A DNA stretch of 64,000 nt from positions 372,001 through 436,000 of the forward strand of contig NZ_JAIUJR010000001.1 in assembly GCF_020166335.1 (NCBI RefSeq). The letters are read 5' to 3'. The notes below the pieces were generated by a model. The model did no database searches and was not told where the DNA came from. It was given only the letters and a program-made list of their open reading frames with translations. Positions 1 through 64,000 of the stretch are shown here, piece by piece. Each line of letters begins with the position of its first letter. Within the stretch, counting starts at the first letter, position 1. Made by a program: the position numbers and the translations under genes. Source of the stretch: Winogradskyella alexanderae. Its GTDB lineage: Bacteria; Bacteroidota; Bacteroidia; Flavobacteriales; Flavobacteriaceae.

Positions 1-1121
1 GCAAGTTCAGGTTTAGATTTTTTAAATAGTACGGCCAATTCAGAATCAGACTGTTCTTGCATGTAGTGGTGGTTAAACCATTTCGTTTTATCGGGATCGA
101 AACGCGCTCCGGCTTTATTGACCTTATTTAGATCGAAAGCATTAACAAGCTCTTCTAAACTGAATATTTCTTGTTCTGTACCGGGATTCCAGCCAAGAAA
201 GGCTAAAAAATTCACCAAGGCCCCAGGGAAGTAGCCGTCCTCTTTGTAGCCTCTAGAAATAGCATTGGTTTTTGGATCTTTCCATTGTAAAGGAAAAACA
301 GGAAATCCTAGTTTATCGCCATCGCGCTTGCTTAGTTTTCCTTTTCCGGTTGGTTTTAATATCAAAGGCAGATGTGCAAATTTCGGTGCTTCCCAACCAA
401 AAGCATCGTATAAAAGTTGGTGTAATGCTAAAGAAGGCAACCATTCTTCACCCCGAATGACATGAGAGATTTCCATTAAGTGGTCATCTACAATATTTGC
501 TAGATGATAGGTAGGCATACCATCGCTTTTAAACAAAACCTTATCGTCAAGCACGTTTGTATCAATAGTAATATTGCCCCTAATAATATCCTTTAATTGT
601 AGCGTTTGGTCTTGTGGTGACTTAAATCGAATAACGTAATCTTCACCAGATTTAATTTTGACTTGTGTCTCCTCATCAGAAAGCACAAGTGAATTTACCA
701 ACCGGCCTTTTTCACGATTGTGCCAATTGTATGTAAATGTCTTGCCATGGGCCTCGTGGTCCCTTCTGTGTGAGTCTAATTGATCTGGTGTATCAAAAGC
801 ATAGTAGGCCTTGCCATTAGCAACAAGTTCGTCCGCATATTTACGATAAAGGTGTTTGCGTTCGCTTTGTCTATACGGCCCAAACTTTTCATTTTTTCCA
901 GGGCCTTCATCAAAGGGAATACCGCACCAATTCAAAGCCTTTACAACATAGTCTTCGGCTCCTTGTACATACCTGTTTTGATCTGTATCCTCAATGCGCA
1001 ATACAAAATTACCGCCATGTTTTTTGGCAAACAAATAATTAAAAAGGGCGGTTCTAACACCACCTATATGTAAGGGCCCGGTTGGGCTTGGCGCAAAGCG
1101 CACTCTGACATTTTTAGACAT
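1..1121 (-). CDS. gltX: Glutamyl-tRNA synthetase, C-terminus cut by window edge
   Basis: Charges tRNA-Glu with glutamate in the cytoplasm (class I aminoacyl-tRNA synthetase). The minus-strand frame from the ATG at 1121-1119 starts [20 protein letters not shown], which holds the class I HIGH-type signature (LHIG). The second class I signature, KLSKR in [10 protein letters not shown], is encoded near 313-342. The frame stays open to base 1, giving about 373 codons; bacterial GltX is usually about 470-510 residues, so the anticodon-binding end lies outside the window. alkB lies just upstream on the same strand, 38 bp away. Confidence is high; the alternative, GlnRS, is disfavoured by the short bacterial-type N-terminus. 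Confidence 0.96.
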
Positions 1122-1159
1122 ATTAAAACTTTAAAGCGTAAAGATAGTTTGATATAGCT

Positions 1160-2224
1160 TTACAACAAAGCAATTAAAGTCCAAGATACAATCATTGACC
1201 TTGGCACACGGCTGTTCATAATTTTAAACCATAGTGGCGGAACCATAGACAAAACCATAGAGGTTGGATATCCAAAAGGCATTTGAGGACTTTCTTCGTG
1301 ACAGTGTAAAACTTGATATTTCTTTGAGGACTTGTAATGATGATCACTATGCCTTGTTAATTCATACAAAACAATACGCCCAATTACATGGTTCGAGTTC
1401 CACGAGTGCACCTCTTTAACGCGTTCATATCGACCAGATTTCGTTTGTGAACGCAATAAACCATAATGCTCAATATAATTGACGGTTTCCAACAGAACAA
1501 AACCAACAATACCTGAAGCTATAGCAAACAGCAATGTTTTTGGGCCAAAAGTGAGAACAACTAAAGCTAGATAGGCCAATTGAATAAAGGTGTACCAAAG
1601 CATATCATTCTTAAATGACCAAAATGAATTACCAGTATTTTTTAGAAGCTTTTTTTGAATACGCCACGCACTAAAATATTGTCTTATGGTTGAGGTAAAC
1701 CAAAAGGAGTAAACGGATTGATTATATTTTGCTGTGGCAGGATCTTCAGGTGTTGCTGCATTAAGATGATGCCCATAATTATGCTCAATGTAAAAGTGCA
1801 TGTAAAAGGAGGGCAGGAGCAATGCTTTCCCCAGAAAGCGTTCATTCGTTTTCTGCCTGTGGCCAAGTTCGTGCCCAACATTTATTCCATTTACGCCTAA
1901 CACGATACCGACAGAAAATATGAGGCCAACGAATTCATAAGTTTCTAAATTTGATGTAGAGACTAGATACAGCCCATAAATTAAAATCCCATATACTACA
2001 GGAAGGTTTAGGTATAGCAGCCAATCGAACACTTTGTTTTTGAGTTTAGAATCTGCGGTTTTATCATCCAAGTTTGATGTGTCCATAGGAAAAATAAGTT
2101 CTAACACAGGAATACATACAAACGCAAAAACAGGCGTGGCCCAGACCCAATAATTTTGAAACATTAATCCAATAAGTGCAACGGAAGGTATGGAAAATGC
2201 AGCTAAGTACTTTAGATCTTTCAT
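1160..2224 (-). CDS. alkB: Membrane-bound alkane 1-monooxygenase (AlkB-type)
   Basis: Predicted integral-membrane diiron hydroxylase that oxidises the terminal methyl of medium-chain alkanes with electrons from a rubredoxin. The 354-residue protein has several hydrophobic helices and the family's histidine boxes: HELGHR (118-123), EHNYGHH (147-153) and LTRHSDHH (289-296), plus the NYIEHYGL signature (249-256) that separates AlkB from fatty acid desaturases. It is slightly shorter than Pseudomonas AlkB (about 400) but usual for Bacteroidota. No rubredoxin or rubredoxin reductase is adjacent. It reads leftward toward gltX and may be cotranscribed with it. The leader contains a TAnnTTTG element and an inverted repeat. 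Substrate range cannot be read from the sequence. Confidence 0.9.
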   Translation of the reverse strand: MKDLKYLAAFSIPSVALIGLMFQNYWVWATPVFAFVCIPVLELIFPMDTSNLDDKTADSKLKNKVFDWLLYLNLPVVYGILIYGLYLVSTSNLETYEFVGLIFSVGIVLGVNGINVGHELGHRQKTNERFLGKALLLPSFYMHFYIEHNYGHHLNAATPEDPATAKYNQSVYSFWFTSTIRQYFSAWRIQKKLLKNTGNSFWSFKNDMLWYTFIQLAYLALVVLTFGPKTLLFAIASGIVGFVLLETVNYIEHYGLLRSQTKSGRYERVKEVHSWNSNHVIGRIVLYELTRHSDHHYKSSKKYQVLHCHEESPQMPFGYPTSMVLSMVPPLWFKIMNSRVPRSMIVSWTLIALL

Positions 2225-2241
2225 ATGAATTTAACATTTAT

Positions 2242-2274
2242 AGATTCTAAATTAACAGAATCTTACCAAATTTA
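2242..2274 (-). promoter_or_regulatory. Putative alkB promoter element with adjacent inverted repeat
   Basis: On the minus strand TAAATTTG (2274-2267) fits the Bacteroidota -7 element TAnnTTTG, 43 bp before the alkB start. Directly downstream, where transcription would begin, lies a perfect 7-bp inverted repeat, AGATTCT/AGAATCT (2242-2248 and 2257-2263, 8-bp spacer). I found no well-spaced TTG -33 element, so the promoter call is tentative. The repeat could be an operator for a substrate-responsive regulator. Confidence 0.4.
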
Positions 2275-2325
2275 GGGAAATGGCAATTAAAATAAAATTG
2301 TAGTTTAGTAAGTTAGTATATAGTA

Positions 2326-5300
2326 ATGAGCAATTTTAATGACATAAAATCGAAGCTTGAAGCCTTTATAAAGAAGTATTATACAAACGAACTTCTCAAG
2401 GGCGCAATTTTATTTTTTGCCATAGGATTTCTCTATTTTTTAGCAACACTATTTATTGAGCACCTGCTTTGGTTAAATACCACATCTAGAACCGCCTTGT
2501 TTTGGATTTTTGTAGCGGTTGAGTTGGTCCTGTTTTTAAAATTTATCGCCATTCCTCTAGCCCAATTATTTAAACTTCGGAAAGGAATCAACCACGAAAA
2601 AGCTTCCCAACTCATTGGAAATCATTTTCCAGAGGTAAATGATAAACTGCTTAACGTGTTACAGCTTAGCAAAAGCTCAGACCATTCAGAGTTGCTTTTA
2701 GCTAGTATAGAGCAGAAGGCAAAAGAGCTCAAGCTCGTACCCTTTCAGTTGGCAATTAATTTCAGGTCTAACTTAAAATACTTAAAGTACGCTGCAATAC
2801 CTGTGATAATTTTGCTTTTGTCTTTTGTTTCGGGTAAAATTAATTGGTTTAGCAATAGTTACGAGCGTGTAGTAAACTACAAAACCGCTTATGAACCACC
2901 TGCGCCATTTCAATTTTTTGTGATTAATGAATCTTTGAATGCAATAGAGAATAAAGATTTTAAGCTTAAGGTAAGAACCGCAGGAGATGTAATACCAGAA
3001 AATGCACAGATACGATTTAATGACCAATCGTATTATTTGCAACCAATTGCACCTGGAGAATTTCAATTTGTTTTTAATCTAATAAAAGAGAATACTGAGT
3101 TTACCCTCACGGCAAACGGCACATCTTCAAAACCTTATGTGTTAGAGGTCCTAAACACACCAAATCTTACTAAATTCGAGATGGTTTTAGATTATCCATC
3201 ACATACTAAGAAGCAAGACGAGGTGCTGAAAAGTACTGGCTCAGCAATTGTCCCAGAAGGCACTAAGGTTACCTGGAGAGCTCAAACCAAATCAACCACT
3301 ACGGTTAACATTTATTCTAAGGATACATTAAGTTTTGAGCAAGATGAAGAAGGGCGATTTGTAGCCTCCAAGCGCTTGTATAGTAACTACAACTACAACA
3401 TAACGACAAGTAACAAGAAGCTCAAGGACTACGAGAATTTGGCTTATAATATCAGTGTGGTTAAAGATGCACACCCTGAGCTTAAAATCGTAGTTCAGAA
3501 GGATACTATGGATCAGCAAAGCTTATATTTTTATGGCCAAGCAAGTGATGATTACGGATTAAGCAAATTGCAGTTGGTTTATTATCCTGCTGAGGACGAA
3601 ACTCATAAAACCACCGAAGAGCTAATGGTGTCAAAGTCTAATTTTAGTGAGTTTGTAACAGCTTTTCCAAACCAATTGAATCTCCGTGAAGGTGTAAGCT
3701 ATCAGTTGTATTTTGAGGTTTTCGATAATGATCTGGTTAACAAGTTTAAACGAACAAAAAGTAGTGTGTTTAGCTATAGAAAACTTACAAAGGAAGAAGA
3801 AGAGCAGAAACAACTTCAGGAACAGAACAAAACCATAAACGATATAAGCAAGACTTTTGAGAAGCTTGAGGAGCAGGACAAAAAGCTTGAGGAGTTTTCT
3901 AAAACACAGAAAGAGAAGGAGCAACTGAATTTTAATGATAAGAAAAAGTTCGAAGAGTTTTTGAAGCGCCAAAAGCAACAAGAACAGCTGATGAAGAACT
4001 TCAATAAAAAACTCCAGGATAATCTTAAAGAGTTTCAAAACGAAAAAAAGGAGGAAGACCAATTCAAAAAGGATTTACAAGAACGTCTTAAGGAAAATGA
4101 GCAAAAATTGAAGCAAGACGAAGAGCTTTTGAAGGAATTGGAAGAACTAAAGGATAAGATTAATAAGGAAGAATTCACTCAGAAGCTAGAAGAGCTTGCA
4201 AAGCAAAACAAAAATAAAAAGCGCAGCATGAATCAATTGTTAGAATTGACAAAGCGTTTTTATGTTATGAAAAAGACTGAGAAGATAGCCAATCAATTGG
4301 ATGAACTATCCGAAAAGCAAGAAAAGCTCTCTGAGAATAAGGACGAAAACAATAAGGAAAACCAGGAGAAACTCCAGGATGAGTTCAAGAAGCTTCAGGA
4401 AGATATTGACGAATTAAAACGCGACGACAGAAGGTTACAAAAACCCATGAATGTACCTCGAGATGAATTCATTGAGAGCGAAGTCAATTTTGACCAAAAT
4501 GATGCTAAGGAATCTTTAGAAGAAAAGGAGCTAATAGAAGAGCAGAAAGGACAAGAAACACAAGAGTCTAAAGAACAGCTTCAAAAGGCGAAGGAGCGTC
4601 AAAAAAAGGCTTCAAAGAAAATGAAGCAACTTAGCGAGATGATGAAGCAATCGCTTTCAGGAGGAGCCGGAGGAGGCGACCAGGCAGAAGAGGATGTTGA
4701 TATGCTTCGCCAGATTCTGGAAAATCTTCTGCTGTTTTCATTTGATCAAGAAGCGTTGATGAACACATTCGAAGAGATTAATATTGACAACAACAAGTAT
4801 GGCAAATATATTATAGAGCAAAGTAATTTGAGAGAGCATTTTGAGCACGTTGACGACAGCCTGTTTGCACTTTCATTGAGACAACCAAAAATTTCCGAAA
4901 AGGTAAATTCTCAAATTACAGAGGTTTATTTCAACATTGATAAATCCTTGGATCAATTAACCGAGAACAGGCTGTATCAAGGCATAGCTGCACAACAATA
5001 TGCAATCACCGCCAGTAATGAACTAGCAAGTTTCCTTAGCGATGTTTTAGACAATATGGAAATGTCCATGAACGCAATGCCTAGCACAGGTCAAGGAAAG
5101 GGGCAACAGCTGCAAGACATAATTATGTCGCAGGAAGAGCTCAATAAACAAATGGAAGAAGGCGTTAAGAAGAGCGAAAAAGGAATTGAAGGAAAAGAAG
5201 GGCAAGAGGGTAAAGAAGGCAAGGGTAAAGAACAAGGTGAAAAAGGCGAGAAAGGTAAGGGTGAAAGCGAGGGCAATGAAGGTCAAGAAGCGAGTAAGGG

Positions 5301-5925
5301 CGAGAATGGTCAATCTGGTGAAAATGGAAATCAAAACGGACAGAGTGGACAGAACGGAAATAATGGCCAGCAAGATGGTGAGGGAAAAGGCAACAATAAT
5401 AACGGCAACTCCAAAGACGGTAAGAATGGCTCAAGAGGGCAGGACGGACATGGAGATCAAGATGGCGAAGAGAATAATGACGGCTATGGACAAGGTGGCA
5501 ATGAAGAACAAAACGCTGAGCTGTTCAAAATTTACCAACGCCAACAACAACTTAGGCAGGCGCTGGAGGATAAAATCTCAAAAGATGGTGAAATACAATC
5601 AGCGGGTGAGTTAATTAAGCAGATGGAAGAAGTAGAGCTTGATTTACTTAACTATGGATTCACAAATCAGACGCTCCAAAAGATGATGGATCTGCAACAC
5701 CAGTTGTTGAAATTAGAGAACGCTACGTTTCTACAAGGACAAGATTCTAAGAGAGAATCTGAGACTAATAAGAAGGAGTTTAATAATACAAATACCAACC
5801 AAATACCAACAGCCAAACAGTATTTCAATACTACTGAAATATTAAACAGGCAAGTCTTACCTTTACGAAATCATTTAAAGAAAAAGATTCAAGATTATTT
5901 CAAAAGCGCAGATGGTAAATTTTAA
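2326..5925 (+). CDS. DUF4175 family large membrane-anchored coiled-coil protein
   Basis: Function unknown; I recognise the Bacteroidota DUF4175 family. The 1199-residue protein has two hydrophobic helices near 22-75 and a third near 150-170, then a long, probably periplasmic part. Residues about 500-850 are Lys/Glu/Gln-rich heptad-like coiled coil. A helical segment follows, then a low-complexity Gly/Asn/Gln/Lys/Glu tract (about 953-1062) with many collagen-like Gly-X-Y triplets, and a helical C-terminus. Membrane anchor, long coiled coil and disordered linker suggest an envelope-spanning or scaffolding role, which is inference. Its 3' end overlaps ybeY by 14 bp, so the two are probably translationally coupled. 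Confidence 0.8.
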   Translation: MSNFNDIKSKLEAFIKKYYTNELLKGAILFFAIGFLYFLATLFIEHLLWLNTTSRTALFWIFVAVELVLFLKFIAIPLAQLFKLRKGINHEKASQLIGNHFPEVNDKLLNVLQLSKSSDHSELLLASIEQKAKELKLVPFQLAINFRSNLKYLKYAAIPVIILLLSFVSGKINWFSNSYERVVNYKTAYEPPAPFQFFVINESLNAIENKDFKLKVRTAGDVIPENAQIRFNDQSYYLQPIAPGEFQFVFNLIKENTEFTLTANGTSSKPYVLEVLNTPNLTKFEMVLDYPSHTKKQDEVLKSTGSAIVPEGTKVTWRAQTKSTTTVNIYSKDTLSFEQDEEGRFVASKRLYSNYNYNITTSNKKLKDYENLAYNISVVKDAHPELKIVVQKDTMDQQSLYFYGQASDDYGLSKLQLVYYPAEDETHKTTEELMVSKSNFSEFVTAFPNQLNLREGVSYQLYFEVFDNDLVNKFKRTKSSVFSYRKLTKEEEEQKQLQEQNKTINDISKTFEKLEEQDKKLEEFSKTQKEKEQLNFNDKKKFEEFLKRQKQQEQLMKNFNKKLQDNLKEFQNEKKEEDQFKKDLQERLKENEQKLKQDEELLKELEELKDKINKEEFTQKLEELAKQNKNKKRSMNQLLELTKRFYVMKKTEKIANQLDELSEKQEKLSENKDENNKENQEKLQDEFKKLQEDIDELKRDDRRLQKPMNVPRDEFIESEVNFDQNDAKESLEEKELIEEQKGQETQESKEQLQKAKERQKKASKKMKQLSEMMKQSLSGGAGGGDQAEEDVDMLRQILENLLLFSFDQEALMNTFEEINIDNNKYGKYIIEQSNLREHFEHVDDSLFALSLRQPKISEKVNSQITEVYFNIDKSLDQLTENRLYQGIAAQQYAITASNELASFLSDVLDNMEMSMNAMPSTGQGKGQQLQDIIMSQEELNKQMEEGVKKSEKGIEGKEGQEGKEGKGKEQGEKGEKGKGESEGNEGQEASKGENGQSGENGNQNGQSGQNGNNGQQDGEGKGNNNNGNSKDGKNGSRGQDGHGDQDGEENNDGYGQGGNEEQNAELFKIYQRQQQLRQALEDKISKDGEIQSAGELIKQMEEVELDLLNYGFTNQTLQKMMDLQHQLLKLENATFLQGQDSKRESETNKKEFNNTNTNQIPTAKQYFNTTEILNRQVLPLRNHLKKKIQDYFKSADGKF

Positions 5926-6319
5926 TTATGAAGCCGATTTTAAACTTAACAACGAAGAGAAATTAGAGCATTGGATTAATGACGCTGTGTCTGAAGAGAA
6001 TTTTAAATTGGGTGATGTAAATTACATTTTTTGTACCGACCCTTACTTACACAAACTTAATGTAGAATTCCTTGGTCACGATACTTTAACGGACATTATT
6101 AGCTTTGATTATACTGTAGGAAAAATTATACAAGGGGATATTTTTATTTCTGTAGAAAGGGTACAGGAAAATGCAACGTATTATAATGTAGATTTTAATA
6201 ACGAGCTATTACGTGTTATGATACATGGAATACTGCATTTTTGTGGTTACAAAGATAAAACAGATGGCCAAGCAAAAATCATGCGCTCTAAGGAAGAATA
6301 CTATATGGTTAGGTATTGA
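5912..6319 (+). CDS. ybeY: Endoribonuclease YbeY (16S rRNA 3'-end maturation)
   Basis: Single-strand metallo-endoribonuclease acting in 16S rRNA maturation and ribosome quality control. The 135-residue length fits the family. The zinc-site region reads HGILHFCGYKDKTDGQ near residues 108-123. The first two His ligands of the usual H-x3-H-x5-H pattern are present, but the third is not in its expected place (Lys/Asp instead). I believe this variant is common in Bacteroidota YbeY, so an Asp may supply the ligand. The gene overlaps the preceding DUF4175 gene by 14 bp. mnmG has its own promoter downstream. Confidence 0.9.
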   Translation: MVNFNYEADFKLNNEEKLEHWINDAVSEENFKLGDVNYIFCTDPYLHKLNVEFLGHDTLTDIISFDYTVGKIIQGDIFISVERVQENATYYNVDFNNELLRVMIHGILHFCGYKDKTDGQAKIMRSKEEYYMVRY

Positions 6320-6346
6320 TGCTATCATAGATTCAACGTATATTTG
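6316..6346 (+). promoter_or_regulatory. Bacteroidota-type promoter of mnmG
   Basis: TTG at 6316-6318, a 20-bp spacer and TATATTTG at 6339-6346 match the TTG/TAnnTTTG consensus. The -33 element overlaps the ybeY stop region. Transcription would start near 6353, upstream of the ParB-type palindrome, so the palindrome would lie in the mnmG leader. Confidence 0.6.
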
Positions 6347-6370
6347 CAAACTTAAATTTTTTAAACAAAT

Positions 6371-6386
6371 TGTTCCACGTGGAACG
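6371..6386. promoter_or_regulatory. parS-like ParB-binding site upstream of mnmG
   Basis: The 16-mer TGTTCCACGTGGAACG contains the perfect 14-bp palindrome GTTCCACGTGGAAC. It differs from the Bacillus-type parS TGTTCCACGTGAAACA at two positions (12 and 16) and keeps the central CACGTG core. A second site lies 1.9 kb away after mnmG. parS clusters usually sit near the replication origin. ParA/ParB genes are not in the window. Confidence 0.75.
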
Positions 6387-6400
6387 CTAGATTAAGAATC

Positions 6401-8272
6401 ATGTTTAACGATGTATATGATGTTATTGTAGTTGGAGCTGGTCACGCTGGCAGTGAAGCCGCGGCAGCGGCAGCCAACATGGGAAGCAAAACATTGTTAA
6501 TTACAATGAACCTTCAAAATATTGCACAAATGTCTTGCAATCCCGCAATGGGTGGTATTGCCAAAGGCCAAATTGTACGTGAAATTGATGCCCTGGGTGG
6601 TTACAGCGGTATTGTTTCTGATACCTCTGCTATTCAGTTTAAAATGCTTAATAAATCTAAAGGGCCTGCAATGTGGAGCCCAAGGGTGCAGAGCGACCGA
6701 ATGCGATTTGCAGAGGATTGGAGGCTAATGCTAGAGAAAACGCCAAATCTTGATTTTTATCAAGAAATGGTTTCAGGGTTATTGATAGAAGGAGATAGAA
6801 TAGTTGGGGTTAAAACATCTTTAGGAATAAAGGTAAAGGCCAAAACAGTGGTTCTAACGAATGGTACTTTTTTAAACGGTCTTATTCATATAGGCGACAA
6901 GAATTTTGGAGGAGGTAGAGCAGGTGAGCGTGCAGCAACAGGAATTACTGAGGAGCTTATTGAAATAGGTTTTGATTCGGGTAGAATGAAAACGGGTACA
7001 CCTCCGAGGATTGACGGAAGGTCTCTGGATTATTCGAAAATGATTGAACAACCAGGAGATAAAAGCCCAGAAAAGTTTTCATATTTAGACGCCACCAAAC
7101 CACTTAAAGAGCAGCGTTCTTGTCACATGACGTATACGAGTCCAGAAGTACATGATTTGTTACGCGAAGGATTTGATCGGTCGCCAATGTTCAATGGACG
7201 TATTAAAAGTGTTGGCCCAAGATATTGTCCATCAATTGAAGATAAAATAAATCGTTTTGCAGATAAGGATAGACATCAATTATTTGTAGAACCTGAAGGC
7301 TGGAACACCGTTGAAGTTTATGTAAACGGCTTTTCGACCTCGTTACCTGAAGATGTACAATTTAAAGCTTTAAGGTCAGTTGTGGGTTTTGAGAATGTTA
7401 AGTTTTTTAGACCGGGTTATGCTATAGAGTACGATTATTTTCCGCCCACTCAATTGAAGCACACATTAGAAACGAAACTAGTTGATGGGCTGTTTTTTGC
7501 GGGTCAAATAAATGGTACAACCGGATACGAAGAGGCGGCCTCACAAGGTTTAATGGCAGGAATTAATGCCAGTTTAAAGGTTCAAGAAAGAGATCCATTT
7601 ACCCTTAAAAGAGATGAAGCTTATATCGGCGTACTAATAGATGATTTAATCACCAAGGGAACAGAAGAGCCTTATAGAATGTTTACATCTAGAGCGGAAT
7701 ACAGAACCCTATTAAGACAAGACAATGCTGATTTTCGATTAACGCCGAAAGGATATGAATTGGGTTTAGCGTCGGAGCAACGCTTACGACGGATGGAAGA
7801 AAAGAAATCTAAATCTGATGCTTTTGTACAATTTTTTAGAGATACTAGCGTAAAACCTGAGGAGGCAAACCCTGTGTTAGAATCTAAAAATAGTGCTCCG
7901 GTTAAACAGCAGGATAAGATGTTTAGACTCTTTGCGAGACCCAATATTACGATCGATGATGTAAGGAAGTTTAAGGCTGTTGAGAAGTATTTAGACCAGA
8001 ACGAATTAGATTCTGAGGTTATCGAACAGGCTGAAATTCAAGTCAAGTATTCAGGATACATAGAGAAGGAAAAGAATAATGCCGATAAACTAAATAGGTT
8101 AGAGAATTTAAAGATTCCACAAGGATTTGATTATTCTAAACTGAAATCTATGAGCACGGAGGCACGCCAAAAGCTGAAGGAGATTCAACCCGTAACCATC
8201 TCTCAAGCCGCTAGAATTAGTGGTGTTTCTCCTAACGATATTTCAGTTTTATTAGTTTATTTAGGAAGATAA
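6401..8272 (+). CDS. mnmG: tRNA uridine-5-carboxymethylaminomethyl modification enzyme MnmG (GidA)
   Basis: FAD-dependent enzyme that, with MnmE, makes the cmnm5 modification at wobble U34 of several tRNAs. The 623-residue length is standard. The N-terminal dinucleotide-binding motif GAGHAGSEAA lies near residues 12-21. The conserved KTGTPPRIDGRS segment, GRAGERA and the FAD-contacting GQINGTTGYEEAASQG follow. The C-terminal helical part ends ISGVSPNDISVLLVYL, the region that binds MnmE. mnmE is not adjacent. The gene is framed by two parS-like sites. In many bacteria mnmG lies near oriC, so this context is in keeping with an origin-proximal location. Confidence 0.97.
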   Translation: MFNDVYDVIVVGAGHAGSEAAAAAANMGSKTLLITMNLQNIAQMSCNPAMGGIAKGQIVREIDALGGYSGIVSDTSAIQFKMLNKSKGPAMWSPRVQSDRMRFAEDWRLMLEKTPNLDFYQEMVSGLLIEGDRIVGVKTSLGIKVKAKTVVLTNGTFLNGLIHIGDKNFGGGRAGERAATGITEELIEIGFDSGRMKTGTPPRIDGRSLDYSKMIEQPGDKSPEKFSYLDATKPLKEQRSCHMTYTSPEVHDLLREGFDRSPMFNGRIKSVGPRYCPSIEDKINRFADKDRHQLFVEPEGWNTVEVYVNGFSTSLPEDVQFKALRSVVGFENVKFFRPGYAIEYDYFPPTQLKHTLETKLVDGLFFAGQINGTTGYEEAASQGLMAGINASLKVQERDPFTLKRDEAYIGVLIDDLITKGTEEPYRMFTSRAEYRTLLRQDNADFRLTPKGYELGLASEQRLRRMEEKKSKSDAFVQFFRDTSVKPEEANPVLESKNSAPVKQQDKMFRLFARPNITIDDVRKFKAVEKYLDQNELDSEVIEQAEIQVKYSGYIEKEKNNADKLNRLENLKIPQGFDYSKLKSMSTEARQKLKEIQPVTISQAARISGVSPNDISVLLVYLGR

Positions 8273-8275
8273 TAG

Positions 8276-8291
8276 TGTTCCACGTGAAACA
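8276..8291. promoter_or_regulatory. parS site, perfect consensus, between mnmG and methyltransferase gene
   Basis: TGTTCCACGTGAAACA is a full 16/16 match to the chromosomal parS sequence known from Bacillus subtilis and widely conserved in bacteria. It starts 3 bp after the mnmG stop codon and ends 12 bp before the next start. It is expected to nucleate ParB for chromosome segregation. Confidence 0.88.
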
Positions 8292-8303
8292 TTCTATCGT
8301 AAA

Positions 8304-9185
8304 ATGAATGGTAAAATGAACCAATCAACTTATTTAAAGGTAAAAGACCATTCCGTTTCTGGAGAAGAATTTCAACTGATTCTTAATGAAGATCTCCAAA
8401 TGTTGGAGACTTTTCCAAAGCCTACAGAAGAGAAATTATCTCAGTATTATAAGAGCGAAGATTATATTTCGCATACAGATTCTAAGCGAAACGTATTCGA
8501 ATATGCGTATCACATAATTAGATCGAGAGCTTTAAGAAATAAGTTGAAGCTCATCAATTCATTTGATACAGAAGCCAAAGACCTGTTAGATATTGGTTGT
8601 GGCACAGGCGATTTTTTAAGAACCGCTCAAAATTCTGGTTGGTCAATCACTGGAATTGAACCGAATGTTCAAGCCAGGACAATTGCGAATGACAAAACAG
8701 GGAACAAAGTATTTGAGGCTGAGCAGCTATTAAGTATTGAGGAAAATAGTTTTGATGTAATTACACTTTGGCATGTTCTTGAACACCTTCCAAAGTTGGA
8801 AACTCACATTAGTCTTTTTAAAAACCTTTTAAAACCTAACGGTTTTCTTGTTGTTGCAGTTCCTAATTTTAAAAGTTATGATGCACAGCATTATAAATCG
8901 TTTTGGGCAGCTTATGATGTACCAAGGCATTTATGGCACTTCTCAAGACAATCTATTAAGCACCTTTTTGGAAAATTTGGTTTTACAGTTGTTAGTACTC
9001 GTCCAATGATTTTTGATTCGTTCTATGTAAGCTTATTGTCTGAAAAATATAAGAGCGATTTTATGAATCCGATCAAGGCGTTTTGGATAGGATTACTTTC
9101 TAATATTAAAGCAAGAGATTCAAAAGAGTATTCATCGCTTATTTATATTATTAAAAAGACTAGTACCCTTTCTCTTGCGCTGTAA
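8304..9185 (+). CDS. Class I SAM-dependent methyltransferase (UbiG-like fold)
   Basis: Predicted methyltransferase of unknown substrate. Motif I, LLDIGCGTGDFL, lies near residues 95-106, the acidic residue binding the SAM ribose is in GIEPN, and the post-motif ITLWHVLEHL is typical of small-molecule and sugar methyltransferases. The N-terminus is divergent and lacks an obvious zinc-binding cluster. Start could be the ATG at 8304 or the second at 8316. It follows mnmG and the perfect parS site by 12 bp, suggesting cotranscription with mnmG, though its link to tRNA modification is unproven. In many Flavobacteria a methyltransferase of this type sits after mnmG. Confidence 0.8.
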   Translation: MNGKMNQSTYLKVKDHSVSGEEFQLILNEDLQMLETFPKPTEEKLSQYYKSEDYISHTDSKRNVFEYAYHIIRSRALRNKLKLINSFDTEAKDLLDIGCGTGDFLRTAQNSGWSITGIEPNVQARTIANDKTGNKVFEAEQLLSIEENSFDVITLWHVLEHLPKLETHISLFKNLLKPNGFLVVAVPNFKSYDAQHYKSFWAAYDVPRHLWHFSRQSIKHLFGKFGFTVVSTRPMIFDSFYVSLLSEKYKSDFMNPIKAFWIGLLSNIKARDSKEYSSLIYIIKKTSTLSLAL

Positions 9186-9348
9186 TAAACTATTTAAGGA
9201 ATAGATTCACAATTACACCTTTCAGTTTTAAAATCTCTTTAAAACGCTTTATTTGACTCAAATATTTATTGATAAAACAAATAGCTACACATTAAATTAT
9301 AGTTTTTGTATATATCTTATAAAAATATGTTTCACTAGTTTACTTTTA

Positions 9349-9356
9349 TACATTTG
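9349..9356 (+). promoter_or_regulatory. Putative -7 element upstream of the OmpH-like gene
   Basis: TACATTTG fits TAnnTTTG and lies 25 bp before the start codon at 9382, inside a very AT-rich 196-bp intergenic stretch (9186-9381) that otherwise shows nothing. No clean TTG is found 17-23 bp upstream, so the -33 element is weak. Confidence 0.5.
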
Positions 9357-9381
9357 CAAAAATTAAATTGAAATCAATATC

Positions 9382-9909
9382 ATGAAAAAACTAATAACGA
9401 TTTGTATCATAGCGCTAACGTTTTCATCCTGTCAAGAACAACAAAAAATTGCTTTTGTGGATAATACCAAGGTTGTGAATGATTATCAAAAGAAAAAAGA
9501 CTTTGAAGAAAAGTTCAAAATCAAAATTGAAAATTTCAATAAAAAAGCAGACAGCTTACAGAAAGCAATTCAATTAGAAGCACAAATGTTTCAGTCTCGT
9601 GCAACAAAGATGAGTCAAAGTAAGGCAGAAGAAGAGTACAACGCGCTTGTGCAAAAAAAACAAATGCAAGATTATCAACTTAATAATGAGGAGAAACTAT
9701 TACAAGCTGAAGGCCAAAAAGAAATAGATACCCTTGTTAAGCAGGTAAAAGCATTTATAAAAGACTATGGAAAACAGAATGGTTACACATTTATTTTAGG
9801 TGCGAATGAAGCTGGAAGTGTATTATATGGTGCTGATAAACAGGATATTACGGAAGAAATCCTAACCATGCTTAATGGTGTAGGATCTAAGTCTGAAGAC
9901 AAAGAGTAA
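9382..9909 (+). CDS. OmpH/Skp-family periplasmic chaperone-like lipoprotein
   Basis: 175 residues with an N-terminal signal ending in the lipobox FSSC (Cys17), so probably an envelope lipoprotein. The mature part begins with the Skp/OmpH strand KIAFVDNTKVVNDY, continues as a long charged helical hairpin (about 40-125), and ends with the C-terminal strand YTFILGANEAGSVLYG, the usual OmpH-family layout. Skp-like proteins hold unfolded outer membrane proteins in the periplasm. Lipidation is not seen in E. coli Skp but occurs in Bacteroidota homologues. The gene is monocistronic, with its own -7 element and a terminator directly after it. Confidence 0.82.
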   Translation: MKKLITICIIALTFSSCQEQQKIAFVDNTKVVNDYQKKKDFEEKFKIKIENFNKKADSLQKAIQLEAQMFQSRATKMSQSKAEEEYNALVQKKQMQDYQLNNEEKLLQAEGQKEIDTLVKQVKAFIKDYGKQNGYTFILGANEAGSVLYGADKQDITEEILTMLNGVGSKSEDKE

Positions 9910-9926
9910 TTAGTATAAAAATCAAT

Positions 9927-9954
9927 AAAGCCAGGCTTATGCTTGGCTTTTTTT
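9927..9954. terminator. Bidirectional intrinsic terminator between ompH-like gene and holB
   Basis: The arms AAAGCCAGGC (9927-9936) and GCTTGGCTTT (9941-9950) form a 10-bp stem with one G-T wobble and a 4-base loop. A T tract follows on the plus strand and an A/T tract precedes it for the minus strand. The holB stop codon (9937-9939) lies in the loop, so one element serves both converging genes. Confidence 0.82.
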
Positions 9955-11094
9955 ATGTAGTAATCGCGTCAGTTTAATTGATAAATCTGTCAGAATAATT
10001 TTAGAATTACCATTTCTTTCAATATGGTATACAGCTTCTTGAAGTTCGTGTGAAATCTCCATTATATTGTTGTCATGAACAAACGGCGCAAATTTTTCAA
10101 GTTTAAAATTTTCTGACTTGGGTTCTAAATATACTAATTGGTTAGCCTTATAATTCAGCAATAATGCTTGTCTAAAATAATTTAAGCAAAAGTTTAAAAA
10201 TTTCTTTTGTGTTTCCCTGCCTGTTTTAGCAATTTCCTCGGACCATAAAATTAAATCATGTATAGCACCTTTATTACCCTTCGCTTTAAATGCAGATCTA
10301 ACCCAAGCAACAAACCATTTTTCAAACTGTATGTCTTCACTGTCTTGATAAATAAGATCACAGGCCTTGTTGTAATTTCCATTAGATTGGTGTGCAATTT
10401 TTGAGGCAATTGATTTTTCAATGTGGTAATTTTTTACCAAAGCTTCTGCTATAACTTCTTCGGATAAAAGTGGAAAATGTAAAACTTGGCAACGCGACCT
10501 AATGGTATTTATAATTTGTTCTTCATCTTCAGCAATAAGAATAAAAACTGTTTTTTCCGGAGGCTCCTCAATAAGCTTTAATAATTTGTTTGCACAGGGC
10601 GTATTCATTTTTTCGGCCATCCAAATTATCATAACTTTGTACCCGCCTTCATAAGATTTCAGGGAAAGAGATTTCACAATTTCATGTGCCTCGTCTACAC
10701 CAATTTGTCCTTGTTTATTGTCAACCCCAAGCAGTTTATACCAATCAAACAAATTTCCGTAAGGCTGTTGTTCTAATAATTGGCGCCACTCTTCGAGGTA
10801 AAAATTAGAAACAGGCTTACTTTTTACCTTATTACTTGTCGTTACAGGAAAAGCGAAATGAAGGTCAGGATGAGAAAAGTTTTTAAACTTTAAATTACAT
10901 GACTCGTTACCACCTGAATTTTCTTCGTTTACATTATTACATAATAGATATTGGGCATAGGCCAGTGCCATAGGCAAAGTACCGCACCCTTCTGGCCCTA
11001 CAAATAACTGAGCATGAGCAATTCTGCCCTTGTCAACACTTGTGGTGAGATGGTTTTTGATATGTTTTTGACCTAAGACTTCCGAAAAAAGCAT
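9937..11094 (-). CDS. holB: DNA polymerase III subunit delta'
   Basis: Clamp-loader AAA+ subunit (385 residues). It starts MLFSEVLGQKHIKNHL and holds the pocket motif AHAQLFVGPEGCGTLPMA. The Walker A lysine and threonine are absent (G-C-G-T-L), fitting delta' which does not hydrolyse ATP. NTPCANKLLKLIEEPPE resembles the sensor region, and SRCQVLHFP is the conserved SRC motif of clamp loaders. Two Cys (CNNV and SCNLKF near 52-66) remain of the zinc module. TAGTTTTG just upstream (11106-11099, minus) fits a -7 element and would imply a very short leader. It converges on the ompH-like gene. Confidence 0.9.
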   Translation of the reverse strand: MLFSEVLGQKHIKNHLTTSVDKGRIAHAQLFVGPEGCGTLPMALAYAQYLLCNNVNEENSGGNESCNLKFKNFSHPDLHFAFPVTTSNKVKSKPVSNFYLEEWRQLLEQQPYGNLFDWYKLLGVDNKQGQIGVDEAHEIVKSLSLKSYEGGYKVMIIWMAEKMNTPCANKLLKLIEEPPEKTVFILIAEDEEQIINTIRSRCQVLHFPLLSEEVIAEALVKNYHIEKSIASKIAHQSNGNYNKACDLIYQDSEDIQFEKWFVAWVRSAFKAKGNKGAIHDLILWSEEIAKTGRETQKKFLNFCLNYFRQALLLNYKANQLVYLEPKSENFKLEKFAPFVHDNNIMEISHELQEAVYHIERNGNSKIILTDLSIKLTRLLHKKSQA

Positions 11095-11145
11095 AGCGCA
11101 AAACTATGTAATTTTTTGTTGTTTATTGCCTTATTAATATTCATC

Positions 11146-11176
11146 TTGCCAAATGCACTTTATGCACTTATATTTG
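11146..11176 (+). promoter_or_regulatory. Bacteroidota-type promoter of pgk
   Basis: TTG at 11146-11148, a 20-bp spacer and TATATTTG at 11169-11176 match the consensus. The pgk ATG at 11195 is 18 bp downstream of the -7 element, giving a short leader. Confidence 0.72.
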
Positions 11177-11194
11177 TCACTTAAATAAGAAGAA

Positions 11195-12382
11195 ATGAAG
11201 ACATTAAACGATTTTAATTTTAAAGATAAAAGAGCACTAGTTAGAGTTGATTTTAACGTACCTCTTAATGACAATTTTGAAGTTACAGATGCAACTAGAA
11301 TTGTATCAGCTAAACCCACAATTATTAAGATATTAGAGGATGGTGGTAGTTGCGTTTTAATGTCTCATTTAGGAAGGCCAAAAGGCGTACAAGACGAGTT
11401 TTCTTTGAGGCATATTATATCTAAAATAGAGGACATCCTGGGTGTTGAGGTAAAGTTTGTGGGCGACTGTGTCGGAGAGGAGGCAACCGAAAAAGCCAAT
11501 GGTTTAGAACCAGGAGAAATACTCTTATTGGAGAACCTGCGCTTTCACGACGAAGAGAAACAAGGCGATGTAGATTTTGCAAAACAGTTATCTCAACTTG
11601 GTGATATATATGTAAATGACGCTTTTGGTACAGCCCATAGAGCACATGCATCAACGACTATAGTTGCCCAATTTTTTCCAGAAGCCAAATGCTTTGGACA
11701 TCTTTTAGCAAAAGAAATTGAGAGCATTAAAAAAGTATTGGAGGATGGAGAAAAACCGGTGCTTGCTGTATTAGGAGGCGCTAAAGTCTCTTCAAAAATA
11801 ACGGTGATTGAAAATATATTAGACAAGGTAGACCACCTTATTATTGGAGGAGGTATGACATTTACCTTTATTAAAGCTCAGGGCGGAAATATCGGAGATT
11901 CCATTTGTGAAGACGACAAAATGGAACTTGCTTTAGATATTCTGAGGCAAGCTGAAGCAAAAGGTGTAAAAATTCATTTGCCTGTGGATGTTGTGGCGGC
12001 TGATAGCTTTAGCAATGAAGCGGCTACTCAAGTAGTGGACGTTAATCAAATCCCTGAGGGATGGCAAGGTTTGGATGCGGGGCCAAAGTCCTTAGAAATC
12101 TTTGATCAAGTGGTTAATAATTGCAAAACCATTCTTTGGAATGGGCCATTAGGAGTTTTTGAAATGGAAACCTTTTCAAAGGGTACAATTGCACTAGGTG
12201 ACTCTATCGCAAATTCTACTAGAAATGGCGCATTTTCTTTAGTTGGAGGGGGAGATTCAGTTGCTGCGGTTAAGCAGTTTGGGTTTGAAGATAAAGTGAG
12301 CTATGTAAGTACTGGAGGTGGCGCAATGTTAGAATCTCTTGAGGGCAAAACGCTTCCTGGAATTGCGGCCATTTTAGATTAA
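11195..12382 (+). CDS. pgk: Phosphoglycerate kinase
   Basis: Glycolytic enzyme making ATP and 3-phosphoglycerate from 1,3-bisphosphoglycerate and ADP. The length of 395 residues is standard. Visible motifs are RVDFNVPL near residue 17, the substrate-binding [21 protein letters not shown], the hinge-region GGAKVSSKI, the nucleotide-binding NGPLGVFE, and the C-terminal GGGDSVAAV and STGGGAMLE loops. All expected catalytic segments are intact. It is expressed from its own promoter and followed after 59 bp by the MltD-like gene. Confidence 0.98.
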
Positions 12383-12410
12383 GATTTAAATACTATATTT
12401 AATTCGAAAA

Positions 12411-12426
12411 GCGTTTACATAAACGC
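12411..12426. repeat. Short palindrome between pgk and the MltD-like gene
   Basis: GCGTTTACATAAACGC is an inverted repeat with 6-7-bp arms, 15 bp before the next start codon. It lacks a following T tract, so it is not a convincing terminator; it may be an operator or a leader hairpin. The significance is uncertain. Confidence 0.35.
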
Positions 12427-12441
12427 CGTTACGGATTATCC

Positions 12442-13995
12442 ATGAATTTTAGGACCACACTTCTCGGTTTAATTTGTTGCTTAGCACAGTTGTGTGTTTC
12501 GCAAAACGATACTATTGTTGGTAGTAGAAATACGCCAATTAAGGTTGGAGATTCCATTATTGACGGAAGACCAATTAGCACGGAAAATAAAATTCCCATA
12601 GAAAAAGATTCTTTTGGCATTAAGAGCTTACAAGATTTAGAAGAGGCAAAGGCATTAGATGCAAAATGGCTTGAAGAACTCTATAATAATACTTTATACG
12701 ATACTATATACAAGACTATTTCCGAGCTCACCTATGAACCTGTTGATTACCCAGAGCTTTCAACTGACACACTCAAAGCGAGACTAGAGCGACTCAATGC
12801 GCGAACACCGTTTAATGTAGAATACAACCCTTCGCTAGAAAGTGTGATAAAGCGCTTTCTTAAACAAAGAAGAAGTTCGCTTGAAAGGTTAATGGGTCTG
12901 AGCCACTTCTATTTTCCGATGTTCGAGGAGGAATTTGATAATTACAATATTCCTCTTGAAATGAAATATCTCGCCATTGTCGAGTCGGCTCTGAAACCAA
13001 GAGCTAGATCTAGGGTTGGCGCGACAGGTTTATGGCAGTTTATGTTTGCCACAGGAAAAGAGTACAAACTTGATGTCAGTAGCTATGTAGATGAACGTAG
13101 CGACCCAATCAAATCTACAACGGCAGCCGCACAATATTTGTCTAGGCTTTATAGAATCTTTGGCGATTGGGATTTAGCATTGGCTGCGTATAATTCTGGC
13201 CCGGGAAATGTTAATAAAGCAATTCGGCGCTCTGGAGGCTATAAAAATTATTGGAATATTAGGGCTAATTTACCACGAGAAACAGCGGGTTACGTACCTT
13301 CATTTTTAGCTACCATGTATATTTTTGAATATGCAGAAGAACATGGTTTTAAACCGGAAAGACCACCTTTTCAGCACATACAGACAGATACCATTCGTGT
13401 TAAAGAGATGATTAGCTTAGATCAAGTTTCTGAGGTAACAGGGGTTAATATTGAAGAGCTACAATTTCTTAATCCTTCTTACAAATTAGACATAATTCCA
13501 AAGATTGAAGGTAAAACCTATTATCTAAGACTACCTCGTGAGGCGGTCGGTATTTTTACTAGTAACGAGGAAAAAATTTATGCTTTTGCAAAGTCAGAAT
13601 TTGACAAACGCGAGAAACCTTTACCGCAATTATTTAATCAGGACACTAAAATTAGATATCGGGTAAAGAGTGGTGATTATTTAGGCAAAATAGCCAGACG
13701 TTATGGTGTTAGAGTTAGCCAAATAAAACGTTGGAACGGTTTAAGAACTAATAATCTTAGAATTGGCCAACGCTTAACCATATATCCAAGAAATCCTGTT
13801 GCTCCACCTCCCCAAAAAACTGGAAAAAAACCCGTAAAAATTGGAGAAAGAAAGACCTACAAGGTAAAAGAAGGTGACTCGCTTTGGAGTATAGCACAAA
13901 AATTTTCTGGAGTTTCAGTTCAAAATCTTAAAGATTGGAACGATATTAGTGGTAATAATCTCAAAATAGGAATGACACTCATTGTGTCAGAGTAG
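12442..13995 (+). CDS. mltD: MltD-like membrane-associated lytic transglycosylase with two LysM domains
   Basis: Cleaves the glycan strands of peptidoglycan to anhydromuropeptides. The 517-residue protein has an N-terminal signal peptide (about 1-21), an SLT domain (about 155-300) with the likely catalytic Glu181 in AIVESALKPRARS followed by GATGLWQFM, and the conserved AAYNSGPGNV. Two LysM modules follow, near 408-455 (starting YRVKSGDYLGKIA) and 471-517 (YKVKEGDSLWSIA), for peptidoglycan binding. The next gene, a DUF4837 lipoprotein, starts 22 bp downstream and is likely in the same operon. A lipobox is not clear. Confidence 0.93.
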   Translation: MNFRTTLLGLICCLAQLCVSQNDTIVGSRNTPIKVGDSIIDGRPISTENKIPIEKDSFGIKSLQDLEEAKALDAKWLEELYNNTLYDTIYKTISELTYEPVDYPELSTDTLKARLERLNARTPFNVEYNPSLESVIKRFLKQRRSSLERLMGLSHFYFPMFEEEFDNYNIPLEMKYLAIVESALKPRARSRVGATGLWQFMFATGKEYKLDVSSYVDERSDPIKSTTAAAQYLSRLYRIFGDWDLALAAYNSGPGNVNKAIRRSGGYKNYWNIRANLPRETAGYVPSFLATMYIFEYAEEHGFKPERPPFQHIQTDTIRVKEMISLDQVSEVTGVNIEELQFLNPSYKLDIIPKIEGKTYYLRLPREAVGIFTSNEEKIYAFAKSEFDKREKPLPQLFNQDTKIRYRVKSGDYLGKIARRYGVRVSQIKRWNGLRTNNLRIGQRLTIYPRNPVAPPPQKTGKKPVKIGERKTYKVKEGDSLWSIAQKFSGVSVQNLKDWNDISGNNLKIGMTLIVSE

Positions 13996-14017
13996 TAACC
14001 AACAAAATTCTTAAAAA

Positions 14018-14998
14018 ATGAGAGTCATATTTTCAATGCTTATTTGCCTTTTATTGTTCACATGTGGAAACGATTCCAAAAACGATAAAAAAGTTTATTT
14101 ACCTGCTTCAAATGGAAACTTAAACAGTATTTCTGTCGTAATAGACAACCAATTATGGGAAGGACGAGTTGGTGAAAATATTCGCAGTATTTTTGCGGCC
14201 CCTTTAAATGGACTTCCAGTAGACGAACCTTTATTTAAGATTCGTCAAATACCTCCACAAGTTTTTGACGGCTTCGCAACAAGAAGCAGAATAATTTTAA
14301 AGATTGAAAAGGAATACTTAGAAGCAACTACAAAGATTGTCGATGAAGCCTTCGCCAAACCGCAAACTGTTGCTGTTGTTGGCGGTAAGACGGACGACGA
14401 TATCATTAATCAATTAAAAGATAACAAAGACAAGATAATCGACGCATTTAATAAGGAGGAAGTAAAGGAAAAACAACGACGAATAAACCTTTCACTATTG
14501 CGTGATGAGAAAATGGAAGAAGCTCTAGGCTTTACGGTAGATATTCCTTCTGCATATCGAATTAGCAAGGCAACAGATGACTTTTTCTGGATTAGAAAGA
14601 ATATTAGCAATTCTAAAACTATGGAATTGATGTTTTATGAGGTACCACTTGAAACCATTTCAAAAGGTGATAGTGCAGTAGTAGATATTGTTAAAATGAG
14701 AGATAATATTACTAAAACAAAAATTCCAGGAGAAGAGGGTATTTATATGAAGGTCGAAGAAGCTTATGCGCCCTCATTGTTTAATACTATAATTGACAAT
14801 AAGCCAACCTATGAAGTTAGAAGTGTTTGGAGAATGAATGAATATCCTATGGCAGGACCCTTTATCACTTACATGATTGAAGATAAAATTAATAACAGAT
14901 ATTTAGTTGCAGACGGTTACGTATATGCGCCCTCTCTCAGTAAGCGCGATCTAGTTTTTGAACTGGAGTCTATCATTAAATCTGTAAAAATCAAATAA
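14018..14998 (+). CDS. DUF4837 family lipoprotein
   Basis: 326 residues with a lipoprotein signal (LLLFTCGND, Cys16), so probably anchored in the envelope. I recognise the Bacteroidota DUF4837 family, whose function is unknown. The body is mixed alpha/beta, with FTVDIPSAYRI and FFWIRKNI among typical conserved segments and a helical charged stretch near 130-165. It is the last gene after the lytic transglycosylase and ends at a strong terminator, so a supporting role in cell-wall metabolism is possible but not shown. Confidence 0.8.
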   Translation: MRVIFSMLICLLLFTCGNDSKNDKKVYLPASNGNLNSISVVIDNQLWEGRVGENIRSIFAAPLNGLPVDEPLFKIRQIPPQVFDGFATRSRIILKIEKEYLEATTKIVDEAFAKPQTVAVVGGKTDDDIINQLKDNKDKIIDAFNKEEVKEKQRRINLSLLRDEKMEEALGFTVDIPSAYRISKATDDFFWIRKNISNSKTMELMFYEVPLETISKGDSAVVDIVKMRDNITKTKIPGEEGIYMKVEEAYAPSLFNTIIDNKPTYEVRSVWRMNEYPMAGPFITYMIEDKINNRYLVADGYVYAPSLSKRDLVFELESIIKSVKIK

Positions 14999-15000
14999 TA

Positions 15001-15032
15001 AAAAAAGCCAGCGTTTACTGCTGGCTTTTTTT
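15001..15032. terminator. Bidirectional terminator between DUF4837 gene and tatA
   Basis: The arms AAAAAAGCCAGC (15001-15012) and GCTGGCTTTTTT (15020-15031) form a perfect 12-bp stem with a 7-base loop, with an A tract on one side and a T tract on the other. It can stop transcription from both convergent genes. Confidence 0.9.
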
Positions 15033-15051
15033 ATTTATTGCTGTTAATCTC

Positions 15052-15240
15052 TTATTCTTTTTCGTCCTTTGCAGATTCATCCTTACTTGCATCTTTGAAT
15101 TCTTTTAATCCACTACCAAGACCTCTCATTAGTTCCGGGATTTTTCTTCCACCAAAGAGGATTAAAATTACTACTGCTATCAGTACAACCTGAGGCCAAC
15201 CAATTGCTAATGGTATTGTAACAAAACTCATAATTTTCAA
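15052..15240 (-). CDS. tatA: Twin-arginine translocase subunit TatA
   Basis: Small pore-forming subunit of the Tat system that exports folded proteins. The 62-residue protein has one N-terminal transmembrane helix (about 12-30), the conserved FGGRKIPELMRGLGSG amphipathic-helix segment with the FG hinge, and a charged tail. The start is at 15240 or three codons later at 15231 (MSFVT); both leave the helix intact. TAACTTTG (15257-15250, minus) could be its -7 element. It lies back to back with the M23 peptidase gene. tatC is not in the window. Confidence 0.93.
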   Translation of the reverse strand: MKIMSFVTIPLAIGWPQVVLIAVVILILFGGRKIPELMRGLGSGLKEFKDASKDESAKDEKE

Positions 15241-15344
15241 TTTAGATTACAAAGTTAATAATTAAACTTAAAAAACCACGTTGTTTGTCTAACTTTAGCA
15301 CCAAGCAGAGTTTACGTTTAAGTATTTTGATTAATTTTGATTTA

Positions 15345-16214
15345 ATGGCAAAAAAGAAAAAAAAAGAAAGGAAATTTGCTAAAAAATTACTTCATCAATA
15401 TCGGTTAGTAATTTTAAACGAAGACACTTTTGAAGAGCGTTTTGCTTTAAAACTTTCTAGATTAAACGTGTTTGTTTTAACTTCAATTTCGGCCATAGTA
15501 TTGGTTTTCCTTACAACGCTTCTTATTGCTTTTACACCTTTAAGAGAATATATTCCCGGATACTCTTCTGCGAAATTAAAAAGGCAAGCTTCTTTTTTAA
15601 ATTATAAGACAGATTCTTTGGTTAGAGAATTAGAGCTAAATAAACAGTACTATGCCTCAATTAGAAAAGTTTTGACAGGAGATATTTCTTCTGTGAATTT
15701 TAATCGAGATTCTATAATGGCGCTTGCGAAAAATGATATTGAAATTCTTGAAGTAGAAAAAAATAGAGAAGATTCCATGTTAAGAGCTAAAGTTGAGAAA
15801 GAAGATAAATACAACTTGTTCGAATCTTCCATAGATCCGTCAAATTTTGTGTTGTTTCCACCTGTTAATGGGACAATATCCGAGGGTTATAATGTTGAAG
15901 AAAAGCATTTTGCAGTAGACGTTGTCGTTGCAAACAATACCCCTGTTAAGGCTGTTGCAGATGGTACAATTGTGTTCGCTGAGTGGACTGTAGAAACGGG
16001 TTATGTTGTAATCATGAAACACAATCAAGAACTGATCTCGGTTTACAAACACAATTCGGCCATAACAAAAGCACAGGGTGACTTAGTCAAAGCAGGTGAG
16101 GTTATTGCCATGTCTGGAAATACGGGGGAGTTAAGCACGGGACCACATCTTCATTTTGAATTATGGAGTAAAGGCTATCCCGTTAATCCAACTAATTTTA
16201 TTGATTTTCAGTAA
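15345..16214 (+). CDS. M23 family (LytM-type) peptidase, membrane anchored
   Basis: Predicted zinc endopeptidase acting on peptidoglycan cross-bridges or a regulator of such enzymes. I prefer the ATG at 15345 (MAKKKKKERK), which gives 289 residues, over an in-frame TTG at 15285. A basic cytoplasmic segment precedes one transmembrane helix (about 45-70), then a coiled region, then the M23 domain. The ligands are intact: KHFAVDVV supplies His and Asp, and PHLHFELW gives the HxH pair. The stop overlaps the next start (TAATG), so it is coupled to the GH3-type gene. Confidence 0.9.
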   Translation: MAKKKKKERKFAKKLLHQYRLVILNEDTFEERFALKLSRLNVFVLTSISAIVLVFLTTLLIAFTPLREYIPGYSSAKLKRQASFLNYKTDSLVRELELNKQYYASIRKVLTGDISSVNFNRDSIMALAKNDIEILEVEKNREDSMLRAKVEKEDKYNLFESSIDPSNFVLFPPVNGTISEGYNVEEKHFAVDVVVANNTPVKAVADGTIVFAEWTVETGYVVIMKHNQELISVYKHNSAITKAQGDLVKAGEVIAMSGNTGELSTGPHLHFELWSKGYPVNPTNFIDFQ

Positions 16215-17716
16215 TGCCGTCATTAAAAGCAAAACTCTCTAAACTATTTGCAAAAATAATTGCAAGGCGAATACAAAAATGGGCAAATAAACCAATAGAA
16301 ACCCAAGAAAATGTACTAAGACACTTAATATATAATGCTAAAAATACTGCGTTCGGAAAAGATCACGAGTTTCATTCTATCAAGTCATACGAAGAATTTA
16401 AGACTTTAGTCCCTGTAAGAGATTACGAGGCTTTAAGGCCTTATGTAGATAGGGTTGTAAACGGCGAAGAAGACATTCTCTGGAGGGGGAAACCATTGTA
16501 TTTTGCAAAAACATCAGGTACTACTTCTGGCTCAAAATACATTCCTATTACTAAACAAAGTATGCCAACCCATGTTAAAGCGGCCAGAAATGCCATTTTA
16601 ATGTATATCAATGAGACTGGAAATATTGATTTTGTTGATGGAAAAATGATATTCCTTCAAGGTAGCCCTGTGCTGGAAGAGAAGAACGGGATTAAATTAG
16701 GGAGACTTTCAGGAATTGTAGCGCATTATGTTCCAAAGTATCTTCAAAAAAACAGAATGCCTTCTCTTGAAACCAATTGTATTGAAGATTGGGAAACTAA
16801 AGTTGATGCCATTGTTGACGAAACTGTAAATGAAGACATGACTGTTATTTCAGGAATTCCGTCTTGGGTACAAATGTATTTTGAGAAACTAATTGAAAAA
16901 ACCGATAAAAAGGTTGGTGAGGTTTTTAAGAATTTTAATTTATTCATCTTTGGTGGTGTTAATTACGAGCCTTATCGCGCTAAGTTCGAAAATCTTATCG
17001 GAAAAAGGGTTGATAGTATAGAATTGTATCCGGCAAGCGAGGGTTTTTTTGCCTTTCAGGACAAACAGTCTGAAAAAGGTATGTTGCTTCAACTCAATTC
17101 AGGAATATTTTATGAGTTTATAGAAGCTGATAAATTTTTTGAAGATAATCCCGAAAGAATTACAATAAAAGATGTAAAGCTTGGTATAAATTATGTAATG
17201 ATAATTTCAACATCTGCAGGCTTGTGGGCCTATAATATTGGAGACACTGTTGAGTTTACTTCATTAAAACCATATCGTGTAATAGTAAGCGGAAGAATAA
17301 AACACTTTATTTCTGCTTTTGGTGAGCATGTAATTGGCAAAGAAGTTGAACAAGCGCTGAAGGACGCGATTGAAAATACTGAAGTTTCAGTTAATGAGTT
17401 TACCGTTGCGCCACAAATTAATCCAGAGAAGGGCCTTCCATATCACGAATGGTTTATAGAATTTGAAAATGAACCCGCTAATCAAATAGCATTTATTAAT
17501 ACTTTGGATAAATCCTTACAACAACAAAATAGCTATTATTTCGATTTAATAGACGGAAAGGTGCTAACGCAATTAAAGCTTACGAAAGTCAAGAAAGACG
17601 GTTTCCAGACTTATATGAAATCCATTGGAAAACTAGGAGGACAGAATAAAATACCAAGATTGTCTAATGACCGTAAGATAGCACAAAAATTGTATGAGCT
17701 GCAATTAACCAAATAA
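16214..17716 (+). CDS. GH3-type acyl-adenylating enzyme
   Basis: A 500-residue member of the GH3 auxin-responsive-promoter family in the ANL adenylate-forming superfamily. The phosphate-binding loop reads TSGTTSGSKYIPIT near residues 98-111, and the acyl/adenylate-contacting LYPASEGFFAFQ and IGDTVEFT with GRIKHFISAFGEH match the family. Plant GH3 enzymes join amino acids to acyl acids. The bacterial substrate is unknown and I do not assign one. The start codon overlaps the M23 peptidase stop, and this pairing suggests an envelope-linked role. Confidence 0.82.
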   Translation: MPSLKAKLSKLFAKIIARRIQKWANKPIETQENVLRHLIYNAKNTAFGKDHEFHSIKSYEEFKTLVPVRDYEALRPYVDRVVNGEEDILWRGKPLYFAKTSGTTSGSKYIPITKQSMPTHVKAARNAILMYINETGNIDFVDGKMIFLQGSPVLEEKNGIKLGRLSGIVAHYVPKYLQKNRMPSLETNCIEDWETKVDAIVDETVNEDMTVISGIPSWVQMYFEKLIEKTDKKVGEVFKNFNLFIFGGVNYEPYRAKFENLIGKRVDSIELYPASEGFFAFQDKQSEKGMLLQLNSGIFYEFIEADKFFEDNPERITIKDVKLGINYVMIISTSAGLWAYNIGDTVEFTSLKPYRVIVSGRIKHFISAFGEHVIGKEVEQALKDAIENTEVSVNEFTVAPQINPEKGLPYHEWFIEFENEPANQIAFINTLDKSLQQQNSYYFDLIDGKVLTQLKLTKVKKDGFQTYMKSIGKLGGQNKIPRLSNDRKIAQKLYELQLTK

Positions 17717-17718
17717 TC

Positions 17719-17726
17719 TATATTTG
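17719..17726 (+). promoter_or_regulatory. Putative -7 element before the DUF6909 gene
   Basis: TATATTTG overlaps the stop region of the GH3-type gene and lies 17 bp before the next start. A TTG at the right distance is missing (nearest is 29 bp upstream), so the promoter may be weak. Confidence 0.4.
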
Positions 17727-17742
17727 CAGGTTAAAATAGATA

Positions 17743-19434
17743 ATGGGGAACAATAACAAAAACCACAAAAGAACAAGGGCTCAGGAAAGCTCAAATGCTA
17801 TTGAGCGCATGTATATAACCATGCGTCATTTGTTTAATAGAGGGTTTTACAAACCAATGGGTGTCTCAGGAGAGACCCTTAGAGAAGCATTACTTCTTTT
17901 AAGACCAGAAATATATGGATCAATAGCAGATGAGAAAGCGGAGCTTGACGGGTTATTATATGTAATTGACCGATTGCCGAAAGGTATTGAAGAATGCACA
18001 TACATTAATTTAACAAGTGATGAGGGTTATACAAATTCGCATTTTAAACCAATTATACCATTAAAGAGAAGACGAAACTGCTACCGTATTGATAGCGAAC
18101 AGATGAATATTGAAATTACGCGAGGACGCTCTGAAATTTACGATATCCTTACCCATTTAACGTTTCTATTTGTTGAGTCTCATAAAATAAGTAAACGTGT
18201 CTTAATCAATGAAGAAGGCGATACTATTAGAGATTGGGAAAAATTAGAAAAAGCAGTTAAGGCTACAAAAAAGCTTTCTCAAGAGGACCGGGAAATAGCA
18301 ATCACTCATACTGCCAATATATTAGGCAGAACTTTTAATGAAATTACTCTGGCTTATCCTGATTTTTCTGCTGATAGCCAACCAGATCGGTTCTTGCATA
18401 TTATCTATTGGTTGGGTAAATTAGCAATTGACGAGAAAACATATAACAAAAAGAGAACAATAACCTTTAGTCCCGTTCTGCGAGAACGATTAGGGCACCA
18501 TATTCACGGAGAAATATGGGCAGATGAAATAAAAAGAGTATTACATCAAAATAATTTGTTAGAAAGGCCAATTCATATCATAAGTGCTAATATGCATAGC
18601 GTTATGAATTCATTATTTACAGGCGCAACACTAAAAGGGGCTGACGCTAAAAAAGATATTTTTGAAGTTTATAAATCGTTAAGCTTGCCAATTAATAATA
18701 CCGCAAGAGGCAAAGTGGAAAAAGTGGCTTTTCAAAACGGAATGATTTACATCAAGGATACATCAGGGACTAACATTGATATTCAGATTTTTGATACTGA
18801 CAAGATTGATTTTTCTAAAACCAAGTTTAATTATCAAGAATCAATAAAAAATGAAAAAGCAGTAATTCTTGTAATGGATTACGCGTTTGGAGAACAAGCT
18901 TATGAAACATTAGATGAGCTATTGAAGCCAGTAAAAGTAAGTGGTAAAAAGACACATTTAAATGTAAAATCCATTTCAATAATGGGTAAGGCAGGGATAC
19001 TTGAAGGAGGCAAAGGAGATGTTATGATCCCATCTGCCCATATTTTTGAAGGCACAGCAGATAATTACCCGTTTAAAAATGAATTATCTAAAAACGATTT
19101 AGTAGATTGCGGCGTTGATGTTTACGAAGGCACTATGATTACTGTTTTAGGCACTTCTTTGCAGAACAAAGAAATTTTAAAGTTCTTTAAAAACTCAACC
19201 TGGAACGTAATAGGTTTAGAGATGGAAGGCGCACATTATCAAAAGGCCATACAGGCCGCGTCTAAAGTTAGAGGCAATATCAATGAAGATGTTAAAGTAA
19301 GATACGCGTATTATGCAAGTGATAATCCTTTAGAGACGGGCAGCACATTAGCTTCAGGAGGACTTGGAGTTTCTGGTGTTAAACCAACATATGTCATTAC
19401 AAAAAAGATTTTGGAACAAATATTTAATTCTTAA
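17743..19434 (+). CDS. DUF6909 family protein with a nucleoside-phosphorylase-like C-terminus
   Basis: A 563-residue soluble protein that I place in the Bacteroidota DUF6909 family. The N-terminal half (about 20-330) is helical with no motif I recognise. The C-terminal part (about 365-560) resembles the PNP/UDP phosphorylase superfamily: GKAGILEGGKGDVMIPSAH, then GLEMEGAHYQKAI, like the MEMEG ribose-binding loop of MTA/AdoHcy nucleosidases, then ASDNPLE where the catalytic Asp is expected. A nucleosidase-like activity is inference. It is 3 bp upstream of the Wzz-like gene, at the edge of the polysaccharide locus. Confidence 0.65.
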   Translation: MGNNNKNHKRTRAQESSNAIERMYITMRHLFNRGFYKPMGVSGETLREALLLLRPEIYGSIADEKAELDGLLYVIDRLPKGIEECTYINLTSDEGYTNSHFKPIIPLKRRRNCYRIDSEQMNIEITRGRSEIYDILTHLTFLFVESHKISKRVLINEEGDTIRDWEKLEKAVKATKKLSQEDREIAITHTANILGRTFNEITLAYPDFSADSQPDRFLHIIYWLGKLAIDEKTYNKKRTITFSPVLRERLGHHIHGEIWADEIKRVLHQNNLLERPIHIISANMHSVMNSLFTGATLKGADAKKDIFEVYKSLSLPINNTARGKVEKVAFQNGMIYIKDTSGTNIDIQIFDTDKIDFSKTKFNYQESIKNEKAVILVMDYAFGEQAYETLDELLKPVKVSGKKTHLNVKSISIMGKAGILEGGKGDVMIPSAHIFEGTADNYPFKNELSKNDLVDCGVDVYEGTMITVLGTSLQNKEILKFFKNSTWNVIGLEMEGAHYQKAIQAASKVRGNINEDVKVRYAYYASDNPLETGSTLASGGLGVSGVKPTYVITKKILEQIFNS

Positions 19435-19437
19435 AAA

Positions 19438-20490
19438 ATGAGTGAGAATTTAAAACAAAACAATCCTAATGAAGAGGTAGATTTAGGTCATGTTTTTAAC
19501 GCAATTGCTAGACTTTTTGAAAAGTTATTTGCATTAATAGTAAGAATTGTAAAAACACTTTTTTCAGCAACCATTTATGCGTTAAAACCAATAGTGAACA
19601 ACTTTAAATTGGTTGCAATCGTTGTAATGCTTTCTGCTATTGCCGGATATATCTCGGAGCAGTTTCAAAAACCTGTCTACTATTCTGACATGTTGGTAAA
19701 GCCTTATTTCGACTCAAAATATCAATTAGACAATAATGTAAATTATTTTAATGCATTAATTCGTTCAAAAAACGTTAAGGTTTTGTCAGAGATATTTGAA
19801 ATAGATACGGTTAGCGCGGGACATTTAAGAGGTTTTGAAATGCATATTGGTCCCGAGACTCAAAACTATTTGTTACAACAGTATGATAATTATCGAAAAT
19901 CTATTGACAGCACCTTGGCTGCGGAGATAAGCTATGAAGATTATATTGAAAATAGGGACATACTTGCAGGTTCTGTTTTCTCTATAGTTGCAAAAGCAAA
20001 AAGTAATGACATTTTCCCAAGCCTTGAAAAGGGTTTTGTTAAAACATTTGAAAATGAATATTCACAAAAACTCAAAAGAGTTAGGGACTCTACAATTTTA
20101 ATAAGAAAAGCTAGTTTTCAGAGAGAACTGAGAAGAGTTGATAGCCTACAAAATGTCTATTTAAATATTTTAGAAAAAGAATCTGATAAAGAAAATCTTA
20201 CAATTGGTGCTGGAGGTATTTTTCCTGTTACACAAGAAAGATCAAACACAAGGGAATATGAATTATTTAAAGAAGAATTAGAAATACGGAATAGACTAAG
20301 AATACTTGATGAAAAGATGATTGAAGAAAGTGATTTCTATGACATACTTTCTGGTTTTGAAGAGGTGGGATCTATAGAATCTTCTATATGGAAAAAACAT
20401 ACTTTAATATTCCCAATAGTTTCTTTCATGTTATTGATTGTTGTTTATATAGCATACAGAGTGTTTAACTACATCAAAAAATATGAATAA
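19438..20490 (+). CDS. Wzz-like polysaccharide chain-length/co-polymerase protein
   Basis: 350 residues with an N-terminal transmembrane helix near 55-72 and a second near 322-342, flanking a periplasmic, largely helical domain with coiled-coil stretches. This is the topology of Wzz/PCP-1 proteins that set the length of Wzy-made chains. There is no cytoplasmic kinase domain. Sequence conservation is weak, so the call rests on topology and context. The 3' end overlaps rfbB by 8 bp, tying it to the polysaccharide operon. Confidence 0.7.
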   Translation: MSENLKQNNPNEEVDLGHVFNAIARLFEKLFALIVRIVKTLFSATIYALKPIVNNFKLVAIVVMLSAIAGYISEQFQKPVYYSDMLVKPYFDSKYQLDNNVNYFNALIRSKNVKVLSEIFEIDTVSAGHLRGFEMHIGPETQNYLLQQYDNYRKSIDSTLAAEISYEDYIENRDILAGSVFSIVAKAKSNDIFPSLEKGFVKTFENEYSQKLKRVRDSTILIRKASFQRELRRVDSLQNVYLNILEKESDKENLTIGAGGIFPVTQERSNTREYELFKEELEIRNRLRILDEKMIEESDFYDILSGFEEVGSIESSIWKKHTLIFPIVSFMLLIVVYIAYRVFNYIKKYE

Positions 20491-21505
20491 TTCAAAGACC
20501 ATACTTGTCACTGGAGGAGCAGGTTTTATTGGGTCTAATTTTATTATTTATTGTCTTAATAAAAACGATAAAATCAAAATCGTAAATATCGATAAGCTCA
20601 CCTATGCAGGTGAGCTTTCTAATTTAGACGAGGTCAAAGACCTTGACAGGTATAATTTCATTGAGGGCGATATTTGTAATAAAGACCTTTTGAATGATTT
20701 GTTTAATGATTATAAAATTAATGGAGTTATACATTTCGCTGCAGAATCTCATGTAGATAACTCCATAGCTAAGCCCGATGAGTTTATTAACACCAACATA
20801 ATTGGCACATTTAACCTATTAGAGGTTGCGAGATCTAATTGGATGGATGGTTCATTTTCCTTTAAAAACGGGTGTGAGGCAAATCGATTTCATCATATTT
20901 CAACGGACGAAGTCTATGGCTCGTTGGGAGAGACAGATTTTTTTACAGAAAGCACTCCCTACGCACCAAATAGCCCATATAGCGCCTCTAAAGCTTCTTC
21001 AGATTTTTTGGTCCGTAGTTATTTCCACACCTATGGGATGAATGTTGTTACAACCAACTGCAGTAACAATTATGGCCCCAAACAAAACGATGAAAAATTA
21101 ATACCTACAATTATACGTAAGGCACTAAAGAATGAAGAAATTCCAATTTATGGAGACGGAAAAAATATTAGGGACTGGTTATTTGTTGAGGACCACTGTT
21201 ATGGCATTGATTTAGCTTTTAAAAATGGAATTTCTGGAGAAACATACAATATTGGTGGTGGTAACGAGTATAATAATATTAGTATAGCAATAAATATTTG
21301 TAATATATTAGATGAAATCGTACCCAAAGAAAAATCTTATACTAATCAGATAAAATTTGTTAAAGACAGACCTGGGCACGATTATAGATATGCAATAGAT
21401 GCATCAAAAATAACGAATGAATTAGGTTGGAAAGCAAAAGAAAGCTTTAAAACAGGCATTTTAAAGACAATAAATTGGTATTTAAAAAAATATAATCAAG
21501 GATGA
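20483..21505 (+). CDS. rfbB: dTDP-glucose 4,6-dehydratase
   Basis: Second step of dTDP-L-rhamnose synthesis: dTDP-glucose to dTDP-4-keto-6-deoxyglucose, NAD-dependent. The 340-residue SDR protein has the Rossmann motif [11 protein letters not shown] near residue 8, [11 protein letters not shown], the STDEVYG catalytic segment with the Asp/Glu pair, and the YSASK Tyr-x3-Lys pair. It overlaps wzz (8 bp) and rfbA (4 bp). A perfect 10-bp hairpin lies in its first 45 codons. The four rhamnose genes run B-A-C-D. Confidence 0.97.
20594..20617 (+). other. Perfect 10-bp hairpin inside the 5' coding region of rfbB
   Basis: AAGCTCACCT and AGGTGAGCTT are exact reverse complements separated by ATGC. The stem is clearly more GC-rich than the AT-rich neighbourhood. 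It encodes part of the conserved [11 protein letters not shown] segment of RfbB, so coding constraint explains some but not all of it. Possible roles are mRNA folding or intragenic attenuation. Confidence 0.6.
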
Positions 21506-22365
21506 AGGGAATTGTTTTAGCAGGAGGGTCCGGAACAAGATTATACCCTTTAACCCTTGCTTTAAGCAAGCAACTAATGCCCATCTATGATAAGCCAATG
21601 GTTTACTACCCATTGTCAACATTGATGTGGGCGGGAATTAATCAAATCCTCATTATATCCACACCGGACGATTTACCGCTCTTTAAAAGACTTTTAGGAG
21701 ATGGCAAAAAATACGGATGTGCTTTTGAATACGCCACACAAACCTATCCTAAAGGTTTGGCGGAAGCCTTTTTAATAGGGGAAAATTTTATTGGAAATGA
21801 TAAAGTAGCTCTTATTTTAGGAGATAATGTTTTTTATGGTACAGGATTGTCAGACCTTCTTCAAAAGAACAATAATCCAAAAGGAGGTATAATTTATGCT
21901 TATCACGTCCAAGACCCTCAGCGTTATGGTGTAGTGGATTTTGATGAGAAAGGAAATGCTATATCCATTGAAGAAAAACCCACTAATCCGAAATCAAATT
22001 ATGCTGTGCCAGGAATTTATTTTTATGACAATTCTGTTATTGAAAAAGCAAAGAATATTCAGCCTAGTAAAAGAGGTGAATTAGAGATAACAGACATTAA
22101 TAAGGCGTATTTAAACGAAGGGAATTTGAAGGTGAGTGTTCTTGACAAAGGAACAGCATGGCTAGATACAGGCACATTTAATTCTTTGATGCAAGCATCA
22201 CAATTTGTGCAAGTAATTGAACAACGTCAAGGCTTAAAAATTGGCTCAATAGAAGAAGCCGCCTTAAAAATGGGCTATATTAATGAAGAACAATTTATTA
22301 AACTTATTGAGCCACTACTTAAGAGTGGCTACGGTCATCATTTGAAAAGTTTATTAAAAAGATAG
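21502..22365 (+). CDS. rfbA: Glucose-1-phosphate thymidylyltransferase
   Basis: First step of dTDP-L-rhamnose synthesis: dTTP plus glucose-1-phosphate to dTDP-glucose. The 287-residue length is standard. It has the nucleotidyltransferase signature [20 protein letters not shown] at the N-terminus, [11 protein letters not shown] with the metal-binding Asp, [19 protein letters not shown], and [13 protein letters not shown] near the C-terminus. It overlaps rfbB by 4 bp and is followed by rfbC after 1 bp, so the set is one transcript. Confidence 0.97.
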
Positions 22366-22366
22366 T

Positions 22367-22906
22367 ATGCTTATTACTAAAACAGAGTTAGAAGGTTGTG
22401 TAATTCTAAAACCAACGATTTTTAGAGACGAAAGAGGTTATTTTTTTGAGTCTTTCAACAAAACAACTTTTAAAAAACATATAGGATTAGATTTAAACTT
22501 TGTACAAGATAACGAATCAAAGTCTTCAAAAGGAGTGTTGAGGGGTCTACATTTTCAGCGAGGAGAACACGCACAAGCAAAACTAATTAGAGTTGTTAAG
22601 GGTAAAATATTAGATGTTGTAGTAGATGTGAGACCAAGTTCACCTACATACGGAAAACATTTGTCTATAATTTTATCTGCCAAGAATAAAAAGCAATTAT
22701 ATATGCCACCAGGATTTGCACATGGTTTTGTAACGTTATCCAAACAGGCAGTTGTTAACTACAAATGCGATAACTATTACAACAAGGATTCTGAAGGAGG
22801 TATTATATTTAATGACACCACTTTAAATATAAATTGGGTTTTAGATCACAAAAAATTGATTATTTCAAAAAAAGATTTATCATTGCCCAGTTTTAATAAT
22901 ATTTAA
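22367..22906 (+). CDS. rfbC: dTDP-4-dehydrorhamnose 3,5-epimerase
   Basis: Third step of dTDP-L-rhamnose synthesis. The 179-residue cupin has the catalytic His in RGLHFQRGEHAQAKLIRV, the DVVVDVR strand, and PPGFAHGFVTLS. The protein begins ITKTELEGCVILKPTIF, as typical RmlC does. It lies 1 bp after rfbA and 1 bp before rfbD. All expected active-site segments are present, so rhamnose donor synthesis appears complete. Confidence 0.96.
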   Translation: MLITKTELEGCVILKPTIFRDERGYFFESFNKTTFKKHIGLDLNFVQDNESKSSKGVLRGLHFQRGEHAQAKLIRVVKGKILDVVVDVRPSSPTYGKHLSIILSAKNKKQLYMPPGFAHGFVTLSKQAVVNYKCDNYYNKDSEGGIIFNDTTLNINWVLDHKKLIISKKDLSLPSFNNI

Positions 22907-22907
22907 A

Positions 22908-23759
22908 ATGCCAACGGTTTTAGTTACGGGAGCAAAAGGACAATTAGGCAAGAGCATCGCGTCAATTACGTCAGATTATCCTGAAATAAATTTTGTTTTT
23001 GCCAGTAAACAAGATCTTGACATCACGAAGAAAATCAACGTAAAAGAATTTTTTGACACAAAAAAAATAGACTGGTGCATTAATTGCGCAGCCTATACAA
23101 ATGTTGATAATGCAGAGTCTGATTACGATAATGCTTATAAAGTCAACGTATCTGGAGTAAAGGAATTAGCCGAAGCATGTAATGCATTTGGAGTTAAGTT
23201 AGTGCATATTTCTACTGATTTTGTTTTTGGCGGTGAGCACAATAAACCATACAAGGAGTCTGACCCAACCAACCCAATTGGAGCCTATGGCGAAACCAAA
23301 CTAAGAGGTGAAGAAGAAGTAATTAAGATCTTAAAGAAACATTTCATTATTAGAACATCTTGGCTTTATTCAGAATACGGCAATAATTTCATGAAAAGTA
23401 TGTTGAAATTAGTAGGCAATAAAATAAATTTAAATATAGTAGATGACCAGATAGGTACACCTACAAATTCTCAGGATTTAGCAAAGGTAATAATTAGATT
23501 AGTTGAGTTAGACAATTCAAATTATGGCCTTTACCATTATAGCAACGAGGGTTTTACCAGTTGGTATAATTTTGCTGTAACTATATTCAAATTCATGAAC
23601 ATAAATGTTGAGGTAAGTCCTATTAGTTCTAAAGACTATATGACTCCCGCCAAAAGACCCACTTATAGTGTTTTAGATAAAAGCAAAATAAAACACACAT
23701 TAGGAATCAAAATACCACATTGGGAAGAAAGCCTTAGAAAGGCCTTGTCAAAACTTTGA
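22908..23759 (+). CDS. rfbD: dTDP-4-dehydrorhamnose reductase
   Basis: Final step of dTDP-L-rhamnose synthesis, NAD(P)H-dependent. The 283-residue SDR protein has TGAKGQLGKSI near residue 7, NCAAYTNVDNAE, HISTDFVFGG, the catalytic YGETK pair and RTSWLYSEYGNNF. It closes the rfbBACD block. The decayed cysQ pseudogene begins only 8 bp after its stop, indicating that the ancestral operon continued directly into sulfate-activation genes. Confidence 0.96.
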   Translation: MPTVLVTGAKGQLGKSIASITSDYPEINFVFASKQDLDITKKINVKEFFDTKKIDWCINCAAYTNVDNAESDYDNAYKVNVSGVKELAEACNAFGVKLVHISTDFVFGGEHNKPYKESDPTNPIGAYGETKLRGEEEVIKILKKHFIIRTSWLYSEYGNNFMKSMLKLVGNKINLNIVDDQIGTPTNSQDLAKVIIRLVELDNSNYGLYHYSNEGFTSWYNFAVTIFKFMNINVEVSPISSKDYMTPAKRPTYSVLDKSKIKHTLGIKIPHWEESLRKALSKL

Positions 23760-23767
23760 TTAAATCA

Positions 23768-24543
23768 ATGAGATTTAGCAATCGCTAATAAGCCCTCACA
23801 AAAAGCAGTAAAACCAATCACGGCATTTGCGATTCGGAATTTAATATAGGCATTAAAGAGGACGACACTTCAAACACTTTGGCAGATAAACAGGAAAATG
23901 AAGCAATTATAAGTTGTTTAAGATTAACCAATATTCCAATAATTAGTGAATAAAATAGTGAGTTGCCTTATCTGAAAAGAAAAAATTGGCGCCAGTTTTG
24001 GATTGTTGATAAACTTGACGGGGCAAAAGAATTTACAAATAGAAATGGTGAATCCACCATTCGATTAGTCTTTGTTAGAAATGGCCAACCAGAACTGTGA
24101 TTTATTTACATACAAAAAGATTTGACTTTATACTTTGCAAATACACCATTTGGCTTGGCCAATAAATGTAAGCTAAATGAATATGAAACACGATTAAACA
24201 AATAAATCAATATCAGTAAAAAACAATATTGTTTTTAGTAAAAATGAACAAATTGTTATAGTTAGAAGTCACTCTCACATGAACAAGCAAACTATTAATC
24301 TTATTTAAAATTTAAAAAATCACAAGAAATATAAGAATAGTAGTTAAAGAGAGTTCCATAAAACTTTATATAGTTGCCGATGTAAAGGTAGATGTTTATT
24401 CTAGATTTATACCAAAAATATAGTTGGATACTGTTACTGGACAGAACATTTACAATGCCACTAGAATTTAAGTCATTTCGCTATCTACCAAGTAACCACT
24501 TCTCCATAATCAGAAGAACTTATTTCCCTTACTTTCATGTTAA
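23768..24543 (+). pseudogene. cysQ: Decayed cysQ, 3'(2'),5'-bisphosphate nucleotidase
   Basis: No intact frame exists, but translations across frames align in order with CysQ over about 258 codons, the normal length. The N-terminal AIANKPSQKAVKP is in one frame; after a frameshift near 23828 come EFNIGIKEDD, TNIPIISE and a stop (23951), then WIVDKLDGAKEF (23999-24034), where CysQ has WIVDPLDGTKEF. A TGA follows at 24098. In a third frame are LYIVADVKVDVYSRF, a TAG (24421), LDTVTGQ (from WDTAAGQ), STK, a TAA (24493), PLLHNQKNLF and the terminal TAA at 24543. The metal-site motif itself has changed. CysQ removes phosphoadenosine phosphate left by sulfotransfer. It starts 8 bp after rfbD. Confidence 0.85.
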
Positions 24544-24626
24544 TTAATACGACGCTTTACAATTTAAAAAAATGACATTTTACAAGCACTTATAATTGCT
24601 AATGAATTGTTTCTACTGATAAATTG

Positions 24627-25178
24627 GTAATAGTACAGTTAAAATCAGTAATCTATCATATAAGGACAACAATTAATGTAATAGAACTTGTTTTAAAAAT
24701 GTTCTTAAATAATTGCTATTATAAAATACTTTATAATGGTTTGGTTTCAGGGACTTTTTGGATTGGTCAGGACTCTTTTGGTAACAAATCAGAAATAGAT
24801 TTACAAAAAAAGCACAAAATTATATATTCTAGATGATTATAAAATTAGAACACGCCATAACAGCGATTTAATCTCTTTTCAAAAAGACAAAACAAAAATA
24901 TACGATGAATTTAATGATAAGCTCTAAATTCAATATTGCTTGTGGATATAACTGTATTATCCGCATTTGAATTGTCTTAAAAAATATTTAGAAAGAGTAA
25001 AAGGGGTCATTAAAGATGTTAACTTTGTTTAGATTTTTCAAATACCAGTTTTAGAGGTAAAAAGGGGCAATGTAAATGGATAATAATGGTCAAGCTGGAC
25101 TAGAATTTAATTAAAAAACCTGATTAGGACCTAAATATAGAGCAATCAGGAATTCATTAAACTGCAATAAAATAATGT
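24627..25178 (+). pseudogene. cysC: Decayed cysC, adenylylsulfate kinase
   Basis: Frames pieced together match CysC, which phosphorylates APS to PAPS. An N-terminal piece (VIYHIRTTINVIEL) is in one frame. From 24736 another frame reads VWFQGLFGLVRTLL where CysC has VWFTGLSGSGKTTL, so the P-loop lysine and glycines are lost. A TAG (24796) follows, then KLYILDDYKIRTRHNSDL against the expected TYILDGDNIRxGxNSDL. Further on come VLSAFE, KKYLERVKGVIKDVNFV, a stop, VLEVKRGNVNG, and KKPD-stop-DLNIEQ near the end. Total span of about 184 codons is near normal. Several stops and at least two frameshifts make function impossible. A 70-codon open frame at 24624-24836 is just the 5' part of this remnant. 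Exact ends are approximate. Confidence 0.8.
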
Positions 25179-25202
25179 ACATAAAAAAATAAAATATAAG
25201 TT

Positions 25203-25703
25203 ATGAAGAAAATAGCATTAGGTGTCCTTTTGTCATTTGTATTGTGTTGCAAAAATGAAAAAACCAGTAAAAATGAAAATGGCAAAAATGAAAAAACGGA
25301 ATTAAGAAGCTCATACGAAAAGAGTCTTATAGATTACAGAGATCTCAACATGCCTCTTGCGACTGATTTTATCATTGAAGCATTTGGAATGAAAAAGGTA
25401 AAGGAGCGTAATTATGCATTCGTTTTTAAATTAAATAATAATATTGAACAGTCTGTTTTAGACAAATACAGTGTGGGAATACGAGGATTTGAAAACTATT
25501 CAGATGATTCGTTTGAAACAACTTTCAATCCAAAAAACATTTATGATATAGAAGGAAGAAAGTATATGATATGCACAAAATTAATTAATAAAATAAGATA
25601 TTTTGACAGCCTTGAGGTCTTTATTTACAATAGAAATAATTGGGAGAATAGTGGCAAATTGGGAAGTATTAAAATTATAGATATTTTGTTTGAGGATGAG
25701 TAG
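25203..25703 (+). CDS. Small lipoprotein of unknown function
   Basis: I do not recognise this gene. The 166-residue product has a signal sequence with a Cys pair at the lipobox region (SFVLCCK, Cys16-17), a Lys/Asn/Glu-rich linker (about 18-35), and a mixed, probably beta-rich domain ending in a strongly acidic DILFEDE. It is intact although it lies between the decayed cysC and cysD remnants, so it is either under selection or a recent arrival. It has no obvious promoter and sits 33 bp before the next remnant region. A role in envelope biology is only suggested by the lipidation signal. Confidence 0.6.
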   Translation: MKKIALGVLLSFVLCCKNEKTSKNENGKNEKTELRSSYEKSLIDYRDLNMPLATDFIIEAFGMKKVKERNYAFVFKLNNNIEQSVLDKYSVGIRGFENYSDDSFETTFNPKNIYDIEGRKYMICTKLINKIRYFDSLEVFIYNRNNWENSGKLGSIKIIDILFEDE

Positions 25704-25723
25704 TATTTTAAATTATCCGGATT

Positions 25724-25960
25724 ATTGAGAGTAAGGTAAATATGTTTACTTAAGGAATTTTGGCTCAATTTCATAATGCTTACAAGAATTTTCGAGAAGG
25801 TAAAGCACTATTTTGTTATCTTACTATCAAAGAAGCCCTTTTTTTAATTGCATTACCATTTATGTTATTAGATGTTGATAATTTGAATCAAAACAAAATG
25901 ACAAGGGCATAGTATTCACTGGAATTATTAGCTACCAAACTATTGTCACTTGTATGATTG
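25724..25960 (+). pseudogene. cysD: Fragment of decayed cysD, sulfate adenylyltransferase subunit 2
   Basis: The frame from 25724 contains a TAA after MFT and ends at a TAG (25910). It reads ILAQF, then NFREGKALFCYLTIKEALF and LPFMLLDVD. These line up with the N-terminal PP-loop region of CysD (AQF, FSGGKDS, then L-x2-KAFFP and IPFPLLHVDTG). The PP-loop has become FREGKAL. After the TAG, LLATKLLSLV resembles the next CysD segment (GAKLIV). The rest of cysD and all of cysN are missing; wecB follows. The match is weaker than for cysQ and cysC but fits their company. The remaining bases to 26042 hold nothing else I can identify. Confidence 0.6.
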
Positions 25961-26042
25961 TATGTGCTTAAATATCTTGAATAAAACAATTATAATGGTA
26001 TTTTTGTTTCTAAATGTCTTAACAATCAACTTGAACACTTAA

Positions 26043-27170
26043 ATGAAGAAGAAAAACCTAATAATATTTGGTACAAGACCGGAAGCAATAAAGATGGCGC
26101 CTCTCGTCAAAACTTTCTTAGCAAATCAAGAAAAATTTGAAACTCGGGTTTGTATTACGGCGCAGCATAGAGAGATGCTAGACCAGGTTTTAGATTTTTT
26201 TGATATAACGGCAGACTATGATCTGGATTTGATGAAACCAAACCAAAATCTCTATGGACTTACTGCTGATATTATCTTAAATTTAAAAGTGGTTCTAGAA
26301 GATTTTAATCCAGATTACGTATATGTTCATGGAGATACAACAACCACTATGGCAGCTAGTATTGCATCCTTCTATTCTGGCGCGAAAGTATGCCATGTAG
26401 AAGCCGGTTTGAGAACTTTTAATAAACGCTCTCCTTTTCCTGAGGAAATTAACAGAAGTATAGCGGGCAGTGTAGCAGATTATCATTTTGCGCCAACATC
26501 TACCTCAAGAGATAATTTATTAAATGAAAATATAAATAAGGACAATATATTAATTACGGGAAACACCGTGATTGATGCGCTACATTTCAGTTCTAAAATT
26601 GTAAACTCAAACCAATACAAGGACAAAGAAATTGAAGAGTTAGAGGCAATAGTAGACAGTAAAAAACGACTAATATTAGTTACTGGTCATAGAAGAGAAA
26701 ATCATGGCCAAGGATTTGTTAACATTTGTAAAGCACTAAAAGAACTTGCACTAAACTATGAAGATGTTCAAATAATATACCCAGTTCATTTAAACCCTAA
26801 CGTTCAGAAACCAGTTTATGAATTGTTAGATGGAATTGACAATATTAAATTAATTGCTCCCTTATCCTATCCTTCTTTTGTATGGCTCATGAATAAATCA
26901 TATTTAATAATAACAGATAGTGGAGGTGTGCAGGAAGAGGCGCCAAGCCTAGGAAAACCTGTTCTGGTAATGCGCGATACAACTGAAAGACCCGAAGCGG
27001 TTGATGCCGGGACAGTCCTCTTGGTGGGAACCAATGTTGAAGAAATTGTAAATAAAGCCGGCAAACTTTTATCAAATGATAGCGAGTACAATAAAATGAG
27101 TATGCTCCATAATCCATATGGCGACGGAAAGGCTTGTGAGAGAATAGTTAATTATATATCAAATCTATAG
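26043..27170 (+). CDS. wecB: UDP-N-acetylglucosamine 2-epimerase (non-hydrolysing)
   Basis: Interconverts UDP-GlcNAc and UDP-ManNAc. The 375-residue protein starts IFGTRPEAIKMAPLV and has HGDTTTTMAASIAS, CHVEAGLRTFNKRSPFPEEI, TGHRREN, and the nucleotide-binding DSGGVQEEAPSLGKPVLVMR with TERPEA. The catalytic Asp, Glu and His segments are intact. Paired with wecC 1 bp downstream it supplies UDP-ManNAcA for the polysaccharide. It starts a healthy operon segment right after the decayed sulfate genes. Confidence 0.97.
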   Translation: MKKKNLIIFGTRPEAIKMAPLVKTFLANQEKFETRVCITAQHREMLDQVLDFFDITADYDLDLMKPNQNLYGLTADIILNLKVVLEDFNPDYVYVHGDTTTTMAASIASFYSGAKVCHVEAGLRTFNKRSPFPEEINRSIAGSVADYHFAPTSTSRDNLLNENINKDNILITGNTVIDALHFSSKIVNSNQYKDKEIEELEAIVDSKKRLILVTGHRRENHGQGFVNICKALKELALNYEDVQIIYPVHLNPNVQKPVYELLDGIDNIKLIAPLSYPSFVWLMNKSYLIITDSGGVQEEAPSLGKPVLVMRDTTERPEAVDAGTVLLVGTNVEEIVNKAGKLLSNDSEYNKMSMLHNPYGDGKACERIVNYISNL

Positions 27171-27171
27171 T

Positions 27172-28392
27172 ATGAGAAATCCTGAAGTTGTAATGATAGG
27201 GCTTGGATATATTGGATTGCCAACGGCTGCATTAATAGCTCAAAATAAAACCCAAGTACATGGCGTAGACATTAACCCTAAAGTTGTAAGCACAATTAAT
27301 GCGGGCCAAATACATATAATTGAACCAGATTTAGACAAAGCGGTAGCCACTGCTGTTAAAGAAGGTTTTCTAAGGGCAAGCACCACACCTGTTGAAGCGA
27401 ACACCTATTTAATTGTAGTTCCTACACCATTTAAAGGTAAAAATGAACCGGATATTTCCTTTGTAGAAAGTGCCACAAAAGCTATAATCCCGCTTTTGAA
27501 GCCGAATGACCTATATATTATAGAATCCACCTCACCGGTCGGTACAACTGAAAAAATGATGAATCTAATTTATAGTGAGCGACCTGAATTAGATCAAAAA
27601 TTATATATGGCTTATTGTCCAGAGAGGGTTTTACCTGGAAACGTGATGTACGAACTGGTACATAATGATCGCGTTATTGGTGGCGTCAACAATGAGTCAA
27701 CAGAAAGAGCGATAGATTTTTATGCTCAGTTCATAAAGGGAGACCTTCACCGTACCAATGCGAGAACTGCCGAAATGTGTAAACTTGTTGAAAATTCCTC
27801 AAGAGATGTTCAGATAGCGTTTGCCAATGAATTATCATTAATTTGTGACAAGGCAGATATTAATGTTTGGGATCTAATCAATTTGGCAAACAAGCACCCG
27901 AGAGTAAACATACTTCAACCAGGTTGTGGCGTTGGAGGTCATTGTATCGCTGTTGATCCATATTTCATAGTTTCAGATTATCCAATGGAGTCACAGATAA
28001 TTGGTAAAGCTAGAGAAGTCAATAATTATAAATCTTTTTGGTGTGCAGAAAAAGTACAAACAGCCAAACTAGAATTTGAATTGAAAAATGGCAGAAAGCC
28101 GTCTATTGCTTTAATGGGATTAGCGTTTAAACCAAACATTGATGATCTAAGAGAATCACCAGCAAAATACATAGCTCAAAAAGTTCTTCAGAATGCCAAT
28201 AACGAAGAATATTATATTGTAGAACCTAATATAGATTCTCACAAGGTTTTTAAATTAACAGACTATAAAGAAGCATACAATAAAGCTGATATTATAGTCT
28301 TTTTAGTTGCCCACAATGAGTTTACAGCCCTTAAATTATCAAATGATAAAGTAATTTTAGATTTTTGCGGTATCATACAAAAAATTAAATAA
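27172..28392 (+). CDS. wecC: UDP-N-acetyl-D-mannosamine dehydrogenase
   Basis: Oxidises UDP-ManNAc to UDP-ManNAcA with two NAD. The 406-residue protein has the Rossmann motif IGLGYIGLPTAALIA, VPTPFKGKNEPD, ESTSPVGTTEKM, CPERVLPGN, ENSSRDVQIAFANEL, and the active-site loop GCGVGGHCIAVDPYF with its Cys nucleophile in GGHC. ALMGLAFKPNIDDLRESPA is in the C-terminal domain. The GGHCIAVDP form favours the WecC type over UDP-glucose dehydrogenase (GGxCFPKD). It is tightly coupled to wecB. Confidence 0.95.
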   Translation: MRNPEVVMIGLGYIGLPTAALIAQNKTQVHGVDINPKVVSTINAGQIHIIEPDLDKAVATAVKEGFLRASTTPVEANTYLIVVPTPFKGKNEPDISFVESATKAIIPLLKPNDLYIIESTSPVGTTEKMMNLIYSERPELDQKLYMAYCPERVLPGNVMYELVHNDRVIGGVNNESTERAIDFYAQFIKGDLHRTNARTAEMCKLVENSSRDVQIAFANELSLICDKADINVWDLINLANKHPRVNILQPGCGVGGHCIAVDPYFIVSDYPMESQIIGKAREVNNYKSFWCAEKVQTAKLEFELKNGRKPSIALMGLAFKPNIDDLRESPAKYIAQKVLQNANNEEYYIVEPNIDSHKVFKLTDYKEAYNKADIIVFLVAHNEFTALKLSNDKVILDFCGIIQKIK

Positions 28393-28399
28393 CGTTCTT

Positions 28400-29833
28400 T
28401 TGAAATTCTCCAAAGAAACCTCGCTACTGCTTAGTAACTCATTGTGGTCATTAATTGGTACCCTTATCTCTAAGGGGCTTATGTTTCTGTCATGGATTTT
28501 GGTTGCCAATATTTTGGGTAAAGCGGTTAATGGTGAAATAGGTGTCTTAAGAACCACTGTTAATCTATTTATTGCATTTGCAGGTAACGGATTTGGAGTT
28601 ACCCTAACAAAATATTTAGCAATAACTAAAAGTGATGAAAATGACTTTAGAGGAAAACTTTTGGGTTTATCGTTTTTATCAGCCTTGGTATTTGGGCTGC
28701 TTATATGTGCAGTTTACTATATACTAACACCTTGGTTATCTAGTAGTATTTTAAATGCCCCACATTTACTGGGTGTTTTAAAACTAAATACGTTTTTGTT
28801 ATTCTTCAGTATATTAAATGGTGTATTAATTGGTTGTCTTCAAGGATTTGCGAAGTTTAAGGAAATTTCAATTGTAAATTCAATATATGGAGTTTTACTT
28901 TTTTTAGGTTTAGTCTATGGTGCCTACAATAGTGGAATTTATGGGGTATTCTCGGGGTTTTTAATTGCAACAATAGTATCGGTGTGCTTGTCCATTCTTT
29001 ATACCTATAAAACCATAACTATTTTAAAAATAGATATAAGTCTTAAATTTAAATCACAACTAACTATATTAAGAAAATTTACCCTACCCGCTATTTTAAC
29101 CGGTTTAATGGTAATACCATTTAAATGGTTTTTAGAAACCATGCTAGTTAGGGAGCCTAGTGGCTATCAAGAAATGGGATTGTTTTCGGCTATATTTTTG
29201 TTTCATACACTTGTACTGATGCTTGCCAACACTGTCAATGCCCCTTTTATTGTTTCTATGTCCAATGCTACAAAAAGCAAAAAAATGGAGAAAATGAATT
29301 TATTGCTGCCTTGGGGATTTAGCTTAATTATTATTACACCAATTTTAATTTTTCCTGAACTTTTGGGCTTACTTTTAGATGATGAGTATCTTGCTGACCC
29401 CAACTTTAAAATGACAACAATACTCATTTGTGTAATAACTGTTTTGGTTTTATTTAAGCATGGGATGGCAAGAATTATGATTATAAATGATTTAATGTGG
29501 TTTAGTTTTTTTAGCAATTTAATTTGGGGTGTTGCCTTGCTACTAACGTTTTATTTTAGTTCAGTAAAGAATGCTTCAACAATTTCTTTTAGCTACGTAA
29601 TTGCATATGTGGTAAATGTTGTTTTTGTAATTCCATATTACTTAAAAAAGAATATTATCCCAAGGAAAATTATACTTTCAAAAAATGCACTTGTAACGTG
29701 GTTGTTATTTGGTTTATTGGTAGTATTTACTATGTTTACTTCAAATATTAATATTTTAATAAGACTTTTTATATTGATCATAGTTATGAGCGCATTTTCA
29801 TTCAATTTTTATAAAACATACAGCCATGACTAA
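28400..29833 (+). CDS. wzx: Wzx-type oligosaccharide flippase
   Basis: 477 residues, almost wholly hydrophobic with about 12-14 helices, of the MATE/MOP exporter superfamily. It should flip the lipid-linked repeat unit to the outer face of the inner membrane. The N-terminal LLSNSLWSLIGTLISKGLMF and GKAVNGEIGVLRT segment is typical. The start is a TTG at 28400, 7 bp after wecC. The 3' end overlaps the pyruvyl transferase gene by 8 bp. Substrate specificity cannot be read from sequence. Confidence 0.87.
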   Translation: MKFSKETSLLLSNSLWSLIGTLISKGLMFLSWILVANILGKAVNGEIGVLRTTVNLFIAFAGNGFGVTLTKYLAITKSDENDFRGKLLGLSFLSALVFGLLICAVYYILTPWLSSSILNAPHLLGVLKLNTFLLFFSILNGVLIGCLQGFAKFKEISIVNSIYGVLLFLGLVYGAYNSGIYGVFSGFLIATIVSVCLSILYTYKTITILKIDISLKFKSQLTILRKFTLPAILTGLMVIPFKWFLETMLVREPSGYQEMGLFSAIFLFHTLVLMLANTVNAPFIVSMSNATKSKKMEKMNLLLPWGFSLIIITPILIFPELLGLLLDDEYLADPNFKMTTILICVITVLVLFKHGMARIMIINDLMWFSFFSNLIWGVALLLTFYFSSVKNASTISFSYVIAYVVNVVFVIPYYLKKNIIPRKIILSKNALVTWLLFGLLVVFTMFTSNINILIRLFILIIVMSAFSFNFYKTYSHD

Positions 29834-30929
29834 AATAAAAATAGGTATAAGAGGTGCTTATGGGGAACAGAATTTTGGGGATGATGCCCTTATGTTGTTT
29901 TTATATAAATGGTCAAAAAAAAACAATCTTGGCATCAAGTTTATTGGTAATGAGAACGAGTACATTTCACAATTAATTCCAGCAGATAGTTACATATTCA
30001 AAACCCAGTTTCATAAAAACAAATTTGATATTCTAATCTTGGGAGGCGGAACACAATTTTTTTCTTTCGAAAATTCTCCTAAACCTACTAATAAGCTAAC
30101 TTTATTATTTACCAAACCGCAGGTGTTTTTTTCAAAGGTTTATGGAGCTTTAGAAAAAAAACTAATCTACAAACAAACCAATTATAAATATCTTTATGCT
30201 GCCGGCATAGGTCTAGGGCCATTTGTAAAAGACTCTGAAAACGAAATTCTTGCTAAAGAACAGTTGTCTAAAATGCAAGGATTATATGTAAGAGATACCT
30301 ATAGCTTCAATTTCGCAAAATCAATCAACCACAATACCTTTTTAGGAACTGACATTTGTTTTTTACCAGATATTTATGATATGAGCCCTTATTATAATAC
30401 TTCTGATAAAGTTGTGAAAGTTGGGATCATTGTTAGAGACTGGAACTACTCAAAAGCAGGGCAAAACTATTTATCTAAAATTATTAAGCAGGCAAGAAAG
30501 ATATCTGACGCGGGATACTTTGTAACATTCATTTGTTTTAAAAATGAGCCGCAATGTGAAGAACTTATTGACCAGAACAACTTTGAGAAATTAAAATGGG
30601 ATCCCATTAAGAATACATTAGAAGATTTTATTAAAGAACTCTCTTTATTTGACCTATTTGTTTCCGCAAGGTTTCACGGTGTTATTTTTGGAGCTTTATT
30701 GGGCGTACCAAGTATTGCCATTGAAGTAGAGCCTAAACTCAAGGTCACAAAAGAACTCTTAGATGATGGCGTTGAGGTTTGGGAGCAACCTTTCTCTTCA
30801 GAATTACTTGATATAATACAGAAGTTGAATTATTTAAATGCTAAACAAAGTTTGAAAACCGCTGTAAATACCCAAAGGGATCGAGCCAAGGAAATGTTTA
30901 ATAGGCTATTGGCGGCCATTACTAAATAG
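29826..30929 (+). CDS. Polysaccharide pyruvyl transferase family protein
   Basis: Predicted to add pyruvate ketals from phosphoenolpyruvate to a sugar of the repeat unit, giving it negative charge. The 367-residue protein shows the family's N-terminal GAYGEQNFGDDALMLFL, the GGGTQFFS loop, YVRDTYSF and the C-terminal SARFHGVIFGALLGVPSIAI, with the conserved His of RFHG. It overlaps wzx by 8 bp and is 1 bp before the next gene. Some family members act in other pathways (CsaB), but context favours polysaccharide decoration. Confidence 0.87.
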   Translation: MTKIKIGIRGAYGEQNFGDDALMLFLYKWSKKNNLGIKFIGNENEYISQLIPADSYIFKTQFHKNKFDILILGGGTQFFSFENSPKPTNKLTLLFTKPQVFFSKVYGALEKKLIYKQTNYKYLYAAGIGLGPFVKDSENEILAKEQLSKMQGLYVRDTYSFNFAKSINHNTFLGTDICFLPDIYDMSPYYNTSDKVVKVGIIVRDWNYSKAGQNYLSKIIKQARKISDAGYFVTFICFKNEPQCEELIDQNNFEKLKWDPIKNTLEDFIKELSLFDLFVSARFHGVIFGALLGVPSIAIEVEPKLKVTKELLDDGVEVWEQPFSSELLDIIQKLNYLNAKQSLKTAVNTQRDRAKEMFNRLLAAITK

Positions 30930-30930
30930 T

Positions 30931-32142
30931 ATGAAAGTAAATATTGGCTATTTCGTCCTTTTTCTTCAACTAATAATCGTTTTTCTTTCAGATTTTATTA
31001 GTAGGGCACTAACTTTTTTTAGTCATACTACACAATTGTTCTTTAGTTTACTATTTATTGCAATATTGTTGTTTGCATACAGGCGAAGAGTCAATCTTGA
31101 TCTTGTAAAATTTATTTTATTATCCTTGACAATTTTATCTATCGGGATACTTAGAAACCAGTTTTTTCTAAATCTGTTACAACTCATATTAGTCTCATCT
31201 AATTTTATTTTCATATTCTATTCAGATAAGTTAAAAGAGAGGCATCTAAGAAAATTAATGAATTTGATTTTAATTTTTTGCTTCCTACAATTGTTTTTTG
31301 ATTTGCTATTTCCAAGAGATGTTATTGATATAATGGATAAATATTCCGGTACTTTTATCATGGCAAATAACAAAAGTAGGTTTCTAATGTTTGTATACCC
31401 TTACGCGGTATTTCTCCCTAAGCATTATTATCCTTACAATAATTTAGGTAAAATCACTTTTTTAGTTGCAGTAGGCTTTAGTATATATATTGGATATTCA
31501 AATTTGGCAATTGCAATTTTTTTCTTGAGTCTTATTATAGCTTTTTTAACTAAAAACATTTATGTTGTTGGACTTTTCTACATATTTGGTTTTATGGCAT
31601 TATCTTCAATAGTTGAGTATTATGCTTTAAGAGATACCAATAAGGATTATACTCCTTTAGAGATGAATTATCATAGGTTTTTTCATGACGAACATGGCGT
31701 GGAGGCAGTTTATAAGTACGGTTTTAAAAAACTTGTTGAAAGTAATTTTATTGGTGTTGGCTTTGGAAATTTCTCTAGTAGATCAGGCCAGATTTTTGAA
31801 TCTGAAGTAACAGAAAACATACCAAAACAATTAATTAAATTTTGGTTGCCCTTGTTTGAGACTAAAGCTCCTTACGGGCTATCAAGCCTCTATGTTTTGA
31901 TAGTAGAACTAGGTGTTTTTGCCCTTATCCCAATTTTTGTTTTATTACGCTGGTTAAACTCTATTTATCATAAAAGCAATTACCATATAAGGGTTATGAT
32001 AGTGTTTATGTTTTTAATCATAAACTATAACCCTACATTTTTTGAATTTAACGAATGTGTTCTTTATCTGTTAACACTTGTAATTGCCCATAAATTAACT
32101 AGTATTGAAAAAACAAAAAATCTACATATCGCTACCAGCTAA
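30931..32142 (+). CDS. Wzy-like O-antigen/capsule polymerase candidate
   Basis: 403 residues with about 10-11 predicted transmembrane helices and one larger hydrophilic loop (about 230-300) holding several charged residues, including SSRSGQIFE and GFGNF. This topology is that of Wzy polymerases or WaaL-type ligases, which have little sequence conservation. The FIGVGFGNFSSRSG segment resembles the motif before the large loop of Wzy_C proteins. It is one of three such proteins in the locus and, following wzx and the pyruvyl transferase, may be the polymerase. Its 3' end overlaps the next gene by 38 bp. Confidence 0.65.
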   Translation: MKVNIGYFVLFLQLIIVFLSDFISRALTFFSHTTQLFFSLLFIAILLFAYRRRVNLDLVKFILLSLTILSIGILRNQFFLNLLQLILVSSNFIFIFYSDKLKERHLRKLMNLILIFCFLQLFFDLLFPRDVIDIMDKYSGTFIMANNKSRFLMFVYPYAVFLPKHYYPYNNLGKITFLVAVGFSIYIGYSNLAIAIFFLSLIIAFLTKNIYVVGLFYIFGFMALSSIVEYYALRDTNKDYTPLEMNYHRFFHDEHGVEAVYKYGFKKLVESNFIGVGFGNFSSRSGQIFESEVTENIPKQLIKFWLPLFETKAPYGLSSLYVLIVELGVFALIPIFVLLRWLNSIYHKSNYHIRVMIVFMFLIINYNPTFFEFNECVLYLLTLVIAHKLTSIEKTKNLHIATS

Positions 32143-33151
32143 TATAAATTTTTCTGTTTTTGAGGCTACAAAGCTACACGGAGATTTGTTTGCATCTGTC
32201 GATGCGGAAGTGGTCTATCTGTCTAGAAATAAAACTATTGTTACTGAGGGAATAGTTTATTTTAATAACACATTTGCACTGTTAAATTATTTGCGAAAGT
32301 GTGACGAATCTATATTTTATGCCATAACGGTTTTTGAAGTTTTAATAGGTTTTATTGCATCCAGGCTTAACAGAAAATTGAAATTATATTTCTGGGTGCA
32401 AGGATTGATAGATGAAGAAGATTACCATTCTAATGAAAGTAAATTAAGATATATTGTATTTAATAAGTTGCTAAAGTTTTCTGTTAAGGTATCCTCAAAA
32501 ATAGTTGTAGTAACAAATCATATGTTTAATGTTTTAATTGCAAACTATGGTTGCAAACCAAATAAGGATTATTTACTAGTAAACTGCAAGTCTAGGGTTC
32601 ATTATAATCAAGCCGAGAAGATTCCATTTAGCTTATGTTATATTGGAGGCTTATCTAAATGGCAGAACGTAGATCAGGCTCTTCAGTTTTTTAATACTCT
32701 TTGCGAAGAAACAAATAATTACAAATTTTATCTTGCAACGTTCAATCATGAAGAAGCAAAAACTTTAATTGAAAATAATGTCCATTCTTCTTTCAGGGAG
32801 AGAATAGAACTTATAAGCGTTAAGGAGACCAACGAGGTTGAGGATTTTCTAAGCAAGATGGAGTTTGGTTTTTTAATTAGAGATAACATTTTATTAAACA
32901 ATGTAGCCTCACCAATAAAATTGGCAGAATACTTGTCTTGTGGAATAAACCCAATTATTAGTTCAAGTTTGTTAGACTATATAAAGCCAATTAACAAAAA
33001 CAATGCAGGCATTATTTTGTCAAATAATCAATCGGAAGATGTAGAATCCTTATTAAAACACAAACATTCTACTAAGAATGCAATAAAAACATATAATGAA
33101 TGTTTTGGTGATATAATTACTAACGAAAAGTTGATATCTTTTCTTTCATAG
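32105..33151 (+). CDS. GT-B-fold glycosyltransferase
   Basis: 348 residues; starts at a TTG (32105) inside the previous gene. The N-terminal half lacks clear motifs but has the IVVVTNHMF segment at the domain boundary typical of GT4-like enzymes. The C-terminal half has the acceptor-type YIGGLSKWQN and the nucleotide-sugar segment ASPIKLAEYLSCGINPIIS, with the conserved Glu. It probably adds one sugar of the repeat unit at the cytoplasmic face. Donor and linkage are unknown. Confidence 0.75.
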   Translation: MKKQKIYISLPANINFSVFEATKLHGDLFASVDAEVVYLSRNKTIVTEGIVYFNNTFALLNYLRKCDESIFYAITVFEVLIGFIASRLNRKLKLYFWVQGLIDEEDYHSNESKLRYIVFNKLLKFSVKVSSKIVVVTNHMFNVLIANYGCKPNKDYLLVNCKSRVHYNQAEKIPFSLCYIGGLSKWQNVDQALQFFNTLCEETNNYKFYLATFNHEEAKTLIENNVHSSFRERIELISVKETNEVEDFLSKMEFGFLIRDNILLNNVASPIKLAEYLSCGINPIISSSLLDYIKPINKNNAGIILSNNQSEDVESLLKHKHSTKNAIKTYNECFGDIITNEKLISFLS

Positions 33152-33155
33152 CCAA

Positions 33156-33539
33156 ATGAAGAATAATAGAATAGTTATAATATTGTTTGCCATAATAGTT
33201 TTGGTCAATACGATTTCAGTATTTGCCGACAAAGACCTTTTCAATGATTTTAAGGATTTAAATTTAAAGCGGGCAGAAATGTTGTCTACTATTGACATAT
33301 ATCAAGTTTTTTCTAATTCCTTTTTTTTTATAACGGAAAAACCAATAAAAAAAATAGACACCAGCTATACCTACAGGTTAGATAACAAAAATACAGGAGA
33401 GCTTATTTACTTTAAAGTAAAAACAGTAAAGTTTAAGGATTCATTGTTTTTCTTTCAGCATATAGACTGGTTAACTAAAAAAAATAGAAAAATAGAGGAG
33501 GGAAACTATAGCTTAAATAAAATTTTGAGCGATGATTAA
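33156..33539 (+). CDS. Small exported protein of unknown function
   Basis: I do not recognise this gene. The 127-residue product has an N-terminal hydrophobic helix (about 7-24, ending VFADKD), either a signal peptide or an anchor, then a hydrophilic domain with alternating charged and aromatic residues. It lies 4 bp after a glycosyltransferase and overlaps the following Wzy/ligase-like gene by 8 bp, so it is surely in the operon. Position suggests a periplasmic partner of a polymerase or ligase, which is only inference. Confidence 0.55.
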   Translation: MKNNRIVIILFAIIVLVNTISVFADKDLFNDFKDLNLKRAEMLSTIDIYQVFSNSFFFITEKPIKKIDTSYTYRLDNKNTGELIYFKVKTVKFKDSLFFFQHIDWLTKKNRKIEEGNYSLNKILSDD

Positions 33540-34758
33540 AAACCTTGAAGAGAACACAAAAACGCAAATAATTGGCTATTTAGTCTTTATGACATTAGGC
33601 TCTCTATTACTGAGAGGCAGTTTTTTTTCCGCATTGTTTAATGGTATACTTATAGTAACACTGTTAGTTTTTTTAAAATGGAAAATCAACAAAATTGATT
33701 TCAAGGAATTTGTTTTACTATCAATTCTATTTTTGCCCACATTAATCGGTTTTCTATATTCAGAAGACAGACTAAAGGCAATAGAGTTTGTTTACAGGTC
33801 TGCACCCTTAATTTTAATCCCATATTTATATCTAAAAACCGATACCAAAGCAATACTAAATGGGTTTAGCTTTATTGAGAAATACCTACCGTTATTGACT
33901 GTTTCGGTCTTTTTAGGCTATATAATTATTGGTTACTATTATTTCCGTACCGGACTAGGAGATTTTTTGTATTACTCTAATTTTTCTAGATTAACGGATA
34001 TACACCCAACTTATGCAGGATGCATAGTTAATTTAGCATTGATTTTTTGGCTTAAAAATTACAAAACACACACACATGTTATTTATAGAGCCGTTGTAGT
34101 ACTTTCTTTTATATTAATTTTGTTTGTTATAGGTTCTAAGGCTACCATTTTTATCGCCCTTATAATTACGGGCTGGTTTACATTTACATCTAAAATAAGT
34201 CTATTTACGAGGCTATTTTTAATAGCTACACCATTTTTTTTACTGATTTTGTTTAAGACTAATATTGAGAATCGACTTTCAGACAAAAAATTAGAGTCTA
34301 ATGAAAATATAAATACCATTGAGTTGCTTAACAACTTATATGATAACGACATTAAGCCAAGAGTTTTGCTTTGGAAAAGTAATATAGCTACCGTATCTGG
34401 ATTAGAAATAATTTTTGGTAAAGGCACTATAGCCAATGAGGAGGACAGATTGAAACAGTATAAGAAAAATGGTCTCACATATGCCACAGAAAACAAATAT
34501 AACGCCCATAATCAATATGTTGAAATTTATTACCACTATGGTCTGTTTGGCGTTCTCGCGTTTCTAGTACATTGCATATTTATGATAAGGATTATAATAG
34601 CTTCTAAAGAATCCTATTATCTGTTGATTTTCTCCTCATTTTTGTTTTATTTTTTGTTTGAATCATTACTTGTAAGGAGTTTTGGAATTATAGTATATGC
34701 ATTTGCTATAAGCTATATTTATATTAAAGTAAAGAATGCAAAAAACCTCCCTACATAA
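33532..34758 (+). CDS. O-antigen ligase/polymerase family membrane protein (Wzy_C type)
   Basis: 408 residues with about 10-12 helices and a periplasmic loop near 255-330. The loop end carries YNAHNQYVEIYYHYGLFG, the classic WaaL/Wzy_C signature with its essential His in AHNQ. The TDIHPTYAG segment in the middle is also seen in this family. Among the three polymerase-like proteins here this has the clearest ligase-type motif. It may ligate the finished polymer to an acceptor or polymerise it. It overlaps both neighbours (8 bp upstream, 23 bp downstream). Confidence 0.78.
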   Translation: MIKNLEENTKTQIIGYLVFMTLGSLLLRGSFFSALFNGILIVTLLVFLKWKINKIDFKEFVLLSILFLPTLIGFLYSEDRLKAIEFVYRSAPLILIPYLYLKTDTKAILNGFSFIEKYLPLLTVSVFLGYIIIGYYYFRTGLGDFLYYSNFSRLTDIHPTYAGCIVNLALIFWLKNYKTHTHVIYRAVVVLSFILILFVIGSKATIFIALIITGWFTFTSKISLFTRLFLIATPFFLLILFKTNIENRLSDKKLESNENINTIELLNNLYDNDIKPRVLLWKSNIATVSGLEIIFGKGTIANEEDRLKQYKKNGLTYATENKYNAHNQYVEIYYHYGLFGVLAFLVHCIFMIRIIIASKESYYLLIFSSFLFYFLFESLLVRSFGIIVYAFAISYIYIKVKNAKNLPT

Positions 34759-35911
34759 AATTGTATTGTTTGCATCACTTGTTCTGATTTTATTATCAGT
34801 TCCGCTTGGGTTGATTGTCTTTGAATTAGGTCAAAACATAAAGGCAATCGGTTTAATTCTTATAGTGCTTGGCATAGTTTATTCTAACCGAACAAATGTT
34901 TTTTTTTATGCGCTTATTTTATTGATATTTTATATCGTTTTCTTAGGTTTTTATAGAGAAATTCATATTAATCAATTATTTGAATCTGGTATAAGGTACT
35001 GTTTGCCCATAATCGCATTGCTTTATGGTCTCCAACTTAGAACTTATAAGAAACCAATATTAACAATACTAATTACTTTCATTGTTCTTAATGATGTTTA
35101 TCAACTTTTAAATTGGCTAATTTCTCCAATCTTCAATAATACTTTCTCGTATCATTTAGAAAGAGCTTCGGGATTTGTTGGTTTTTTTGATTTTTTTGGA
35201 TTTATAAACATGATAGGATTGGTTCTAATAAATCATACTAACGAATTAAATTTCAAAAAGAAAACAAAACTGACATTAAGCATTTTCTTTACCCTTTTTG
35301 TTATCTGGTCTTTATCCTTAAAAATGATTGTAATTCTGGTATTTTACATTTTATTTTTTCAACGAAGATTATTGTTTTTAGCTATACCAACAATACCGCT
35401 TATCATTATATTTCATGGACGTTTAAAAGATGCTATATCAATTAGGTTAAATAGATACATTATCAAGCCATCATCTGCAAGAAGCGAATCTTATCGTGTC
35501 CTAAAAGATTATTATGAGGATTTTATCACGTTTGGGCAAGGACCAGGTACTTTTGGAGGTCCAGTATCAACGAAGTACAACAGTTTACTTTATGAAAAAT
35601 ATAACTTTAATTGGTTCGGAGAACAAGCAATGGCAACAACTGACACTTATTATCCGCATTTATTTGTAGAATTAGGGTTATTTTTCGGAGTTTTCTATTT
35701 ATTCATTTGTTTAATATTGCCAATAATAAGTCTAAAAAAGAAGATGTTGGCTTTTTTAATCTTATCAATATTAGCGATTAATAGCGTATTTAGTTTTGCT
35801 TTCAATTCCTTACCATATTGTTTGTTCAGCTTTATGCTTATTTATTTAATAAACGAGGTAAATTTTGACCTAAATGCACTTAAATTTTATAAAGGAAAAA
35901 AAAATAAATAA
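34736..35911 (+). CDS. Second O-antigen polymerase/ligase-like membrane protein
   Basis: 391 residues with about 10 hydrophobic helices and a loop (about 240-310) containing ITFGQGPGTFGG and TTDTYYPHLFVELGLF. The first resembles the glycine motif before the Wzy_C loop and the second the HNxxLxxxxxxG region, with Pro-His in place of His-Asn. It is adjacent to another protein of the same type with a 23-bp overlap, suggesting a duplicated or functionally split polymerase/ligase pair. Specific function is unknown. Confidence 0.68.
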   Translation: MQKTSLHKIVLFASLVLILLSVPLGLIVFELGQNIKAIGLILIVLGIVYSNRTNVFFYALILLIFYIVFLGFYREIHINQLFESGIRYCLPIIALLYGLQLRTYKKPILTILITFIVLNDVYQLLNWLISPIFNNTFSYHLERASGFVGFFDFFGFINMIGLVLINHTNELNFKKKTKLTLSIFFTLFVIWSLSLKMIVILVFYILFFQRRLLFLAIPTIPLIIIFHGRLKDAISIRLNRYIIKPSSARSESYRVLKDYYEDFITFGQGPGTFGGPVSTKYNSLLYEKYNFNWFGEQAMATTDTYYPHLFVELGLFFGVFYLFICLILPIISLKKKMLAFLILSILAINSVFSFAFNSLPYCLFSFMLIYLINEVNFDLNALKFYKGKKNK

Positions 35912-35961
35912 TGAACCTCTTGTAAGTTTAGAATTTAACTAAAGAAATAGCATATTTTTCA

Positions 35962-36996
35962 GTGGAACAACAGAAGATTAGAGTACTATTTATAGGCAAC
36001 AAAACATCAAACAACAATAAGTCAATTGGTGGCGCTAATACTTATACAGAAGCCTTACACTTTCATTTAAGTAATAATGAGGAGATTGAGGTTTACTTTC
36101 TCGAGATTAGAAAAAGGTGGTACAAAGGAGGCCAAATACTCGATTACATAACTTTTCCGTTTAAGTTCTTGAGCGTTTTTCACAAATTTGATGTTATAAG
36201 TATTCATGCAACCTGGGATTTTCATATCACCCTAGGCCCTTTATTAGTATTAATTAGTAAGCTCTTTAAGAAAAAGATAATCTATCATTTCTTTGGTGGC
36301 CAATTTCACAAGCTATATAATTCTTTTCCTTCCTTATTGAGAAAATGGTTAGACAAAACAATTCTAGCATCAAACTTTAAGCTTATGGAAACAAAACGAA
36401 TGATACGATTTTTTTCTGACCTTAATTTTAAAAACTTTGTTTGGTTTCCTAATAGTCGAATGCCACAATCAGTTAATCTGAGTTTAAAGGAGTATTCGAA
36501 AAAATTTGTTTTTATTTCTAGAGTTTCACCAACAAAAGGTATTAATGAGATTATAAATGTAGCAGGAAGATTAGACTCAAGTTTTACAATTGATATATAC
36601 GGACCTTTAGATCAAAGTTACAATAGAGATAGTTTTGCAGAAGCAAATTATAGAGGTGTGCTAAAGCCAGAAGATGTAGTTGCCACACTAAGAAAGTATG
36701 ATGTTTTGCTTTTGCCTACATTTCATGATGGTGAAGGATACCCGGGAATTTTTATAGAAGCTATGTCTATTGGAATGCCAATAATTACAACGAAGTGGAA
36801 TGCGCTCGATGAATTGGTGGAAGATAATTTTAATGGTAAATTAATCAAACCAAAATCAGCTGACGAACTGTACGATGCAATATTATCTATTAATCAAAGT
36901 AATTTTAAAAAGTATTTAAATAATGCCTTAGAAAAATTTGATGAATTCAATATTGAATTAGTCGTAGCACAACTGGTAAAACTATATAAATCATGA
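35962..36996 (+). CDS. Glycosyltransferase family 4
   Basis: 344 residues starting at a GTG (35962). The C-terminal GT-B half has FISRVSPTKGINEII, the DIYGPLD strand, and the signature HDGEGYPGIFIEAMSIGMPIITT carrying the EX7E nucleotide-sugar-binding motif, followed by NGKLIKPKSADEL. The N-terminal region has GGANTYTEAL, an acceptor-side glycine motif. It probably adds one residue of the repeat unit. It overlaps the next gene by 4 bp. The 50-bp gap before it holds nothing notable. Confidence 0.88.
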   Translation: MEQQKIRVLFIGNKTSNNNKSIGGANTYTEALHFHLSNNEEIEVYFLEIRKRWYKGGQILDYITFPFKFLSVFHKFDVISIHATWDFHITLGPLLVLISKLFKKKIIYHFFGGQFHKLYNSFPSLLRKWLDKTILASNFKLMETKRMIRFFSDLNFKNFVWFPNSRMPQSVNLSLKEYSKKFVFISRVSPTKGINEIINVAGRLDSSFTIDIYGPLDQSYNRDSFAEANYRGVLKPEDVVATLRKYDVLLLPTFHDGEGYPGIFIEAMSIGMPIITTKWNALDELVEDNFNGKLIKPKSADELYDAILSINQSNFKKYLNNALEKFDEFNIELVVAQLVKLYKS

Positions 36997-37415
36997 TAAA
37001 CGCTTATTATTTCTATAAAATAGCTCACAAATTATACTTATGGAAAGTACCTTTATTGCCTAGCTTGATAAAACTCAGTATTTTTTTGTTGTTTAATTCC
37101 AATATACCATTTCAATGTATTATTGGCAAGGGCACTAAATTTGGCTATGGAGGCATAGGCGTTGTAATACACAAGCGATGCGAAATTGGAAGAAATTGTT
37201 CAATTGGTACAAACGTTACAATAGGAGGCAAATCACCACATTATGATGTTCCCAAAATTGGAAATAATGTTTATATGGCTACTGGTTCAAAAATTTTAGG
37301 TCCCATTACGGTTGGTGATAATGTTATTATAGGCGCAAATGCAGTAGTGGTAAAGAATATACCAGATAATTGCACCGTTGCAGGTGTACCTGCAAAAATT
37401 ATAAAAAACGGTTAA
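36993..37415 (+). CDS. Hexapeptide-repeat acyltransferase (serine acetyltransferase-like)
   Basis: A small 140-residue left-handed beta-helix acyltransferase. Repeats run IGKGTKFGYGGIGVVIH, CEIGRNCSIGTNVTIGGK and VGDNVIIGANAVVVKNIPDN, ending VAGVPAKII, with the catalytic His in VVIHKRC. It lacks the long N-terminal helical domain of true CysE, so sugar O-acetylation within the polysaccharide is more likely than cysteine synthesis. It overlaps the GT4 gene by 4 bp and precedes the PaaK-like gene by 15 bp. Confidence 0.82.
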   Translation: MINAYYFYKIAHKLYLWKVPLLPSLIKLSIFLLFNSNIPFQCIIGKGTKFGYGGIGVVIHKRCEIGRNCSIGTNVTIGGKSPHYDVPKIGNNVYMATGSKILGPITVGDNVIIGANAVVVKNIPDNCTVAGVPAKIIKNG

Positions 37416-37430
37416 AACTAATCAAGAGAA

Positions 37431-38678
37431 ATGCATCATATAAAATCACTTATTGAGTTTAATCTAAAACATAATTCCTTACTAGATCGCAAGATTAGTG
37501 AGATTGACACATTCTATCAAAATGAAAATATTGAGGAGCAAAAAAACCAAAAATTATTACAACTGATAAATAAAACATCAAAGAACAAGTTCTACAAGGA
37601 TTTTTACAAAAGTCATGATGTTGATATTACAAAAATTAAAGATTTTAGAGACCTGGGCAAATTGCCCATAATTACAAAGAATGACGTTAAAAATAATGCT
37701 GACTTAATAAAACAAAAACCATTCTTAATAAAAGGCTACACAAGTGGTACGACAGGGAGTCCACTCGTTGTGTACAGAGATTTAAAGTCTATAGTTGCAG
37801 AAAACGCATATGTCTGGTGGTATCGACTACAATATGGGCTTTCACCAAAGGACAAAAAGATTTCGATAAGAGGAGATTTGGGGAAGAATAAATTGTTTTA
37901 TTACGATTCTGCATCAAAAACTCTTCATATATCTAGTTTTAACATTAATAGTAATACATTTAAACAAATTGAAACTAAAATAAAAGAGTTAAAACCAAAG
38001 GCCTTATTAGGCTATCCGAGCTCACTCTTAACCTTAGCATCAATTTATAAACAGAATAATCAATATATTAAAATACCTCTGGTTTTTACCAGTTCAGAAA
38101 CCCTTTATGGCTATCAAGAAGATTTAATTTGTGAAGTTTTTAGTAGTAAAATTGCAGATTGGTACGGAAATTCAGAAAGAACAATTGCGCTTTATAGAGA
38201 TGGTAAAAAATACTATGAGCCTTTATTATACTCCATAAATGAATATAGGTCTAATTCTATTTTAACAACATCTCTTATTAATGATGCTTTTCCGTTAATA
38301 AACTATATTGTTAATGACACTGTAAAAACAGATTTAAAATATTCTGAAAGAAATAAATCAATTGTCATTGACGGTATTTTAGGGAGATCAGAAAGTTCAA
38401 TAACTTTAGAGGACGGCAGTAAAATAGGGGCGGCAGCTTTAAGCCTAATTTTTAAAGATATGGATATTTTAAATTCTCAAATAATTCAAAAATCTCCAAA
38501 TTCATTTACTTTTAATATTGTAATCGGAACCAGTTTTAAAAGTAAAAAAGAATTGTACAAGAAAATAATACAGAAGTTAGGAACTGAAGTAAATATTGAA
38601 ATCAAAATCGTCACAGAGGAAGAAATTGTTTACACAGACTCTGGCAAGTATAGTCTGGTAATGAATTCTCAAGAATAA
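37431..38678 (+). CDS. PaaK/CapK-like adenylate-forming enzyme
   Basis: 415 residues of the phenylacetate-CoA ligase-like group, common in capsule loci (CapK). The ATP phosphate loop reads TSGTTGSPLVVYRD near residue 105, WYGNSERTIAL corresponds to the adenylate-binding motif, and GRSESSITLEDGSKI to the hinge. It probably activates an acid with ATP for transfer to a sugar or lipid. The true substrate is unknown. There is a second member of the family at 42959-44266 on the other strand. It ends the first operon segment; a promoter follows. Confidence 0.8.
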   Translation: MHHIKSLIEFNLKHNSLLDRKISEIDTFYQNENIEEQKNQKLLQLINKTSKNKFYKDFYKSHDVDITKIKDFRDLGKLPIITKNDVKNNADLIKQKPFLIKGYTSGTTGSPLVVYRDLKSIVAENAYVWWYRLQYGLSPKDKKISIRGDLGKNKLFYYDSASKTLHISSFNINSNTFKQIETKIKELKPKALLGYPSSLLTLASIYKQNNQYIKIPLVFTSSETLYGYQEDLICEVFSSKIADWYGNSERTIALYRDGKKYYEPLLYSINEYRSNSILTTSLINDAFPLINYIVNDTVKTDLKYSERNKSIVIDGILGRSESSITLEDGSKIGAAALSLIFKDMDILNSQIIQKSPNSFTFNIVIGTSFKSKKELYKKIIQKLGTEVNIEIKIVTEEEIVYTDSGKYSLVMNSQE

Positions 38679-38700
38679 CCGTTATGTCATCGTGATTATA

Positions 38701-38732
38701 TTGCGAATAGAAATTCAATTTACATATCTTTG
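38701..38732 (+). promoter_or_regulatory. Bacteroidota-type promoter inside the polysaccharide locus
   Basis: TTG at 38701-38703, a 21-bp spacer and TATCTTTG at 38725-38732 fit the consensus. It would drive the alpha/alpha-barrel gene and wecG-type gene, with a leader of about 65 nt. Confidence 0.65.
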
Positions 38733-38805
38733 TCAAGCTACTTGAAAACAAGAAAAATTAAAGAAATGATTTGAATCATATATTTCTTTTACTTTAAAAA
38801 AATTA

Positions 38806-39957
38806 ATGGTTAGAGCTTCTTTTGATAAATTAAAATCCTTTTGCGAAAACGAGGGTTTTAAAGGATGGGATCCTTACGATGGATTAAATAGTTGTGTAAT
38901 ACAAAAAACACCATTAGGAAAATCTCGATTTCTAAGACTAGTCTGGATTCAGCTTTTTAAACGTAGCCCAATTAATTTAAGAAATCTTTTTTTTGTTAAA
39001 AAAGATTACAACCCTAAAGGTTTGGGTCTATTCCTGATTGGCTATTGCAATCTTTACAAGAAAGAAAAAGACCCTAAATTATTAGAAACAATAGATTTTT
39101 TAGCTTCAGAGATTATGAAGTTAAGAACCAAATCATATAAACATTATTGTTGGGGCTACAATTTTGACTGGCAAGCTAGGGCATTTTTTCAACCAAAATA
39201 TACGCCAACCGTAGTTGCAACAACATTTATATCGGAAGCACTGATTGAGGCCTACAGAATCACCAATAATCGAAAATATTTAGAGGCTACCATTAGCGCA
39301 TCTAAATTTATTCAAGCCGACCTAAATAGGTCTTTTGACAGCGATGGAGATTTTACATTCTCATATTCACCGCTCGATAAAACGCAAGTGTATAATGCTG
39401 GACTTCTAGGCGCTAAGCAATTATCTATGGTTTATAGTTTTATCAAAGACGAAAACTTATTAAAAATTGCCAAATCCGTTATTAATTATGTTTGTAAAAA
39501 ACAAAATAAGGACGGATCGTGGGCTTATGGTACTTTACCCTACCACCAATGGGTAGATAATTTTCATACCGGATACAACTTAGAATGTATTAAAATATAC
39601 CAAGACATATCAGGTGACTTAAGTTATAAACACAATTTACTCAAGGGTATGTCCTACTATCTAAATACTTTTTTTACCGAAGAGGGACTTTCAAAATATT
39701 ATAATAACCAAACATATCCAATAGATATACATTCTCCAGCCCAACTTGTTGTTACTCTTTATAAGAATGAAAATTTGACTTCAAATAAAAAGTTGGTGGA
39801 TAATGTTTTAAATTGGACTATTGACAACATGCAAACTAAAAAAGGGTATTTTATTTATCAAAAACGGAAGTTTTTTTCATCTAGAATACCCTACATTAGA
39901 TGGGCCCAAGCATGGATGTTTTATGCGTTGAGCTATTATTTATTGGACGATGAATAG
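38806..39957 (+). CDS. Six-hairpin (alpha/alpha-barrel) glycosidase-like protein
   Basis: 383 residues without signal peptide. Repeated helical-hairpin segments with small-residue turns (for example SEALIEAYRITNNRKYLEA, NAGLLGAKQLSMVY, KQNKDGSWAYG, WVDNFHTGYNLECI) suggest an alpha/alpha toroid as in six-hairpin glycosidases, GlcA C5-epimerases and related enzymes. I see no assigned catalytic residues. Homologues in databases may carry the name delta-aminolevulinic acid dehydratase, which the sequence does not support. In this locus a sugar-modifying or chain-remodelling role is likely, though cytoplasmic location makes modification of lipid-linked intermediates more plausible. It overlaps the WecG-type gene by 8 bp. 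Confidence 0.6.
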   Translation: MVRASFDKLKSFCENEGFKGWDPYDGLNSCVIQKTPLGKSRFLRLVWIQLFKRSPINLRNLFFVKKDYNPKGLGLFLIGYCNLYKKEKDPKLLETIDFLASEIMKLRTKSYKHYCWGYNFDWQARAFFQPKYTPTVVATTFISEALIEAYRITNNRKYLEATISASKFIQADLNRSFDSDGDFTFSYSPLDKTQVYNAGLLGAKQLSMVYSFIKDENLLKIAKSVINYVCKKQNKDGSWAYGTLPYHQWVDNFHTGYNLECIKIYQDISGDLSYKHNLLKGMSYYLNTFFTEEGLSKYYNNQTYPIDIHSPAQLVVTLYKNENLTSNKKLVDNVLNWTIDNMQTKKGYFIYQKRKFFSSRIPYIRWAQAWMFYALSYYLLDDE

Positions 39958-40699
39958 AGTAAAATTACTAAATACAGTAGTAGATAATCTCACCGTTGAT
40001 GAGACTATAGCTTTGATTACCGATTCTGTTAAATTAAATAAACAAATTCACCATGTTGTAGTTAATGCTGGGAAAATAGTTGCAATGCAAAAAGATCTAC
40101 AGCTTAGAGAAAGTGTTAACAATAGTGATCTAATAAATGCAGATGGGCAGGCTGTTGTTTGGGCTTCAAAAATTTTGGGAAAGCCATTAAAAGAAAGAGT
40201 CGCAGGTATTGATTTAATGGAAAAACTCGTTGATTTAGCCCATCGCGAAGGCTTTAAGATATTTTTCTTAGGAGCAAAAGAAGATATTGTAAAGTCTGTC
40301 GTAGAGAAATATACCAATAGATATTCTCCGTCAATTATTGCTGGTTATAGAAATGGATATTTTAAAAAAGAAGACGAACAAAGCATAGCAAAACAAATTT
40401 CTGAAAGTGATGCTAATATATTATTTGTAGCTATAAGCTCACCTACAAAGGAAAACTTCTTGTATCAAAATAAAAAGGCTCTAAAAAATGTAAATTTTAT
40501 AATGGGAGTTGGTGGAAGTTTTGATGTGGTTGCCGGCAAGGTAAAAAGAGCACCTGTTTGGATGCAAAAATCTGGTTTAGAGTGGTTTTATAGATTCAGT
40601 CAAGAACCGCAGCGAATGTGGAAAAGATATTTAATAGGGAATTCAAAATTTATTTTTTTAGTTTTTAAAGCAAAATTTCGCCTAAGTAAGAAAAATTAG
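39950..40699 (+). CDS. WecG/TagA/CpsF family glycosyltransferase (GT26)
   Basis: Transfers N-acetylmannosamine or its uronic acid to a polyprenyl-linked acceptor. The 249-residue protein has NTVVDNLTVDETIALI at the start, the catalytic-region NADGQAVVWASK with RVAGIDLMEKL, FFLGAKED, SSPTKENF and the basic C-terminus RAPVWMQKSGLEWFYRF with QEPQRMWKRY. WecB and WecC encoded 12 kb upstream would supply UDP-ManNAcA, so that is the likely donor. It overlaps the previous gene by 8 bp. Confidence 0.92.
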   Translation: MNRVKLLNTVVDNLTVDETIALITDSVKLNKQIHHVVVNAGKIVAMQKDLQLRESVNNSDLINADGQAVVWASKILGKPLKERVAGIDLMEKLVDLAHREGFKIFFLGAKEDIVKSVVEKYTNRYSPSIIAGYRNGYFKKEDEQSIAKQISESDANILFVAISSPTKENFLYQNKKALKNVNFIMGVGGSFDVVAGKVKRAPVWMQKSGLEWFYRFSQEPQRMWKRYLIGNSKFIFLVFKAKFRLSKKN

Positions 40700-40755
40700 A
40701 TACAGAAATATTTAAAAAAATTATCCCTTTCTCCAGCTTATTTATTCGACTTTGA

Positions 40756-40796
40756 TATTTTTGTTAAACAGTCAAGCAGGTAATCTTTAAGATTAC
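40756..40796 (+). promoter_or_regulatory. Putative promoter and leader palindrome before the initiating transferase
   Basis: TATTTTTG (40756-40763) fits the -7 element without a clear TTG upstream. About 17 bp downstream lies GTAATCT-TTA-AGATTAC (40780-40796), a perfect 7-bp inverted repeat with a 3-base spacer. It could be an operator or a small leader hairpin. The 132-bp gap (40700-40831) has no other feature. Confidence 0.4.
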
Positions 40797-40831
40797 GCTT
40801 TCACATTAATTCAAAGCAATAACATTAAAAA

Positions 40832-42187
40832 TTGAGTTTATTTAACCAAGGAAGATTCTCAGGGTTTTTAAGGCCTATTTCTTACTTAATAGATTTAAGC
40901 ATTATTAATGTTTTGGGGACTTACTACCTGTTACAAGATAAAGATCCTCTAATTTTTACATTGTTCATTTCAATTGGCTGGGTGTTGCTTTCAATTTATT
41001 CAAAGTTCTACGAAGTTTACAGATATACAAGACCTGTCAATATTTTTGCATTGATCTTAAGGCAATCCATCTTGTTTCTATTGTTCGTTTTCGCGTTTTC
41101 AGGACTTTATCATGAATTTAAAATTTACCCAAGACCTATAGTATATTATACCCTCTTATGTTTTTTACTTATCACAATAGCAAAGTTTACAATTTATTAT
41201 TTATTGCAGCGCTATCGTGTTTCATTTGGGGGGAACTATAGAAAAACTGTTATTCTTGGGTTTAACAAAAAAACACTTTCCTTAGAAAGTTTTTTTAACA
41301 AAAAACCCGAGTATGGTTATTCCCACCAAAAAACATTCGATATAAAAAAAGATAATATTTCTCTTAAGGAATGCTTTAAATTTATTTTAGATGAAGGAAT
41401 TGATGAAATCTACTGTTCAATTTCGGAATTGTCTAATGGACAGATTGCAGACATAGTTGATTTTGCAGATAATAATCTTAAAATCTTAAAATTTATTCCG
41501 GACAGTAAGGAAATCTACTCAAAGAGATTGAAATATGAATACTACGATTATATACCAATTTTAACCCTTAGAACAATCCCTTTAGAGGATCATTTTAATA
41601 TGATAATTAAAAGAGGTTTTGATATTGTTTTTTCTAGTATTGTTATTGTGTTTGTGCTTTCTTGGCTTACACCGATATTAGCTATATTAATTAAGTTAGA
41701 ATCCAAAGGTCCAGTATTTTTTAAACAGTCTAGAAATGGATTTAATTACAAAGAATTTGATTGTTATAAATTTCGTTCTATGACTCCCAATAAAGTTGCT
41801 AATTTACATCAAGCTACCAGAGGGGATCAAAGGGTAACGAAAGTTGGTAAATTTATAAGGAAGACGAGTATCGATGAACTTCCACAGTTTTTCAATGTGC
41901 TTTTTGGTGATATGTCAGTAGTAGGACCAAGGCCTCACATGGTAAGCCACACTAACATGTATGCAAAAAAAATTGATAAGTTTATGGTAAGACACTTCGT
42001 AAAACCTGGAATAACAGGTTTGGCACAAACCAGTGGTTTTAGAGGCGAGGTTGAGACGGATAAAGATATAATTGGACGGGTTAGATATGATATATTTTAT
42101 ATTGAAAACTGGTCCTTGCTTTTAGACCTTAAGATTGTCTTTCAGACTTTTATAAATGCCGTTAAAGGAGAAGAAAAGGCATATTAG
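40832..42187 (+). CDS. Polyprenyl-phosphate sugar-1-phosphate transferase (initiating enzyme)
   Basis: Starts repeat-unit assembly by moving a sugar-1-phosphate from a UDP-sugar to undecaprenyl phosphate. The 451-residue protein has four N-terminal helices (about 12-130), a central Rossmann-like domain, and the C-terminal catalytic bacterial-sugar-transferase domain: KRGFDIVFSSIVIVF, KSRNGFNYK-like QSRNGFNYKEFDCYKFRSM, KVGKFIRKTSIDELPQFFNV, and GDMSVVGPRPHMVSH. The start is a TTG at 40832. WcaJ-like architecture suggests glucose-1-phosphate or a relative; the substrate is unsure. Confidence 0.93.
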   Translation: MSLFNQGRFSGFLRPISYLIDLSIINVLGTYYLLQDKDPLIFTLFISIGWVLLSIYSKFYEVYRYTRPVNIFALILRQSILFLLFVFAFSGLYHEFKIYPRPIVYYTLLCFLLITIAKFTIYYLLQRYRVSFGGNYRKTVILGFNKKTLSLESFFNKKPEYGYSHQKTFDIKKDNISLKECFKFILDEGIDEIYCSISELSNGQIADIVDFADNNLKILKFIPDSKEIYSKRLKYEYYDYIPILTLRTIPLEDHFNMIIKRGFDIVFSSIVIVFVLSWLTPILAILIKLESKGPVFFKQSRNGFNYKEFDCYKFRSMTPNKVANLHQATRGDQRVTKVGKFIRKTSIDELPQFFNVLFGDMSVVGPRPHMVSHTNMYAKKIDKFMVRHFVKPGITGLAQTSGFRGEVETDKDIIGRVRYDIFYIENWSLLLDLKIVFQTFINAVKGEEKAY

Positions 42188-42195
42188 TCGCTTGT

Positions 42196-42969
42196 GTGAA
42201 TCCAATAGTATCCATAATAACTCCCATTTACAATAAGGCTTCGGTTGTTAACCAAACCATAGAGAGTGTTTTAAATCAAAGTTATCAAAATTGGGAGCTT
42301 CTTTTGATTAATGATGCTTCGTTGGACAATTCTAAATCGATAATTAAGCCGTTTATTGATCAAGACAGCAGGATAAAATATTTTGAGTTTACCAAAAATA
42401 AAGGAGCCGCCGAAGCAAGAAATTATGGCACTAAAATGGCTAAAGGGGATTACATAGCATTTTTGGATGCTGATGATTTATGGCACAAAAACAAATTAAA
42501 GATTCAACTTGTAAAAATGACCGAGGAGACTATTGATGTTTGTTTTGGAAGCTATGAAATGATTAACGCAAAGAGTGAACCTATAAATATTAAAGTGAAT
42601 GCCCTGCCTATACTACACTATAAAAAATTACTTAAAGCAAATTACATAGGCAATTTAACGGGTATCTACAATTGTAAAAAGCTAGGAAAAATTTACACTA
42701 AAGATCTGAAAAAGCGACAAGATTGGTTGTTATGGATAGAGGCTTTAAAAAGAAGCACAAAACCCGCAAAAGGAATTACAGAGACAATCGCATATTACAG
42801 AAAAATTGAGGGTTCACTGTCAGCTAATAAGTATAAATTGATTCAGCACAATTACAATGTGTACAGAAAAGGTCTAGGGTTTAGTATAGTTAAGTCTTGC
42901 GCCTATTTATTGCTGTTTTTTTATGAGCATTTCTTTGTGAAAAGCAAATTAGTAAAAACTATAAGCTAG
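42196..42969 (+). CDS. Glycosyltransferase family 2
   Basis: 257 residues starting at a GTG (42196). The GT-A domain is clear: SIITPIYNKASVVNQTIESV at the N-terminus, LLINDASLDNS, NKGAAEARNYG, and the metal-binding FLDADDLW. The RQDWLLWIEAL segment is the acceptor-side motif. It probably builds the cytoplasmic repeat unit. It is 8 bp after the initiating transferase and its 3' end overlaps by 11 bp the convergent PaaK-like gene, marking the right end of the plus-strand locus. Confidence 0.9.
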   Translation: MNPIVSIITPIYNKASVVNQTIESVLNQSYQNWELLLINDASLDNSKSIIKPFIDQDSRIKYFEFTKNKGAAEARNYGTKMAKGDYIAFLDADDLWHKNKLKIQLVKMTEETIDVCFGSYEMINAKSEPINIKVNALPILHYKKLLKANYIGNLTGIYNCKKLGKIYTKDLKKRQDWLLWIEALKRSTKPAKGITETIAYYRKIEGSLSANKYKLIQHNYNVYRKGLGFSIVKSCAYLLLFFYEHFFVKSKLVKTIS

Positions 42970-44266
42970 ATATAAATTGCTTCAATTTCCCGGCCTTAGT
43001 GCGTTTTAACACATCAACCCTTTTAAAGGTAATACTTAAATTAGGTTCTAAATATTTTTCGATCTCTTTTGTAATTACTGATTTTTTTTGATCTGTTAGA
43101 GGTGTTTTACTTGCGTAAGTAATTATAAATTGATCTAATGTCGCTTGTTCAATTACAAATTCAGAAATATTCGAATCATTTTCAATAACACTTTTCGTAA
43201 TGTAGTAAAAAGTAAGACCAGCCGCTTTCTTACCACTTGGTAAAATAACTATGTCGTTCGTTCTTCCAAGAAGACTATTTAATTTTGGAAGTCTTTCAGA
43301 ACTATCTAGGGTTAACGAACCAATATCCCCAATATCATATCTGATGAAAGGATGAGCTTTGTTGTAAAGAGATGTAATAATTACTCTGCCTTCTTCGCCA
43401 TAAGGCAATACTTTATCTTTTTCATCAATAATTTCGATATAGAGCGTATCACTATTAACACGCCAATCGCCATTTGGTGTTTCAAAAGCAATTAAATCCA
43501 ATTCAGAAGCACCGTATTCGTTCACAATTGGTACACCAAACTGCGATTTTATGAGCTTTCTATCCAAATCAAAGAGCATTTCAGAAGTTACAATACAAAC
43601 TTTTAAACTTGGACAAATTTCTTTTAGTACAATGTTTTTTCGTTTTAAGAATTTCGCAAATTGAACAATGGGACTTGTATAGCCATTGATAAACTCAAAA
43701 GATATAGCTTTAAACTTATAAAGCACTTTATCAAAAGCATCATCACTAAGATTAAATACCGAAAATCGATATCTATTGCTAAATAGATCCTTTATACGTT
43801 CTTTGGTATAGCCTTTTCTGTCGAGCGGAATACCATAAAACCTCGCTTGCTTAGAGGAGTTAAAATCAATATTGTACCAAGAGAAACGATCCATTATTTG
43901 AGCCCACGTCATTGCATGACACCATTTGTCCTTTGCAAATATGAAGGGATCACCTGAACTGCCAGAAGTTTTATTGATATAAACGTTATTTGTGCTATAC
44001 CCTTGAGAAAGTCGCTTTTCAATGGGTTGCTGTAAGTGGCGCTTTGTCATTATAGGAATAGAGTTCCAATTTTCTATATCAATGGCTTTTCCAAATGTTT
44101 TATAAAACGGATTGTAATTTAAATGATGCTGTAAGATGAGTTTTTTTTGTTCTTCAATGTAATCCTTAAAATCACTTTCTGTTTTTCCTTGAATATCGGC
44201 TAAGACCTTTTTGGCTTTATCGATTTCAAAACCATTTAATTTCAAAGAAAAGTCAAATAATCTCAA
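42959..44266 (-). CDS. Second PaaK/CapK-like adenylate-forming enzyme
   Basis: 435 residues on the minus strand, related to the enzyme at 37431-38678. It has the phosphate loop TSGSSGDPFIFAKD near residue 106, NEYGASELDLIAFE for adenylate binding, the hinge RYDIGDIG, and GRTNDIVILPSGKKAAG in the C-terminal part. The probable function is ATP-dependent activation of an acid for polysaccharide modification; no substrate can be assigned. It converges on the GT2 gene. Being the only minus-strand gene of the locus, it is transcribed apart from the rest. Confidence 0.8.
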   Translation of the reverse strand: MRLFDFSLKLNGFEIDKAKKVLADIQGKTESDFKDYIEEQKKLILQHHLNYNPFYKTFGKAIDIENWNSIPIMTKRHLQQPIEKRLSQGYSTNNVYINKTSGSSGDPFIFAKDKWCHAMTWAQIMDRFSWYNIDFNSSKQARFYGIPLDRKGYTKERIKDLFSNRYRFSVFNLSDDAFDKVLYKFKAISFEFINGYTSPIVQFAKFLKRKNIVLKEICPSLKVCIVTSEMLFDLDRKLIKSQFGVPIVNEYGASELDLIAFETPNGDWRVNSDTLYIEIIDEKDKVLPYGEEGRVIITSLYNKAHPFIRYDIGDIGSLTLDSSERLPKLNSLLGRTNDIVILPSGKKAAGLTFYYITKSVIENDSNISEFVIEQATLDQFIITYASKTPLTDQKKSVITKEIEKYLEPNLSITFKRVDVLKRTKAGKLKQFISSL

Positions 44267-44301
44267 GCTGTATTGGGCTGTTTAAGGTTTACGTAAATTA
44301 A

Positions 44302-44333
44302 TTGCTTTTTAATCTTAAAACCAATTATTTTTG
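44302..44333 (+). promoter_or_regulatory. Bacteroidota-type promoter of purD
   Basis: TTG at 44302-44304, a 21-bp spacer and TATTTTTG at 44326-44333 match the consensus. An in-frame TTG codon at 44331 lies inside the -7 element, so translation must begin at the ATG at 44352. Confidence 0.72.
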
Positions 44334-44351
44334 CCCAAAGAAAAATACATC

Positions 44352-45623
44352 ATGAACATCTTAGTACTTGGGTCGGGTGGAAGAGAACATACATTTGCCT
44401 GGAAAATTGCACAAAGTAAACATTGTAAAAACGTATTCGTTGCCCCTGGAAATTCGGGGACATCAGCACTAGGAAAGAACCTGGATTTAAATGTCAATGA
44501 TTTTGAAAACATAAAAAAGGCTGTTTTAAAACATCAGATTGACATGGTCATTGTCGGCCCAGAAGACCCTCTAGTAAATGGGATACACGATTTTTTTCTG
44601 AATGACGAAGAGCTTAAGCAAATACATGTTATTGGACCTCAAAAAGAAGCCGCACAACTAGAAGGCAGTAAAGAATTTGCCAAAGAATTTATGTACAGGC
44701 ACAATATACCAACCGCGAAGTATCAAAGTTTTACAAAAGATAACTTGGACCAAGGCATCATGTTTTTGGATACTTTAGAGCCACCCTATGTATTAAAAGC
44801 GGATGGATTAGCAGCCGGCAAAGGAGTTTTAATTTTGGAGGATTTAGATGAAGCTAAGTCCGAACTGAAAAATATGCTCTTAGATGCTAAATTTGGTCAA
44901 GCTAGCTCCAAAGTGGTGGTTGAAGAATTTTTGGATGGAATAGAACTGAGTTGTTTTGTTCTTACAGATGGAAAGAATTATAAAATACTTCCAACCGCAA
45001 AAGATTATAAAAGAATTGGCGAAGGTGATACAGGATTAAACACCGGAGGAATGGGTGCCATATCTCCTGTGCCATTTGCCACAAGAGAGTTTCTAGATAA
45101 AATTGAAAACAAAATTGTTAAACCAACAATCAAAGGCTTAAAAAAAGACAATTTACCTTATAACGGCTTCATATTTATTGGTTTAATTAAAGTTGGAGAT
45201 GAACCCAAAGTAATTGAGTACAATGTAAGAATGGGAGACCCTGAAACAGAAGTTGTATTTCCAAGGTTAAAAACAGATATAGTTGAAATTTTTACTGCAA
45301 TTTCAAAACAGACACTTTCTGACATTAAACTAGAAATTGATTCCAGAGCAGCAACAACTGTAATGCTTGTCTCTGGCGGTTATCCAGAAGCATACGAGAA
45401 AGGTAAAGAGATATATGGTTTAGACGAGATCGAAGATTCTTTGGTTTTTCATGCTGGAGCACAAAGGCAAAATGACAGGATCGTTACAACTGGGGGGAGA
45501 GTGTTAGCAGTTACATCCTACGGGAATACTTATCGAGAGGCCATAAAAAAATCTTATCAAAACATCAATAAAATATGCTTTGATAAGATGTATTATCGTA
45601 AGGATATCGGATTCGATTTATAG
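44352..45623 (+). CDS. purD: Phosphoribosylamine-glycine ligase
   Basis: Second step of de novo purine synthesis (GAR synthetase). The protein, 423 residues from the ATG at 44352, has the N-terminal GSGGREHTFAWKI, IVGPEDPLVNGI, the ATP-grasp ADGLAAGKGVLI, and TGGMGAISPVPF with EYNVRMGDPETEV. A longer TTG start at 44331 is ruled out because it falls in the promoter. Its stop overlaps the convergent DUF6341 gene by 6 bp. Confidence 0.97.
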   Translation: MNILVLGSGGREHTFAWKIAQSKHCKNVFVAPGNSGTSALGKNLDLNVNDFENIKKAVLKHQIDMVIVGPEDPLVNGIHDFFLNDEELKQIHVIGPQKEAAQLEGSKEFAKEFMYRHNIPTAKYQSFTKDNLDQGIMFLDTLEPPYVLKADGLAAGKGVLILEDLDEAKSELKNMLLDAKFGQASSKVVVEEFLDGIELSCFVLTDGKNYKILPTAKDYKRIGEGDTGLNTGGMGAISPVPFATREFLDKIENKIVKPTIKGLKKDNLPYNGFIFIGLIKVGDEPKVIEYNVRMGDPETEVVFPRLKTDIVEIFTAISKQTLSDIKLEIDSRAATTVMLVSGGYPEAYEKGKEIYGLDEIEDSLVFHAGAQRQNDRIVTTGGRVLAVTSYGNTYREAIKKSYQNINKICFDKMYYRKDIGFDL

Positions 45624-45845
45624 ATAGGAATGTGCCGTCACACTCTTATCTTCTTCGTTATTTTTGTTATATTTTGCTAGTTCCATCATCCAATACACAA
45701 AAGCAACAAAGCCAATTAGCATAAAAATCCAAGAGAACGAATTAGCTAAAGTCCAGTTTTCTAATTCTAAGCTCCTAAGAGCATCAAATGGGGCGAAAAG
45801 CGTATTTACAAATAAATCTTCTATTCCGTAAAAGAAATCTTTCAT
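45618..45845 (-). CDS. DUF6341 family small membrane protein
   Basis: 75 residues with one central transmembrane helix (about 38-57) and a short polar tail ending AHSYL. I recognise the Bacteroidota DUF6341 pattern, with FFYGIEDLFVNTLFAPFDALRSLE and NWTLANSFSWIFM. Function unknown. It converges on purD (6-bp overlap) and lies back to back with the DUF6427 gene, 40 bp apart. Its promoter overlaps the first codons of that gene. Confidence 0.75.
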   Translation of the reverse strand: MKDFFYGIEDLFVNTLFAPFDALRSLELENWTLANSFSWIFMLIGFVAFVYWMMELAKYNKNNEEDKSVTAHSYL

Positions 45846-45865
45846 AACTTTTTAAATTTACAAAG

Positions 45866-45895
45866 CAAAAATACAAAAAGAGTTAATGATTACAA
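45866..45895 (-). promoter_or_regulatory. Promoter of the DUF6341 gene, overlapping the start of DUF6427
   Basis: On the minus strand, TTG (45895-45893), a 19-bp spacer and TATTTTTG (45873-45866) match the consensus well. The -33 element and much of the spacer lie within the first codons of the plus-strand gene starting at 45886. Confidence 0.65.
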
Positions 45896-46803
45896 GTGTT
45901 TTTAATAAATCTAAACCGGTTAATTTTTTAATTGTATTGACATTTGTACTCCTAATTATAGCCATCTCAAATTACAATTCTCTTTTTAATGGTTTCGACA
46001 ACACTCTTATAGTATTGTTTAAGATTTTAGTCATAGTCTTTAAAATATTTTTATTTGACTTTATTGTCGGTAAAAATAATCTAACCAAAAGGAATAGTTT
46101 TGCAATATTGGCTTTTGGAATTCTTATATCTTTTTTTCCGACAATTTTTAACAATATTGATCTCCTTCTATCTAATTTATTTATAATTCTTGCTCTCAGA
46201 AGGATAATAAGTCTAGGTTCAAAGAAGAACATAAAGAAGAAACTTTTTGACGCATCGTTTTGGATTGCGATGGCAACTCTTTTTTATTTTTGGGCAATTT
46301 TATTCTTTGCAATTATTATTGTGGGTTTAATATACTACTCGCAAAATGACATTAAGAATGTCATAATTCCATTAATTGGAGTCATTACGGTTCTAATCTT
46401 ACTTGTAGCATATAACATATTAATACAAGACAAGTTTTTTGGGTCCTCTAATTTTGAAATAACTGCAAGTCTTGATTTTACACCTTACAATAAGAAGGCT
46501 ACCGTTTTTAAACTTACAATACTAATAACCTCTTTTCTTTGGACAATTGTATACTACTTTAAATCTATTGCCGATAAAAATAACAAACTAAAACCTTCTT
46601 ATTTTTTAATAGCCTGGACCTCTATTATAAGTATTTTAATCGCTTTAATTGCACCAGTAAAAAATGGTAGTGAATTTATTTTTCTGTTTGCACCTCTGTC
46701 AATAATATTGGCAAATTATATTGAAGTTATTTCAGAACGCTGGTTTAAAGAAATATTTGTGGGTATCTTATTACTTACACCTGTGTTGGGTTTATTTCTG
46801 TAA
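45886..46803 (+). CDS. DUF6427 family polytopic membrane protein
   Basis: 305 residues with about 8-9 hydrophobic helices and no catalytic motif I can name; it begins MITSVFNKSKPVNFL, typical of the Bacteroidota DUF6427 family. Function unknown. It is transcribed away from DUF6341 and its 3' end overlaps the convergent upp gene by 12 bp. The conserved neighbourhood purD-DUF6341-DUF6427-upp is common in Flavobacteria as I know them. Confidence 0.75.
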   Translation: MITSVFNKSKPVNFLIVLTFVLLIIAISNYNSLFNGFDNTLIVLFKILVIVFKIFLFDFIVGKNNLTKRNSFAILAFGILISFFPTIFNNIDLLLSNLFIILALRRIISLGSKKNIKKKLFDASFWIAMATLFYFWAILFFAIIIVGLIYYSQNDIKNVIIPLIGVITVLILLVAYNILIQDKFFGSSNFEITASLDFTPYNKKATVFKLTILITSFLWTIVYYFKSIADKNNKLKPSYFLIAWTSIISILIALIAPVKNGSEFIFLFAPLSIILANYIEVISERWFKEIFVGILLLTPVLGLFL

Positions 46804-47451
46804 TTTTGGTCCAAATGCAAGATCACCAGCATCACCTATTCCGGGAATAATATATCCTTTATCATTAAGCTTTTCATCTATTGTTGCAATCCATAAATGA
46901 ACATTTTCACTAACGTTTTTATTTATATAATCTACACCTTCTTGTGAACCAATAACACTAATAAGGTGAATTTCTTTAGGAATTCCATAGGGTTTTAAGA
47001 CTTCCATTGTAGATAACATTGATTGGCCAGTAGCTAACATTGGGTCTGCAATTAACAGTGTTTTACCTTCAATGCTAGGGCAAGTTAGATATTCTATAAT
47101 TATCTTAAAATTCTCAGTATTAGCATCGTGCTTTCGGTATGCCGAAATGAAGGCATTATCTGCATCATCAAAATAATTTAATAATCCATCGTGTAATGGC
47201 AACCCTGCTCTTAAAATTGAACATATCACTATTTCATTAGCCATGATTTCTGTTGATTTTTGACCTAATGGGGTTTCAATTTGTTTTTGAGAAAAGTTTA
47301 GAGTTTTGCTCATTTCAAAACCCAAAATTTCTCCAATGCGCTCAATATTTCTTCGAAATCGCATACTGTCCTTTTGGATTGTTTTGTCTCTTAATTGAGC
47401 AACAAAAGTGTTTAAGATTGATCGCGTTTCAGAGAGATTGTGTATGTGCAT
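46792..47451 (-). CDS. upp: Uracil phosphoribosyltransferase
   Basis: Pyrimidine salvage: uracil plus PRPP to UMP. The 219-residue protein has the PRPP-binding segment LLIADPMLATGQSML, the ICSILRAGLPLHDGL strand, and the C-terminal uracil-binding YIIPGIGDAGDLAFG. Length is normal. It is divergent from the DUF4254 gene and converges on DUF6427 (12-bp overlap). I did not see a clear -7 element for it in the 71-bp gap. Confidence 0.95.
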   Translation of the reverse strand: MHIHNLSETRSILNTFVAQLRDKTIQKDSMRFRRNIERIGEILGFEMSKTLNFSQKQIETPLGQKSTEIMANEIVICSILRAGLPLHDGLLNYFDDADNAFISAYRKHDANTENFKIIIEYLTCPSIEGKTLLIADPMLATGQSMLSTMEVLKPYGIPKEIHLISVIGSQEGVDYINKNVSENVHLWIATIDEKLNDKGYIIPGIGDAGDLAFGPKLQK

Positions 47452-47492
47452 ATTAAAGATGTTTCAGTAAAGGCTAAGTTAATAATTCAGAG

Positions 47493-47500
47493 TATATTTG
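47493..47500 (+). promoter_or_regulatory. Putative -7 element before the DUF4254 gene
   Basis: TATATTTG fits TAnnTTTG, 22 bp before the start at 47523. The expected TTG is absent (a TTA is near the right place), so the -33 element is weak. Confidence 0.5.
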
Positions 47501-47522
47501 CATATCCTAAATTTTTATAACA

Positions 47523-48131
47523 ATGTTCTCAGATAAAGCTAATGCAATTTTTCAGGATGCGATTAAAACCTATAAAGTTTTAAATACCGTAGATCAGCCC
47601 TTTAAAAACAAATATGATAAAAACCAGGATTTAATTGCACATTTATTATACAGAAAATGCTGGATAGATACCGTTCAGTGGGCGTATGAGGATATTATAA
47701 GAGATCCAAATATAGATCCAGTAGATGCCTTGGAGTTAAAGAGAAAAATTGATGCCTCAAACCAAGACCGAACGGATACAGTAGAATATATAGATAGCTA
47801 TTTCCTAGAAAAGTTTGATGATGTTGAAGTTAAGCCTTATGCAAAAATAAATTCCGAGAGCCCAGCATGGGCAATCGATAGACTTTCAATATTGGCCTTG
47901 AAAATCTATCACATGCATCTTGAAACAATTAGAGAAGATGCTACTGAGGCGCACAAGCAGGCATGCGAGAAAAAGTTAAATGTACTTTTAGAACAACGTG
48001 TTGATTTAAGTAAAGCAATAGATGATTTGCTTGAAGATATCGCCAACGGGGACAAGTATATGAAAGTCTACAAGCAGATGAAAATGTACAATGATGATGA
48101 GCTAAATCCTGTTCTAAGAGGTCAGAAATAA
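47523..48131 (+). CDS. DUF4254 domain-containing protein
   Basis: A 202-residue soluble, mostly helical protein of the DUF4254 family. Conserved-looking segments are LLYRKCWIDTVQWAYEDIIR, IDASNQDRTDTVEYID and SPAWAIDRLSILALKIYH. Function unknown. It is followed after 34 bp by a GT9 heptosyltransferase-like gene, a pairing often seen in Bacteroidota, which suggests a link to lipopolysaccharide core or other glycan assembly. Confidence 0.82.
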   Translation: MFSDKANAIFQDAIKTYKVLNTVDQPFKNKYDKNQDLIAHLLYRKCWIDTVQWAYEDIIRDPNIDPVDALELKRKIDASNQDRTDTVEYIDSYFLEKFDDVEVKPYAKINSESPAWAIDRLSILALKIYHMHLETIREDATEAHKQACEKKLNVLLEQRVDLSKAIDDLLEDIANGDKYMKVYKQMKMYNDDELNPVLRGQK

Positions 48132-48165
48132 GCAACCAACCAACTTATTTTCAGATTATTTACAA

Positions 48166-49191
48166 ATGCCAAAACCCAAACACATACTGGTAATTAGGTT
48201 TTCGGCAATGGGAGATGTTGCTATGGTAGTCCCGGTTTTAAGGGCTTTATCCAACCAATATCCTAATTTAAAAATAACTGTTTTAACTAGGGCATTTTTT
48301 AAGCCCTTATTCCAAGGCATCCGCAATGTGGAAGTTTACCCAGCTGATCTTAAAGGTAAGCACAAGGGCTTGGTAGGGCTTTATAAACTTTCAGAAGAGC
48401 TTAAGAAACTAAAGTTTGATGCCGTTGCTGATTTGCATAATGTATTAAGAAGTAAAGTCTTAAAGATCTTGTTTTATGGCAAAAATATTGTGCAACTAGA
48501 CAAGGGCAGATCTGAGAAGAGAGCCTTGGTTTCTGGAGCGTCTTTCCGTCAACTAAAGACAACTCATGAGCGTTACGCAGATGTATTCAGAACTTTAGGG
48601 TTTCTGTTAGATTTATCAAAAACGGAAATCCCACCAAAGTTGCCCTTAAAAAACGAATTAAAAGGCTTATTGCCTAAGGACAATCTACCTTTAGTGGGAA
48701 TTGCACCATTTGCGGCGCACAAGAGCAAAATGTATCCACTTAATAAAATGGAGAAAGTTATTGCAGAGCTGTCAAAGTTTTATCAAGTTTATTTGTTTGG
48801 AGGTGGCGAGAACGAGATCAAGATATTAAGAGATATTGCCGCTAGGTATGATGGCGTTGTTTCGGTTGCAGGACACTTGTCTTTTGAAAATGAATTAAAA
48901 CTTATTTCAAACCTAGACTTAATGTTGTCCATGGATTCTGGCAATGCACATATAGCATCCATTTTTGGTGTAAAGGTTATTTCTATTTGGGGTGTAACAC
49001 ATCCTTATGCTGGTTTTGCACCATTTGGCCAACCAATAGAATTTGCTATGTTGGCAGATAGATCAGAATACCCCTTAATACCTACATCAATTTATGGGAA
49101 TAAATATCCGGAAGGCTATGAGGATTGTGCCGGAAGCATTCCCATTAACAACATAGTATCAAAAGTTAAAGAGCAACTTTCGAGTAAATAA
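48166..49191 (+). CDS. Glycosyltransferase family 9 (heptosyltransferase-like)
   Basis: 341 residues of the ADP-heptose:LPS heptosyltransferase family. It starts KHILVIRFSAMGDVAMVVPVL and has VADLHNVLRSK, GIAPFAAHKSKMYPL with the donor-side loop, FGGGENEIKIL and SMDSGNAHIASIFGVKVISIWG. The family adds heptose or a related sugar to the LPS inner core at the inner membrane. It appears cotranscribed with the DUF4254 gene. The donor sugar in Bacteroidota members is not settled. Confidence 0.87.
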   Translation: MPKPKHILVIRFSAMGDVAMVVPVLRALSNQYPNLKITVLTRAFFKPLFQGIRNVEVYPADLKGKHKGLVGLYKLSEELKKLKFDAVADLHNVLRSKVLKILFYGKNIVQLDKGRSEKRALVSGASFRQLKTTHERYADVFRTLGFLLDLSKTEIPPKLPLKNELKGLLPKDNLPLVGIAPFAAHKSKMYPLNKMEKVIAELSKFYQVYLFGGGENEIKILRDIAARYDGVVSVAGHLSFENELKLISNLDLMLSMDSGNAHIASIFGVKVISIWGVTHPYAGFAPFGQPIEFAMLADRSEYPLIPTSIYGNKYPEGYEDCAGSIPINNIVSKVKEQLSSK

Positions 49192-49199
49192 TTTTTAAA

Positions 49200-50258
49200 T
49201 TAGACATCGTCGTAATCTACAACAACCATATCTGAGGTTGGATGAGCTTGACACGTCAAAATTAAACCTTCAGCAACTTCGCTGTCGGTTAAAATATTAT
49301 TTTGACGCATTTCTGCCTTACCTTCTGTAAGCCTTGCAATGCAACTACTGCAAATACCACCTTGGCAAGAATAAGGTGCGTCTATATCTTGTTTTAATGA
49401 TGCTTCTAAAATCGTTTGTTTTTTTGACATTTCAAACTCAAATTCTTCATCATCTACAATGACTTTAATATTAGAATTCCCTTCTGCTATGGAGTTAGTT
49501 GCTTGCACACTTTCTTCAGTTGGAGAAGTAAAGAGCTCGTATAAGATATTGTTTTTCTTTATTTGATTTTCTAATAGTGCGTCTGTAACTGTATGGATCA
49601 TTTGCTCAGGACCACACAAATAAAACTTTTCAATACTTACGTCTTTGTATTTATTTTTTAAAATGAGATTAACAATACCTTTATCTATACGGCCAAAAAG
49701 TGCATTTTCCTCTTGTGTTTGGCTGTAAATAAAATGAACATGAAATCTATTGCCATAAACGTTTTTTAGTTGTATTAAATCTTCACTGAACATTGCCTCT
49801 TTAGCAGTTTTATTTCCGTAAACCAAAATAAAATTACTAAACGGTTCGTCTTCCAATAATGTTTTTGCGATACTTAAGATGGGCGTTATGCCACTACCCG
49901 CCGCAAAAGCCGCAATAATTCTTGTTTTAGCTTGGTTTGCCTTAAATATAAAACGACCGTTAGGTTCAGCTACTTCTATTAAATCATCTACTTTGAGTCT
50001 TTCATTTGCGTATGCTGAGAAGGTTCCATTTTCAACTGCTTTAACAGCTACAGTAAGGTTGCCACTATTTTTTGATGAACAGATAGAATAGTCTCTGCGG
50101 ATTTCTTCTCCATTTATTTTGACCTTAAGTGTAATATACTGACCCGCATCAAAGCTAAATTTTTCAATCAACATTTCTGGAATATCGAATGTTATAGCAA
50201 CAGACTTGTTTGTGACTCTATCAATGGATTTAATTTTCAGGGAATGAAATTGTGACAT
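49200..50258 (-). CDS. PaaE-like flavo-iron-sulfur oxidoreductase
   Basis: 352 residues combining an FNR-type FAD/NAD(P)H reductase with a C-terminal plant-type 2Fe-2S ferredoxin. The FAD motif RRDYSICSS is near residue 53, the nucleotide motif AAGSGITPILSI near 115, LCGPEQMI in the NAD half, and the cluster Cys in YSCQGGICSSC with a fourth in LTCQAHP. I chose the ATG at 50258 (MSQFHSL); an upstream ATG at 50312 would put the promoter inside the gene. PaaE and related reductases feed electrons to oxygenases. No oxygenase gene is adjacent, so the partner is unknown; AlkB at the other end of the window or desaturases are possibilities. Confidence 0.88.
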   Translation of the reverse strand: MSQFHSLKIKSIDRVTNKSVAITFDIPEMLIEKFSFDAGQYITLKVKINGEEIRRDYSICSSKNSGNLTVAVKAVENGTFSAYANERLKVDDLIEVAEPNGRFIFKANQAKTRIIAAFAAGSGITPILSIAKTLLEDEPFSNFILVYGNKTAKEAMFSEDLIQLKNVYGNRFHVHFIYSQTQEENALFGRIDKGIVNLILKNKYKDVSIEKFYLCGPEQMIHTVTDALLENQIKKNNILYELFTSPTEESVQATNSIAEGNSNIKVIVDDEEFEFEMSKKQTILEASLKQDIDAPYSCQGGICSSCIARLTEGKAEMRQNNILTDSEVAEGLILTCQAHPTSDMVVVDYDDV

Positions 50259-50272
50259 GGCAATATTTTTTA

Positions 50273-50307
50273 CAAAAATAACGAATATGTGAACGAAGAA
50301 AGGCCAA
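50273..50307 (-). promoter_or_regulatory. Promoter of the PaaE-like reductase gene
   Basis: On the minus strand, TATTTTTG (50280-50273) lies 14 bp before the ATG at 50258, with TTG (50307-50305) 24 bp further upstream, slightly longer than the usual spacing. It supports the shorter start. Confidence 0.55.
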
Positions 50308-50351
50308 TTCAAGTATGGGAACCTTTAAATTTTTCTTAAAATACACCTAAG

Positions 50352-50383
50352 TTGCTTATGCATAGGAAAATTATGTATATTTG
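50352..50383 (+). promoter_or_regulatory. Bacteroidota-type promoter of the padR module
   Basis: TTG at 50352-50354, a 21-bp spacer and TATATTTG at 50376-50383. The leader to the start codon is only about 10-15 nt. PadR regulators usually control their own promoter, so their operator is probably here. Confidence 0.7.
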
Positions 50384-50401
50384 AGCCTTTAATTAAACGT
50401 G

Positions 50402-50734
50402 ATGAGTAATTCCAAATTATATAAAGGAAGTTTAAACACTATTATTTTAAAGTTGCTTAACGAACACGATAGAATGTATGGATATGAAATTACCCAAAAA
50501 GTTAAAGCCATAACTAAAGGCGAACTAAATATCACAGAAGGGGCTTTATATCCAGCTTTGCACAAACTAGAGGCTGAAGGATTATTAGATGCAGAAGTAG
50601 TAAAAGCGGATAACCGCTTGCGCAAATATTACAAGCTAACCGACACAGGCTCGAAAGAAACAGTTAATAAGTTACAGGAGTTAGCAGATTATATTAAAAC
50701 GATGCAGACTTTAATAAATCCTAACCTGGTATAA
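50402..50734 (+). CDS. PadR family transcriptional regulator
   Basis: A 110-residue winged-helix repressor: KGSLNTIILKLLNEHDRMYGYEITQKV, then the wing TEGALYPALHKLEAEGLL and KYYKLTDTGSKE. It lacks the long C-terminal dimerisation domain of PadR subfamily 2, so it belongs to the short subfamily 1. Start is the ATG at 50402 or a GTG one codon upstream. It is followed after 32 bp by a membrane protein and then an ABC exporter, a layout typical of PadR-controlled membrane-stress or drug modules. Confidence 0.9.
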   Translation: MSNSKLYKGSLNTIILKLLNEHDRMYGYEITQKVKAITKGELNITEGALYPALHKLEAEGLLDAEVVKADNRLRKYYKLTDTGSKETVNKLQELADYIKTMQTLINPNLV

Positions 50735-50766
50735 AACCTCATCTGTATTTAAAGAATTTTTATAAA

Positions 50767-51399
50767 ATGAAACTCACAAAAGAAGAAGTACAATTTATTG
50801 ACAAATACCTAAAGGAAGGCGGTATTAAGTACTGGGATATTAGATTAGAAATGGTAGATCATCTTGTTTCAGATATTGAGTCTTATGAAGGATCTGCTGA
50901 TTTTAAAACTCTTTTTTTACAAAGTCTTAAAAATGCCAATTGGGCCAAAAACCTGAATGAGGTAAATACAAATAGCTGGAAAAGTACAAATAAAATATAC
51001 AGATCAAAGCACACCAAAGAACTATTGTCCATTTTAAAAAATCCAATTTACATTATCGGGATTTTGGGGTTTTATTCTGGTTTCACTTGGGTTACCAACC
51101 TTTTCCCATTAATATTAAGGCCCTTATCATTTGCTGTTTTATTGGCCCCTATGATAGTAATGGTCTACGAACTTATTAGATCATGGAGAATGAAATTGGG
51201 GCACTCCATTAATATGAACTATGGTTTTTTTTATTTTTCATTTGGAATAATAATGATGAATTTGCCCATTCAATTTTTACCAAAGGAGTACCTAAATATT
51301 TGGTTGCCAATTGTAATGACTGTTTACTTAATATTAGCGATTGCAGGTTACAGAGTATATAAGTTTGCTTTTAAAGAAGTGCTAAAAATGAAAAATTAG
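50767..51399 (+). CDS. PadR-linked polytopic membrane protein
   Basis: 210 residues. The N-terminal soluble part (about 1-85) begins LTKEEVQFIDKYLKEGGIKYWDIRLEMVDHL, resembling the small helical domain often found next to PadR regulators. Four hydrophobic helices follow (about 92-200). The gene lies between padR and the DUF5687 permease and may sense or transmit the signal for the module. I cannot assign a function. Confidence 0.6.
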   Translation: MKLTKEEVQFIDKYLKEGGIKYWDIRLEMVDHLVSDIESYEGSADFKTLFLQSLKNANWAKNLNEVNTNSWKSTNKIYRSKHTKELLSILKNPIYIIGILGFYSGFTWVTNLFPLILRPLSFAVLLAPMIVMVYELIRSWRMKLGHSINMNYGFFYFSFGIIMMNLPIQFLPKEYLNIWLPIVMTVYLILAIAGYRVYKFAFKEVLKMKN

Positions 51400-51531
51400 T
51401 GTAACAATGAGTTTGATGACACATATTAGATGAGATTAAACGGAAGCAAATTTTAAAACTATAATTTAAGGAAATTATGTAACAAATTATCTCTAATACC
51501 TACTAACACAGAAAACTAAGCTAACCTCAAC

Positions 51532-53010
51532 ATGATCAAGCATTTTATTAACTTAGAATGGAAGCAGTATTTTCGCTCTTCCTACTGGCAAAAGAATTTG
51601 GCGCTCAATATCTTAATGGTATTTTTAGCACTCTATTTTATTGTTGTCTTTCTTATTTTAGGTTTTGCACTTTTGCCTATTCTCAAAAAAGTATATCCAG
51701 ATCAAGATCCATTTATAGTTGCAAATGGATTTGTTTTTTTCTGGATTATGGTTGATCTGCTTATGCGCTTTTTTCTACAGAAACTGCCTGTAATGAGCGT
51801 TAAACCGCTACTTACACTACCAATAAAGCGGTCTACTGTTGTTCATTATGTTTTGGGTAAGTCAGCATTATCGTTTTTTAATTTTTTGCCTCTGTTTGCC
51901 ATAGTGCCATTCGGTATTATGCTAATTGTTAATGATTATGCAACGCCTAGTGTACTTATATGGATGTTAGCCATGGTAATAGTAGTCCTCATAATTAACT
52001 TTCTAAATTTTATTATCGAGGCATTCTCATCAGAGACAGAATTGTCGTTTTTACCTATAATATCGTTAGTTGCAGTATTATATGGTCTAGATGCTTTTGG
52101 GTTTGTGTCCTTATCTACTTTGCTTGGAGATGCATTTCTTGGTATAGCAAGTAACCCTATTCTTATAGTGGCACCTCTGGCTATATTAGCCATTTGCTAT
52201 AGTTTTAATTTTAAGATTCTAAAGGACAAGTTGTTCTTGGATAGTTCTTTAAAATCTAAAGTAACTGAGGTAAAGGTGGCAGACTTGTCGTGGACTAAAC
52301 GTTTTGGTGACATAGCGCCATTCATGCAACTCGATTTAAAATTGATATGGAGGAATAAAAGAACAAAATCATCGGTTTTTATAATGGTAATTGGATTGCT
52401 GTATGGCTTATTCTTTTATCCGCAACCCATCTACAGGGATATGGTGTGGTTATTCCCATTTATTGGAATTTTTGTTACGGGAATTTTCCTAATAAACTTT
52501 GGTCAGTTTATACCTGCTTGGGATAGTAGCTATTATAAAATGCTAATGAGTCAAAATATAAAATACGAGCAATACTTAAGATCCAAGTTTATTCTTATGG
52601 TGCTCAGCGTTGGGATTATGTTTGTACTGAGTATTCCGTATGTTTATTTTGGTTGGAAGATATTAGTAGCACACTTTGCGGCTGCAATTTATAACATTGG
52701 TGTTAATTCGCACGTAATGCTGTTTGGCGGTTCGTTTAACCGAAAGAAAATAGATCTCAATCAAAGGGCAGCTTTTAACTATCAAGGTACTGGTGCTGTG
52801 CAATGGATTATAGGATTACCATTAATGGTATTGCCTATGGTAATTTTTGCAATATTGAATTGGCTTTTTGGATTCGAAACAGGTATTGCGGTGCTCATAA
52901 TTATGGGTGTAGCAGGCATTGTGTTTCATAAAAAACTAATGAAAATAATTACCCAACGCTATTTAAATTCAAAATATAAAATGATCGACGCCTTTAGTCA
53001 AGATAATTAA
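51532..53010 (+). CDS. DUF5687 family ABC transporter permease
   Basis: 492 residues with about 12 hydrophobic helices. It begins MIKHFINLEWKQYFRSSYWQKN, typical of DUF5687 proteins, which are ABC-2-like permeases of Bacteroidota. It is 14 bp before an ATPase gene with intact Walker motifs, forming an exporter pair. The substrate is unknown. The 132-bp gap before it (51400-51531) shows no clear promoter or hairpin. Confidence 0.82.
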   Translation: MIKHFINLEWKQYFRSSYWQKNLALNILMVFLALYFIVVFLILGFALLPILKKVYPDQDPFIVANGFVFFWIMVDLLMRFFLQKLPVMSVKPLLTLPIKRSTVVHYVLGKSALSFFNFLPLFAIVPFGIMLIVNDYATPSVLIWMLAMVIVVLIINFLNFIIEAFSSETELSFLPIISLVAVLYGLDAFGFVSLSTLLGDAFLGIASNPILIVAPLAILAICYSFNFKILKDKLFLDSSLKSKVTEVKVADLSWTKRFGDIAPFMQLDLKLIWRNKRTKSSVFIMVIGLLYGLFFYPQPIYRDMVWLFPFIGIFVTGIFLINFGQFIPAWDSSYYKMLMSQNIKYEQYLRSKFILMVLSVGIMFVLSIPYVYFGWKILVAHFAAAIYNIGVNSHVMLFGGSFNRKKIDLNQRAAFNYQGTGAVQWIIGLPLMVLPMVIFAILNWLFGFETGIAVLIIMGVAGIVFHKKLMKIITQRYLNSKYKMIDAFSQDN

Positions 53011-53024
53011 TACATAGATTAGCC

Positions 53025-53747
53025 ATGATATATACAAAAGACATTTCAAAATCTTACAACAATACAGTTGTTCTTAAAATTGATGAACTAACCATACCAA
53101 GAGGTCAGAGTTTTGGTTTAGTTGGGAATAATGGTGCTGGTAAGACCACATATTTTAGTTTGCTATTAGATTTAATAAAACCAACTACTGGAACTATATC
53201 AAACAATGAAATTGTAGTAGATAAAAGTGAAGATTGGAAACCATTTACCTCTTCATTTATTGATGAAAGCTTTCTAATAGGTTACCTAACTCCAGAAGAG
53301 TACTTTTATTTTATAGGCGATTTGAGAGGCCAAAACAAAGCCGATGTGGATGCATTGACATCCAAGTTTGAAGATTTTTTTAATGACGAAATAATAGGTA
53401 AGAAGAAATATCTTAGAGACTTAAGTAAAGGAAACCAGAAAAAGGCCGGTATTGTTGCGGCTCTGATCGGTAATCCAGAGGTGATTATTTTAGACGAACC
53501 TTTTGCCAACCTCGATCCAACCACACAAATAAGGCTCAAACAAATCCTTAAAGACCTAGCGGAGAAGCAAGGTGTCACTATCTTAATATCCAGTCACGAT
53601 TTAATGCACGTTACTGATGTTTGTGAGCGTATTGTAGTATTGGAAAAAGGGGAAATAGTCAAAGACTTGGAAACCAATCCAACAACCCTAAAAGAGCTCG
53701 AGGCTCACTTTGCTGGACGAATGGAGCCTGTGGAAGAGGAAGAGTAA
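53025..53747 (+). CDS. ABC transporter ATP-binding protein
   Basis: 240-residue ATPase with Walker A GNNGAGKTTYF near residue 36, a signature of degenerate type LSKGNQKKAGI (in place of LSGGQ), Walker B VIILDEPFANLDP and the switch His in SSHDLMHV. The short C-terminal tail is acidic (VEEEE). It partners the DUF5687 permease upstream. The LSKGNQKK form is common in ABC-2-type exporters such as the natA group. No terminator is evident in the 117 bp that follow. Confidence 0.92.
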   Translation: MIYTKDISKSYNNTVVLKIDELTIPRGQSFGLVGNNGAGKTTYFSLLLDLIKPTTGTISNNEIVVDKSEDWKPFTSSFIDESFLIGYLTPEEYFYFIGDLRGQNKADVDALTSKFEDFFNDEIIGKKKYLRDLSKGNQKKAGIVAALIGNPEVIILDEPFANLDPTTQIRLKQILKDLAEKQGVTILISSHDLMHVTDVCERIVVLEKGEIVKDLETNPTTLKELEAHFAGRMEPVEEEE

Positions 53748-53864
53748 ACCATAACTGCTAATACATAAGGATTATAAATAATTAGGATTAATTACTTTTT
53801 TGCTCTTTATTGAAAAGACAGAGGAATAGGTATGGCTAGATATTAAATTTTGTTGTGAATGCCC

Positions 53865-54608
53865 TTAGATTCCTAAAATTTCTTCAAATAGGAGGCTAGC
53901 ATATTGAAATTTTTGCCTGAATTTATAAAAGCGGCGTCTTAGATAGTGTGTTTCAATACCATGCAGATTGGCATTTGTAATATCACTTTTGGGATTATCT
54001 CCAACCATTAAAACATTTTTAGGATTTATATTTTCCTGTTCTAATATTTTTTTAAAAATGAGTCCGTTGTTTTCCTTGCTTGCTTTTTGTGATGCCGAAA
54101 CAAATACCTTATCATATAGGTCGTCAATTTTATGAACCTCCATAAGACGTAATAACATGTCCTCATCTGCATGGAAATCAGATACGCAGAAAAGAGTATA
54201 TCCTTCTGCCTTAAGTTGGCGTAACACTTTGACAGTTAAATTGTTCAAATATTGAACACTGGCTTCTGCTTTAAAATCGGCCTCGTAAGCCTTCATTATA
54301 AAATCTTTTAAGGAACTGGTTTTGTCTAGGTTTAACTCATAATATAATTCTTGCATTACTGTTTCGTATCTAATTTCAGATTCAGTTACATTTAAAGACC
54401 TAGACATATTACTCATGATATGTCTCCGCAGATGGTAAAGTTCATTAACCTTAAGGTCAAGTCTCAAATGCTCAATTAAGGACCTCGCCCAAATTTTGAA
54501 GGGCTTAAGAGGGTGCACTCGTCTATGAACGATAGTGTCGTAGTAATCGCAAAAGATATATTCAATTGACTGTGAGTTCCGTACTTTCTTGAGTATTGGG
54601 TCTTTCAT
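53865..54608 (-). CDS. HAD superfamily hydrolase with intact active site
   Basis: 247 residues. Motif I reads FCDYYDTI with likely nucleophile Asp21; the second Asp of the phosphatase DxD is Tyr, as in haloacid-dehalogenase-type members (DxYGT). Motif II is in FCVSDFH, the motif III Lys in QKASKENN, and motif IV is VGDNPKSDI. The helical cap lies between about 35 and 120. Substrate unknown. Similar domains open large polysaccharide-locus proteins (COG5610-like). It is divergent from a paralogue whose HAD site has decayed. Confidence 0.82.
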   Translation of the reverse strand: MKDPILKKVRNSQSIEYIFCDYYDTIVHRRVHPLKPFKIWARSLIEHLRLDLKVNELYHLRRHIMSNMSRSLNVTESEIRYETVMQELYYELNLDKTSSLKDFIMKAYEADFKAEASVQYLNNLTVKVLRQLKAEGYTLFCVSDFHADEDMLLRLMEVHKIDDLYDKVFVSASQKASKENNGLIFKKILEQENINPKNVLMVGDNPKSDITNANLHGIETHYLRRRFYKFRQKFQYASLLFEEILGI

Positions 54609-54922
54609 AAAAAATGTCTAATAAGTTTAACTAGCCCCTTAATAGCTTTTGATTATTGTAGCATAATTAAAAGAACAGTTTTTAACACTGTCTAACGGAC
54701 TATAAATAAAGGTGTATAATAGATTTAATTTCTTAAGCATAGGTTGATCCGACCTTCATTTTCATCGATAATTTAATTTGAGCTAAAATAGTACAAAAGA
54801 AACAATTGTCCTTTGTCGTAAGGTTTTGGGCTTAAAAAGTTTCATAATCTATTAGCATATTTTACACTTTAACTTCTTAAATGTGCTAATTATCTAATTT
54901 ATATTCAGTAATATAAATTTTT
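54609..54922. other. Divergent intergenic region between the two HAD-type genes
   Basis: This AT-rich 314-bp stretch must hold promoters for both HAD-type genes unless the right-hand gene starts downstream. I found no confident TTG/TAnnTTTG pair on either strand, no strong hairpin, and no coding remnants. Confidence 0.4.
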
Positions 54923-57007
54923 ATGAGCTATTGTTTTAACTTCACTTTTGTTAAGACTCAGATTATACCAAAACTAACCGAAATGAATGGTAGAGCTATG
55001 TCTAAATTAACCGCTAGCCGAGAGATAAAATTACTTTTTATCAATTTTTTCGACTATGTGGTTTTTAGGAAATTTAAAGAGCAGAAAAAGGATATGCTCT
55101 TGGCAAAATTAATGATACGAGAGTTAGGAATAGATTTACAAACAAACCAATTATTCCTTATACTTAAAGACTGCAAAGCTAATGCAGGTATCCAAAATTT
55201 AGATGATTGTTCGAGTTTAACTTACCAAAGAATAATAGATGAAGTTTATGCACGATTAATATCTAATAAGGTATTGCCCAGACCAGCAAAAACCAACTTT
55301 GTAAATTGTTTCAAGCTGGCAGATGTCCATTCGAAAGTATTAACAAGTGCTCCCAACCAGTCCTTCATAAAATTATTGACCAAATTGAAAAATAAGGGGT
55401 TCAAGCTTTACTGTTATTCAGAATCTAAAGATAATTATCAGGCCATAAAAGACTATATCGAAACACAAGGGCTGCAGCATCTTTTTGAGGACGTTTTAAT
55501 GTATGATGCAAAAGAGGCTAAAGCTCAAAAAACGCTATTTTTCCAAAGAACTTTAGATGAGAAGGCGGTAACTGACGAGGAAACTCTTGTTATTTCAAAG
55601 GAGAATAAAAATTGGTTTAACGAATTAGGGGTTACCCCGACCAGTTTAGAGACTAACTCTACAGAAACATTAAAATCCCTACCTGAGTTCAAAGAGTACC
55701 AGGGCATAGTAGACAATCTTTATAGAGCTTGCAATAATAAGTCAGCGCCTTGCCATAGTGATTATATCTTATTCTATTATGTATATATAGAGCGTTTGTA
55801 CAAAAAAGCCAAAAGGGACAACATTAAAAATATTTGTTTTCTAGCGAGAGAAGGACTGTTTTTAAAAAAGCTTTTTGATCACTATCAAAACCAAATTGCT
55901 TTAGACAAAGACAACCTGATTAAATCTCACTATTTTAAGGCTTCACGAAACTCATTGATGCTAGCCTCGTTCAAAGACATAAAAGAAGAAAAATTTGAAT
56001 ATTTAAGAAGACGCTGGCCAAACTTATCTGTAGACAGTTTTTTGAAAAACTTCAATTTTCCAAAGGAAACGAAGGAGGGTATAGTCAAAGCTGCAGGATT
56101 AGAAAATTCGCATTCAACTGTAATTGAGGGCTTTTTGGATACAGAAACATTTTCAGTGCTAAAACGTACTCCAGAATTTGTTATCGCTTACAATAAAACC
56201 CGTCATGAACAAAAAAAGTATTTTGAGGCTTATCTAAACTCTTTTAATCTAGACATAAAGACTGAAGGTATTCATTTAGCTGACATTGGTTGGGTAGGAA
56301 CTATGCAAAATCGACTCTACGAGTTTTTTAATCACGAGATAAAGGTAAATGGCTATTATTTAGGTTTGCGTGAGGTTCATAAAATCAAAGAAAACAACCT
56401 AAAATATGGACTTAACTTTAGTTTGTATCCTGAGATTGATTTTTTTGATTACATCCTCAAGGCCAATGTAGAACTTAATGAACAACTTTTGGCAGCAGGT
56501 CATGGAAGTACTATTGCATACACAAGTAAAAAAAACGGTTACACTATTGAGGAGTTTGAAGAGAGTGAAAAAAGGTGGTTTAAGAAATACATAGGCCCCA
56601 CCCAAGAATTTATGTTTGAACGTTTCAAGGAATTAACGCAGTTACTCAAAAACGTTTGTTATGATTATAATGACGAACAATATGTTATGGCAGACTATGC
56701 TCTTAAGATAGGGCTTTTTGCCGATAAGAGAAAAGTAATGCGAGAAGTAAAAATATATGAAGGGTTTTACGAAAATGTTGGTAATTTTTCGGTGGGTTTG
56801 GCGTTTGGACAGAACCTAGACAGGGCCCAAAAAATAGAACTTTTTAAAAACTTCTTCATTTATCCGGAAAAAGCCTTTAGGTATGTACTTCGTTTAAAGC
56901 CAATGCTCTTAAGGCGAGAGATGTACTTCTTAGCCTATTTCATTCCAACGTATCTTATTTATTATTATATTAGGTTTAGGATGAAGAGGAAGGGATTAAT
57001 TCCATAA
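54923..57007 (+). CDS. Pseudo-HAD protein fused to a COG5610-like C-terminal domain
   Basis: 694 residues from the ATG at 54923; alignment with the neighbouring HAD gene favours the in-frame ATG at 54998 (MSKLTASREIK). The first 230 residues align with that enzyme but lost its site: LLFINFFDYVVF has Asn where the nucleophile Asp should be, LYCYSESKDN lacks motif II, and LVISKENKNW replaces VGDNPKSD. The rest (about 270-694) carries ICFLAREGLFLKKLF and LADIGWVGTMQNRLYEFF, resembling the C-terminal part of COG5610 proteins in polysaccharide loci. The function is unknown, possibly glycan assembly. No transmembrane helix except a weak C-terminal one. Confidence 0.62.
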   Translation: MSYCFNFTFVKTQIIPKLTEMNGRAMSKLTASREIKLLFINFFDYVVFRKFKEQKKDMLLAKLMIRELGIDLQTNQLFLILKDCKANAGIQNLDDCSSLTYQRIIDEVYARLISNKVLPRPAKTNFVNCFKLADVHSKVLTSAPNQSFIKLLTKLKNKGFKLYCYSESKDNYQAIKDYIETQGLQHLFEDVLMYDAKEAKAQKTLFFQRTLDEKAVTDEETLVISKENKNWFNELGVTPTSLETNSTETLKSLPEFKEYQGIVDNLYRACNNKSAPCHSDYILFYYVYIERLYKKAKRDNIKNICFLAREGLFLKKLFDHYQNQIALDKDNLIKSHYFKASRNSLMLASFKDIKEEKFEYLRRRWPNLSVDSFLKNFNFPKETKEGIVKAAGLENSHSTVIEGFLDTETFSVLKRTPEFVIAYNKTRHEQKKYFEAYLNSFNLDIKTEGIHLADIGWVGTMQNRLYEFFNHEIKVNGYYLGLREVHKIKENNLKYGLNFSLYPEIDFFDYILKANVELNEQLLAAGHGSTIAYTSKKNGYTIEEFEESEKRWFKKYIGPTQEFMFERFKELTQLLKNVCYDYNDEQYVMADYALKIGLFADKRKVMREVKIYEGFYENVGNFSVGLAFGQNLDRAQKIELFKNFFIYPEKAFRYVLRLKPMLLRREMYFLAYFIPTYLIYYYIRFRMKRKGLIP

Positions 57008-57310
57008 AAAACATCTTTGCTTCGCATTTCTTTTAAACTTCTCTGCTGAAACTATAAAAATGTTTTTTGCATTGATGATTTCTTTAATATTCAATGCTCG
57101 ATTCTTTTATACTAAATACGCTTTTAACGTTTTTTAGATGGTGTTGTTTAAGTTGATTAATATTTCTTAAAACTTGTGATTCTTTTTGTCTATTTCAAGA
57201 CATGAAAAATAAATCAATTCAGTGCTAGTTTACAAAAGATGTTTATTTTTACCATCTAGCATACTAAAAACCTAATAGTTTAGTTATGTAATTGCCAAAT
57301 AGAACCAACA
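57008..57310. other. Intergenic region upstream of sprE
   Basis: A 303-bp AT-rich stretch with no open frame of note. A TATTTTTA near 57243-57250 is one base off the -7 element, but no well-spaced TTG is present. I see no hairpin or repeat worth naming. Confidence 0.35.
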
Positions 57311-59917
57311 TTGAAAATTTACAATAAATCAATATCACTTCTTTTTGCAATAGCACTTGTTGCCCAAAGTTGCTCACGAAAAAAAGACACCTTTATAAAT
57401 CGAAATTTTCATGCAATGGGGACAAAATACAATGTCCTTTACAATGGCAATTTGGCCCTGCAACGTGGCATTGAGACTGTAAATGATGCCTATTCGGAAA
57501 ACTTTTGGGAACTTCTTCCTGTAGAACGCATGAAGGTTCAAGAAGATGTCTTTTTACCCGGCCAAACAAAAAATGCTGATTTTGAAAGGGCTGAAGAAAA
57601 GGCCATCAAGGCAGTTCAGGTTCATGGAATGAATATTGACGGTAAAGAGAAGAACCCTCAAATTGATGAGGCCTATCTTCTACTTGGACAAGCAAGATAC
57701 TACGATCAGCGTTTTGTTCCTGCACTAGCCGCATTTAACAATATCCTAAACAAATATCCAACAAGCGATAAGATTAATCAAGTTAAAATATGGCGTGAAA
57801 AAGCCGATATGCGACTTGATAATAACGAGGTAGCAATAAAAAAATTAAAGAGATTACTTGAAGAAGAAGAACTGAAAGGGCAAGATTTAGCAGACGCTAC
57901 CTCAACATTAGCACAGGCTTACATAAACACAAAATACAAGGATAGTGCAATGGTGCAATTAGCTATTGCGGCAGAGCATACTAAAATAAATAGGGAAAAG
58001 GCACGATATCATTTTATACGAGGGCAACTTTACAATGAGTTTGGACATAAGGATAGTGCAAACATTGAATTTGATAAAATAATCGAAATGCACCGGCAAG
58101 TACCAAGGGCATTTTACATAAATGCTCACCTCGAAAAATCCAAGAATTTTGATGAGCTTGATGGAGACTTAGTGGCGTTTCAGGAATACTTAACAGAGCT
58201 TGAAGAGAACAGAGAGAATAGACCATTTTTAGATAAAATTTACCACAGAATTGCAGAATTTCATCGCAACAATATGTCAGATAGTTTGGCTGAGGCTTAC
58301 TATAACAAATCTTTGAGCAAGACTACTACAGATCAGTATCTTAAAGCGTTGAATTATGAAACTTTGGGTAACATGTATTTTGATCGAAATAGTTACAAAA
58401 TAGCAGGAGCATATTTTGATAGTACCATGACTGCAATGGAGCCCAATACAAAGGAGTTCAGAGTACTTAAACGAAAACGTGAAAACCTTGATGATGTAAT
58501 TTACTACGAGGGCATTGCTGAAGTTAATGATAGTATTCTTAATATAGTAAACATGCCTAAGGAAGATCAAATAGCAGTATACTCAGAATATGCGCTGGCT
58601 TTAAAAGCTAAAGCTGAAGAACAGGAAAAGCTAAAGAAAGAAAAGCTTCAAAAGCGTGCTATAGTAACGGACGGTCGCGCAATAGCAAACGCTAATAATA
58701 ACAAACAAGGCAGAGCCATAAACCCAGGAGGTTTACCAGGAAATTTTGGAAACAACAGCAATAGTAGTTTTTACTTTTACAACCCAACTACAGTGGCGTA
58801 TGGAAAAAATGAGTTTTTAAAATTTTGGGGCGACAGAGAATTGCAAGATAACTGGCGCCTTTCAGACCAACGGAAAAACATAGGAGGTACAGATAGCGAG
58901 GAAAAAATTGCAGAAACTAAAGGTGAAGACAAAAGGTATACGGCAGATTATTACATCGCACAATTGCCAACGGATCCTTCAGAGATAGACAGTATAGCCA
59001 AAGAAAGAAACTATGCTTATTATCAGCTAGGTGTGATTTACAAGGAAAAATTTAAGGAACTGGAATTAGCAAAATCTCGCTATGAAACCTTGTTAAAAAA
59101 CGATCCTGAAGAGCGCTTAATATTACCTTCTAAGTATAATCTTTATCGCATTTATGAAGAACTGGGTCTCAAAAGAAAGGGAGATGCGATGAAAATGGAT
59201 ATTGTACAAAATTATCCAGACTCAAGATACGCTGAGATACTTTTAAATCCAGAGTCTGCATTAGCCAAAGACGAAAATAGTCCAGAAGCTATTTATACTG
59301 GTTTATATGATATGTTTAATAACGAGAAATATGCAGAGGTAATTTTAGAAGCAGATGCGAATATTAAAAAATTTGAAGGCGACGATTTTGTGCCAAAGTT
59401 TGAGATTCTAAAGGCCTCGGCGAAAGGCAGGCTCTATGGTTTTGAGGCCTACAAAGAAGCAATAAATTTCATCTCTCTTAATTATGCAAATACAGCCGAA
59501 GGCAAAAAGGCACAAGCCATACTTGATAATGCAATACCCGATTTAGCTAAGAAAGATTTTATTGCAGATGATATTTCTAAAAACTTTAATGTGATTTATC
59601 AGTTTAAAAACTATTCTGGTGAGAATATTGATGAGTTTGTTAAGGTATTAGATGAAGAAGTTGCTAAGATTGAGTATTTTGATTTAACGACTTCAAAAGA
59701 TGTCTACGATGAAAACACTACTTTTGTAGTGGTGCATGGATTAAAAAGTATTGGTGGCGCAAGAGGATTTGCTGAGTTGCTCCGTTCTAAAGAAAAAGAC
59801 AAAAGAGGTAGACCAATTCCTCCCAAGATAACTAGGCCATTCTTCGCAATTTCGTCACCAAACTATGCTATTATTCAACGCCATAAAAATGTAAATGCAT
59901 ATTTAGAACAACAATAA
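57311..59917 (+). CDS. sprE: SprE/PorW-like lipoprotein of gliding motility and type IX secretion
   Basis: Outer-envelope lipoprotein required for gliding and type IX secretion in Flavobacterium (SprE; PorW in Porphyromonas). The 868-residue length matches SprE. A lipoprotein signal ends AQSC (Cys20), then a long array of TPR-like helical repeats runs through most of the protein, with typical IDEAYLLLGQARYYDQRF and LATSTLAQAYI-like segments, an Asn/Gly-rich region with NNSNSSFYFYNPTTVAYG near 480-497, and a C-terminal domain ending YLEQQ. Start is a TTG at 57311. bactofilin follows after 10 bp. Confidence 0.88.
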   Translation: MKIYNKSISLLFAIALVAQSCSRKKDTFINRNFHAMGTKYNVLYNGNLALQRGIETVNDAYSENFWELLPVERMKVQEDVFLPGQTKNADFERAEEKAIKAVQVHGMNIDGKEKNPQIDEAYLLLGQARYYDQRFVPALAAFNNILNKYPTSDKINQVKIWREKADMRLDNNEVAIKKLKRLLEEEELKGQDLADATSTLAQAYINTKYKDSAMVQLAIAAEHTKINREKARYHFIRGQLYNEFGHKDSANIEFDKIIEMHRQVPRAFYINAHLEKSKNFDELDGDLVAFQEYLTELEENRENRPFLDKIYHRIAEFHRNNMSDSLAEAYYNKSLSKTTTDQYLKALNYETLGNMYFDRNSYKIAGAYFDSTMTAMEPNTKEFRVLKRKRENLDDVIYYEGIAEVNDSILNIVNMPKEDQIAVYSEYALALKAKAEEQEKLKKEKLQKRAIVTDGRAIANANNNKQGRAINPGGLPGNFGNNSNSSFYFYNPTTVAYGKNEFLKFWGDRELQDNWRLSDQRKNIGGTDSEEKIAETKGEDKRYTADYYIAQLPTDPSEIDSIAKERNYAYYQLGVIYKEKFKELELAKSRYETLLKNDPEERLILPSKYNLYRIYEELGLKRKGDAMKMDIVQNYPDSRYAEILLNPESALAKDENSPEAIYTGLYDMFNNEKYAEVILEADANIKKFEGDDFVPKFEILKASAKGRLYGFEAYKEAINFISLNYANTAEGKKAQAILDNAIPDLAKKDFIADDISKNFNVIYQFKNYSGENIDEFVKVLDEEVAKIEYFDLTTSKDVYDENTTFVVVHGLKSIGGARGFAELLRSKEKDKRGRPIPPKITRPFFAISSPNYAIIQRHKNVNAYLEQQ

Positions 59918-59927
59918 AACCTACATA

Positions 59928-60368
59928 ATGTTTTCTCCAGATAACAAGAAATCTAAAAAGCCAGTAACTATGGAAACAAGTACACAACAGAATATAATAG
60001 CACACGGAACAAAAATCGTTGGTGATATAACAAGCCAGGGTCCTTTTAGAATAGATGGCTCCGTAGAGGGAAATGTAAAGACATCGGGTAAAGTAGTCAT
60101 TGGTAAATCCGGTTATATTAAAGGAACTCTACAAGGTGAGAATGCAGATTTTGAAGGAAAGTTTTCAGGAAAACTAGTGTTGTCCGGGACCTTATCTCTT
60201 AAATCTACAGCGCATATAGAAGGAGAAGTACACACAAGTAAGCTTGCAGTAGAACCAGGAGCAACATTCAATGCAACCTGTAGCATGAAGGGCACAGTAA
60301 AAGCCTTATCAAATGAGCCAGTCAAAGCACAACCACAACAAGCACAAAAGTCAGAAAGACAAGCTTAA
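59928..60368 (+). CDS. Bactofilin (polymer-forming cytoskeletal protein)
   Basis: 146 residues; a short polar N-terminus, then the DUF583 beta-helix (about 20-120) with regularly spaced hydrophobic repeats: GTKIVGDITSQGPFRIDGSV, GKVVIGKSGYIKG, GKFSGKLVLSGTLSLKSTAH, then a Gln/Ala-rich tail. Bactofilins self-assemble into filaments that organise cell-shape and envelope enzymes. It sits 10 bp after sprE and overlaps atpZ by 56 bp, an unusually long same-strand overlap. Confidence 0.92.
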   Translation: MFSPDNKKSKKPVTMETSTQQNIIAHGTKIVGDITSQGPFRIDGSVEGNVKTSGKVVIGKSGYIKGTLQGENADFEGKFSGKLVLSGTLSLKSTAHIEGEVHTSKLAVEPGATFNATCSMKGTVKALSNEPVKAQPQQAQKSERQA

Positions 60369-60564
60369 TTCTTATGCCCATTATTCTGGTTTGGTAATCC
60401 AAATGATGGCTATTATTGGCATAGCCACGTTCATTGGTATTAAACTAGATGAAAGGTACCCTAATAACAAAGACCTCTATACTTTAGCTTTGTCTTTAAC
60501 AGGTGTTATTCTGTCCATCGTTTATGTGATAAGACGTATCATAGCCATATCCAAATCAAAATAA
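60313..60564 (+). CDS. atpZ: AtpZ/AtpI family protein
   Basis: 83 residues with a His/Lys-rich N-terminus and two transmembrane helices (about 24-45 and 55-77) separated by the conserved short turn KLDERYPNNKD. This is the AtpZ/AtpI signature; such proteins help assemble the c-ring or transport Mg2+ for the ATP synthase. The start at 60313 lies 56 bp inside the bactofilin gene; no better downstream ATG precedes the first helix except at MM (residues 31-32), which would cut into it. Confidence 0.85.
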   Translation: MSQSKHNHNKHKSQKDKLNSYAHYSGLVIQMMAIIGIATFIGIKLDERYPNNKDLYTLALSLTGVILSIVYVIRRIIAISKSK

Positions 60565-60579
60565 CCAAAAGAAATTTTA

Positions 60580-60975
60580 ATGGAAGAGTTTAAAAAAAGA
60601 CAAACCTTATTCTTATTGCAGCTAATTGCAGTAACAGCGGTTTTGTTTGGTATACATAGCTACTTACTTCACTATTTTGCAAAAGAAGTACTTTTCTTTT
60701 TTCCTGTTTGGCAGATTTATGCCTTCCACGTTGTAATTACGTTATTGTTTTATTCAATTATAAATTACCGGTACTCTTCTGGTAAGAAAGAAATTTTTAA
60801 CCTATTTATGGTTTTAACATTTATGAAAATGTTTGTAGCTATATTGTTTTTGTTACCCCTGTTGTTATCGGATTTTGAAAACAAGCAACCAGATGTTTTC
60901 AATTTTTTTATCCCATATTTCTTATATCTTTTCTTCGAGGTTTTTACAATCACAAGATTTCTTCAAAAGCTATAA
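60580..60975 (+). CDS. AtpI-like four-helix membrane protein
   Basis: 131 residues with about four transmembrane helices (roughly 8-28, 42-62, 72-95, 105-128) and no catalytic motif. Position between atpZ and atpB and its topology fit the ATP synthase subunit I-like group; in Bacteroidota this may be annotated as DUF6168, of which I am not certain. It probably aids assembly of the F0 sector. A separate promoter for atpB follows in the 146-bp gap. Confidence 0.65.
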   Translation: MEEFKKRQTLFLLQLIAVTAVLFGIHSYLLHYFAKEVLFFFPVWQIYAFHVVITLLFYSIINYRYSSGKKEIFNLFMVLTFMKMFVAILFLLPLLLSDFENKQPDVFNFFIPYFLYLFFEVFTITRFLQKL

Positions 60976-61053
60976 AATATTAATTTGTGAAGTTGCATTA
61001 AAGAAGCATTGTTTTCAGTTCACAAACTTTCCAAATAAGAGCATAAATAATGT

Positions 61054-61083
61054 TTGTCAATTCATTTAATGTATGTACATTTG
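61054..61083 (+). promoter_or_regulatory. Bacteroidota-type promoter of the atpBEFHA operon
   Basis: TTG at 61054-61056, a 19-bp spacer and TACATTTG at 61076-61083 are an excellent match. The leader to the atpB start at 61122 is about 30 nt. It lets the ATP synthase be transcribed independently of sprE-bactofilin-atpZ. Confidence 0.82.
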
Positions 61084-61121
61084 CAGCGAATTAAAAATAA
61101 GGTATTTTAAAGCCGTAGAGA

Positions 61122-62225
61122 ATGACATTAAACACCTTTAGAAATTTAGCACTTACAGCTCTATTTTTATCAGCTAGTTTTATTGGTTTTGCAAAGGAAT
61201 CTGGCGAAGGCGAAGAAGGGAATAAGTTCGACCCTAAAGAAATGATTTTGCATCACGTAAAAGATGCTTACGGAATGCACATTGCTACCTTAAACGAAGG
61301 CAAAGAAAACGAATCACATATTACAATTCCACTTCCGGTAATTGTATACACAGACAAAGGATTAACTACATTTTCATCAGCTGCATTTCACCATGATTAT
61401 CACGGACATGAAATTGTTGAGAGAAATGGTGAAAAATTTGTCAATGTTCACGAGAAGGTTTATGTGTTGGACGAAGGTGCAACAGAGGTAGCTTATGATG
61501 CTGAAGGGCACCCAACTAATGCACATAGGCCAACTTTAGATTTATCAATAACAAGAAACGTATTTATGATGTGGGTGTCTATAGCATTGCTGCTATTTAT
61601 TTTCTTGTCAGCAGCACGCAGATATAAGAAGGCAGATAACTATGTCCCATCAGGCATTGCAAGTTTTGTGGAGCCATTAATTGTTTTTGTGAGAGACGAG
61701 ATCGCTAAGCCAATGATTGGAGACCATAAGTATAAGCGATATATGCCTTACTTACTTACGATATTCTTTTTCATCTGGATCAACAATATTTTTGGATTAA
61801 TACCAATTTTAAACGGTGCCAATGTGAGTGGTAATATTGCTTTTACGTTTACGTTAGCTGCAATTACGTTTATCATAACAACATTTAGTGGCAATAAACA
61901 TTATTGGCAACATATTTTCTGGATGCCAGGAGTACCTGTGCCAATGAAAATATTTTTAATGCCTATTGAGATTATTGGGATGTTTGTAAAACCAATTTCA
62001 CTAATGATACGTTTGTTTGCAAACATAACTGCAGGTCACGTAATCATATTAGCATTAATGTCATTAATCTTTGTATTTAAAACTGTTGCAATGGCTCCTG
62101 TATCTGTAGTGTTCTCACTATTCATTACAGTGATTGAGATTGTTGTTACAGCAATACAAGCATATATATTTACAATATTGTCAGCCCTTTATTTTGGCAT
62201 GGCAACTGAAGAAGCACATCATTAA
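61122..62225 (+). CDS. atpB: ATP synthase F0 subunit a
   Basis: Stator subunit forming the proton half-channels against the c-ring. The 367-residue protein is longer than E. coli subunit a (271) because of an N-terminal signal-like helix (about 5-24) and an extra periplasmic domain (about 25-145) rich in His and Glu, which is typical of Bacteroidota. The core helices follow; the essential Arg is R297 in LMIRLFANITAGH. The C-terminal AIQAYIFTILSALYFG is characteristic. It is the first gene of the operon. Confidence 0.97.
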   Translation: MTLNTFRNLALTALFLSASFIGFAKESGEGEEGNKFDPKEMILHHVKDAYGMHIATLNEGKENESHITIPLPVIVYTDKGLTTFSSAAFHHDYHGHEIVERNGEKFVNVHEKVYVLDEGATEVAYDAEGHPTNAHRPTLDLSITRNVFMMWVSIALLLFIFLSAARRYKKADNYVPSGIASFVEPLIVFVRDEIAKPMIGDHKYKRYMPYLLTIFFFIWINNIFGLIPILNGANVSGNIAFTFTLAAITFIITTFSGNKHYWQHIFWMPGVPVPMKIFLMPIEIIGMFVKPISLMIRLFANITAGHVIILALMSLIFVFKTVAMAPVSVVFSLFITVIEIVVTAIQAYIFTILSALYFGMATEEAHH

Positions 62226-62450
<225 letters not shown>

Positions 62451-62456
62451 ACAAAC

Positions 62457-62493
62457 AAAATACAGAAGTAACGGTTGGTTGCTTCTGTATTTT
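62457..62493 (+). terminator. Strong intercistronic hairpin after atpE
   Basis: The arms AAAATACAGAAGTAAC (62457-62472) and GTTGCTTCTGTATTTT (62478-62493) pair over 16 bp with one G-U wobble and a 5-base loop, 6 bp after the atpE stop and 29 bp before atpF. A short T/A-rich tract follows. It could be a partial terminator or 3' stabiliser that raises atpE over downstream genes. Confidence 0.72.
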
Positions 62494-62522
62494 AAAAATT
62501 TAAATTATCTAAACAAAATAGA

Positions 62523-63017
62523 ATGGATTTAATTACACCAGAATTTGGACTTGTATTTTGGACGTTAATCACTTTTTTAGTCCTATTGTTCATTTTGAGA
62601 AAGTTTGCTTGGAATCCAATTTTGGGAGCGGTAAGCGAAAGAGAAGAAGGCATTAAAGATGCATTGGCTTCCGCCGAGAAAGCGCGTCAAGAAATGGAAA
62701 ACCTTCAAGCGGACAATGAGCGTATATTGCAAGAGGCTCGTGCAGAACGTGAGGCAATGTTGAAGGATGCTCGTGACATGAAGGCAAAAATGATATCTGA
62801 TGCCAAGGACGAAGCTCAGGCTCAGGCAAACAAAATGATAGAACAGGCTCAAGCAGCAATTGATAGTGAAAAGAAGGCAGCCATGGCCGAATTAAAAAAT
62901 CATGTTGCCGGCTTGTCAATAGAAATTGCAGAGAAAGTTGTACGTAACGAATTATCTAACAAAGACAAGCAAATAAAACTTGTCGAGGATATGTTAGGTG
63001 AAACTACTTTAAACTAA
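62523..63017 (+). CDS. atpF: ATP synthase F0 subunit b
   Basis: Peripheral-stalk subunit linking F0 to F1. The 164-residue protein has one N-terminal transmembrane helix (about 9-27), then FAWNPILGAVSEREEGI, the typical start of the soluble stalk, and a long right-handed coiled-coil-type helix with few breaks. It lies after the atpE hairpin and 6 bp before atpH. Length and layout are normal. Confidence 0.96.
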   Translation: MDLITPEFGLVFWTLITFLVLLFILRKFAWNPILGAVSEREEGIKDALASAEKARQEMENLQADNERILQEARAEREAMLKDARDMKAKMISDAKDEAQAQANKMIEQAQAAIDSEKKAAMAELKNHVAGLSIEIAEKVVRNELSNKDKQIKLVEDMLGETTLN

Positions 63018-63023
63018 AACTAA

Positions 63024-63560
63024 ATGGCAGAATCTAGAGCAGCTGTAAGATACGCCAAGGCAGTACTAAGTTTAGCTACAGAAAAAAAGGTAGCAGACAA
63101 GGTTAATGCAGACATGAAACAAATTGCTACTGCAATAGCAGACAATATTGAACTAGATGCGATGCTTCAAAGTCCTGTCGTGAGATCGTCAGATAAAGTA
63201 GCAGTATTAAAGGCTGTATTCGGAAATGCTAATGAGGCAACGTCTAATTTAATTGACGTTCTAATAACTAACAAGAGAATTGCCTTGTTAGGTGATGTGG
63301 CTAACAAGTACAATCACTTGTACGATGCGTTGAGAGAAACACAAGTTGCAAAAGTGACAACAGCTACACCGCTTACAAAAGACCTGGAAAAGAAAGTTTT
63401 ATCAAAAGTTAAGGAGCTTACAGGTAAGACTACTGAAATAGAAAATATTGTAGATGAATCTATTTTAGGAGGGTTCATCTTACGTGTTGGTGATTTGCAA
63501 TATGATGCAAGTATTACCAATAAATTGAACAAATTAAAGAGAGAATTTACATTAAACTAA
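63024..63560 (+). CDS. atpH: ATP synthase F1 subunit delta
   Basis: Peripheral-stalk cap that joins subunit b to the alpha subunits. The 178-residue protein begins RAAVRYAKAVLSLATEKK, with the six-helix N-terminal domain, and the C-terminal region has the conserved SILGGFILRVGDLQYDASI. It follows atpF after 6 bp. The stop is part of a 10-bp direct repeat that spans into the gap before atpA. Confidence 0.96.
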   Translation: MAESRAAVRYAKAVLSLATEKKVADKVNADMKQIATAIADNIELDAMLQSPVVRSSDKVAVLKAVFGNANEATSNLIDVLITNKRIALLGDVANKYNHLYDALRETQVAKVTTATPLTKDLEKKVLSKVKELTGKTTEIENIVDESILGGFILRVGDLQYDASITNKLNKLKREFTLN

Positions 63561-63581
63561 TAGCTAACAGTTAATAGCTAA
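63558..63581 (+). repeat. 10-bp tandem-like direct repeat between atpH and atpA
   Basis: TAATAGCTAA occurs at 63558-63567 and again at 63572-63581, 4 bp apart. The first copy overlaps the atpH stop codon (TAA). Probably a small local duplication; no function is implied. Confidence 0.5.
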
Positions 63582-63593
63582 AGACAATAAAAA

Positions 63594-64000
63594 ATGGCAG
63601 AAGTAAAACCAGCTGAGATATCAGCAATCTTAAAACAACAACTATCAGGATTTGAAGCAGGTGCTTCATTAAACGAAGTAGGAACAGTATTAACTGTTGG
63701 TGATGGTATTGTTCGAGCTTATGGACTTTCTAATGCACAATATGGTGAATTAGTAGAATTCGAAGGTGGCTTAGAAGGTATCGTACTTAACCTTGAAGAA
63801 GATAATGTTGGTATCGTATTATTAGGCCCTTCTAAAGAGATTAAAGAAGGTGCGACAGTAAAGCGTACAAACCGTATTGCGTCTATCAAAGTGGGTGAAG
63901 AAATGGTTGGACGTGTTGTTGATACACTTGGTAACCCCATTGACGGTAAAGGACCAATTGGTGGCGACTTGTACGAAATGCCACTTGAGCGCAAAGCACC
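63594..64000 (+). CDS. atpA: ATP synthase F1 subunit alpha, cut by window end
   Basis: Regulatory nucleotide-binding subunit of F1. The frame from the ATG at 63594 begins [17 protein letters not shown] and runs open to the window edge, about 135 codons of an expected 520-530. The visible part is the beta-barrel domain ([22 protein letters not shown]) and the start of the central domain, with [17 protein letters not shown]. The Walker A motif lies beyond the edge. Position after atpH is canonical. Confidence 0.97.

Follow-up and report, generated by a model that had tools for sequence, protein, structure and literature searches.

A predicted two-chain polysaccharide ribofuranosyltransferase in Winogradskyella alexanderae, with a free phosphatase encoded beside a degenerate fused one

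Two divergent genes in the window (the 64,000-nucleotide stretch of Winogradskyella alexanderae DNA analyzed here) encode a short HAD protein with an apparently complete active site and a long paralogue in which that site is degenerate, raising the question of what function an active-looking enzyme and its disabled, extended relative might share. The locus probably encodes a two-chain (split) polysaccharide ribofuranosyltransferase in which the phosphatase acts in trans, a prediction made from sequence and modelled structure. In the bipartite family concerned, an N-terminal HAD phosphatase (PRP) precedes a C-terminal PRPP-dependent glycan phosphoribosyltransferase (gPRT), and the corresponding parts of the window pair are listed in Table 1. 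Both open reading frames lie where the preliminary description placed them, and its account of the HAD motifs holds, the loss being even more extensive than described. The 247-residue protein carries a complete HAD active site with D21 in DYYDT, VSDFH, SK, and VGDNPKSD; it aligns with the 694-residue protein over ~211 residues (the first 230 had been given) at 21% identity (E 1e-14); and the long protein has N41 in place of the nucleophile Asp, with motifs II and IV lost (SE for SD and SKEN for GDN). The further loss of the motif III Lys, which is Ala201 in the long protein, had been missed. The start of the long protein is possibly over-called, with residues 1-18 having pLDDT values below 50 and Met21 or Met26 offering alternative starts. 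A search of L001 for the exact element TTTG-N17-23-TANNTTTG, which we take to be the Bacteroidetes promoter consensus, gave no match.

Table 1. Positions in the window of the two genes, their domains, and the surrounding insertion
Feature	Position	Strand	Remarks
Free phosphoribose phosphatase (PRP, HAD family), 247 aa	53865..54608	-	Every catalytic motif present
Pseudo-PRP fused to gPRT, predicted polysaccharide ribofuranosyltransferase chain, 694 aa as called	54923..57007	+	
Degenerate PRP domain of the 694-aa protein, ~residues 31-236	55013..55630	+	N41 for Asp, Y45, E167, A201, S225-K226-E227
gPRT domain of the 694-aa protein, ~residue 246 to end	55658..57004	+	Active-site motifs intact
Intergenic region between the PRP and gPRT genes, 314 bp	54609..54922	.	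Divergent
Insertion relative to sister genomes	53747..57233	.	Region alignment to seven sisters

The family of the 694-residue protein was assigned from a PDB sequence search because Pfam and NCBIfam returned only faint matches to general HAD models, with no model matching the gPRT part. The sole significant PDB match is 7SHG chain A ("Ribofuranosyl transferase") with E 1.1e-48 over query residues 32-622. Foldseek likewise ranks 7SHG first (E 5.1e-28) for the AlphaFold model (pLDDT 81.2 and pTM 0.84, built on 45 sequences), which superposes on it over 570 residues with a Z score of 31.4 and an rmsd of 3.1. Bcs3 (PDB codes 8A0M and 8A0C) comes second to 7SHG with Z scores of 19-20 and an rmsd of ~16 across both domains. 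Residues 30-248 of the model match HAD folds, the degenerate domain keeping its HAD fold, and this PRP-type domain sits N-terminal to the gPRT. The extra C-terminal domain of the preliminary description does exist, with ~445 rather than 400 residues, and is not of an unknown kind but a gPRT. Its motifs are intact, comprising LAREG (R309, E310, G311), SR (S341, R342), ADIGWVGT (D454, G456, W457, G459, T460), Q462, and HG (H527, G528). The roles of the PRPP-site residues are described for CriT of Bcs3 (PMC10299916). Mapped by motif from the CriT residues, LAREG and ADIGWVGT would be the gPRT active-site motifs, and REG, SR, and DIGWxGT are all found in the C-terminal domain. Residues R309, E310, G311, R342, D454, G456, W457, G459, Q462, H527, and G528 do not vary among the window protein, its ortholog on L045 (a contig of an Allomuricauda MAG), and all 88 of the remaining fused homologues; seven of these 88 have Ser in place of T460, S341 is invariant across 45 rows, and the window gPRT retains 54 of 58 near-invariant positions. 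The fused PRP is incomplete (N41, Y45, E167, A201, S225, and K226), and the 694-residue chain alone is therefore not a full bifunctional family member. It looks like a member of the PRP-gPRT polysaccharide ribofuranosyltransferase family with a dead-looking fused PRP.

In the PDB sequence search, the 247-residue protein matches the 7SHG PRP domain best (E 1.8e-19), followed by 2HOQ (E 3.7e-8). Its model (pLDDT 95.1 and pTM 0.89) is closest in fold to the same domain, with a TM score on the query of 0.84-0.85 and an rmsd of 1.8-1.9, the other fold matches having TM scores of 0.64 or less among the 50 matches listed. With HAD motifs I-IV present and this match in predicted fold, the protein is classed as a free PRP, and it shares 30-41% identity with the 88 fused PRPs. 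Unlike the described PRPs, it stands alone rather than within a ribosyl-transferring polypeptide. A PRP that is complete, as judged by its motifs, is thereby encoded within reach of the gPRT, the free gene lying 314 bp away.

The occurrence of the two arrangements was followed in an alignment of 92 sequences, composed of the two window proteins, two proteins from L045, and the 88 other fused homologues; of those with a stated name or kinship, nearly all belong to Flavobacteriaceae. The count of 88 leaves out a truncated protein (L114), a protein of 931 residues over the length limit (L118), two proteins of L120 below the E-value limit (one with a degenerate PRP), and rows with the last 500 residues identical to those of a retained row. 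The PRP motifs of L118 look intact. None of the 88 homologues has lost any of the PRP residues D, T, II-D, K, G, and D, and II-S is replaced by Thr in 11. The window chain has lost six of the seven scored sites and the Allomuricauda ortholog five, the latter keeping the nucleophile Asp and lacking motifs II, III, and IV. These two are the only degenerate PRPs among the 90 aligned fused homologues, and both have a free PRP nearby. The free PRP of L045 is a 253-residue open frame, 51% identical to that of the window. In both the window and L045 the free PRP and gPRT genes occupy opposite strands; in L045 a sugar transferase gene lies between them. The L045 pair is placed inside a polysaccharide locus with glycosyltransferase and sugar-nucleotide genes (gene names here being read from translations), and the same locus carries an intact bifunctional PRP-gPRT copy. 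The preliminary description had held that an intact nucleophile Asp in homologues of the long protein would speak against its interpretation of the pair. Such an Asp is present in the 88 other members and even in the Allomuricauda ortholog, which shows the PRP degeneration to be lineage-specific as far as these sequences extend, and the pair is still not an ordinary one.

Apart from that of L045, no free PRP was found in 76 contig loci scanned with the 247-residue query over flanks of up to 10 kb, a scan at E 1e-6 that misses distant PRPs and in which several loci are cut by contig ends; it was restricted to these 76 loci, some of the 88 homologues having only ~1.5 kb of flank. In a family survey with the free PRP, 25 of 397 genomes (the window's included) match at E 1e-15 or better, and of the 33 matches listed, 32 belong to open frames of 681-728 residues, the exception being that of the window, whose frame has 250. 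A gPRT homologue is present in 23 of 68 genomes of the genus Winogradskyella, the window genome included, and a strong free-PRP match in the window genome only. Other short-frame matches to the free PRP in the genus span 227-239 residues with E 8.6e-6 or worse. No third split pair was found in 397 genomes of the family searched with the free PRP, 395 of the order searched with the 694-residue protein, or 395 of the phylum searched with alignment A2, surveys that cannot show absence and of which the order and phylum searches scored at most two candidates per genome. Outside the window genome, the gPRT motif pattern was absent from 16 of 16 phylum-search loci with frames of 202-301 residues (E 5.7e-17 to 8.9e-11, ~1.5 kb of flank), and these matches are taken for other HADs. 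A literature search on the system, on split or inactive PRPs, and on flavobacterial ribofuranose, with most subscription journals outside its coverage, returned no paper on a split PRP.

The alternative that survives best is that the gPRT works without a committed phosphatase. In this view the fused PRP died because the 5-phosphate stays in the glycan or is cleaved by some general phosphatase, and the HAD protein has a different small phosphate ester as its substrate. Promiscuity is common among HAD phosphatases, and the sugar transferase gene (named from its translation) that separates the Allomuricauda free PRP from the gPRT gene would suit such independence. The reading is nonetheless improbable because the free HAD is nearest to the PRP domains of ribofuranosyltransferases in both sequence (30-41%) and fold, the only strong free-PRP match in the genus and family surveys is in the window genome, and within the 76 loci a free PRP occurs only next to the other dead fused PRP.

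Comparison of the window and Allomuricauda pairs gives identities of 66% for the gPRT, 51% for the free PRP, and 27% for the dead PRP. The PRP and gPRT identities track each other across 3,828 canonical pairs (mean difference -0.3 points, sd 5.3, lowest -21.5), and the difference between fused PRP and gPRT identity in the window-ortholog pair is -38.7. Of 29 near-invariant positions of the PRP, 25 and 26 remain in the two free proteins, compared with nine in each dead fused domain. Both dead fused domains keep Arg-111, where the two free proteins have E and T, and Phe-188, where both free proteins have Y. The pattern is the reverse of that of the catalytic residues. It is as expected if Arg-111 and Phe-188 serve contact with the gPRT rather than catalysis, as we infer from these two positions. 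In the trees the two dead-PRP chains cluster (100 for the gPRT and 98 for the PRP), as do the two free PRPs (99, and 100/100 in another tree), which favours a single old origin of the split, with the pair passed on together by descent or transfer, over two independent events. The dead PRP has a very long branch of 3.37 changes per site, which makes its placement unsure. The best tree nests the free PRP among the fused flavobacterial PRPs, and a constraint grouping 33 fused rows, which also leaves the outgroup row L118 outside the group, is not rejected (p-AU 0.103), so that derivation of the free PRP from a fused copy is suggestive only.

This uneven divergence bears on whether the 694-residue protein could lack catalysis of its own and serve to bind a glycan or to regulate the active HAD, the enzyme-plus-regulator relation proposed in the preliminary description. 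Its N-terminal domain, devoid of catalytic residues and with the HAD fold kept in the model, would fit such a part, but every scored gPRT residue is kept, the gPRT is 66% identical to that of the ortholog, and the drift is confined to the PRP part. Regulation is very unlikely as the main role because the 694-residue protein should itself be a glycosyltransferase; the description of an active-looking enzyme beside a degenerate, extended paralogue stands. The other relation it proposed, a heteromer pair or a pseudo-enzyme recruited as a module, is plausible, both degenerate fused PRPs among the 90 aligned having an adjoining free PRP.

The genomic setting shows how the pair came to lie at this position. 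The left flanking gene, presumably an ABC transporter gene (ATPase or permease), occurs in 67 of 68 genomes of the genus and the right flanking gene, presumably encoding a PorW-like lipoprotein, in 68 of 68, with both on the same contig and strand in 64. The flanks are spaced by 927-1,473 bp in 62 of 63 other genomes and by 4,327 bp in the window genome, one copy being taken where a genome gave two matches. Genome G152 has a spacing of 5,376 bp with an ABC permease match of only 39% identity. In the alignment to seven sister regions, the right side restarts at 57234 in all seven and the left ends at 53713-53746; in the two closest sisters the alignment breakpoints are 109 bp apart. The pair is a joint insertion in a conserved slot of the window genome, the insert being ~3.4 kb with the pair as its only two long genes, and this site of insertion accounts for its position outside the polysaccharide operon. 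Base composition makes a weak argument for horizontal transfer (the insert has 32% GC, compared with 34% in the window and 36% in the two genes that flank it), and synteny was therefore relied upon. Searches for an anti-phage role (PADLOC gave nothing for the short protein and, for the long one, nothing better than E 0.22) and for a phage-borne origin (no match in a phage collection) were negative. A decaying locus, in which the fused PRP broke after horizontal transfer, the enzyme is heading for loss, and the free HAD is a bystander, would suit an insertion in a single genome of the genus sample and the 3.37 changes per site of the dead domain, but it is most improbable given that a second genus has the same state, with its gPRT 66% identical and neither reading frame interrupted, so that the state has persisted, and that the gPRT and free PRP are still conserved.

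In the proposed split enzyme, the gPRT of the 694-residue protein would attach ribofuranose-5-phosphate from PRPP to the growing glycan, a role suggested by the full-length homology to a solved member and the complete set of active-site residues, and the 247-residue PRP would take off the 5-phosphate in trans, making the chain extendable or cappable. Such action in trans has a precedent in Bcs3, whose CroT/CrpP and CriT pieces, each inactive alone, made polymer together (PMC10299916). In Bcs3, CriT also touches CrpP both within its own protomer and in the neighbouring one. The reason for retention of the dead PRP is probably its packing against the gPRT, and it may also help to place the free phosphatase. 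An obligate heteromer, with the dead PRP as a docking seat for the free phosphatase and dephosphorylation switched independently through the divergent genes, is a tentative extension and somewhat doubtful. Several observations count against the split reading. The two known examples of the exact split share one origin, so that the correlation between dead and free PRP represents a single evolutionary event; the genes are divergent and do not form one operon; the free PRP of Allomuricauda might serve something else, an intact bifunctional copy being present there; and L120 has a dead fused PRP with no free PRP visible to the scan, the intact PRP there being part of a second fused protein.

The ribofuranosyltransferase family is already known, and what is new is the pair, with a phosphatase off the chain and a pseudo-PRP retained on it. 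The analysis gives a likely function for two proteins that match only general HAD models in Pfam and NCBIfam. The pair also bears on a possible non-catalytic role of the PRP domain and on whether dephosphorylation is a control point in chain growth. Klebsiella O4/O7, Bcs3, and Cj1432 keep both steps on one polypeptide, and a natural split lets the physical coupling of the steps be probed.

Related arrangements occur in Proteobacteria. Plasmids of P. aeruginosa and Rhizobium rosettiformans encode gPRTs of 423-425 residues without a PRP near an intact PRP-gPRT, in O-antigen-like clusters and with one glycosyltransferase gene between the two. These resemble the window in having a gPRT without its own phosphatase domain and an intact PRP in the same cluster, and they differ in that there is no pseudo-PRP and the intact PRP belongs to a second bifunctional protein. 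On L120, a Proteobacteria MAG contig, the PRP encoded in frame 4091-6367 is degenerate, with the nucleophile Asp still present but with SG for SD, no Lys, and ADY for GDN. The fused protein encoded upstream, one frame away (1287-3278), combines an intact PRP with a changed gPRT motif (RDA and DIGWTGN). This unsystematic sample of parallels suggests that provision of the phosphatase in trans may have more than one origin; if so, the gPRT-only and dead-PRP cases would make it a repeated design in this enzyme class. The three-component α-pentofuranose system (PPPRS, flippase, and GT-C) was ruled out as a model since the PRP partner here is a gPRT and not a UbiA-type membrane prenyl transferase, to which the PRP is fused in PPPRS (PMC11127046).

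Among known systems, the Thermobacillus composti protein (7SHG) has the same domain order, full-length fold, and gPRT motifs as the window chain. Bcs3 of Haemophilus influenzae type b (CroT-CrpP-CriT; PDB codes 8A0C and 8A0M) likewise combines a HAD phosphatase, CrpP, with a PRPP-dependent ribose-5-phosphate transferase, CriT, and differs in being a natural single chain with a ribitol-phosphate transferase and in having an active CrpP. Cj1432 of Campylobacter jejuni (GT4-PRP-gPRT) has three active domains on one chain, unlike the window pair, and its middle HAD domain dephosphorylates after the C-terminal domain has transferred ribose-5-phosphate (PMC12096443). Klebsiella pneumoniae O4 ORF5 and O7 ORF7 carry both catalytic domains on one chain (PMC11231755). 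Compared with these two proteins and 7SHG as members of the PRP-gPRT family, the fused PRP of the window chain appears dead, and a separate and complete PRP gene adjoins it.

The dead-PRP gPRT gene of the Allomuricauda MAG contig L045, the ortholog of that in the window, is directly adjoined by an intact bifunctional PRP-gPRT gene, and the locus, which also has a free PRP, therefore contains three related genes. Tamlana genomes carry two bifunctional PRP-gPRT genes located near each other, and such gene pairs are a possible source of split copies through duplication and partial loss. On a Proteobacteria MAG contig (L120) the faults of two PRP-gPRT proteins separated by a single frame are complementary. 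In a more distant relative within the phylum, a 714-residue frame at L162, the PRP is intact but the gPRT motif is changed (RDA, DAGWTTN); this protein perhaps represents another transferase subfamily.

Related genes and regions
Location	Feature	Coordinates	Strand
L045	intact bifunctional PRP-gPRT	12175-14343	-
Tamlana L067	bifunctional pair	7833-12106	same within pair
Tamlana L092	bifunctional pair	10001-14279	same within pair
Tamlana L098	bifunctional pair	6338-12079	same within pair
L120	PRP intact, gPRT motif altered (RDA, DIGWTGN)	1287-3278	
L120	PRP degenerate, gPRT motifs intact	4091-6367	
L162	distant relative	1402-3543	
L186	gPRT-only; intact PRP-gPRT	6058-7335; 8576-10630	
L187	gPRT-only; intact PRP-gPRT	5968-7239; 8465-10486	
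Window	polysaccharide locus	19438-44266	
Window	annotated start region, 694-residue protein	54923-55000	

The annotated start of the 694-residue protein may be too early, with Met-21 or Met-26 as possible alternatives; residues 1-18 are modeled with low confidence. Judged from its translations, a region of the window approximately 10 kb from the pair of the 247- and 694-residue proteins is a polysaccharide locus; it contains rml-like genes and encodes glycosyltransferases as well as several membrane proteins resembling O-antigen polymerases. On plasmids of P. aeruginosa and R. rosettiformans (L186 and L187), O-antigen-like clusters contain a gPRT-only gene, annotated as hypothetical and separated from an intact PRP-gPRT gene by a single glycosyltransferase gene.
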